A DNA stretch of 34,717 nucleotides, from positions 1-34,717 of IMG/VR virus record IMGVR_UViG_3300046462_000191, one strand, 5' to 3'. The notes under the pieces were generated by a model. It had not been told where the DNA came from. It was given only the letters and a program-made list of their open reading frames with translations, and did no database searches. Position 1 is the first letter of the stretch, and every line of letters begins with the position of its first letter. Below are positions 1 to 34,717 of this stretch, piece by piece. Source of the DNA: a virus. The translations under genes and the position numbers were made by a program.

Positions 1-1
1 G

Positions 2-2002
2 GAGATTGAGTATCGCTCGCAGGCGCAGATTGCCTATACCACGGCCTTTCAGAACGCCGTGCATCAGTCTTACGGCTGGCTGCGGTTCAACACGAAGTAT
101 CAGCCCAAGGGCTTCGTGCAGGACTTGTGGATTGACAGCATCGAGAACCCAGACCTCGTGCTGTCGGACCCTGATGCCTTGCGGCCGTCGTCCAGCGATC
201 AGACCTACCTGTTCTATCTGCAGTCGCGGAGCATCAAGGAGTTTCGCCGGGAGTTCCCCAATGCTCAAGTGACCAACTTCACGCCCGAAGTGGTGAGCCA
301 GGCGCCGGCTTGGATTACCCCGGAGCGCGTCCAGGTGGCGGAATACTGGGTGGTCGAGCCGGTCACGAAGGAACTCGTCCTGCTGCAACTGCCAGACGGT
401 CGGACGCAGGGCTTCTACACCGACGAACTCGAGCAGATGCCGACGAACGGCGCGAAGGTCGTGGACCGCCGGCAGGAGCAAGTCCCTGAAGTCTGTATGT
501 ATCTGACCAACGGGGTCGAGATACTCAAGAAGCCTGGGCAAGAGAAGCGGCAGCGGTGGGCGGGCAAATACATCCCGTTTGTGTCGTGCTTCGGGATGGT
601 GATCTATGTGGATGAGGGGTCGGGCCCGAAGCGCAAGATCCTGAGCATGACGCGCTTAGCGCGGGATCCTTATATGCTCTATTGCTACTACCGGACGTGC
701 CAGGCGGAACTCGTGGGGATGACCCCGAAGATTCCCTACTTCGTGCGGCGAGGGTCGCTCAAACCTGATCAGTTGGCGAACCTTGCGAAGTCACTCCACG
801 AGCCTATTAGCGTGATTGAGGTGGAAGCGTTTATCGACGGCATGCCCGGTCAACCCCCAGAATTTCCCCAACGCAACCCCTACGAGCCATTCATCCAAAA
901 TCTGGAGATTGGCGCGGAGTCGGCGCGGCGGGCGATTCAGGCCGCGATGGGGATCAGTCCGTTGCCGACGCAAGCGCAGCGGCGCAATGACAAGTCCGGC
1001 GTGGCGCTGCAGCAGATTGAGTCCTCGCAGCAGAAGGGGTCGTTCCACTTCATCGACCACTACAACGAGATGCTGCACCAGGGCGCGGTGATTGTCGAAG
1101 ACCTGATCCCGAAGGTCTACGACACGCCCCGCGAGGTCGGGGTGCGGGACGCGAAGGACAACGCCAAGACGGTCAGCATCAACAATCCCCAGATGCAGCG
1201 CAAGGGCGACATGCCGAACGGCGTGGCGGGGGACCATACCGTCACGATCAGCGAAGGTCCGGCGTTTGAGAGCCAGCGGGCGGAAGGGGCCGCCTTTACC
1301 GATACGCTCGTCAGCAACCTGCAGATGATTGCCCAAGTCTCCGGCCCGAAGGCGGCCGGCGCCGTGCTCGGGCTGGCGGTGAAGCTGAAGAATCTGGGCG
1401 AGATTGGCGACGAGATTGCCAAGATTGTGACGCCGCCGGAATATGCGGAGCAGGACGGGCAGGATCAGATTCCGCCGCAGATCAAGGCCGCGCTGCAGCA
1501 GATGGGGCAGGAGAACCAGCAACTCAAGCAGGCGATTGAGTCGAAGGTGGCAGAGAAGCAAGCCGAAGCCCAGGCTAAGGGCCAGATTGACATGCAGAAG
1601 CAGCAACTGGAGGGGCAGCAGAAGCTCCAACAGATGACGCTCGAGCAGCAGGGCAAGGAACGGCTGGCGTGGATTCAGCAGTCCGCGCAGATTGCGATCG
1701 CCGGCGCTAAGATTGACGCCGAAGAGGCGCGGACGTTTGTCGATGCGGTGGAGCAGCGGAGTGCGAAGGCACTGGACCTGCATATGGAGCATGTCGGGCA
1801 TGCTCAAGACGTGATCCACGCCACGGCCCAGATGACGCATGAAAAGGCCCTGAGCGAGCAGGAGCATGAACAGGCCCTGCAAGCGGCGCAGGTCGGGCAC
1901 CAGCAGGCGCTCGAGCAGGGCGCACAGGGGCATCAGCAAGCCTTAGAGCAAGGGCAGCAGGCGGCGGATCTGGCCCCTGAGCCGGCGGAGCCGTCGGCAT
2001 GA
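2..2002 (+). CDS. P22-type portal protein (5' partial)
   Basis: This is the dodecameric portal through which DNA is packaged and ejected. The reading frame is open to the left edge, so the true start lies outside; the GTG at 59 is internal because homologous-looking sequence (EIEYRSQAQIAY) precedes it. P22 gp1-like signatures are a GWLRF segment followed by a WIDSIENP/SDPDA stretch near the start, and a central KSGVALQQIESSQQKGSFHF segment followed by DLIPKVYDTPREV. The last ~190 residues are Gln/Ala/Glu-rich helix, resembling the long C-terminal barrel of P22 portals, and end in short tandem HQQALEQG units. The downstream 57-aa gene overlaps the stop codon by 4 nt. Scaffold and coat genes follow, as in P22-like phages. 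Family assignment is from remembered sequence patterns. Confidence 0.9.
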   Translation, partial: EIEYRSQAQIAYTTAFQNAVHQSYGWLRFNTKYQPKGFVQDLWIDSIENPDLVLSDPDALRPSSSDQTYLFYLQSRSIKEFRREFPNAQVTNFTPEVVSQAPAWITPERVQVAEYWVVEPVTKELVLLQLPDGRTQGFYTDELEQMPTNGAKVVDRRQEQVPEVCMYLTNGVEILKKPGQEKRQRWAGKYIPFVSCFGMVIYVDEGSGPKRKILSMTRLARDPYMLYCYYRTCQAELVGMTPKIPYFVRRGSLKPDQLANLAKSLHEPISVIEVEAFIDGMPGQPPEFPQRNPYEPFIQNLEIGAESARRAIQAAMGISPLPTQAQRRNDKSGVALQQIESSQQKGSFHFIDHYNEMLHQGAVIVEDLIPKVYDTPREVGVRDAKDNAKTVSINNPQMQRKGDMPNGVAGDHTVTISEGPAFESQRAEGAAFTDTLVSNLQMIAQVSGPKAAGAVLGLAVKLKNLGEIGDEIAKIVTPPEYAEQDGQDQIPPQIKAALQQMGQENQQLKQAIESKVAEKQAEAQAKGQIDMQKQQLEGQQKLQQMTLEQQGKERLAWIQQSAQIAIAGAKIDAEEARTFVDAVEQRSAKALDLHMEHVGHAQDVIHATAQMTHEKALSEQEHEQALQAAQVGHQQALEQGAQGHQQALEQGQQAADLAPEPAEPSA

Positions 2003-2172
2003 TGAGCCTGCCGCTCTTGGAACGGCGGCGGGCGGTGATCATCTCGGATCTGCTCCTGAAGGTTGAAGCGGCCGACTGGCATGGCGTGGCCGATGCCGCG
2101 ATGGACCTGCGAGAGATTGACGTGGCGATGAAACTCCTGAATAGCGACCGCAAACCCGTGTATACTTCGTGA
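1999..2172 (+). CDS. Small hypothetical protein between portal and scaffold
   Basis: This is a 57-aa frame starting at ATG 1999, which overlaps the portal stop as ATGA, the coupling arrangement used throughout this genome. The product (MMSLPLLERRRAVIISDLLL...) is predicted to be two amphipathic helices with a WHGVADAAMDLREIDVAMKLL core. It has no Cys, no membrane segment and no signal peptide. Small helical proteins at this place in podovirus head modules are common, but I recognise no family. The alternative is a non-coding linker; the tight overlap and absence of another use for the space favour a real gene. Confidence 0.5.
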   Translation: MMSLPLLERRRAVIISDLLLKVEAADWHGVADAAMDLREIDVAMKLLNSDRKPVYTS

Positions 2173-2200
2173 CCACAACCTTGGATAGAAAGTAACCAGC

Positions 2201-3163
2201 ATGGCCGACGAACCGATTGCCGCCTCGTCAGCGGTCGCTGAAACGCCTGCAGGCCCTGCGCTCCCGAACCTCTCGGGAATGAGCAGCGCCCAAGTGGCGG
2301 AATGGCGCAAGACCGGCGAAGCCCCGAAGGATGCCGCTGCAGAGTCATCCCCTGCCGAACCTGTGGAACAGGTCGCCTCGACGGAGGTCGCTGCTACGCC
2401 CGCCTCGGAACCGGGCTCACCGAAGAAGAAGAACGCCGAGAGTCGGAAGCAGGAACTGCAAGCCGAGATTGACGGACTGCTCAAGACCCGCGCGCAACTC
2501 CGCGCCGAAGTCTCAGCCCCGGTCCCGGTCAGCCGCCCAGATGTCCAGCCGGTCGCCTCATCGCCGACCGCGGCCTTTCCTGATTACGATACGTGGAGCA
2601 CGCAGCAGCCGGCCGGCTCGGATATTCGCTATGAAGTCTATAGCGCCGAGTTTACGCTGGATGTGGCCGCTCGGAAGCAGCAGGCCTATGCGGATCAGCA
2701 AGCCCGCGAGGCGGCGCACCGGGAAGCCACGGAATTGCAGACCGCTTACCGTCAATCCGCCGAGACCTTCGTGACGGACCATCCCGACTACTGGTCGGTG
2801 GTGAATCCCATCACGCAGCATCTGCCGGTGCGGAACGCGACGACGGAAGCCATGGGCGAGGTGATCGCCCGGTCGGTGAGTCCACCGCAACTGCTCTACC
2901 ATCTCGGCACGCATACCGACGAGTTTCAACGCATCCTGAGTTTGCCGCCGGCCCGCGCCGTCTACGAGCTCGGGAAGATTGATGCCCGCCTGACGCCTTC
3001 CTCGGTGCCATCTGTCCCTCGGACGAGTGCCCCGCCGCCTCCGCAGACCTTATCGACTCGGGCTGTCGCCCCCGTGGATGATGTCGATGCGGCGCTGGCG
3101 TCTGGGGACTTTCGTCGCTACAAGGCCGCGCAGAATGCGCGAGATGTGGCGGCACATAGATAG
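2201..3163 (+). CDS. Putative capsid scaffolding protein
   Basis: This 320-aa protein sits between portal and coat genes, the standard position of scaffold. The N-terminal ~120 residues are low-complexity, Ala/Pro/Glu-rich, with a Lys-rich helix (SPKKKNAESRKQELQ) that probably forms coiled coil. The middle (about 150-260) is charged and helical with an AYADQQAREAAHREATELQ stretch. The C-terminus is a Pro-rich linker followed by a short acidic-then-basic segment (DDVDAALASGDFRRYKAAQNARDVAAHR region), reminiscent of the basic helix-turn-helix tail by which P22 scaffold binds coat. Composition and position support scaffold; there is no diagnostic motif. It has a weak ribosome site (AGAAAG) upstream of ATG 2201. 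Confidence 0.65.
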   Translation: MADEPIAASSAVAETPAGPALPNLSGMSSAQVAEWRKTGEAPKDAAAESSPAEPVEQVASTEVAATPASEPGSPKKKNAESRKQELQAEIDGLLKTRAQLRAEVSAPVPVSRPDVQPVASSPTAAFPDYDTWSTQQPAGSDIRYEVYSAEFTLDVAARKQQAYADQQAREAAHREATELQTAYRQSAETFVTDHPDYWSVVNPITQHLPVRNATTEAMGEVIARSVSPPQLLYHLGTHTDEFQRILSLPPARAVYELGKIDARLTPSSVPSVPRTSAPPPPQTLSTRAVAPVDDVDAALASGDFRRYKAAQNARDVAAHR

Positions 3164-3172
3164 GCGGCTCCG

Positions 3173-4417
3173 ATGCCGACAACGAACTCCTGGAATGTCG
3201 TCGATTGGCTGACGACTGAAGGGCTCCGACTGCTCACGAACAAGCTGGCCGTGGCCCAGTTTGGCAACACGAACTACAACAAGGAATTTACGCGGGACTT
3301 CGCGGTCGGCGAGACCGTCCGTGTCCCCCGTCCGTTCCAGCCGACGATCCGCACCGGCCTCGGGTATAACCCGCAGGCGGTGACACGCATCTACACCACG
3401 GTCACGGTCGATCAGATCTTCGGCGTGGACCTCGAGTGGGATGACGTGCAGAAGGCGCTCGAAGTCACCCGGCCCGATGCCCAACTCCGTGATCAGGTGC
3501 TCGATCCCTGCATGTCCTACATCGCGCAGGAGATTGACAGTCGGTTCACGCAGTATGCGTATCAGCATGCCAACAACGTGGTCGGCGTGCTCGGGACGGA
3601 CCCGACCTCGACCACCATCACCATGCAGGCCCGCCAGCGGCTGATTGAGAAAGCCTGCCCGCCCTCGGGCAACAAGGGCTTCATCATTCCGCCCTCGGTC
3701 AACACGTCGCTGACCCCGGCGATTCAGTCCCTGTTCCAGCCCGATGACGAAGTGTCGCGGCTGTTCAAGGAAGGCTCCCTCGGGCGTCTGAGCGGGTTCA
3801 AGTGGTATGAGAGCATGTCGCTCTACAGCCACACCGCGGGCACCTGGGCCGGCGCCGTGACCATCACGACCACGATGGCGAGCGGCGATACCACGATTGC
3901 CATCACCTGCACCAATGGCGACACGTTCAAGAAGGGCGACAAGATCGGGATCACCGGCTTCTATGCCGTCAACCCGATGACCCGTCGCACGACGACCACG
4001 GCGACCACGATGCAGGTCACGGTCCTCGCGGACGTGACGGCCTCGGGCACCTCGGCCACGCTGAGCATCTCGCCAGCGATTTACGGCCCAGGTTCGCCGT
4101 ATCAGAACGTGAACGCACTGCCGACGGCGACGACTGCTCTGGTCCTCTGGCCGGGCACCACGAGCCCCAACGGCAAAGTGGGCAAGGTCGGGCTGGCGAT
4201 TCATCCCGATGCGTTCGCACTGGTCGGGGTCAAGCTCGAGACGCCCAAAGCGGTCGAAATGTCCTCGCAACAGCGGGATCCCGACACCGGGATCAGCATC
4301 CGCTTTGTGAAGGCGTGGGACCCTGTTCAGTCGAAGATGATCCACCGGTTCGATGTCCTGATGGGCTTCGGGTCGCTCTACTCGGACAACTGTGCCGTGG
4401 CAATCGCCTGCGGTTAA
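3173..4417 (+). CDS. Major capsid (coat) protein, P22 gp5-like
   Basis: This 414-aa coat protein builds the icosahedral shell. The N-terminal half (EFTRDFAVGETVRVPRPFQP, then VDQIFGVDLEWDDVQKALE) matches the pattern of P22-family coat proteins. The region around residues 250-300 (KKGDKIGITGFYAVNP ... ISPAIYGPGSPYQNVNALP) closely resembles the P22 gp5 segment KRGDKISFAGV ... YANVNTSLAD that follows its inserted domain. Length is close to the ~430 aa of P22 gp5. The ending DVLMGFGSLYSDNCAVAIACG also fits. It lies 9 nt after the scaffold stop; the ribosome site is weak (AGGCGG), which is odd for the most abundant virion protein and may reflect coupling to the scaffold gene. Confidence 0.9.
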   Translation: MPTTNSWNVVDWLTTEGLRLLTNKLAVAQFGNTNYNKEFTRDFAVGETVRVPRPFQPTIRTGLGYNPQAVTRIYTTVTVDQIFGVDLEWDDVQKALEVTRPDAQLRDQVLDPCMSYIAQEIDSRFTQYAYQHANNVVGVLGTDPTSTTITMQARQRLIEKACPPSGNKGFIIPPSVNTSLTPAIQSLFQPDDEVSRLFKEGSLGRLSGFKWYESMSLYSHTAGTWAGAVTITTTMASGDTTIAITCTNGDTFKKGDKIGITGFYAVNPMTRRTTTTATTMQVTVLADVTASGTSATLSISPAIYGPGSPYQNVNALPTATTALVLWPGTTSPNGKVGKVGLAIHPDAFALVGVKLETPKAVEMSSQQRDPDTGISIRFVKAWDPVQSKMIHRFDVLMGFGSLYSDNCAVAIACG

Positions 4418-4429
4418 GAGGAGAAGAAC

Positions 4430-4897
4430 ATGGCAATGCCTTACGGTTCTGGTTTTTCCCCGCTGACCGGCGAGCCGCGCAGCGGCATGATCCCCATCCC
4501 CACGCGGGTTGCGACAGCGATGACGCTGACAACCGGCGGTGGGGTCCGCACGCTGACCGCGGCCGAAGTCCTCGGCGGTGTGCTCATCGTGAACTGCGAC
4601 GATGCCCAGACGGCGACGTTGCCGACGGCCACGCTGCTCAATGCGGCGCTGCCGGCGTGCTCGGTCGGCGCCTCGTTCGAACTCGACGTGGTGAACGTGG
4701 GTGATACCACGCTGACCATCGCCGTCGGGACGGGCGGGACGCTGGTGGTCGGGAACAGCAAGAGCACGGTGGCGACGATTGCGCTGCTGAACTCGAAGCG
4801 GTTCATCATCATCGTGACCGGCGTGACGCAGAACGGCGATGCTTCTGACAGCTATCAGGTCATTGGCATGGGTTCGATTGCGGCGTCGGTTGCGTAG
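4430..4897 (+). CDS. Small virion protein, possible capsid decoration or stabilisation
   Basis: This 155-aa protein begins 12 nt after the coat gene behind a strong ribosome site (AAGAGGAGA). It is rich in Thr, Val, Ala and Gly and predicted to be almost wholly beta (TLTIAVGTGGTLVVGNSKSTVATIALLNS). It has no signal peptide or membrane segment. Coat-adjacent beta-rich proteins of this size are often head decoration proteins, and the strong ribosome site suggests high expression. No specific family is recognised, so decoration is inference from position and composition. Confidence 0.6.
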   Translation: MAMPYGSGFSPLTGEPRSGMIPIPTRVATAMTLTTGGGVRTLTAAEVLGGVLIVNCDDAQTATLPTATLLNAALPACSVGASFELDVVNVGDTTLTIAVGTGGTLVVGNSKSTVATIALLNSKRFIIIVTGVTQNGDASDSYQVIGMGSIAASVA

Positions 4898-5115
4898 TGT
4901 CGGATCTGACGTTTCCCCGTCACGTCTACTGGCGTGGCGGGGTCTTTCTCATCGTGCAGACTGTGTCTGACTACGAGGCGGCGGTGCAGGCCGGTGGCTT
5001 GGACGCGCCTGCGGCAGACTGGCCTGCGCCGGACGAATATCGGCTAATCACGGAGCCGCCGGCGCATGATGAACCGAAGAAACCACGCGGGAGACCGCGG
5101 AAGACGGAGACCTAA
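4897..5115 (+). CDS. Small head-region protein with AT-hook-like C-terminus
   Basis: This 72-aa protein uses GTG 4897, overlapping the previous TAG by one base. The N-terminal half (FPRHVYWRGGVFLIVQTVSDYEAAV) looks like a compact alpha/beta fold common in small phage head proteins. The C-terminus EPKKPRGRPRKTET is a highly basic tail whose R-G-R-P-R core is an AT-hook type DNA minor-groove motif. Such tails recur on small phage head proteins of unknown role. A role contacting packaged DNA is inference only. Confidence 0.6.
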   Translation: MSDLTFPRHVYWRGGVFLIVQTVSDYEAAVQAGGLDAPAADWPAPDEYRLITEPPAHDEPKKPRGRPRKTET

Positions 5116-6109
<994 letters not shown>

Positions 6110-6118
6110 GGAGTTCTG

Positions 6119-6457
6119 ATGGCTGTCCTGTTCGTGCCATTGCAGAAAATCATGCAAGGGCTGACGGCCCAGAATGCCGTGGCCGTGCTCCCCGACGACT
6201 ACATCGGGCGCTACGTCGAATCCACGTTCTATGTGGTCTGGGACCATACCTCGGCCGCAGGATCGGTGGTCGTGGAGACCGCGCACAGTCCGACCTATGC
6301 CGGGACGTGGGCGAACCTCGCCACGGCGAACTGGTCCGCGATTGACAAGATTACGAGCATTTCAATTTCCGGCGTCTACGCCGCGGTGCGGGTGCGGATT
6401 GCGACGGCGGTGACGACCGGCACGGTGGACGTGTGGGTCTTGGCCTCAGATTCGTAA
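6119..6457 (+). CDS. Hypothetical virion-type protein
   Basis: This 112-aa product lies behind an excellent ribosome site (TAAGGAG). It is predicted beta-sandwich with patches such as STFYVVWDHTSAAGSVVVETA and TSISISGVYAAVRVRIATAVTTG, and has no Cys, signal peptide or membrane segment. Proteins of this pattern (a value compared with a mean or error of a physical signal) are frequent in soil and marine phage structural modules but are not functionally assigned. Position between adaptor and fibre genes suggests a virion component. Confidence 0.55.
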   Translation: MAVLFVPLQKIMQGLTAQNAVAVLPDDYIGRYVESTFYVVWDHTSAAGSVVVETAHSPTYAGTWANLATANWSAIDKITSISISGVYAAVRVRIATAVTTGTVDVWVLASDS

Positions 6458-6468
6458 GGAGTGACCGC

Positions 6469-6750
6469 GTGGCAAAATCCAGTTCCAGTGAATTACTCGA
6501 GCAGCTTGACGAGGCGTTTGACACCACGGAGCAGAAGGCGGAGGCCCTGACCGCTGTGCAGGCGTCGGCGGCGGCGGCCATTGCGGAGAAGCAGGCCGAA
6601 TTGGCTGCGGTGCAGCAGCAGCACGGCGCCTACGTCGATGAGGCGCAGGCCGAGTATCGGGATGCCCGCGTGGCGCTTGAGCGGCTGCAGGGGCAACTGA
6701 ACGAGCGCATCGGCGCGGCGGTGAATCCTCGCGTCATTGTGCGCGGATGA
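6469..6750 (+). CDS. Small coiled-coil protein
   Basis: The product is 93 aa. I chose GTG 6469 because TAAGGAG lies 8 nt upstream; an earlier in-frame ATG at 6433 is inside the previous gene and has no such site. The protein is Ala/Glu/Gln-rich with heptad-like spacing from residue ~8 to ~80 (LLEQLDEAFDTTEQKAEAL ... RDARVALERLQGQLNERI) and predicted to be one long helix. It could be an assembly chaperone or a structural spacer. No family is recognised. Confidence 0.6.
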   Translation: MAKSSSSELLEQLDEAFDTTEQKAEALTAVQASAAAAIAEKQAELAAVQQQHGAYVDEAQAEYRDARVALERLQGQLNERIGAAVNPRVIVRG

Positions 6751-7118
6751 CGACGCGCATCGGTGGGGTGGCAGAAGTCACCTCCAGTGCCTTCCGGCTG
6801 CAATCGAATCAGTCGGAGGTGAAGCATGCGGCTGTGGCCGTCAGTGCCACCGGCACGATTGTGGCGGCGGTGCCGGGGAAGAAAATCAGTGTCTTGGCGT
6901 TTGCGCTGACTTCCAGCGGCATCGTCAATGTGAAGTTCCAATCCCATACCACGGGCGACATCTCGGGCCTCTTCTACGAGATTGCGAATACCGGCTTCGT
7001 GCTCGGCCCGAATGAGTGGGGCTGGTTTGAGACGGTCGCTGGTGAGGCGCTGGACATCAATCTGTCGGCGGGCGTGCCGGTGGGTGGCGTGCTGACCTAT
7101 GTCGAGGTGATTCCGTAA
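6747..7118 (+). CDS. Hypothetical beta-rich virion protein
   Basis: This 123-aa protein overlaps the previous gene as ATGA. It is predicted all-beta (HAAVAVSATGTIVAAVPGKK, VLAFALTSSGIVNVKFQSHT, GWFETVAGEALDINLSAGVP). The pattern in which a sequence ends with a value-like strand followed by LTYVEVIP resembles small phage proteins seen next to tail fibre genes, but their role is unknown to me. No signal peptide or catalytic motif. Confidence 0.6.
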   Translation: MTTRIGGVAEVTSSAFRLQSNQSEVKHAAVAVSATGTIVAAVPGKKISVLAFALTSSGIVNVKFQSHTTGDISGLFYEIANTGFVLGPNEWGWFETVAGEALDINLSAGVPVGGVLTYVEVIP

Positions 7119-7477
7119 TGCCCGCACGGCCGATCATCATTCTGCTGCAGCAATCGACCAGCCCGCCGGTCTATACGTATCTCCTGCGGGCGGATGTGGC
7201 GGTGGCGCGGCAACCGTTGTATGCGAAGCCAGGGTATAAGAGTCCGTTTCAGCCGTTAGCCCCGGATACGGATCCTGATGCATCGGCGCTCGTCAGTGGT
7301 GCCGTGGTCGAAATCACGTCCGTGCTGACGGGTGGGGGTGGACAGACTTTGCCCCAGATTCAAGCGGAACTCGTGACCCGTCAGGCGGACTATCAAGCGC
7401 AGATCACGGCGCTCACGACATGGAACCGTTACGGCACGTTCTATAACGGCACGGTGTGGACGGCGCAGGGCGTATAA
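7118..7477 (+). CDS. Hypothetical virion-type protein
   Basis: This 119-aa product starts with ATG 7118 sharing one base with the previous TAA. The N-terminal half (PIIILLQQSTSPPVYTYLLRADVAVARQPLY) reads as beta strands. The C-terminal half carries a short helix (LPQIQAELVTRQADYQAQITALT) and an aromatic tail (WNRYGTFYNGTVW). There are no Cys or membrane segments. Its role is unknown; location in the virion gene run is the only functional clue. Confidence 0.6.
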   Translation: MPARPIIILLQQSTSPPVYTYLLRADVAVARQPLYAKPGYKSPFQPLAPDTDPDASALVSGAVVEITSVLTGGGGQTLPQIQAELVTRQADYQAQITALTTWNRYGTFYNGTVWTAQGV

Positions 7478-7987
7478 ATGGCGACCACCTTCAAACCCGT
7501 CTACGCCTCAGGTGCCGCGGTCACGATTACGCTGGCCTCGCTGGCAGAGTCCAACGACTGGACGGCCGGGCGCCAGTCAAGCGAGATCGATAACACGTCG
7601 AACCTCTACGACGATCTACTCGTCTCGGGGAAGATTACGACGGGCACCACGCCGACGGTCAGCACGCAGATCAATATCTATGTGGCCGCGTGGGACGCGC
7701 AAGCGAATGCCTATCCCGACGTGATTACCGGCGCGGGGGATGCGGCGAAAACCTTCACCTCAGTGAACGTGCAGACCGGCGCGGTGAAGATTCTCAAGGC
7801 GATGCTGATTGACTCGACCAGCAATCGCACCTATTACTTCAGCAACGAATCCGTGGCGGCGCTCTTTGGGGGCATCCTGCCGCAGAAAGTGGTGTTCTTC
7901 GTCGCCCATAACACGGATGCGAACCTGAACGCGACGGGCGGCAACCACGCCATTGACATCCAGGGCGTGCAGTGGCAGGGCGTCTAA
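7478..7987 (+). CDS. Hypothetical virion protein (tail-tube-like?)
   Basis: This 169-aa protein begins immediately after the previous stop. It is beta-rich, with segments TIDLAS-like ITLASLAESNDWTAGRQSS, DDLLVSGKITTGTTPTVSTQ and YFSNESVAALFGGILPQKVVFF. Phage proteins of this type are widespread in metagenomic podovirus-like genomes adjacent to LamG-like genes, and are presumed structural. I see no diagnostic motif; a role in the fibre or head-surface assembly is inferred from the next gene. Confidence 0.6.
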   Translation: MATTFKPVYASGAAVTITLASLAESNDWTAGRQSSEIDNTSNLYDDLLVSGKITTGTTPTVSTQINIYVAAWDAQANAYPDVITGAGDAAKTFTSVNVQTGAVKILKAMLIDSTSNRTYYFSNESVAALFGGILPQKVVFFVAHNTDANLNATGGNHAIDIQGVQWQGV

Positions 7988-7988
7988 G

Positions 7989-8807
7989 ATGTTCCTGAGA
8001 CTGCCGAGCCGAGCGGGCACGCGGCCGCCCGTGATTTATGGCGTCAACAAAGATTCGTCGCTGGCGCAGGGACTCCTCTCCTGGGTGGAGCCGAACGCGA
8101 ATGGCCTGATCAACGACTACGGGGAACCCACGGGCGAGACGGGCTTTGGGTCAGGGGGCACGGCGACGATTCTGCCCAATCCCTTCGTGGGCGGATCGAG
8201 CTTCTATGCCACGGGCGGATCGGCGCTGGTGCTCGTCGGTGGCGGCACGGGTGATGTGACGAAGGTGAGCACCTGGACACAGCGCCTCGTGTTTACGGTG
8301 ATGAACTATCCCGGTGCGTTTACGGCGCTCTTGGATGATCCCGGCCGCACCAATAGCGCGTTCCTGAATAGCAGCGGGATCGTGACGTTTTCGGGGTTTC
8401 AGTTGACCACGGTGAATATCGCCACGGCCCTCAATCCGCTGACGGCGGGGACGCGCTGGGATATTGTGCTGCGTGGGCAGAGTAATGGCGGCGCCGTGAG
8501 CACGTCCTATGACGGCTGGCTCAATGGCGTGCTGATGGGCACGGGTGCGCTGGGTGGCGGATCCACGTGGGACTTCTCCGGGGTGATTACGACCGCCTTC
8601 GGATCGAATCCATCCGGTGGCGGCTCCGTGCCGGATTGCTTCTATGAATGTATTCAGCAGTGGACGCGCAAGCTGACCGACGAGGAAGTCTTCCGGCTGT
8701 ATAACCCTCCGACGCGCTGGGATCTGTATTGGACGCCCAGTAATCGCACGTTCTTCCATGTGCCCGCAGTCACGACGGGCAAAACGTTCTTTCTGATCCC
8801 GAACTAA
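7989..8807 (+). CDS. LamG/concanavalin-like virion protein
   Basis: This 272-aa protein starts at ATG 7989, one base after the previous stop. The layout fits a LamG-like jelly roll: an opening [22 protein letters not shown], a middle with [13 protein letters not shown] and [31 protein letters not shown], then [30 protein letters not shown]. The last segment is characteristic of phage LamG proteins, where RxLsxxEvxxLY precedes the C-terminal strands. Such domains bind carbohydrate or stabilise virion surfaces. It is followed by the long collagen-like fibre, consistent with a host-contact role, which is inferred. Confidence 0.7.
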
Positions 8808-8808
8808 C

Positions 8809-10667
<1,859 letters not shown>

Positions 10668-10668
<1 letters not shown>

Positions 10669-11558
10669 TGCGCGTCTCGGTGGTGATGATTTGCAAGAAC
10701 GAAGAGGCGGTGCTGGCCCGCTGTCTGGAGTCGGTGAAAGAAGCCGACGAGATTATCATTTGCGATACAGGCTCCACGGATCGCACCATCGAGATTGCGC
10801 AGCAGTTCACGGACAAGGTCTTCACGGATTACGTCTGGGAGGACAACTTCGCCAAGGCGCGGAACCATGCGCTCAGCAAGGCCACGGGCGACTGGGTGCT
10901 CTCGATTGACGCCGATGAATACCTGACCTGTCCCTTCAGCGCGGTGCGCGAAGCGGTGGCGAAGGGGTTTATGGCGGTCAACGTCAAGATGACGGCCGAA
11001 TCTGGCCCGCCGTCCCACTTCTGGTTCCCCCGGCTCTTTCTGCGCTCCCCGAATGTCTGGTGGGAAGGCGCGATTCATAACCATATCTCCGTGATGGGCG
11101 AGGACGTGGGCGCGGTGACACTGACCTACGGCTATTCGCCGGCCCACACCCTGGATCCCCTGCGCTCGATGCGGATTCTGGAGAAGGAAGTGGCGGATCG
11201 GCCCGATTGCATCCGCGAGCGGTTCTATTTAGGCCGGGAATACTTCTACCGGGGCCAGTATGACCAAGCCCTGGTGATGCTCGGGCGCTACGTCCAGCAG
11301 TCCCGGTTCCTCGCGGAGAAGGCCGAAGCCTTCCTGACGATGTCCCGGGTCTATTGGGCGCTGCACATGCCGGATGATGCGCGGGATGCGCTGGTGCAAT
11401 GCCTGATCATCAATCCTCGCTTCAAGGAAGCGGTGCTGTTCATGGCGGAACTGGCAGGGGACGGGTCCAATAATCCCCGCTGGCAGAAGAACGCGGATCA
11501 GTGGAAGCGGATGGCGGAGACGGCGGATAACGACGGCGTGCTCTTTCTGCGCACATGA
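10668..11558 (+). CDS. Family 2 glycosyltransferase with TPR-like C-terminus
   Basis: This 296-aa protein would transfer a sugar from an activated donor to a glycan or protein acceptor in the host cytoplasm. ATG 10668 shares a base with the fibre stop. The N-terminal GT-A domain shows SVVMICKNEEAVLARCLESV (4-23), the nucleotide-binding D33 with GSTDRT, KARNHALSKATGDWVLSIDADE with the metal-binding D81-A-D83, resembling WaaE-type GT2 enzymes. Residues ~185-275 (RERFYLGREYFYRGQYDQAL ... AEAFLTMSRVYWALHMPDDA) form TPR-like helical repeats. Its placement after a Thr-rich collagen fibre suggests fibre or surface glycan decoration; the acceptor is not shown by sequence. Confidence 0.85.
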
Positions 11559-12604
11559 ACTATCTCCTGTCGCCTCATGACGACGATTCGGCGCTCTTTG
11601 CGGCCGTGACGTGCCTACGGGAGCAGCCGACGGTGGTCGTGGTGACGGATTCCGTCGTGCAGCCGGCGCGTGGCGAGACCGGCTGTTCCGCGGAGGAACG
11701 GGCGGAAGAGACCGAGAAGGCCCATGCGGTGCTGGGTTGTCAGACGCGGCGCCTCGGCCTGCCGGACGACGGGTTGACGATGGCGGCGCTGATCGCGGCC
11801 TTCGGCACGCTGCCGGACGTGGAAACGGTGTATGCCCCGGCGCTCGAGGGCGGGCATCCCCACCATGATCTGGTCAGTCTTGCGGCGGCGGCGGTCTTCG
11901 GGACGGAGACCCTACAGTGCTATGCGACCTATCAGAAGCTCAGTCAGTATCGGGATGTCGATCTGCAGCCGGTGGGCACGACGGAAGTGGAGTGGACGCG
12001 CCCCGAGTATCAGCAGAAGCTGCAGGCGTTGATCTGTTATGAGAGCCAACTGCGGGTCAACCCGATGCACTTCCGGGCCGTCGAAGGGCGCAGCGAGTGG
12101 CTGTCTGGCTTCTCCCGGCTGCATCTCGGGTGTGGTACGCGCATCTTCCCCGGCTGGGTCAACGTGGACCGGAAAGCGCCGGCGGTGCCCAGCAGCTTCT
12201 TTACGCGCTGCGACATCGTGGCCGAACCGTTGCCGCTGGATGACGCCAGCGTCGATTATGTGTTCTCGGAGGACTTCCTCGAGCATCTGCCGCCTGAGCG
12301 TCGGGTGGCGGTGATCAACGAAGTCAACCGGGTGCTCGTGCCGGGGGGCGTCATGGAGCACTACGTGCCGAACGCCGGCAGCCGGAATGCCTACGGCTCC
12401 CCGAGTCATCTGTCCCACTGGAACGCGCAGGTCTTCGAGCATTTCGACGTGGACTCCCATCGCTGGGCGAAGGATCGGGCCTTTGAAGGCATTCAGGGCG
12501 GTTTCAAGAAGGTCAGTGCGGATCTGCTGAACTGGCAAGTCGAAGAGGACGGCGTGAAGCGGGCGCAGTCGCTGCGGGTGCGCTATCGGAAGGTCACGTG
12601 CTGA
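11555..12604 (+). CDS. PIG-L (LmbE) deacetylase fused to SAM methyltransferase
   Basis: This 349-aa protein overlaps the GT gene as ATGA. Residues 1-~185 are PIG-L/LmbE-like: SPHDDD (H8, D10, D11) and GGHPHHDLV (H101, H104) supply the usual zinc site, with the RAEETEKAHAVLG helix between them. This family removes N-acetyl groups from GlcNAc-type sugars. Residues ~187-349 are a class I methyltransferase: LHLGCG (189-194) binds SAM, then VNVD, DYVFSEDFLEHLPP and RVLVPGG follow. All key residues of both halves are present, so both are probably active. A combined deacetylation and methylation of an amino sugar is plausible but inferred. The next gene starts inside its 3' end. Confidence 0.8.
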   Translation: MNYLLSPHDDDSALFAAVTCLREQPTVVVVTDSVVQPARGETGCSAEERAEETEKAHAVLGCQTRRLGLPDDGLTMAALIAAFGTLPDVETVYAPALEGGHPHHDLVSLAAAAVFGTETLQCYATYQKLSQYRDVDLQPVGTTEVEWTRPEYQQKLQALICYESQLRVNPMHFRAVEGRSEWLSGFSRLHLGCGTRIFPGWVNVDRKAPAVPSSFFTRCDIVAEPLPLDDASVDYVFSEDFLEHLPPERRVAVINEVNRVLVPGGVMEHYVPNAGSRNAYGSPSHLSHWNAQVFEHFDVDSHRWAKDRAFEGIQGGFKKVSADLLNWQVEEDGVKRAQSLRVRYRKVTC

Positions 12605-13422
12605 GAAAGACCTTTCTCCTGCCGCAGTTCGGGCCGCCCTTCCCGTGGACGGAGCAATATCTCGAGCACATCGGTAGCCTTGCGCCCTATGGCTGGTCGT
12701 GGAAGATTCTCACGCCGCATAGCTATACGTCGAAGAGCCCGAACGTCGAGATTGTGCCGATGACGTTCGCGCAGTTCGATGCGCGGGTGAAAGCGATCAC
12801 TGGCGTGGACTCGGGCAACTTCCTTGATGCCGACTTCCTGCCGGTGAAGCTCCTGAGTGATTATTACCCAGCCTTCGGGGAGTTGTTCGCGGACCTCCTC
12901 ACCGACTGTGACTACTGGAGCATCACCAACTGGGATGTGCTCTACGGCCGACTGGATCACTTCCTGCCCGACGAGACACTGGCACAGTATGACCTCTGGT
13001 CCGACGATCACCATCACGTCAACAGCCTGTGGTGCCTCTACAAGAACGAGCCGCGGATCAATGCGCTCTACCGGCTCGTCCCGCACTGGGAGGAGATGTT
13101 CCAGGTCAATGGGCGGCCGATCTTCGGGTTTGATGAGATTTATTTCGACCTGATTGTGCGGCAGCTCGCGGACGCGGGGCAGATTCGCTTCGGCCATCCG
13201 CCGTATTTCGCGGTGCATAGCTACGACCGGCTGATTCAGCATCAGCCGACGCCGAATCTCTCCTTGGCGCCGGATGGCGCGTTGATTGAGTGCTTTAACG
13301 ATGACTTTGCGCCGCTGACACATTACCCCGCGTGGCGGGGCTTCTTTGGGCGGGAGATTGCCTACTTTCATTTCCTGAGCACGAAAACATGGCCCGCACT
13401 GCGACCCTATCCCGTCCGGTAA
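12598..13422 (+). CDS. DUF6625-like (glycosyltransferase-related) protein
   Basis: This 274-aa protein starts at GTG 12598, overlapping the previous gene by 7 nt. The opening LPQFGPPFPWTEQYLEHIGSL and the core DFLPVKLLSDYYPAFGELF ... DCDYWSITNWDVLYGRLDHFL follow the DUF6625 pattern, a GT-A-like family found in capsule and LPS clusters in which a YKlcDfkPayG block precedes a D-x-D-like motif. Here D-x-D appears as NWDVLYG rather than the common DlDviyG. It would act in the cytoplasm on a sugar nucleotide; catalysis is unproven. Its surroundings (GT2, deacetylase/methyltransferase, C-methyltransferase) support a glycan role. Confidence 0.65.
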   Translation: MLRKTFLLPQFGPPFPWTEQYLEHIGSLAPYGWSWKILTPHSYTSKSPNVEIVPMTFAQFDARVKAITGVDSGNFLDADFLPVKLLSDYYPAFGELFADLLTDCDYWSITNWDVLYGRLDHFLPDETLAQYDLWSDDHHHVNSLWCLYKNEPRINALYRLVPHWEEMFQVNGRPIFGFDEIYFDLIVRQLADAGQIRFGHPPYFAVHSYDRLIQHQPTPNLSLAPDGALIECFNDDFAPLTHYPAWRGFFGREIAYFHFLSTKTWPALRPYPVR

Positions 13423-14663
13423 CGTCGGTCTACCGGGAGATTGACGCCTGTCGGATGACGGGCAGCCGGGACCTTGTGTCCCTGCTGGACCTCGGAGAGA
13501 TGGCCCTGACCGGCATCTTCCCGAAGCCGGGCGTCGAGGTGCCCAGCGGGCCGGTCGAACTGGTGTTGTGTCCTGATGGCGGCTTGGTGCAGTTGCGGCA
13601 GAGTTACGCGCCTTCGCTGATGTATGGCGAGCACTACGGCTATCGGTCTGGGTTGAACGGCTCGATGGTGCGGCACTTGGCCGGCATTGCGGCCTCGCTG
13701 GAGAAGCGGTGTCCGACGCGGGCCGGCGATGTGGTGCTGGACATTGGCAGCAATGACGGCACGCTGCTCGGGTCCTATGAGAACATGGGCCAGAAGTTTC
13801 TCGGCATGGACCCGACGGCGGCGAAGTTTGGCCGGTTCTACGCGCCGCATATCCAGCCGGTGACTGAGTTCTTTTCGGCGGCTCGGTATCGTCAGATCAT
13901 GGGCGACCAATCAGCGCGCATCGTGACCTCGGTCGCCATGCTCTATGACCTTGATTGCCCACTCGAGTTCATGCAGTCGGTGTCGCGCATTCTGGCCGAT
14001 GATGGCATCTGGTATACGGAACAGAGCTACCTGCCGGCCCTGCTTGACCAGTGCGCCTATGACACGATCTGCCACGAGCATCTGGAGTATTACGGCCTGA
14101 CGCAGTTGCAGTGGATGGCTGACCGCGCAGACCTGCGGATCATCGAGGCCACGCAGAATGACACCAACGGCGGATCATTAGCCGTCACGTTCGCGCATCG
14201 GCAGTCTCGGCATCGCTCAGATAGCGCCAATCTTGCGCTGCTCCTGGGCGCGGAGCGTCGTCGTGGACTGGACGAGCCTGACGGCTTCGCAGCCTTCCAA
14301 TCGGCCGTGGCACGGCATCGCGTCGAACTGCCGGCGCTGATTCGCTCGCTGCGAGCGGCTGGCAAGACGGTATTCGGCTACGGCGCCTCCACAAAGGGCA
14401 ACGTCCTGCTGCAAGCCTGCGGCTTGACGGCTGATGACCTACCGTGCATCGCGGATGTCAATCCCGACAAGCATGGCTGCGTGACGCCTGGGACGCACAT
14501 CCCGATTGTCTCGGAAGCGGAGGCGCATGCGCAGCAGCCGGATTACTTTCTGGTCCTGCCATGGCACTTCCGCGACTTCATCATCGAGCGCGAAGCGGCC
14601 TTCTTGGCGCGTGGCGGCAAGCTGATCTTCCCGCTGCCGACCATCGACGTGGTGGGCGCATGA
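13389..14663 (+). CDS. Sugar-type C-methyltransferase (NovU/TylCIII-like)
   Basis: This 424-aa protein begins at ATG 13389, overlapping the previous gene by 34 nt; an upstream in-frame GTG at 13332 would lie deeper in that gene. Three parts are visible: an N-terminal zinc-ribbon-like region (C21 ... C61), a SAM domain with VVLDIGSNDGTLLGSYE (from 115) and the catalytic-type CHEHLEYY (H229-E230-H231), and a C-terminal domain with GYGASTKGNVLL. This order is that of C-methyltransferases acting on NDP-4-keto-6-deoxy sugars. The partners of both Cys pairs are replaced (C21-R-M-T and C61-P-D-G), so the zinc site looks incomplete. No deoxysugar synthesis genes are nearby, so the host would have to supply substrate. 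Confidence 0.8.
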   Translation: MARTATLSRPVTSVYREIDACRMTGSRDLVSLLDLGEMALTGIFPKPGVEVPSGPVELVLCPDGGLVQLRQSYAPSLMYGEHYGYRSGLNGSMVRHLAGIAASLEKRCPTRAGDVVLDIGSNDGTLLGSYENMGQKFLGMDPTAAKFGRFYAPHIQPVTEFFSAARYRQIMGDQSARIVTSVAMLYDLDCPLEFMQSVSRILADDGIWYTEQSYLPALLDQCAYDTICHEHLEYYGLTQLQWMADRADLRIIEATQNDTNGGSLAVTFAHRQSRHRSDSANLALLLGAERRRGLDEPDGFAAFQSAVARHRVELPALIRSLRAAGKTVFGYGASTKGNVLLQACGLTADDLPCIADVNPDKHGCVTPGTHIPIVSEAEAHAQQPDYFLVLPWHFRDFIIEREAAFLARGGKLIFPLPTIDVVGA

Positions 14664-15265
14664 GCCTGCAGCCCGGTCAGCCCGGAAACGACGGTTACTG
14701 GAAGAAGGGTCTAGGTCCTTGGAGCGGCAAGAAAAGGCCGCCGATGTCTCCAGAGTGGAAGGCCAAGATAGCTGCCGCTTTGGTGGGTAAATCCGGGCGC
14801 ATTCCAAGTGAAGAAACAAGAAAGAAGATGAGTCTATCCGGCCGGATGAGAGCGCCAATGTCTGACGCCACGAAGGCAAAGATGAGCGCTGCTCGGATGG
14901 GTAGATCAATGAATCTAAGCAGCGAGGCGCGCCGTCTTCGCGGCCTCAACGTAAAAGGACCAAAGCATTGGAACTGGAAGGACGGAAAGACTCGCCTCAG
15001 CAGACAAATCAGGCAGATATTCGAATACCGTGAATGGCGCAAGGCTGTCTACGCGAGGGACAACCATACCTGTTTGAAGTGCGGAATCACAGGCGCGGAT
15101 CTACATGCCGATCACATTTATCCATTCGCTAAAATATTAGATGAATGCAGGGTCACCTCAATCGAGGCGGCTCTCCAATGTGATCGGCTATGGGATGTTC
15201 GAAACGGAAGAACGCTTTGTGTGCCGTGTCACCGCATGACTGAGACATATGCTAAACCCGCGTAA
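14660..15265 (+). CDS. HNH homing-type endonuclease with NUMOD3 repeats
   Basis: This 201-aa protein starts at ATG 14660, overlapping the methyltransferase stop as ATGA. Residues ~28-90 hold three NUMOD3-like DNA-binding units (MSPEWKAKIAAALVGKSG, PSEETRKKMSLSGRM, MSDATKAKMSAARMGRS). Residues ~125-195 are a zinc-ribbon HNH nuclease: C138/C141, H149-A-D-H152, N182, C187/C190-H191. Freestanding nucleases of this kind move by homing into phage genomes. The gene is visibly richer in A and T than its neighbours, in keeping with separate ancestry, and sits inside the glycan cassette. Its 3' end overlaps the next gene by 17 nt. It is the only clear mobile gene in the window. Confidence 0.85.
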   Translation: MSLQPGQPGNDGYWKKGLGPWSGKKRPPMSPEWKAKIAAALVGKSGRIPSEETRKKMSLSGRMRAPMSDATKAKMSAARMGRSMNLSSEARRLRGLNVKGPKHWNWKDGKTRLSRQIRQIFEYREWRKAVYARDNHTCLKCGITGADLHADHIYPFAKILDECRVTSIEAALQCDRLWDVRNGRTLCVPCHRMTETYAKPA

Positions 15266-15815
15266 CGTCTCCTGCGCTCTGATCACGAAGGATCCCGTCT
15301 ATCCGCAGGTGATCGTGGACCGCGTGATGGCGGTGGGCTTCGGGGAGTGCCTGTTTCTCACCAACTGCGACAGCCCGCACCGGAAGCAGGACCTCTTCGC
15401 CAAGGCGCAGCACGATTATCTGTATTACCAGGATGACGACTGTCTTGCACCGATAGCGGAGTTGCTGGCCGCGGCGGAACCGAACCGCATTACGTGCGCC
15501 ATGAAGCCATCGCACTTGGCGTCCTATGCCACGAGCCGGATCGCGCTGCTCGGCTGGGGGTCAATCTTCCCGAAGCGCACGATCCAGGTGCTCGATCAGT
15601 ATCGGCAGGTCTACGGCGAGGATCACGTCTACAAACGTGAGACGGAGCGGATTATGACGTGGCTGTCGTATCCGCAGACGCGCCTCGACCTGCCGATTGA
15701 GGATCTGCCGTCGGCATGGGCGCCGGATCGGTTGTCCATGCAACCGGGGCATTACGATTACATTCCGCTGGTTGAGCAGCGGTGCGGCCTGCTTCGGCAG
15801 GAGGTGGTCGCCTAA
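15249..15815 (+). CDS. Glycosyltransferase-like protein
   Basis: This 188-aa protein starts at ATG 15249 inside the 3' end of the HNH gene. The sequence CALITKDPVYPQVIVDRVM followed by HDYLYYQDDDCLAP (D62-D63-D64) resembles the start and metal-binding DxD of a GT-A-type glycosyltransferase. The rest (GWGSIFPKRTIQVLDQYRQVY, RIMTWLSYPQTRLDLPIEDL) fits the acceptor-side half of short GT-A enzymes. The nearby GT2, deacetylase and methyltransferase genes support a glycan role. It lacks the extended C-terminal part of GT2, so the family is uncertain. Confidence 0.6.
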   Translation: MLNPRNVSCALITKDPVYPQVIVDRVMAVGFGECLFLTNCDSPHRKQDLFAKAQHDYLYYQDDDCLAPIAELLAAAEPNRITCAMKPSHLASYATSRIALLGWGSIFPKRTIQVLDQYRQVYGEDHVYKRETERIMTWLSYPQTRLDLPIEDLPSAWAPDRLSMQPGHYDYIPLVEQRCGLLRQEVVA

Positions 15816-15928
15816 TGGGGGGCTTTCCCTTTGGGGGCGGCTATTTCGCGCTCTACGCGCAAGCGGTCGGCTCGACGCCGCCGACGCCGGGCACCTTACA
15901 TTTGCTGCCGCTGATGGGAGTCGGCTAG
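15815..15928 (+). CDS. Gly-rich mini protein
   Basis: This 37-aa frame starts at ATG 15815, sharing one base with the previous TAA, and its TAG shares one base with the next GTG. The product is Gly/Pro-rich (MGGFPFGGGYFALYAQAVGS and a LPLMGVG ending). Short Gly-rich frames of this sort often precede DNA-stabilisation genes in podovirus-like genomes, but no function is known to me. Perfect 1-nt junctions on both sides argue for a real, coupled gene. Confidence 0.5.
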   Translation: MGGFPFGGGYFALYAQAVGSTPPTPGTLHLLPLMGVG

Positions 15929-17061
15929 TGCCTCGCATCAGCGTGCCCGGCTTCGTGGACGGCTCTAACACGGAGCGTAGCCCGCAAGCGCAGATCGGGC
16001 GCACGATCAACGAGTTCACCGAATCCACGCAGCCCGGCGGGAATGCGAAAGCCCCGAAGTATCTGCAGGGCACGCCGGGGATCCATCCCTTGCTGGTCTG
16101 GCCCGATCAGCCGATTCGTGGTCTCTTCTCGATCAATGGGCGAGCGTTTGCGGTGGGCGGGGCCTTGTTTGGCGAGTGGTTCTCAGATGGGACCATTGGC
16201 ACGACCTACACGGTGACCAACGACAGCGAGCCGGTGTCGTTCTGCTCCAATGGGACGGCCGGCAATCAGATCATGTTCTCCTCTGGCGGGGATGGGTATG
16301 TCTACAACACGCTGACCAACGTCTTCGTGCAGATTACCGATCCCGATTTCCCTGTGCCGACGCGCATGGTGGAATTTCTGAACGGCTATGGGATGGCCCT
16401 GCAGGGTGGCGGGTCGCGGTCGTTCTCGTGGTCGAACCTTGAAGACTTTCTGACGTGGGATCCGCTGGACGTGGCGGAACGCTCGAGCACGGCGGATAAT
16501 CTCGGCGCCATGATTCGCAGCCATGAAGAGATTTGGTTCATGGGCGGGCAGACTAGTCAAGTGTACGTAAACACGGGGGTGGCGTCGGAGATCTTCGCGC
16601 CGGTTTCTGGCGTGGTGCTTGAGTTTGGGGTCCTTGGGCCCTTCTCCGTGCACCGGGCGGACAACACAATCTTCTGGCTCGGGAGCAGCGTGGATGGCTG
16701 GGGCATGATGAACCGGGCCGACGGCTACACCCCGCAGCGCGTCTCCACGTTTGGCCTCGAGCAGCAAGTGCAGATGCAGGACGTGCCGACGGACGCGGTG
16801 ACGTTCTCCTTTCAGATGAACGGCCACATCTTTGTGGCGCTGCTCCTGCCGCGCAATGATCGGACGTGGCTCTTCGATATCACGATGAATACGTGGGCGG
16901 AGTGGAACATCTGGGATACCACGAACGCGGTCTGGTTGCCGCATGTCGCTGGGTCGCATGTCTTTGAATTTGGGAAGCACTACGTGGGGGACCGGCTCTC
17001 GGGCGCGATCTATGAGATGAGCATGGCGTTTGTCACCGACGAGATCGTGGCGCCGGTATGA
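15928..17061 (+). CDS. gp10-like packaged DNA stabilisation protein, N-terminal (propeller) part
   Basis: This 377-aa protein begins at GTG 15928. The frame continues upstream inside the preceding genes, but this codon couples to the TAG of the mini gene and places the family N-terminus (PRISVPGFVDGSNTERSPQA) correctly. It follows the gp10-like pattern through YLQGTPGIHPLLVW, LFSINGRAFAVGG, WSNLEDFLTWDPLDVAE, SHEEIWFMGGQTSQVYVNTG and FWLGSSVDGWGMMNRADGYTPQRVST. These proteins plug the head-tail junction. The usual C-terminal strand-rich segment (VMLRWSDDGG...GRSRDRV) is missing and the protein ends at IYEMSMAFVTDEIVAPV. That segment is carried by the 580-aa protein at 17225. Confidence 0.8.
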   Translation: MPRISVPGFVDGSNTERSPQAQIGRTINEFTESTQPGGNAKAPKYLQGTPGIHPLLVWPDQPIRGLFSINGRAFAVGGALFGEWFSDGTIGTTYTVTNDSEPVSFCSNGTAGNQIMFSSGGDGYVYNTLTNVFVQITDPDFPVPTRMVEFLNGYGMALQGGGSRSFSWSNLEDFLTWDPLDVAERSSTADNLGAMIRSHEEIWFMGGQTSQVYVNTGVASEIFAPVSGVVLEFGVLGPFSVHRADNTIFWLGSSVDGWGMMNRADGYTPQRVSTFGLEQQVQMQDVPTDAVTFSFQMNGHIFVALLLPRNDRTWLFDITMNTWAEWNIWDTTNAVWLPHVAGSHVFEFGKHYVGDRLSGAIYEMSMAFVTDEIVAPV

Positions 17062-17228
17062 AGGCGCCGGAGATTGCCGCCGCGCTGACGCGTCGGACGG
17101 ATCTGCCGATTACGCCTACACGGGTCAAGAAGCTGCGGGCCTGCTGCGAGCGGTTCGGCGTGGATCTGGGCGAGGTGTTGACCTTGGTATCGGCTGAGAT
17201 GCGGGCGCAGATCGAGGCGGCCTCGTGA
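17058..17228 (+). CDS. Small basic helical protein
   Basis: This 56-aa protein starts at ATG 17058, overlapping the gp10-like stop as ATGA, and ends by overlapping the 580-aa gene start. Its sequence (ALTRRTDLPITPTRVKKLRACCE then RFGVDLGEVLTLVSAEMRAQIE) looks like a small helix-turn-helix fold with two adjacent cysteines. It lies exactly between the two halves of the gp10-like protein. Function unknown. Confidence 0.5.
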   Translation: MKAPEIAAALTRRTDLPITPTRVKKLRACCERFGVDLGEVLTLVSAEMRAQIEAAS

Positions 17229-18967
17229 AGCAGTGGATTACCTCGAAGTGCTGGGGCGTCAACGGCCAGATCGCCAACGATAACGTCGTGCTGCCCTGCA
17301 ATGGTCCCTTACGTGGGACAACCTTCAGCACGGCGACGGCGGTCCCGAATGTCTACTTGTTCCCGTGGGGGCATCCCTGGTCGGTGGCGGGGACGTTCAA
17401 AAACTGGTATTTCGAGGTGATGTGGCCGGAAGAGAACCCCTCCGGCGGCGGCTGGGATGAGATGACGTTCACGCTGCTGGTGAACGGGTCCCCGTCTGGT
17501 CTCTCGGTGACGGTGCCCGCCGCGGCGCCGGCCACGCCTCCTCCTGGGTATCTGCAGTTCGCGTCGAATACGACCGACACGGCCACGATTGCGCCGGGGG
17601 ACATTGTCACGATTGACCGCGGGGTCGGTCATGTGAACGTCGGGATCAACAGCTTTACGGCGCTCTTTGCGTGGACGCTGACGTTTGAGAGCGACAACGA
17701 CGGGGAAAGTTCCTACGGCGGCTGTCACTCAGCGAATGCGTCCCTGGTGCCGCCCGCGAGCACGGGCACGGTGCAGGCCACGAATCTGCTGCTGTCGGCG
17801 CCGTTTACCGGGCCGACGGATTGGGCCACGGCAAGCCCTGGCGATGCAGGCACGTTCAGTGTGGTGCCCCTCAATGGCGCGGTGACGCGTCTGGATGTGA
17901 ACATTGACATCCCGCCGGGGATGGGGATTACGCGCACATTTGCGGCCTATCTCAATGAGATCCTGCAGGATGGCAGCGGCGGCACGGTGGATACCCGCGT
18001 CACGATCAGTGGCAGCGCCACGTCGGCCTTCGGGACGTTCACGCTCCCGATTGCGGTCTTGGACCGGCTCTCAATTGCCCAGTTGGTGACGGCGGGGACG
18101 CAGCCCACGGCCTCCTATCTGACCTATTCGATTGCGGTGACGGCGGATATTGATGGGCAGTCGGCGCTCGGCTACAACACGGGCAGCGCGAATCCGATTG
18201 TGGACGGGTCTACGGATTTCGCGGTGGGGAATGATGGCGGCTGGGCCTGGAGCACGGCACGGTCGCCCGCCCCCAACACCAACGATCCGAACCGCTGGCC
18301 GTTCTCGGAATATTCGATGAGCATTCCGGGGCCGATTGACAGTTATTCACTGAGCGGCCTGTGTATGCAGTTCAACAGTGCCCCGGGCACGGCGAAGAGT
18401 TACACCTTTACGACCCGGAAAAACTTTGCGGACACGCCGGCCACGGTGACGTTGTCGGATGCGGATTTAGTGGCGGTCGGATCCGATGCGGTGGCGACCT
18501 ATACGAGCGTCGCGGATCGACTCGCCCTGAAGGGCATTGCCTCGGATACACCCTCGACCACGCGAACGAGTTGGACGTGGCTGGTGACGGAGGCGACCGT
18601 CCCGCCGATTGTCTCGACCTCATATCCCATTCGCCGGCTGCGTCGGTTCGCGCTGCCCTTTGCGCAGAATCAGTGGATTCGGATCAGTCGCGTTGAACTG
18701 ATCATGCAGGCGGGGAATGGCCTCTCAGGAACCGTCGCCACGCAGGGCTACAACCCGATTGTCATGTTCCGGCTGTCGCGGGATGGTGGGGCGACGTGGG
18801 ATGACGAGCTCCAGATGGCGACGGGGAAGATCGGGGCGTATACGGCGCGGGCGTATTTGAACCGTCTCGGGCGGGCTCGGAATCCGGTGGTGGAATTGAC
18901 CTCGAGCGATCCGGTGTTTGTCTCGTGGATCGACTTCACGGTGGATTACGAGGTCGGGACGAGCTAA
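17225..18967 (+). CDS. Large beta-rich virion protein ending in a gp10-type C-terminal domain
   Basis: This 580-aa protein overlaps the preceding small gene by 4 nt. Residues 1-~466 are beta-rich with no family I recognise ([39 protein letters not shown]), possibly two or three jelly-roll-like domains. From about Y467, [20 protein letters not shown] then [40 protein letters not shown] and [16 protein letters not shown] fit the strand-rich C-terminus normally joined to the gp10-like propeller. The upstream propeller protein (15928) ends where that segment should begin, so the two look like a split pair with a large insertion between. Receptor or fibre-attachment function for residues 1-466 is inference. 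Confidence 0.65.
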
Positions 18968-19794
18968 TGGCGAATCCGACCGCCATCCCCTCGATTACGC
19001 AGGCCATCGCGGAGAAGTCTAACCTCGCCACGCGGCCGTGGTATCTGTGGTTTCAGTCGCTGTCTACGCGCACGGCCAGCGGGTTTAGCGGACCGACTGG
19101 CCCGACCGGTCCTGCCGGCGCGACGGGTCCCAGTGGTCCGACCGGGGCGACGGGGCATACCGGGGTGACGGGTCCGACCGGCCCCTCGGGTTCCACCGGC
19201 CCCACTGGAGCGACGAGCGGCGGCACGACCGGCCCCACGGGGCCGATTGGCCCGACGGGTCCGACCGGGGGATCCGGCGGCGGGGGTGGGCTGACCCAGA
19301 TCGCCCAGCAGGTTACGTCCGCGAGCACGACGATTGACTTCAGTGGCATCGCTGGGACCTATAGCGCCCTGCTCCTGACGTTTACCGCGCAGGCGAGCTC
19401 GGGCAGCACGGGGGCGGAAAACTTCCGGCTGAAAGTCAATAACGACGGGACCAGCGGGAACTACGGGGCCACGGTGGTCTCTGGGTCGAATAACGGCTCG
19501 GCGTTCCTGAGCAATCAGTCGGCCACGGGGGATGGGGGCTGGATTGGGATCCTGCCCGATTCGGGGAACACGAACATCCCGGCGAGCGGCTACATCGTCA
19601 TCGTCGGCTATGCGGCGACGACGCTGCACAAGATGGTGCAGTCGGTGTGCGGCGCGGAGCAGGGGTCGGGGCCGTTCAGTTCTACGAGCTCCTTCCGGTG
19701 GAAGAACACCGCGGCGATTACGCAACTGACGGTGCGGCCGGAAGGCGTGGCGTTTGCCGATGGGGGCATCTTTACGCTCTACGGATTGCAATGA
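18967..19794 (+). CDS. Collagen-like tail fibre protein
   Basis: This 275-aa protein starts at ATG 18967, sharing a base with the previous stop. Residues 1-41 ([21 protein letters not shown]) include the PWYLWF patch typical of short virion-anchoring N-termini of phage fibres. Residues 42-102 are collagen-like G-P-T triplets followed by a GGSGGGGG hinge. Residues ~109-275 are a beta-rich domain ([62 protein letters not shown]) like phage fibre C-terminal domains that bind receptors. It is the third collagen-like gene in the window and likely forms a trimeric fibre attached near the gp10-like plug. Confidence 0.8.
19090..19272 (+). repeat. Collagen-like repeat of the third fibre
   Basis: This block encodes residues 42-102 of the fibre as G-P-T, G-A-T and similar triplets, with one SGGTTG break near its end. 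It is shorter and less regular than the repeats at 9151 and lacks the QGTAAQLTG element. Confidence 0.85.
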
Positions 19795-19822
19795 GGCAGG
19801 CGTATACTTCGGTAACACTTTC

Positions 19823-20209
19823 ATGCTAACCAGCCGAGAACTGCCGTGGCAGGAATGGCCGAAACTCGCGGGCACGAGTTTTGACGACTTGTGGCCTCGA
19901 TTGCCGGAGATGAACGGGGTCCGCGTGCTCGTCGTGGAAGATGAGACGGGCGCGATTGTTGGCTGCTGGGGTTTGATCCGGGTCTGGCATGCCGAAGGTA
20001 TCTGGATTGCCCCGCAGATGCGTCGTCATCCATCAGTCGGACGCCGGCTGTTGACCGGCATGCGACGGCTTCTCAAGGAGGCCGGACTCACGACGGTCTG
20101 GACCGGATCACTCACCGCTGACGTGGATGCCATGCTCGAGCGCGTGGGCGCCTATCCGATACCGGGAAAAGCCTTTATTTGGCCGCAGGGAGAGAAGAGA
20201 TGCCATTAG
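19823..20209 (+). CDS. GNAT-fold acetyltransferase-like protein
   Basis: This 128-aa protein starts at ATG 19823; an in-frame ATG at 19754 lies inside the fibre gene and would add an unlike N-terminus. GNAT-like features are VRVLVVEDETGAIVGCWGLI (strands 2-3), HAEGIWIAPQMRRHPSVGRRL (strand 4 and the CoA-loop region at ~67-75) and a helix MRRLLKEAGLTTVWTG, then LERVGAYPIPGKAFIW. Proteins of this sequence type occur in phage structural modules without a known substrate, so enzymatic activity is unproven. It overlaps the next gene slightly and sits between a fibre and the ejection genes. Confidence 0.6.
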   Translation: MLTSRELPWQEWPKLAGTSFDDLWPRLPEMNGVRVLVVEDETGAIVGCWGLIRVWHAEGIWIAPQMRRHPSVGRRLLTGMRRLLKEAGLTTVWTGSLTADVDAMLERVGAYPIPGKAFIWPQGEKRCH

Positions 20210-20754
20210 CTGCAATACCCGCAGTCGTCTGGGGCGGTATCGCCGGCGCCGCCGGTTCAGTGGGCGGGGCCGCAATTGCTCAACATGGACAGACCGAAGC
20301 GGCCAAGACGCAGGCCGATGCCGCGAAGCAGGGGTCAGCGGATCAACTGAAAGCCGCCGAAGACGCCCTCGCCTTCCAGAAGCAGCAATACCGCAACACG
20401 CAGATTGCCACAGCGCCCTATCAGAACATGGGGGCGGGAGCCTTGGCTGCGCTTGGCTCCGGCTTAGGCGTGACGCCGGGGAACATCGCCCCGACGCCGA
20501 TTTCGACGGCCCCGGATCGAGGGCAGGGCACGACGACCAGCGGCTTGCTGTCGCCAGCCGACGCACAGACGAATCTGAGCGCCACGCCCAGCGGCTTCCC
20601 GAACCTGACGGCGAGCCAGCAGCGCATTGACGCGCAGAATCCGGCGAGCGTGGCAAACCTGAGTCAGAGCAGCGTGGCGGCGCAACCCGGCGAGACGCGC
20701 ACGATTAACGGCCAACAGGCGCGGTGGGATGGCAAGGGGTGGGAGGCAGTCTGA
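20200..20754 (+). CDS. Ejection-type internal virion protein (Gly-rich hydrophobic N-terminus)
   Basis: This 184-aa protein starts at ATG 20200 behind GGGAGAGAAG, overlapping the previous gene by 10 nt. Residues ~3-28 (LAAIPAVVWGGIAGAAGSVG) are a Gly/Ala hydrophobic segment with a glycine-zipper look, followed by a charged helix (EAAKTQADAAKQGSADQLKA ... LAFQKQQYRNTQIA) and a low-complexity Pro/Gly/Gln C-terminus. This pattern is that of P22 gp7/T7-type proteins which leave the virion with DNA and form a channel in the envelope. The assignment is by architecture and neighbours, not by motif. Confidence 0.6.
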   Translation: MPLAAIPAVVWGGIAGAAGSVGGAAIAQHGQTEAAKTQADAAKQGSADQLKAAEDALAFQKQQYRNTQIATAPYQNMGAGALAALGSGLGVTPGNIAPTPISTAPDRGQGTTTSGLLSPADAQTNLSATPSGFPNLTASQQRIDAQNPASVANLSQSSVAAQPGETRTINGQQARWDGKGWEAV

Positions 20755-21581
20755 TGGCATATATCTCAACGGATCCGACGGCGGGTCAGCCGGTGAATCA
20801 GGGCGCGTTAGCCGCCTTCGGGCAGCCGACGGCCAGCCCGGGGCCAGTGGCATCCATGCCGGGGCCTGGAACGCCCACCAGTGGCGTTGTGGACCCGTCT
20901 GGAGGCAACACGCCCATCCAGAAGACGGGCGGCTTAGCAGGCCTCGGTGGCGGTCAGACGGGCGGCGGCGCGAATGTGGAAGCGGACATTCAGGCACTGG
21001 CCCCGTCGTTGCCGAATGGCGCCAACACGAACGACAACAAAGATCATACGGCCATCAATGCGCTCATGGCGCAACTGCAAGCCAAGGGGTATCAAGTCTC
21101 TCCTGGCATGGTCGATGAATATGGCCGCATGGACTCACTGAATATCAACGGGCAGATTTATCGCGTACTCGACAGCGGCGGGAACTGGATTGCCAAGAGC
21201 AACGCCAAGGGTGATGCGTGGGGCGGCACCTGGTATGGGGCAGGCGACCCGCGCAACGTCGCGGACAGTGGCGGGGGCATGGGCGGCTTCGGCTCGCTGT
21301 ATGCGACAGTGCCGACAGAAGCCGACGCGATGAACATGCCGGGGATCCAGTTCGCCCTGGATGAGAACAACCGGCGCATGATGGCGGGCGCGGCAGCGAA
21401 GGGCACCTTGTTGAACGGGCGCACCCAGCAGGCCATCGGACAAAGCAATATTCAATCGGCGCTGCAGATGGGCTATCTCCCGCTGGCGCAGTTACAGAAC
21501 CAGACGAAGCAGCAGAACAGTTCAAATTTACTTGACCTCAGTAAGCTGGGTCTCTCTGCGACCAGCACGGGGAACGCCTGA
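20754..21581 (+). CDS. Ejection-type internal virion protein
   Basis: This 275-aa protein starts at ATG 20754 sharing a base with the previous TGA. The N-terminal ~90 residues are a Pro/Gly-rich linker; the middle holds a compact region (AINALMAQLQAKGYQVSPGM ... INGQIYRVLDSGGNWIAKS); the C-terminus (FALDENNRRMMAGAAAKGTLLN, GRTQQAIGQSNIQSALQMGY) is a helix pair typical of phage internal proteins found with gp7/gp20-like genes. No catalytic motif was seen. A role in DNA delivery is inferred from the neighbouring genes. Confidence 0.55.
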   Translation: MAYISTDPTAGQPVNQGALAAFGQPTASPGPVASMPGPGTPTSGVVDPSGGNTPIQKTGGLAGLGGGQTGGGANVEADIQALAPSLPNGANTNDNKDHTAINALMAQLQAKGYQVSPGMVDEYGRMDSLNINGQIYRVLDSGGNWIAKSNAKGDAWGGTWYGAGDPRNVADSGGGMGGFGSLYATVPTEADAMNMPGIQFALDENNRRMMAGAAAKGTLLNGRTQQAIGQSNIQSALQMGYLPLAQLQNQTKQQNSSNLLDLSKLGLSATSTGNA

Positions 21582-23344
21582 TGGGTGCCGCGGATCGGAT
21601 TGCCGAGACCATCCTGAAGATGGGGCAGATCCGCGCGGAAGGGCTGCAGCATGCGGCTGATGCGCAGGCGCGCGCCCAGGCGAATAGCGCCCAGATTTGG
21701 GGCGGGGCGCTACAGAGTCTCGGGCAGATTCCCGGCGAGGTGGCGAAATACAAGCTGGCGGATACCGAGAACCAGATCCGGCAGCAGCAACTCGCCAGAG
21801 AGAAGCAGCAACAGAACGACCAGTTCAACGCGAACCAGATTTTCCAGTTCACGACACGCCCGGATCCGGACGGCACGGTGAAGCTGGACGATACCAAGTT
21901 CAACGCGATGATGCAGAAGGCGCAAGGCGCGAACATCGACTTTGAGACGCAGAGTCGGATGTCGAATGCGTTCAAGCAGATGAATGCCGACGGGGACGCC
22001 TTCCGTCAGCAGCAACTCGCGCATCAAGTGAAGGTCGCGCAGAACGTGATGAGCATGGTCAAGCCCGGCGAGCAACTGGAGCCGGGCGTGGCGCTGGCCA
22101 CGTTGAAACTCGGCCAAGCGAATGGGTGGGCGACGGCGCAGGACACCGAGCAATTCCTGAGTGCCATCAATCAGGGCCATGATCCGGCGGACATCTTCAA
22201 GGCGATTATCCAGAATGGGACGAAGCCGCTTGATCCGATTGAGGCCGCAAAACTCGCAAATGAAGAGCGCACCGGCCGGAAGCTTGAGGCTGAGATTCCT
22301 GGTATTCAGGCCACGTCTCAGAAAGCGCAGGCGGTAACCGCCGGCATGCAGGGTGGGCTGACAGCGGATCAGGTGGCCGATAATGCACGGCAGGCAGCGG
22401 CGGCGGCGGCGACTGAGGCTGCCAGAGTTGAAGCTGCCAAGCGAGAGGATGCGCGGCTCGGGCTTGATCGTCAGCGGGTAGGGATGGAGGGTCAGCGTCT
22501 AGGGCTTGACCAGCAGAAGTTCAAGGCGTCTCAGGCAGGTGCCGCGCCTTCCGCTGGTATGGCGGTGCCTGACGTGGCTTCGGGCCAGAAGAATGACGCC
22601 TTCATCGAGACATTGCCGGCGCCAGTGGCCTCGCAGGTCAAAGCCTTAGCGGAAGGTCGGATGGCGTTTCCGCAGGGTGCTGCGCTGCGATCTGACTATT
22701 GGCAGAACATGCTGCAGAATGTGGCGAAGTATGACCCATCCTTTGACGCGGTGAACTACAACGCTCGGTCGAAGACACGCGCTGATTTCACCTCTGGGAA
22801 AGCTGCTCAACAGGTCAATGCCATCAACACGGTCATCGGGCATTTGTCTGGGTTGAGCGATGCGGCTGAAGCGTTGAACAATAGCGACATTCCGCTGTTT
22901 AACAGCCTCGCCAACAGCATCAGTAAGGCCACTGGCAGCCCGAAGGTCACGAACTTCGACACGATCAAGAAAGCCGTCTCTGATGAAGTGACGCGGGTGT
23001 GGCGACAGTCAGGCGGGTCTGAAGCCGACATTCAGGCCGCGCAGAAGAATCTCGATGCCTCTGGCTCGCCAGCACAGTTGCGCGGGGCGATAGCGACGTA
23101 TGCGGATCTGCTGGAATCGAAGCTCGGCTCCCTGAACGAGCAATACCGGCAGGGCATGGGGACCGACAAGATCGACATGATTACGCCTGGCGCTCAGAAG
23201 GCACTGGATGCCATCGAGAAACGGGCAGGACGTGCGCCGGCTGCTGGTGCGGGTCGTGTCGTGGTCGGTGGGATTCCGTTCCCGAATCAAGCGGCGGCTG
23301 ATAAGGCGCTGGCGGACTGGAACGCGAAGCAGGGCCAAAAGTAG
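21581..23344 (+). CDS. Ejection-type internal virion protein (long helical)
   Basis: This 587-aa protein starts at ATG 21581 sharing a base with the previous stop. Residues ~1-160 are Gln/Ala-rich coiled coil (MGAADRIAETILKMGQIRAE; ENQIRQQQLAREKQQQ). Residues ~255-310 are another Arg/Gln/Ala-rich helix (AARVEAAKREDARLGLDRQR). The C-terminal ~250 residues include NTVIGHLSGLSDAAEALNNS and ITPGAQKALDAIEKRAGRAP, patterns common in podovirus internal virion proteins. It probably assembles inside the capsid and is ejected with DNA. There is no signal peptide, and no lysozyme-type catalytic motif. Confidence 0.6.
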   Translation: MGAADRIAETILKMGQIRAEGLQHAADAQARAQANSAQIWGGALQSLGQIPGEVAKYKLADTENQIRQQQLAREKQQQNDQFNANQIFQFTTRPDPDGTVKLDDTKFNAMMQKAQGANIDFETQSRMSNAFKQMNADGDAFRQQQLAHQVKVAQNVMSMVKPGEQLEPGVALATLKLGQANGWATAQDTEQFLSAINQGHDPADIFKAIIQNGTKPLDPIEAAKLANEERTGRKLEAEIPGIQATSQKAQAVTAGMQGGLTADQVADNARQAAAAAATEAARVEAAKREDARLGLDRQRVGMEGQRLGLDQQKFKASQAGAAPSAGMAVPDVASGQKNDAFIETLPAPVASQVKALAEGRMAFPQGAALRSDYWQNMLQNVAKYDPSFDAVNYNARSKTRADFTSGKAAQQVNAINTVIGHLSGLSDAAEALNNSDIPLFNSLANSISKATGSPKVTNFDTIKKAVSDEVTRVWRQSGGSEADIQAAQKNLDASGSPAQLRGAIATYADLLESKLGSLNEQYRQGMGTDKIDMITPGAQKALDAIEKRAGRAPAAGAGRVVVGGIPFPNQAAADKALADWNAKQGQK

Positions 23345-25834
23345 ATGCCTGAAGACCTGAAGGACTTGCAGCGCGGGCTGATTGGCGCCGAGCCGCTGAT
23401 GGTCATTGGGAATGCCGTGGCCGGCGCCGGCCGTGAGGTGCAGGACGCGTGGGATCTGGTGCAGTCGCATCTGACTGGCGGCAAGATGCCCTCGATGCCG
23501 TCCTTCTCGGTGCCGTCGTTCTCCATGCCGGTCTCGGCCCAATCTTCGACCGCGCCGGCTCCGAAGAAGCCATCTAGCGCAGAGCCTTCACCCTCGGATC
23601 CGTCGTGGTTAAAGATTGCCGCAGAGCATGGCGGGCAGCCTGAAGTCAACGTCACGATCAAGAGCAAGCCAGGAGAGCCTGATCCCTCAGATATTGAATG
23701 GCAGCAGATCGCCAAGCAGTTCGGCGGGGCGCCTGAGGATCCGACTGGTGGCGCTGGGCAGCCGGTCCAATACGATACTCCGCTGGACTTTGCGAAGGGC
23801 TTAGGCTCGTCGCTTCTGGGGGCTGTCAATCCGGCGCCCTTAGTCCAGATGGCCGCGCATCCAATTGAGGCCGTGAAGGGCATCGGAGCGGCTCAGGGAG
23901 CCGTCTACGACAAGGCGCGGGCCTCCTTCGACAAGGGCGACTACGGCACGGCGGCGCGGCATTTCGTGGACTTCCTGCTGCCGATAGTCGGGCCGCAACT
24001 CGATCAGATGGCCGATAAGCTCTCCAGTGGTCAGCCGTGGCGCGGGTCGGGGGAAGCGGTTGGCCTCGGGCTGCAACTCTTCGGGCCGGCGGCGCTGGCG
24101 AAGATGGCCGTCAAAGTGCCAGGGGTCGCCAAGAATCCAAATGCGCTCGAAGCCGCGGCGGTGAAGTTCGGGCAGGACCACGGCATTCCGATAGACGCGG
24201 CCACAGCCACAGGTAACAAAGCCGTGCAGGGCGTGCAGTTCTTGGCGGATCGGTCCATTGCCGGCAGCTTGGGTGCGACGAGTCGCGCACAAGAGACGGC
24301 GAAGGCGCTCGAGCGCGTGGGCGGCGAACTCGCGCAGAAGACTGGCGGGAAGGCGTTGACGCCTGAGCAGGGCGGGGCCACGATAGGCGACATCCTGAAG
24401 GCGAAGGCGGCGGCGCATGGCGGGCAGCAGGACGTGGCCTATACCCGCATGCGGGAACTGGCCGCGCAGCCTGAGCATCAGATCGATGTGCCGGTCTCGA
24501 CGCCTCCTGCCTCTCCCTTGCATGGTGAATTACGCCGGATCGTCCACGAACTCGATGCGATGCCGTTCACAAAGCGGCTATTACAAGAGAGCGGCAAAGG
24601 TGGAGACCTAGAACACGTTCCCGGCACGGGCGGTGCCGGCGCGAAGGTCTATCACGACATCGTGCAGATTGCGGGCAGTAAGAAGACTCGTGCGGCCGTG
24701 CAAGGCGATATAGAAGATTATCTCGCTGGCGGCAAAGAAACACCCATCGTGAAGGCGGCGATTGAGGTGGCGAAGCAGCGGGCCAAGGGCAGTTATACCG
24801 TCGGCAAGCCTGAGTTTGGGCCATCGGCTATGGATGTGCCAACGCGGCTTGAGCAGGGTCCGCGATTTGAAGCGATGGGCCTTCCTGCCTTTATTGGAGA
24901 TGCCAAAGAAGCATTGCGCCCACTAGAGCGGGAGATGTCTCGACGGTTGCCACTGACCCAGCAACAGGCGAATCCTGGTCTCCATGCGATTCGGCAGATT
25001 CTGGAAGGTCCAGATTGGGTGCCGCTGGCTGATGCAGACCGGGATCTGAGTGCGCTGAAGACATTAGCGCGTGAACAGGGCGGACTAGCGAAGCGTGCCG
25101 TGGCGGAATATGGCAAGGCCGTCACGAAGGCATCGGAGGCTGGGTCTCCTGAAGTCGCGCAATCGCTGAACGCCGGCCGTGCAGCGACGGTAGCGAAGTA
25201 TAAGACGCTGGATGTGCTCGGGGACGTGCTGAAGACGAATGAAGAGCCGGTGCAAGCCTTCCGGCGACTAACGGCGCCGAAGGATACCAACATCAATCTA
25301 CTGCGGCGGGTGCAGCAACAGGCGCCGGCTGCGATGAAGGATCTGGGGCGGGCCTATCTCGAAGATTTGATGTCGCAGGCCACGGCGGAAGGCAGCTTTG
25401 ATAAGTCGGCGCGACTGAGCGCGGAATGGAACAAGCTCGGGTCGCAGACGAAGCAGGCGCTGTTTCCCGGCATGGTTGATGATTTGGATCGGTTCTTCCT
25501 GTTGGCGAAGCGGCTCAACTTCAATCCGAATCCCAGCGGATCAGGGCATATCGTCTCGCTTGGCGCTCAGGGCGCGTCGTTGGTAGCGAGTCCGGTCTAT
25601 GGCCTGTTATCGCAGTTGGGCGGGGCTGGTCTCTCGGCGCTCTTACACTCGAAAACAGGCGTCAAGCTGCTGACGAACGGTCTGAGCCTGACGGTGGGTA
25701 AAGCTCCTGCGGCAGCGCAAGCGGCGGCGGCAGCGCGGATTGTTGCCACTGCGCGTGAGATGGGTCTGCCGGTAACGCAGGGGGCTCGAGCAGGAGCGCC
25801 AGCGCCAGCAGCAACAGAATCAACAGGCCGATGA
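23345..25834 (+). CDS. Large internal virion / ejection-type protein
   Basis: This 829-aa protein, the largest in the window, starts directly after the previous TAG. Residues ~60-130 contain two related units, SDPSWLKIAAEHGGQPE and SDIEWQQIAKQFGGAPE, of a type repeated in phage internal proteins. A Gly/Ala-rich hydrophobic region (~155-195; LGSSLLGAVNPAPLVQMAAH) and a long helical middle with many Ala/Lys/Glu follow; the C-terminus has a hydrophobic stretch (LGAQGASLVASPVYGLLSQL, ~735-755). Length and position after three ejection-type genes suggest a P22 gp16- or T7 gp16-like role in carrying DNA across the envelope. I saw no transglycosylase catalytic pattern. Confidence 0.6.
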   Translation: MPEDLKDLQRGLIGAEPLMVIGNAVAGAGREVQDAWDLVQSHLTGGKMPSMPSFSVPSFSMPVSAQSSTAPAPKKPSSAEPSPSDPSWLKIAAEHGGQPEVNVTIKSKPGEPDPSDIEWQQIAKQFGGAPEDPTGGAGQPVQYDTPLDFAKGLGSSLLGAVNPAPLVQMAAHPIEAVKGIGAAQGAVYDKARASFDKGDYGTAARHFVDFLLPIVGPQLDQMADKLSSGQPWRGSGEAVGLGLQLFGPAALAKMAVKVPGVAKNPNALEAAAVKFGQDHGIPIDAATATGNKAVQGVQFLADRSIAGSLGATSRAQETAKALERVGGELAQKTGGKALTPEQGGATIGDILKAKAAAHGGQQDVAYTRMRELAAQPEHQIDVPVSTPPASPLHGELRRIVHELDAMPFTKRLLQESGKGGDLEHVPGTGGAGAKVYHDIVQIAGSKKTRAAVQGDIEDYLAGGKETPIVKAAIEVAKQRAKGSYTVGKPEFGPSAMDVPTRLEQGPRFEAMGLPAFIGDAKEALRPLEREMSRRLPLTQQQANPGLHAIRQILEGPDWVPLADADRDLSALKTLAREQGGLAKRAVAEYGKAVTKASEAGSPEVAQSLNAGRAATVAKYKTLDVLGDVLKTNEEPVQAFRRLTAPKDTNINLLRRVQQQAPAAMKDLGRAYLEDLMSQATAEGSFDKSARLSAEWNKLGSQTKQALFPGMVDDLDRFFLLAKRLNFNPNPSGSGHIVSLGAQGASLVASPVYGLLSQLGGAGLSALLHSKTGVKLLTNGLSLTVGKAPAAAQAAAAARIVATAREMGLPVTQGARAGAPAPAATESTGR

Positions 25835-25881
25835 GAAAGACTTGCTCGGCTCGTGCGAGCGACACAGGGAGAGTGTAACCG

Positions 25882-26202
25882 ATGAGTGCCGCAACTTTAT
25901 TCGCTCAGCCTTACATTCAAGTTATAGATAATCGCACCGGATCAGACACGCCCGGCGTGCCGCTGGTCGGCGCCAAGATTTACGTCTACATCACGGGCAC
26001 GACGACGCCCCAGCCGGTCTATCACGACAGCGATTTGATGTCGGCCTGGACGCAGCCCATCGTGACGAATGCCTCGGGGATTACCGATGACCCGGTGTTC
26101 GTGGATACGACGCCTTCGCTCAAGGTGCTGATTACGGATGCCGATGATGTGGATCTCCCCGGCTATCCCATGGATCCCTGGAGTCCGTATGCGCTCGCAT
26201 GA
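25882..26202 (+). CDS. Fibre N-terminal-like domain protein
   Basis: This 106-aa protein starts at ATG 25882, behind GGGAGAG. Its pattern, VPLVGAKIYVYITGTTTPQP then VYHDSDLMSAWTQPIVTNAS, then LKVLITDADDVDLPG, is that of a widespread N-terminal domain of phage tail fibres (a G-A-K-x-Y-x-Y ... G-T-T-T-P motif). Here it stands alone without the following fibre shaft or receptor region, so it may be an adaptor to which another protein binds, or a remnant. It begins a new gene run after 47 bp, the largest non-coding gap among the + strand late genes. Confidence 0.65.
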   Translation: MSAATLFAQPYIQVIDNRTGSDTPGVPLVGAKIYVYITGTTTPQPVYHDSDLMSAWTQPIVTNASGITDDPVFVDTTPSLKVLITDADDVDLPGYPMDPWSPYALA

Positions 26203-26402
26203 TCCCGCAAATTGAATGGACGATTTCCCTCGGCACGATTCTGCAACTGGTCGTGGTGATTACGGGGTTTATCAAGATTTACAACGCGGTCGAGCGGCGG
26301 TTGAGCGGCTTGGAACTGAAGATGGATCAGGTGTGGCAGTGGTTCACGGATCATATGGCGCGGGAGCCGATGGCGCGGACGCGGCGGAATGACCACCGAT
26401 GA
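26199..26402 (+). CDS. Small membrane protein (holin- or XhlA-like)
   Basis: This 67-aa protein overlaps the previous gene as ATGA. Residues ~9-28 (ISLGTILQLVVVITGFIKIY) are a transmembrane segment. Residues ~29-55 (NAVERRLSGLELKMDQVWQW) are an amphipathic, coiled-coil-like helix, and the C-terminus is basic. One TM plus coiled helix is seen in XhlA-type proteins, which assist lysis. It directly precedes a peptidase gene, which favours a lysis role. Orientation in the membrane is not resolved. Confidence 0.55.
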   Translation: MIPQIEWTISLGTILQLVVVITGFIKIYNAVERRLSGLELKMDQVWQWFTDHMAREPMARTRRNDHR

Positions 26403-26785
26403 TTACGCGGTTTAAGGCGGGCGTGACGATTGAGCCGACGGCGGTGACAGCGCGACTGCTTGGGGCGGTGGATCGGGTGGCGATGAATAGCTCCTTCGAC
26501 ATCACGGTGACGAGCGGGTCGGACAGCCATCCGTTGCATGATGTCCATACCCGCGGGCTGGCGCTGGATCTGCGGTCGCATGATCTGGATGATGTCGAGA
26601 AGGCCGACATGATGCGGGCGATTCTCTGGGAGCTCGCAGACGAAGCGCCGGAAGACGTGAGTGCCAGGAACAGTGCATGGCTGGCGCTCGAGACGGATGA
26701 ATGGTTCATTCAGTTGGAACATCACGGCGATCTGACCGAACACGTGCATCTGCAGCGGCGTCAAGGGGCGCTGCCCTTTGATTAA
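26399..26785 (+). CDS. M15-type peptidoglycan peptidase (endolysin candidate)
   Basis: This 128-aa protein overlaps the previous gene as ATGA. It follows the compact phage M15/VanY-like peptidase pattern: a TSGSDSHPLHDVHTRGLALDLR stretch in which H50 and D57 are zinc-ligand positions, then W102 and a terminal EHVHLQ with H115 and H117, one of which supplies the third ligand. Such enzymes cut D-Ala or L-Ala/D-Glu cross-links in peptidoglycan. No signal peptide is present, so export would depend on a holin, and small membrane proteins flank it. It is the only clear cell-wall peptidase in the window. Confidence 0.75.
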   Translation: MITRFKAGVTIEPTAVTARLLGAVDRVAMNSSFDITVTSGSDSHPLHDVHTRGLALDLRSHDLDDVEKADMMRAILWELADEAPEDVSARNSAWLALETDEWFIQLEHHGDLTEHVHLQRRQGALPFD

Positions 26786-26797
26786 CGGGTGGTATCT

Positions 26798-27082
26798 ATG
26801 ATGGGCTACGAAGAAGTAATTCTGCAGGACCAACTCCGGGTGGCGCTCGACGCCAACGGCAACCCGATTGCCGGGAAGGTGCAAGTGCATTACCCGCGGG
26901 GATCGGCCACGTTGCTCGCGTGCTTCTTCACGGAGACGCCCGTGCGACTGGCAGCAGTGGCGCCGGATCAGGTCAGCGGGTTTACCAACTTCACCGTGAA
27001 GAATGGGAACCTGCTGATGACGCCGGACCGGGACAACTGCCCCGGCTCGATCATCCTCGGCGCCGGTCTCACGCAGCCATGA
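26798..27082 (+). CDS. Hypothetical protein
   Basis: This 94-aa protein is read from ATG 26798, which has GGGTGG about 6 nt upstream; an in-frame GTG at 26789 and an ATG at 26801 are alternatives. It is beta-rich (ILQDQLRVALDANGNPIAGK ... VQVHYPRGSATLLACFFTET ... FTNFTVKNGNLLMT) with no signal peptide or catalytic motif. It could be a virion or cell-surface protein. The next gene overlaps its stop as ATGA. Confidence 0.55.
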   Translation: MMGYEEVILQDQLRVALDANGNPIAGKVQVHYPRGSATLLACFFTETPVRLAAVAPDQVSGFTNFTVKNGNLLMTPDRDNCPGSIILGAGLTQP

Positions 27083-27186
27083 CCGCTTGTGCTGCCTGTC
27101 ACCGGTGGGCGTGTGTCCAATTGGAAGGCAGCCTGGTCTACTGCCTCGCTTGCTGGTTCTACCATCGGCGGTTCCATGTCGCTTAG
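27079..27186 (+). CDS. Mini zinc-ribbon protein
   Basis: This 35-aa protein starts at ATG 27079 as ATGA with the previous stop, and overlaps the next gene by 11 nt. It carries two CxxC knuckles, C4-A-A-C7 and C22-L-A-C25, with further Cys/His around them (C12, H8), enough to bind zinc. The C-terminus is aromatic and basic (WFYHRRFHVA). Very short proteins of this sort occur in phages as putative regulators or inhibitors of host enzymes. Its presence among envelope-active genes is unexplained. Confidence 0.5.
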   Translation: MTACAACHRWACVQLEGSLVYCLACWFYHRRFHVA

Positions 27187-28312
27187 ACGGACGCTGCTGC
27201 TGTCGGGGGGCGCGAGCGGCGGCGCCGGTCAGACGGGCCGCATCCACATCGACGGGCGCATGTTCCGCGATGAGCATGGCGCCGCATGGTTGTGGCGGGG
27301 CTGCACGGCCTTCACGTTGTATCTGCTGTGGCTGACGGGCGGGGCCTCGGCGGTGGATGCCGTGCTGGCGGATTGGTTTACCGCGGCGGGCTCGAGTCCG
27401 TTTACGGTCGTGCGGGTGCTCGGGATGGTCAACTCATTCGCCCATCTCTGGCCGCAAGAACATGCCGACTACTATGACCAGTTGCAGCCTTTTGTTCGAT
27501 ATCTATTCTCCCGGTGGGCGGTCAGAATTGAGTTTGTCATCTTCGCAGACAGCGGGGACATCCTCGGTAACGGGGACATCGATCCCCACGCTCAACGTGT
27601 GGCCGGCCTTATTGCTGATGAACCGAACGTCTTTATCGAAGTCGCCAACGAGCCCTCACAGCATACCAACCTGAACGGCGGGGATCAGAAGGCGTATGAG
27701 ATTTATCTCAGCCTCACGGCGCCGGGCCGAATGATTGCCACTGGGGCCTATAGCTGGGAGCAGCCGGGCGATTACCTGACGGACCATACCCCGCGTGAGG
27801 ATTGGGTCCGCAAGGCCAACGACCTCAAGGACGGCTGCGAGGCGACGAACCGGCCGACGGTGGGGGATGAGCCGATCGGGGCCGCGGAGGTCGCCATTCC
27901 CGGGAAGCGGGATAACGTGCCGTCGAAGTTCGCGCAGTATGCGGCGATTGCGGCCATGAACGGCTCGGGCTCGACGTTCCACAGTGACAATGGGATCCTG
28001 TGCCAGCCGTTCCAGCCGGTGCAGCGCGACTGTGCGGCGGCGTTCTTTGCAGCGGCGGCATGGCCTCCCCCTGAGACGCAACTGGCGCCCTATAACCGGG
28101 GCGGGAGTGTGCCTGGCTGCCACTGGCCCTTCGGCCCCTCGATCTGTGAGCATGACGATAGTGTCGAGGTCCGCACGTTTGCGAAGATTCTCGAGCCGCT
28201 CGCGTGGGTGTGTCAGGTCGAGACGCAGCGCACGGCGCCGACACCCTGCCCAGGATGGGCTGTGGACGCACCAGGACCGTCTATAGGCTTAACCGTATTT
28301 AAGAGAGTCTAA
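27176..28312 (+). CDS. Clan-A-like glycoside hydrolase (putative depolymerase)
   Basis: This 378-aa protein is read from ATG 27176; the frame opens upstream but the ATG gives a compact N-terminus. The sequence suggests a TIM barrel: HIDGRMFRDEHGAAWLWRGC near the start, FTVVRVLGMVNSFAHLWPQE, EFVIFADSGD, VFIEVANEPSQH with the acid/base candidate E159 in the N-E-P motif of clan GH-A, then PTVGDEPIG (E232) as possible nucleophile. Phage hydrolases of this kind degrade capsule or other surface glycans. No signal peptide is obvious, so it could be a virion-borne depolymerase. Substrate is unknown. Confidence 0.65.
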   Translation: MSLRRTLLLSGGASGGAGQTGRIHIDGRMFRDEHGAAWLWRGCTAFTLYLLWLTGGASAVDAVLADWFTAAGSSPFTVVRVLGMVNSFAHLWPQEHADYYDQLQPFVRYLFSRWAVRIEFVIFADSGDILGNGDIDPHAQRVAGLIADEPNVFIEVANEPSQHTNLNGGDQKAYEIYLSLTAPGRMIATGAYSWEQPGDYLTDHTPREDWVRKANDLKDGCEATNRPTVGDEPIGAAEVAIPGKRDNVPSKFAQYAAIAAMNGSGSTFHSDNGILCQPFQPVQRDCAAAFFAAAAWPPPETQLAPYNRGGSVPGCHWPFGPSICEHDDSVEVRTFAKILEPLAWVCQVETQRTAPTPCPGWAVDAPGPSIGLTVFKRV

Positions 28313-29425
28313 ATGCCCATCAAAATCCACGGCTATCCTTACGACCCGACTGTGACGGAATACGCGGACCCGTCGAAGTGGCCCACGATTTCCGCCCAAG
28401 CCCATTGGCGCCCGGGGAACAGCAACCCCGATCCCACGACGGTGCCCCAGATGCACTCGCCCTCCCTGGCGCATACGCATCTGGACATCACGGCCCCGGT
28501 GTATGGCGAGATGACAGAGAGCTTCGTGGTGCCGTTCAGCAATACGCTCTTCCAGGTCGAAGGGGCCATCACGGATTACGTGCCGCTGCGAGGGCCGCTG
28601 ATCAGCCATGTCGTGTTTGACAAGCCGCTGCCGCTGGTTGGAGATCCCAACGGCGTCGTGACCATCACGGGTCACTTCACGGTGGACTTCAGCCTCTCGT
28701 GGAATGACGGGGTGTCTGGGCATACCGTGCCCAAAAAGGGCTGGTTTGCGGTCCAGGCCATTACACGGACGTATTTCAAGAATGGCGACTTTACCGATGA
28801 CATCCTGATCCTGCCGTTCTTTTCGATGGTGGACCCGATGGCCCCGGAGGAGTTTCTCGCACAGGGCGGGCCGTATATCGGGACGAACAATAATCCCAAC
28901 TCGCTGCTGGATATGCCCGAAGGCAAACTCGGTGGGACGGCCACGCAATACGACTACATCATCCCGATCCTCTCGCCCCTGACGCAGGCGGTGCCGGGGA
29001 CGACACCGAAGCTGTTCGGCTACATCGTGGATCCCGATCTGCCGGACGGCGTGGGGATGACGCGCTACGACATGGATCTGCACCATGACAGCGAAGGCAT
29101 TCTGATCAACGAAGGCACGGCGCCAGCCAACAAGACCCTGATCCTGCCCTCGCCGTTCGATCCCGCGATTCTCGGGCCAGGGACGCATAAGGTGGCGGCG
29201 ATCTGGCAACAGGACAGCAACGGCGGGAGACCTGGCATTCAGGCCAACGAGCAGGCCACGTCGCTGCTGGTCGTGACGGTGAATGTCGGGAGCGCCCCAC
29301 CGGACCCGACGTGGACCACGCTGGACGGCACGTTTCAACAGCAGGTGAGTCCGAATCCGAATCTCTATCGGTTCGCGCCGGCCGCGACGCCTGATGTGTG
29401 GACGACATTCGTGAAAACAACATAG
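28313..29425 (+). CDS. Large protein of unknown function beside the glycosidase
   Basis: This 370-aa protein starts at ATG 28313 directly after the previous TAA, with AAGAGAG as ribosome site. It is rich in Pro, Gly, Asp and Thr and predicted mostly beta (HTHLDITAPVYGEMTESFVV; VTITGHFTVDFSLSWNDG; FGYIVDPDLPDGVGMTRYDM). It has several His and Asp clusters (SPSLAHTHLD; DMDLHHDSEG) that could bind metal or glycan. I recognise no family. Its position after a glycosidase and before small membrane proteins suggests an envelope or receptor role, which is inference. Confidence 0.6.
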   Translation: MPIKIHGYPYDPTVTEYADPSKWPTISAQAHWRPGNSNPDPTTVPQMHSPSLAHTHLDITAPVYGEMTESFVVPFSNTLFQVEGAITDYVPLRGPLISHVVFDKPLPLVGDPNGVVTITGHFTVDFSLSWNDGVSGHTVPKKGWFAVQAITRTYFKNGDFTDDILILPFFSMVDPMAPEEFLAQGGPYIGTNNNPNSLLDMPEGKLGGTATQYDYIIPILSPLTQAVPGTTPKLFGYIVDPDLPDGVGMTRYDMDLHHDSEGILINEGTAPANKTLILPSPFDPAILGPGTHKVAAIWQQDSNGGRPGIQANEQATSLLVVTVNVGSAPPDPTWTTLDGTFQQQVSPNPNLYRFAPAATPDVWTTFVKTT

Positions 29426-29433
29426 GAGCCAGC

Positions 29434-29640
29434 ATGCCCGTCATTACCTTGCTGATTTACATCGTGCTCGTGGCGCTGCTCGGGTTTCTCGCGGTGTGGG
29501 TGCTGGGGAAGCTGGCGCCGGGGCATCCGGCCATGATTGACAACGTGATCTGGGTCATTGTGGTGCTGGTGATTGTGCTGGAAGTCTTGCAAGCCTTCGG
29601 GCTGCTGGGAGCCGGGCCTGTCGTGCCGCGCCTGCGCTAG
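29434..29640 (+). CDS. Two-TM holin-like protein
   Basis: This 68-aa protein starts at ATG 29434 with TAGGAG upstream. It has two hydrophobic segments, residues ~4-24 (ITLLIYIVLVALLGFLAVWV) and ~31-50 (IWVIVVLVIVLEVLQAFGLL), with a short polar turn (GKLAPGHPAMID) and a basic C-terminal tail. Size and topology fit a class II holin. It is directly followed by another two-TM gene. Alternatively it is a generic membrane protein. Confidence 0.55.
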   Translation: MPVITLLIYIVLVALLGFLAVWVLGKLAPGHPAMIDNVIWVIVVLVIVLEVLQAFGLLGAGPVVPRLR

Positions 29641-29891
29641 TGGCGCTCAGCCAAAGCTCCCAGACCACGGCGGGCTGGGTCGTCTTCATCGCCGGGATTG
29701 GCATGATGGCGGCCATGATGGCCGTGGATATTGCCCAACTGATGAACTGGAATGAGGCGATGACGCCCGCCTTCGTGGGGACGTGCATCGGCCACTTTGG
29801 CGCGGTCATTACGGCCTTTGTGGGTGGCAAACTGATCCCTGAGGGCCGCGATCCGGGCACCCATACACGACAAGAGGACCCCAAACCATGA
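29640..29891 (+). CDS. Two-TM membrane protein, holin or antiholin candidate
   Basis: This 83-aa protein uses GTG 29640, sharing one base with the previous stop. Two hydrophobic segments lie at ~11-33 (AGWVVFIAGIGMMAAMMAVD) and ~43-64 (AFVGTCIGHFGAVITAFVGG), followed by a charged tail (PEGRDPGTHTRQEDPKP). Together with 29434 it forms a tandem pair of small two-TM proteins, reminiscent of holin/antiholin pairs. Which is which cannot be told. Confidence 0.55.
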   Translation: MALSQSSQTTAGWVVFIAGIGMMAAMMAVDIAQLMNWNEAMTPAFVGTCIGHFGAVITAFVGGKLIPEGRDPGTHTRQEDPKP

Positions 29892-30088
29892 AGAAGCACA
29901 ATCCGGCCGACTTGACCGGTCGTAATCTGCGGGCGCTCAAGAAACGCGAACTGATCGCCAAAGACATGCTGATCAATCGGGCGGGGTCGCTCGACCACCG
30001 GCTGACCAATCTCAGCGATCTGGTGGATACCCTGATCCGTCGGCTGACGGCCTTAGAGGTGATTGTGACCGGCAAGGGGGCCAAATGA
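29888..30088 (+). CDS. Small basic coiled-coil protein
   Basis: This 66-aa protein overlaps the previous gene as ATGA and the next as ATGA. It is Lys/Arg/Leu-rich (LTGRNLRALKKRELIAKDML) with a heptad helix at the C-terminus (LSDLVDTLIRRLTALEVIV). It has no membrane segment or signal peptide. It sits inside the putative lysis region and could bind a membrane partner. Function unknown. Confidence 0.5.
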   Translation: MKKHNPADLTGRNLRALKKRELIAKDMLINRAGSLDHRLTNLSDLVDTLIRRLTALEVIVTGKGAK

Positions 30089-30450
30089 AGCGATTACTTG
30101 CGCTCATCGTCGCCGGTCTCTTCGTCGTGATGGCGGGAACCATCCAACAAGCCTGTGCCGGCCATACTCCGCCCATCCTGACGCCCACCGCTGCCGCGGC
30201 GCTCACGAACGGCCTCGGGGCGCTGTCCACCATCCTCCGGACTCAGAACGCCTCTCCTGGCATCCTCGCAGCGATTAGCGATGCCCAGGTGGCGATTGCC
30301 CAAGATGTGACGGGGCACTCGTGGGGGCAGATTACGCGGACGCTGCTGCAGGAGCTGTATAGCCAACTGCCCGTGGACGTGCTTAATCGGCCGGCGGTGT
30401 GGGCGGCGTTTGCAGCGGTGGAGATTGTGCTCGCCACGATTGGGGCGTAG
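30085..30450 (+). CDS. Secreted or periplasmic protein with signal peptide
   Basis: This 121-aa protein starts at ATG 30085 as ATGA with the previous stop. Residues 1-~24 (MKRLLALIVAGLFVVMAGTI) form a classical signal sequence with A-C-A at about 23-25, so cleavage there by signal peptidase I is likely; a lipobox reading is poor because Q-Q precedes the Cys. The mature part is Ala/Thr-rich and helical (LTNGLGALSTILRTQNASPG; ITRTLLQELYSQLPVDVL). Its end overlaps a minus-strand gene by 68 nt, so late and minus transcripts converge here. A role in envelope disruption is inferred from position. Confidence 0.6.
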   Translation: MKRLLALIVAGLFVVMAGTIQQACAGHTPPILTPTAAAALTNGLGALSTILRTQNASPGILAAISDAQVAIAQDVTGHSWGQITRTLLQELYSQLPVDVLNRPAVWAAFAAVEIVLATIGA

Positions 30451-30673
30451 GGAGGCCCAAGAGGGCGCGGGCCGCGACGACTTCGGCGCCGTGCTCGTTG
30501 TCGAGATACCCGCAGTCCGCGCACTGGTTGGCGAGGTCCAGGTGATAGGCGAGCAGGTGCCGCAGGGCGGCTTCGAGGAGTTGCCGGTCCCGCACGGAGG
30601 CATAGAGCGCGTCATTGAACAGGCGGGCCTCGGCGCGCAGGGTCTCGAGTTCGGCGCGTTCGTCGTCAGCCAC
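30383..30673 (-). CDS. Small zinc-knuckle protein on the minus strand
   Basis: This 96-aa protein starts at GTG 30673, overlapping the TAG of the upstream minus gene by one base. The first 45 residues are helical and charged (ERAELETLRAEARLFNDALY), then CADCGYLDNEHGAEVVAARA provides a C-x-x-C with nearby His that could bind zinc. The C-terminus is Pro-rich and overlaps the + strand signal-peptide gene. Transcription away from the early region and coupling to the 54-aa gene suggest a two-gene regulatory unit. Function unknown. Confidence 0.5.
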   Translation of the reverse strand: MADDERAELETLRAEARLFNDALYASVRDRQLLEAALRHLLAYHLDLANQCADCGYLDNEHGAEVVAARALLGLPTPQSWRAQSPPLQTPPTPPAD

Positions 30674-30837
30674 TAGGCGGCTTCAGCCTTTCGCTTGCGG
30701 GCGACACCGGATGCCTTCCCGGCATCTCGCGCAATCTCCTTGCGGCGCTCTGGGGTGAGGGCATCCCGGCGGGCATGCCCACCTTTCCGGCCCACTTCCT
30801 CAAACACGGCCTTCCGCATCGCAGCAGTCACTTTCAT
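30673..30837 (-). CDS. Small basic GRKGG-type protein on the minus strand
   Basis: This 54-aa protein is read from ATG 30837, since the frame upstream crosses the divergent control region. The sequence VFEEVGRKGGHARRDALTPE then RRKEIARDAGKASGVARKRK fits a widespread class of small basic phage and plasmid proteins with a G-x-K-G-G core, where L-T-P-E-R-R-K-E-I-A follows. These are thought to bind DNA but their role is mostly unassigned. Divergent orientation from the early promoter suggests a regulatory role, which is inference. Confidence 0.55.
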   Translation of the reverse strand: MKVTAAMRKAVFEEVGRKGGHARRDALTPERRKEIARDAGKASGVARKRKAEAA

Positions 30838-30844
30838 AGCCTTC

Positions 30845-30873
30845 AGCCTACCCGAAAACGAACTTGCAATCAA
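30845..30873 (-). promoter_or_regulatory. Weak candidate minus-strand promoter
   Basis: Read on the minus strand, TTGATT (30873-30868) and TAGGCT (30850-30845) are separated by 17 bp. The -35 matches consensus at four of six bases and the -10 at three. Only 7 nt lie between the -10 and ATG 30837, so this promoter would give a nearly leaderless message. The match is weak and could be chance. Confidence 0.25.
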
Positions 30874-30875
30874 GT
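30862..30875. promoter_or_regulatory. Candidate operator: inverted repeat upstream of the early promoter
   Basis: ACTTG-CAAT-CAAGT is a perfect 5-4-5 inverted repeat that ends just before the -35 box at 30877. The half site recurs as ACTTGC at 30894-30899, inside the promoter spacer and 32 bp from the first copy (about three helical turns), and CAAG recurs at 30881-30884. This arrangement suggests a binding site for a repressor of the divergent early genes. Confidence 0.45.
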
Positions 30876-30876
30876 G

Positions 30877-30905
30877 TTGACAAGCCGTTTTGGACTTGCT
30901 AGTAT
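30877..30905 (+). promoter_or_regulatory. Strong sigma-70-type early promoter
   Basis: TTGACA (30877-30882), a 17-bp spacer and TAGTAT (30900-30905) match the sigma-70 consensus, the -35 perfectly. TGC directly before the -10 supplies an extended -10 (TGn). Transcription should start about 30911-30913, at the ATG of the first early gene. It faces away from the minus-strand pair. Confidence 0.8.
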
Positions 30906-30911
30906 GTCGGT

Positions 30912-31124
30912 ATGGCAAACACACTGACGGCGGCGACCTCCGATGACGTGCTCCGCATTGCGGTGGGGCTGGACGACCTGAAGCGCCGGCTGCACGCGGA
31001 AGCCAAGGCGGGCAACTACGAGGGCGTCATGGCGATCTACGCGGCGATGCGGGGGATTGAGTTGGACGTGATGAGCCTGACGACGCTGGCGGGGAAGCTG
31101 GCGACGGATCTGGTGATGCGATGA
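30912..31124 (+). CDS. First early gene, small helical protein (probably leaderless)
   Basis: This 70-aa protein begins at ATG 30912. The promoter -10 ends at 30905 and its start point should fall on or next to this ATG, with no ribosome site possible, so the message is likely leaderless. The protein is helical and acidic/basic mixed (SDDVLRIAVGLDDLKRRLHA; YEGVMAIYAAMRGIELDVMS). No motif is recognised. As the first gene of the early operon it may act soon after infection, for example as a regulator or host-takeover factor. Confidence 0.65.
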   Translation: MANTLTAATSDDVLRIAVGLDDLKRRLHAEAKAGNYEGVMAIYAAMRGIELDVMSLTTLAGKLATDLVMR

Positions 31125-31360
31125 CGTGGCACATTGGCACCACGACGCACAACGACGGAGCCATCGCGGTGCTGGCTGACGAGGGGCGCGTGGCCCGCGT
31201 GGACAAGCACGAAGACCGTGACGCACGCGCTGCCCTGATTGCTGCGGCGCCTGACCTGTTGGCGTGCTGCAAGCGGGCGCTCCGTGAGTCTGCGCGAGTG
31301 CGTCCTGATTTTATGGAGCAGTTACTGGTCGCTATCGCCAGAGCGGAGGGCAAGTTATGA
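31121..31360 (+). CDS. Small phage early protein (IAAAPDLL type)
   Basis: This 79-aa protein overlaps the first early gene as ATGA. The N-terminal half reads THNDGAIAVLADEGRVARVD; the middle ARAALIAAAPDLLACCKRAL and the ending LLVAIARAEGKL match a pattern frequent in short phage early proteins, in which a D-A-R-L-I-A-A-A-P-E-L-L core is typical. Function is unknown. It lies in a chain of ATGA-coupled early genes. Confidence 0.65.
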   Translation: MTWHIGTTTHNDGAIAVLADEGRVARVDKHEDRDARAALIAAAPDLLACCKRALRESARVRPDFMEQLLVAIARAEGKL

Positions 31361-31491
31361 CCGCGCAGTTCTGGCTCTACTTCTCGCTGGCGCTCTTGCT
31401 GCTGGCGTTTGTGTGGGGTGTGGTGGACGTGCTGGGCACTGGATTGGTGCGGGCCTATCGGCGGTATCAGGTGCGGAAGGAGTGCAAATGA
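31357..31491 (+). CDS. Small single-TM protein
   Basis: This 44-aa protein starts at ATG 31357 as ATGA with the previous stop and ends as ATGA with the next. Residues ~5-28 (FWLYFSLALLLLAFVWGVVD) are a transmembrane segment and the C-terminus (RAYRRYQVRKECK) is basic, predicting N-out/C-in by the positive-inside rule. Early membrane miniproteins often act in superinfection or host control, though nothing specific can be said here. Confidence 0.55.
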   Translation: MTAQFWLYFSLALLLLAFVWGVVDVLGTGLVRAYRRYQVRKECK

Positions 31492-31691
31492 GAGACGAAC
31501 ATCGGACCTATGGCGGGGCGCCTGCGATGCCCAGCGGCGATGGCAAGCCTCTCAAGGCGCTGCTCTGCCGGTGCGCGGATTGCGACTATACCGGCTCACT
31601 CCTCGGCTCGATTGTGCATTACCAGACGACGAGCCATCGGCTCATCTATCGGGGCTACGTGCAAGATTTCTCACATCTCAAACACGTCTAA
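31488..31691 (+). CDS. Small zinc-finger protein
   Basis: This 67-aa protein starts at ATG 31488 as ATGA with the previous stop. C29-A-D-C32 followed by H44 and H50 forms a C2H2-like zinc site (CADCDYTGSLLGSIVHYQTT then SH), with C27 near by. The rest is polar with an aromatic C-terminus. It resembles small phage zinc fingers of unknown target. It is followed by a 36-nt gap before the ERF gene. Confidence 0.55.
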   Translation: MRDEHRTYGGAPAMPSGDGKPLKALLCRCADCDYTGSLLGSIVHYQTTSHRLIYRGYVQDFSHLKHV

Positions 31692-31727
31692 CGCGCCGGC
31701 CGCAGAGCGGTTGGCAAGGGAGCAGAC

Positions 31728-32363
31728 ATGACGACTTCAGAGCAGATCGGGGAACTGGCGGCGGCACTGGCGAAGGCGCAAGCGGAGATGGAAGGCGCTG
31801 CTAAAAACTCCACGAATCCCCACTTTCGGAATGCGTATCCCGATTTAGCCTCCGTGCGGGATGCCTGTGTCGGGCCGTTGAGCAAGAACGGGATTGCCGT
31901 GGTGCAGTCGCCGTCTATCTCGCTGACGGCCGAATTCGGCGCCGGGGTGACGGTGGAGACACGGCTGATTCACGGCTCTGGGCAGTGGATGGCCGGGACG
32001 TTATCGTGCCAGATGAAGGACGCCAGCCCGCAGTCGGTCGGGTCTGCAATCACCTACTTGCGGAGGTATGCGCTGCTCTCGTTCGCTGGGATTGCCCCGA
32101 CGGACGACGACGGGGAAGCCGCGCACGGTCGCCCGAAGGTCGCGCAGCCTGTGGCGAAGGCCAGCGCCCCGTCTGGTTATGACGAGTGGCTGAAGAAACT
32201 GGAAGGCGTGGCCGATGGCGGGTCCGACAAGCTCAAGGCGGCGTGGCAGAGCTCGGCGCCGGATTACCGCAAGCACTTGACGGAGACGGATAACGGCCGA
32301 TGGGAAGCGCTGAAGGCGCAGTCTGCGATGGCTGATGTGAAGCTGAAGCTGGTGGCGAAGTGA
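31728..32363 (+). CDS. erf: ERF-family single-strand annealing protein
   Basis: This 211-aa protein would anneal complementary single DNA strands during phage recombination. It starts at ATG 31728 behind AAGGGAGCAG. The diagnostic ERF core is at 101-131, PQSVGSAITYLRRYALLSFA then GIAPTDDDGEAA. The N-terminal TNPHFRNAYPDLASVRDACV is also typical. The C-terminal ~75 residues are a variable helical tail. The exonuclease gene next door (32360) overlaps it by 4 nt, forming the usual annealase-exonuclease pair. Confidence 0.9.
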   Translation: MTTSEQIGELAAALAKAQAEMEGAAKNSTNPHFRNAYPDLASVRDACVGPLSKNGIAVVQSPSISLTAEFGAGVTVETRLIHGSGQWMAGTLSCQMKDASPQSVGSAITYLRRYALLSFAGIAPTDDDGEAAHGRPKVAQPVAKASAPSGYDEWLKKLEGVADGGSDKLKAAWQSSAPDYRKHLTETDNGRWEALKAQSAMADVKLKLVAK

Positions 32364-33004
32364 TCGCCGCGCATCCGTTCACGGTCTGCGAGGCGGAGCA
32401 GCGGTCGCCTGAGTGGTTCCAGGCCCGCCTCGGGCGCCTGACCGGCTCACGGTCGGCGGACATGCTGGCGACGATCAAGACCGGAGAGGCCGCAGCCCGC
32501 CGTGACCTTCGGACCCAGTTGGTCGTGGAGCGGCTGACCCAGAGCGTGCAAGAGGACGGATTCATCAATGCCGCGATGCAATGGGGGATAGACCAAGAGC
32601 CGGCCGCCTTTGCCGCCTACGAGGCGTTAACGGGCCTCATGGCGCAGCGGACAGGCTTCATCAGCCATGCATCCCTGATGGTCGGGTGCTCGCTGGACGG
32701 GCATGTGGGCGATTTCGAGGGCATCACCGAGTTCAAGGCGCCGAAGTCGGCCACGCATCTCAAGTATCTGCGGGGGGCGATTCTGCCCATCGACTACCTG
32801 CCGCAAGTGCGGCATAACCTCTGGGTAACGGGGGCGAAGTGGGCGGATTTCATGTCCTATGATCCGCGGTTCCCGGCGCACCTCCAGACGTTTCTGGTGC
32901 GGGTGGAGGCGTCCACGTTGGACATGGCGGCATATCAGCGGGCGGTGGAAGCCTTTTTAGCTGAGGTGGATGCCGAAGTCGAAGCGGTGCGAGGGTTACG
33001 GTGA
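32360..33004 (+). CDS. YqaJ-type viral recombinase/exonuclease
   Basis: This 214-aa protein uses GTG 32360, overlapping the ERF stop as GTGA. It is a PD-(D/E)XK nuclease of the YqaJ/lambda exonuclease type: SPEWFQARLGRLTGS (16-30) opens the fold, GIDQEPAAFAAYEALTG carries E80, and SLDGHVGD with EFKAPK supplies D113, E124 and K126. It would resect double-strand ends 5' to 3' and feed the ERF protein. Length is close to lambda exonuclease (226 aa). Confidence 0.9.
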   Translation: MIAAHPFTVCEAEQRSPEWFQARLGRLTGSRSADMLATIKTGEAAARRDLRTQLVVERLTQSVQEDGFINAAMQWGIDQEPAAFAAYEALTGLMAQRTGFISHASLMVGCSLDGHVGDFEGITEFKAPKSATHLKYLRGAILPIDYLPQVRHNLWVTGAKWADFMSYDPRFPAHLQTFLVRVEASTLDMAAYQRAVEAFLAEVDAEVEAVRGLR

Positions 33005-33417
33005 TTCCGGTGTTTCATGGCGTGGTGGAGAAGGGCGTGTTGGTGCTCGAGCCGCGGGAGCGGTATCAACGCTCTGGCTGGCTCAAGTCACTGGAAGGGC
33101 AGCCGGTGGACGTGACGGTGAAGCGTCACTACAACAAGCGCAGCGACAAGCAGAACCGGCTGTGGTGGGGCATCATCGTGCCGCTGATTGCGCAAGAGAC
33201 CGGCTATGACAAGCACGAACATGAAGCGGTGCATTACGCCTTGGTCGCTAAGTGCTTCGGGGTGATTCAGGATGAACGGCTCGGGGAACTGCCCAAGGTC
33301 CGCAGCTCGCAGATGACGACGGCACAGTTTACGGAACTAATCGAATGGGCCGTGCGGTGGGCCGCTACCGAGTTTGGGATGAACATCCCGTTACCGGGTG
33401 ACATGGAGGCTGCGTGA
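33001..33417 (+). CDS. NinB (Orf)-like recombination protein
   Basis: This 138-aa protein uses GTG 33001 and overlaps the exonuclease gene by 4 nt. The core VTVKRHYNKRSDKQNRLWW (R47-S48, Q51-N52, W55) fits the RS-xx-QN-x-x-W motif of NinB/Orf, a mediator that helps exchange single-strand binding protein for recombinase. The following VPLIAQETGYDKHEHEAVHY and SSQMTTAQFTELIEWAVRWA also match NinB layout. It joins ERF and YqaJ as a recombination set. Confidence 0.75.
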   Translation: MIPVFHGVVEKGVLVLEPRERYQRSGWLKSLEGQPVDVTVKRHYNKRSDKQNRLWWGIIVPLIAQETGYDKHEHEAVHYALVAKCFGVIQDERLGELPKVRSSQMTTAQFTELIEWAVRWAATEFGMNIPLPGDMEAA

Positions 33418-33746
33418 AATTCCCGAAGCCTTCCCCCACGCGGGACCGCATTGACCAGAAGCGGGATCAGGACAAGAAGCTGCGAGACGCCATTGTGGCG
33501 GTCTGGGCGCGGGATGGCTCGACGTGTCGGGCGTGTGGCCGGCGGGTGCGGCGGAGCAATAGCGGGGTGGCGCAAGCGGGGCATGTGCATCATGTGGTCA
33601 AACGGTCACAATCGAAGAGCCTGCGGAGTAACCCGGATAACCTGCTGCTCTTGTGCTCAACCTGCCACGCAGATGTCCATACGTATGACCTCGTGATTGC
33701 CGGCACGGTGGGGGCGTTTACCTTTAAGAAAGCGAGGCGGCAGTGA
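33414..33746 (+). CDS. HNH endonuclease
   Basis: This 110-aa protein starts at GTG 33414, overlapping the previous stop as GTGA. The HNH fold is clear: C38-R-A-C41 zinc knuckle, H57-V-H59-H60, N73/N76, then C81-S-T-C84-H85 and H89. It lacks NUMOD repeats and shows no compositional shift, so it is probably a resident phage nuclease for recombination or packaging rather than a homing element. It differs from the larger HNH at 14660. Confidence 0.8.
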   Translation: MKFPKPSPTRDRIDQKRDQDKKLRDAIVAVWARDGSTCRACGRRVRRSNSGVAQAGHVHHVVKRSQSKSLRSNPDNLLLLCSTCHADVHTYDLVIAGTVGAFTFKKARRQ

Positions 33747-33940
33747 CTGTCAGATATTCCGTGACCTTTGAGTTTGACCTGCGGGCACCGTTAACGCACA
33801 CAGGCACGGTTGTAGCCGCTAGTGCCGCCACATGCTTCGCTCGGGCCGTGCGGGAGGCCCAGAAGGCCGCGAAGCCCGTGGCGTGGACCTCGGTGGTCTG
33901 CGTGCTTCTAGATCGGGCAGATACGCGAGCGGCGGCATGA
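33743..33940 (+). CDS. Small early protein
   Basis: This 65-aa protein uses GTG 33743, overlapping the HNH stop as GTGA. The sequence (RYSVTFEFDLRAPLTHTGTV then VAASAATCFARAVREAQKAA) suggests a short alpha/beta fold with an Ala-rich helix. Proteins of this kind are frequent in phage early operons. The function is unknown. Confidence 0.5.
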   Translation: MTVRYSVTFEFDLRAPLTHTGTVVAASAATCFARAVREAQKAAKPVAWTSVVCVLLDRADTRAAA

Positions 33941-34209
33941 TGGCCTTCCTGAGCCGCCTGTTCCCCTCCCGTTCGTCCTACGTGTCTGAGGCGTGGCTGG
34001 ATGCCTTAGCGAACCGGGGGAGCACGGAGGGGTGGACGGAGGCGCCGCGGATCGACTGGCAGGCCAACACGTATACCGGGCCTAGAACGCGCCAGGATGC
34101 CCCACAGGAGCCGTTGACGATGGTTTCGACCGCGAGGCCGGATGAATGTCTAGTCTTCACTGATGGGGCGGCTTACAAGCGGGAGGGGGGAGAGTGGACA
34201 CGGCTATGA
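33937..34209 (+). CDS. Hypothetical early protein
   Basis: This 90-aa protein starts at ATG 33937 as ATGA with the previous stop. The upstream part of the frame lies inside that gene. The sequence (MMAFLSRLFPSRSSYVSEAW; DECLVFTDGAAYKREGGEWT) has no membrane segment, although the first residues are hydrophobic-amphipathic. The ending resembles the typical TDGAxYKRxGGxW tail of phage proteins of unknown role. Its stop overlaps the next gene's coding region. Confidence 0.5.
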   Translation: MMAFLSRLFPSRSSYVSEAWLDALANRGSTEGWTEAPRIDWQANTYTGPRTRQDAPQEPLTMVSTARPDECLVFTDGAAYKREGGEWTRL

Positions 34210-34460
34210 CTCAGACTGAGTTGTCCTTCACCCCGAAGTCCCTGAATCCCACAAGCTTGACGGGGCGGGTGTATGCCCTCCTGGACGCGCACCGAGGGCA
34301 GTGGGTGGACGGGCGCGAAATCATGCAGGTTGGCGGGTATGCGGGGTGGTCGGCGCGGGTGCGGGATCTGCGGAAGCTGGGGTATGTCGTGGAGCAGCGG
34401 GATTACCGGGTGGAGCGGGACGGGCGGAAGTTCACGGTCAGCGAATATCGGTTGCTGTAG
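34194..34460 (+). CDS. Winged-helix DNA-binding-like protein
   Basis: This 88-aa protein is read from GTG 34194, because GGGAGGGGGG ends 3 nt before it; the ATG at 34206 lies too far from this site. The sequence SLTGRVYALLDAHRGQWVDG then REIMQVGGYAGWSARVRDLRKLGY followed by a beta wing (VEQRDYRVERDGRKFTVSEY) fits a winged helix-turn-helix in which SARVRDLRKLG is the recognition helix. It may regulate the early or middle genes. Binding sites are unknown. Confidence 0.65.
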   Translation: MDTAMTQTELSFTPKSLNPTSLTGRVYALLDAHRGQWVDGREIMQVGGYAGWSARVRDLRKLGYVVEQRDYRVERDGRKFTVSEYRLL

Positions 34461-34470
34461 GGGGGGATAC

Positions 34471-34717
34471 GTGGCGATTACGAAGAAGATTACACACACC
34501 TGCGATGTCTGCGGGAAACAGTCGGTCAAAGTCACCGATACGTCCTATGGCGGCGAGGACACGCCCGACAAGTGGTTCAATGCCTTCTGCTATGAGCATA
34601 AAGACAGTGGCCCCTATAGCCTGAGTGGCATTCAACAGGGGACGGTGTGCAGCGTGAAGTGCCTTACCACCTGGGCGAAGTCGGTGCCGGCGCAATTCAA
34701 GAAAGAACGGCTCGCAC
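34471..34717 (+). CDS. Zinc-ribbon protein (3' partial)
   Basis: The GTG at 34471 has AGGGGGGG about 4 nt upstream and opens a frame that reaches the right edge after 82 codons. It encodes a CDVCG knuckle (C11, C14), C40 with H43, and C60/C64, giving at least two potential zinc sites. It resembles small phage or host-derived zinc-ribbon proteins. Because the 3' end is missing, family cannot be set. Confidence 0.55.
   Translation, partial: MAITKKITHTCDVCGKQSVKVTDTSYGGEDTPDKWFNAFCYEHKDSGPYSLSGIQQGTVCSVKCLTTWAKSVPAQFKKERLA

Follow-up and report, generated by a model that had tools for sequence, protein, structure and literature searches.

A sigma-70-type early promoter held in register with the first start codon of a P22-like phage predicts a leaderless message and recurs in relatives with exchanged first genes

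Several regulatory genes of phages and prophages are launched without a leader. In the immB region of the Yersinia phage PY54, the cI and cro messages start with AUG as determined by RACE, according to the accessible part of the report (PMC4488713), and the -10 box of PY54 cro, CATAAT, stands 6 nt before the ATG. Lambda cI, which is preceded by TGn-TAGATT-N6-ATG, is named as a leaderless message in the available portions of PMC8630535 and PMC9031893, and the independence of its translation from initiation factors rests on the latter, a review. In the paaR2/ydaS region of a cryptic prophage of E. coli O157:H7, a leaderless regulator was established by RACE and N-terminal sequencing, as far as the excerpted text of PMC8630535 goes. 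Outside phages, the accessible part of PMC3160421 defines a class of TANNNT-led leaderless bacterial genes by a -10 core approximately 12 bp upstream of the start codon.

Here we describe a 34,717-nt stretch of viral DNA (IMG/VR record IMGVR_UViG_3300046462_000191), hereafter the window, which is a fragment of a P22-like podovirus whose portal and coat proteins match P22 families. Like PY54, it carries a putative regulator gene divergent from a first early gene; the leaderless starts were demonstrated by RACE in PY54 and are predicted from sequence in the window. The PY54 regulators are CI and Cro, whereas the KGG-type protein encoded by the divergent gene of the window belongs to no recognised DNA-binding family, and among the window and its relatives the first gene is exchangeable. 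The window promoter shares its register and extended -10 with lambda cI, but the leaderless arm of PRM-cI is the repressor, while that of the window would be the first early gene. The paaR2/ydaS control region of 97 bp is likewise divergent; its leaderless arm, in the text available, is the regulator of a toxin-antitoxin locus, unlike the early gene considered here. The TANNNT-led class, as described in the accessible text, consists of cellular genes, whereas the cassette of the window belongs to a phage early region and its first gene varies among relatives. In comparison with the lambdoid cI/cro switch, the divergent promoter pair is present, but recognised repressor and Cro DNA-binding domains are absent by Pfam and PHROG.

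The early promoter lies on the plus strand and consists of a -35 hexamer TTGACA (30877..30882), a 17-nt spacer (AGCCGTTTTGGACTTGC) whose final three bases, TGC, extend the -10, the extended -10 TGC-TAGTAT (30897..30905; hexamer 30900-30905) and a 6-nt discriminator GTCGGT (30906..30911), an arrangement that would put +1 on the A of ATG 30912 or on a neighbouring base. With a score of 10/12, it is the sole plus-strand sigma-70-like match in 20000-34717. The two hexamers alone are no proof, since the scan of both strands of this 14.7 kb found 2 sites against a shuffle mean of 3.3, which is the chance level. When the start codon was included, TTGACA-16..18-TANNNT-4..9-ATG occurred once in the window and in 0/100 shuffles, and the promoter that the preliminary description had read 6 nt before ATG 30912 (TTGACA-17-TAGTAT, TG-extended) was thus confirmed. 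A TANNNT 6-8 nt before ATG or GTG, together with a -35 of at least 4/6, was found at only three places on both strands of the whole window: 30912 (plus), 30837 (minus, the divergent gene) and 15125 (minus). Applied to known genes as a control, the register test picks out lambda cI and PY54 cro, both with d = 6, and returns no match for lambda cro, whose message has a leader; it misses PY54 cI, which is leaderless by RACE and has only AAAAGT at 5 nt.

The 70-aa first early gene (30912..31124, plus strand, 70 codons), predicted to be leaderless, begins with AUG followed by CA-rich codons 2-4 (GCAAACACA). Four codons upstream of ATG 30912, the TAG within the -10 hexamer closes the reading frame. 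In relatives, codons 6-14 differ from those of the window mostly by synonymous changes. Over codons 5-21, L001, L003, L004 and L007 together show 10 synonymous and 0 other changes (TCC to AGT in L007 being an example), whereas L005, L006, L009 and L010 show 1, 2, 1 and 4 amino-acid changes, all within codons 5-10, along with 0, 4, 2 and 3 synonymous ones. This pattern implies that translation begins before approximately codon 6, and the only usual start codon there is ATG 30912; with the in-frame stop upstream and the mostly synonymous changes downstream, this start codon is secure. The 70-aa protein has no Pfam or PHROG match and is predicted by AlphaFold2 to form a helical hairpin (mean pLDDT 78; residues 1-5 below 50), a shape with too many structural matches to be telling.

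The rest of the early operon (31121..33746, plus strand) has Shine-Dalgarno-like sites and encodes a 79-aa ORF that overlaps the 70-aa gene by ATGA, a 44-aa ORF that looks membrane-bound by eye, an Erf annealing protein, a YqaJ exonuclease, NinB and HNH. The best Shine-Dalgarno duplex before 30912 is -3.0 kcal, weaker than those of the early genes behind it (-4.1 to -10.0). Given that 9/36 other starts in the window are at -3.0 kcal or weaker (the starts are unverified hand picks, and one, 31489, is off by one base), the weak site is not distinctive by itself; nevertheless, no good ribosome site precedes 30912 that would speak for a leadered message.

The first genes of relatives extend this picture. 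A scan of viral contigs with the 70-aa protein gave 11 loci (L001-L011), 10 of them with upstream DNA and L011 cut off, and a second scan with an alignment of the protein gave 10 loci, all on contigs found before. In all 11 heads (the window and L001-L010), the first ATG follows 6-7 nt after the end of a -10-like hexamer, which reads TANNNT in 10/11. The exception and weakest case is L001, with TTGACA-18-AACGAT after TG, a poor -10 assigned by eye. Merging of near-identical heads reduced the 11 to 7 distinct promoters, six of which have TTGACA as the -35 and one, L009, TTGACT. Spacer lengths (16-18) and -10 sequences vary among the heads, while the distance from the -10 to the ATG hardly varies.

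The gene behind this register changes from phage to phage. The 70-aa gene is first in L001, L002, L004, L007 and L008; the DNA ahead of it is quite different in L001 and in L007/L008. In L003, L005, L006, L009 and L010 it is second: its start overlaps the preceding stop (TAATG; GTGA in L009), no promoter adjoins it, and another small gene is first, with its ATG 6-7 nt after the -10. The five first proteins (70, 72, 76, 58 and 68 aa) are mutually unrelated by blastp. The leaderless transcription put forward in the preliminary description is therefore well supported by comparison, since the register is kept across diverged promoters and unrelated first genes (least clearly in L001); it is a sound prediction, better founded than it could be from a single sequence, and a prediction still. 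The interest lies less in one gene than in the constant promoter-start register while the first gene changes, and what appears to be new, as a variant of known leaderless starting, is that promoter and start codon form a conserved cassette while the first genes behind it are exchanged.

The first codons show a further common trait within the clade. ACAC in codons 2-4 is present in 5/5 first genes that were found without use of that motif (window, L003, L005, L006 and L009). The background frequency is 8/356, counted over the ATG starts of six-frame ORFs (60 aa or longer) from the window and five clade loci; it includes the first-gene heads and many non-genes. The internal copy of the 70-aa gene in L003, which is in second place, also keeps the CA-rich start. 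The part of the review PMC9031893 that was available relates that translation of leaderless mRNAs is raised by CA repeats after the start codon. The idea that a CA-rich start marks leaderless genes in general was rejected: in a set of viral promoters not chosen by the CA motif, the A+C fraction of codons 2-5 was 0.58 in the leaderless as well as in the leadered group (p 0.48). The trait holds for the window clade and not for leaderless viral genes in general. The first 40 nt of the window gene are not clearly less structured than the background, 17% of background windows being as weakly structured or weaker, and of the 7 starts compared, those of L006 and L009 alone are conspicuously low.

The divergent gene (30673..30837, minus strand) encodes a 54-aa small basic KGG-type protein and is likewise predicted to be leaderless. 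Its promoter reads TTGATT-17-TAGGCT-7-ATG, with the -35 at 30868..30873, 3 bp from the early -35, and the -10 at 30845..30850, 7 nt before ATG 30837; the start codons at 30837 and 30912 are 75 bp apart. By sequence match, two divergent promoters thus occupy one short region, and neither arm appears to have a leader, a situation established by RACE for cI and cro of PY54. In L003, L005, L006 and L010, the small gene upstream of the early promoter is of the KGG/GGRP type, is read in the same direction as the early operon and stands behind TTGTAA-17-TACAAT-6-ATG; L007 has such a gene in the same place and orientation, with its ATG 8 nt after the -10, and in L009 the -10 and the start of the KGG-type gene are 9 nt apart. 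The divergent gene of L001 has a GTG start 6 nt after TGC-TAGAGT, with a poor -35.

The spacer in front of the KGG-type gene resembles the early spacer of the same phage in L003 (regulator ACCCAAGGGCTTCGGGT, early ACCCAAAGGCTTGGGTT), L006, L007 (regulator ACCGATTCGATTGGGTT, early (A)ACCGAAACGCTTGGGTT) and L010, and least in L005. The position of the gene and this spacer similarity suggest that the small KGG-type protein is a candidate controller of both promoters. The 54-aa protein has only weak Pfam and PHROG matches, and neither it nor the 70-aa protein matches a Pfam or PHROG DNA-binding family. A possible, weak operator is the inverted repeat ACTTG-CAAT-CAAGT (30862..30875), noticed by eye beside both -35 boxes, near which a further ACTTGC copy lies at 30894; inverted repeats in the window promoter are not above shuffles, 35/100 of which were as good.

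The spacing was also surveyed in viral promoters at large. The sample comprised at least 168 distinct TTGACA-17-TATAAT promoters, taken from the first 120 viral stretches in which such a promoter is followed by an ATG after 3-33 nt. Entries identical over the promoter and the next 40 nt were counted once, and those lying less than 160-200 nt from a locus end were left out. Among the 168 promoters listed, ORFs of at least 40 codons start at 6 nt in 14 cases (12 protein clusters) and at 7 nt in 10 (9 clusters); 12 starts are spread over the twelve positions 9-20, and a broad leadered group follows at 23-35 nt. A Shine-Dalgarno sequence accompanies 2/29 of the listed starts at 5-8 nt versus 56/83 at 20-40 nt. 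A similar two-mode shape of 5' leaders is reported for Lactococcus cremoris in the accessible part of PMC10986495.

A scan for the CA motif at 6-7 nt gave 125 listed matches, 111 of which begin frames of 40 codons or more, falling into 80 protein clusters; at 13-14 nt, which served as the control spacing, the figures were 7/19 and 4 clusters. The 6-7 nt scan covers the first 120 stretches and the control 19 matches in all, so that the ratio is a lower bound. Some of the stretches (L096, L146, L163 and L168) belong to the window clade itself, and uniform N-termini in this set carry no meaning because it was chosen on the CA motif. The other 215 promoters in these 120 CA-cassette stretches have 63 starts at 6 nt (54 clusters) and 9 at 7 nt (9 clusters). 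Leaderless spacing is thus a distinct class among the sampled viral promoters, and PY54 cro is a published case; the remark in the preliminary description that a leaderless start is unusual for a first early gene therefore lacks support and should be dropped. Among the titles searched, which were mostly outside subscription journals, no survey of leaderless promoters in phages was seen, and we do not claim that none is in print.

More distant Erf/YqaJ loci keep the register in part. The promoter scan covered 21/21 of these loci and the start-register scan 13/21, some loci being likely the same phage twice. The register was found in only 4/21, namely L031, L046, L049 and L048 (8 nt, CACAAT), and in L031, L048 and L049 it precedes genes that look HTH-like and Cro-type by eye and by mutual blastp. 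Strong promoters with a distant ATG occur in L045 (20 nt) and L050 (26 nt); L052 has a perfect promoter with the ATG at 9 nt, and L054 has no ATG within the 45 nt examined. A TTG ORF in L045 and a GTG ORF in L027, both at 7 nt, were left out of the register count.

Cassettes of this kind, some of them in pairs, were also encountered in remoter relatives. In L121 (Erf, NinB), register promoters stand before Erf (L121:1241) and behind NinB (L121:2992); in L106 (Erf fragment, YqaJ, NinB), they stand at 1616 in front and 3904 behind, on the reverse complement of the locus. L117 has one register promoter and, elsewhere, two genes that resemble genes of the window. The promoters of L121 and L117 and that at L106:3904 come from the scan selected for CA starts, while that at L106:1616 was not so selected. 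The L106 cassette is repeated in L082, and L184 has its own; L082 and L184 match few or none of the window proteins. In L106 and L121, two related phages, launch points in the leaderless register flank the Erf/YqaJ/NinB block on either side. Around the -35 of the second cassette of L121 (L121:2938-2978) lies a perfect 12-bp inverted repeat, CCGATAGCGTTT/AAACGCTATCGG (0/100 shuffles). Three CA-type leaderless cassettes occur within 1 kb of one viral contig (L140:1349-2201).

We consider it probable, at roughly 0.8, that a sigma-70-type early promoter is fused in register to the start codon and that the first small protein is made from a leaderless 5' end. The early mRNA would begin with AUG or one base ahead of it, and the first small protein would be translated leaderless, while Erf, YqaJ and NinB would be translated from the same transcript through Shine-Dalgarno sites or stop/start overlap. 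The promoter, the start codon and the next few CA-rich codons would form a conserved launch cassette, behind which unrelated small genes stand in related phages, a gene in second place starting by overlap coupling. The KGG-type gene would be launched similarly from a back-to-back or tandem promoter, and it probably encodes a regulator acting via the promoter-spacer sequences. The promoter and its register, the lack of a strong ribosome site in a leader, the conservation, the exchange of first genes and the similar spacers of the tandem relatives are read from sequence, whereas the position of +1, leaderless translation and the role of the regulator are inferred. Any benefit early in infection, such as the independence from initiation factors that had been suggested, would be presumptive.

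The conserved spacing might instead reflect shared ancestry of one promoter block, the register being inherited without functional constraint. The prevalence of TTGACA among the distinct heads (6/7), a spacer sequence partly common to L003, L006 and L010, and the discriminator plus ATGGCAAACACAC common to the window and L007 are in line with such descent. However, the promoters of the window, L005 and L009 are very different and yet all stand at 6-7 nt, and -10 sequence and spacer length (16-18) vary where the distance to the ATG hardly does. The sharp peak at the same place on unrelated viral contigs (12 listed clusters at 6 nt and 9 at 7 nt) and the partial recurrence of the register in further promoters (L031, L046, L049, L106 and L121) also argue against common descent as the whole explanation, which we regard as unlikely. 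Less likely still is a true transcription start farther upstream, giving a leadered message with a weak ribosome site before 30912. Read-through is conceivable in L003, L005, L006, L007 and L010, where a small same-strand gene lies just upstream, but the upstream gene of the window is divergent, the scan of 20000-34717 found no other plus-strand promoter-like site, and the Shine-Dalgarno duplex reaches -3.0 kcal at best. That a promoter merely happens to match near a start codon agrees with the lack of excess over shuffles in the promoter scan alone; the absence of promoter plus ATG from all 100 shuffles and the retention of the register over 7 distinct heads make such a coincidence very improbable.

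Beyond the leaderless launch of the window gene, we propose more tentatively, and with somewhat less than even confidence, a plug-in leaderless cassette that would combine a control site in the spacer, a start in fixed register and CA-rich codons, with unrelated small genes swapped behind it and second genes coupled by overlap, and with leaderless launching as a major class of phage promoters. If leaderless launching is common for phage early promoters, gene finding based on Shine-Dalgarno sequences may misplace or miss first early genes, and the promoter-start register would offer a simple way to find them in metagenomes. First early genes in well-studied phages often encode host-takeover or counter-defence proteins, and a single cassette followed by interchangeable, unrelated small genes would point to a locus where such proteins may be sought.

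As for the wider setting, no named phage matched 30600-32400 by blastn, and the portal protein matches 38 phage records, all below 60% identity. Bacterial and archaeal genomes scanned with an alignment of the 121-aa protein of the clade contained no relative, and those scanned with the Erf alignment gave 12 distant loci of 31-48% identity in several phyla. Collagen-like GPTG repeats occur in presumed tail or fibre genes of the window (5116-5370, 8809-10668 and 18925-19794), and the stretch 10638-14663, inside the structural region, carries ORFs that by eye resemble glycosyltransferase, deacetylase and methyltransferase genes.
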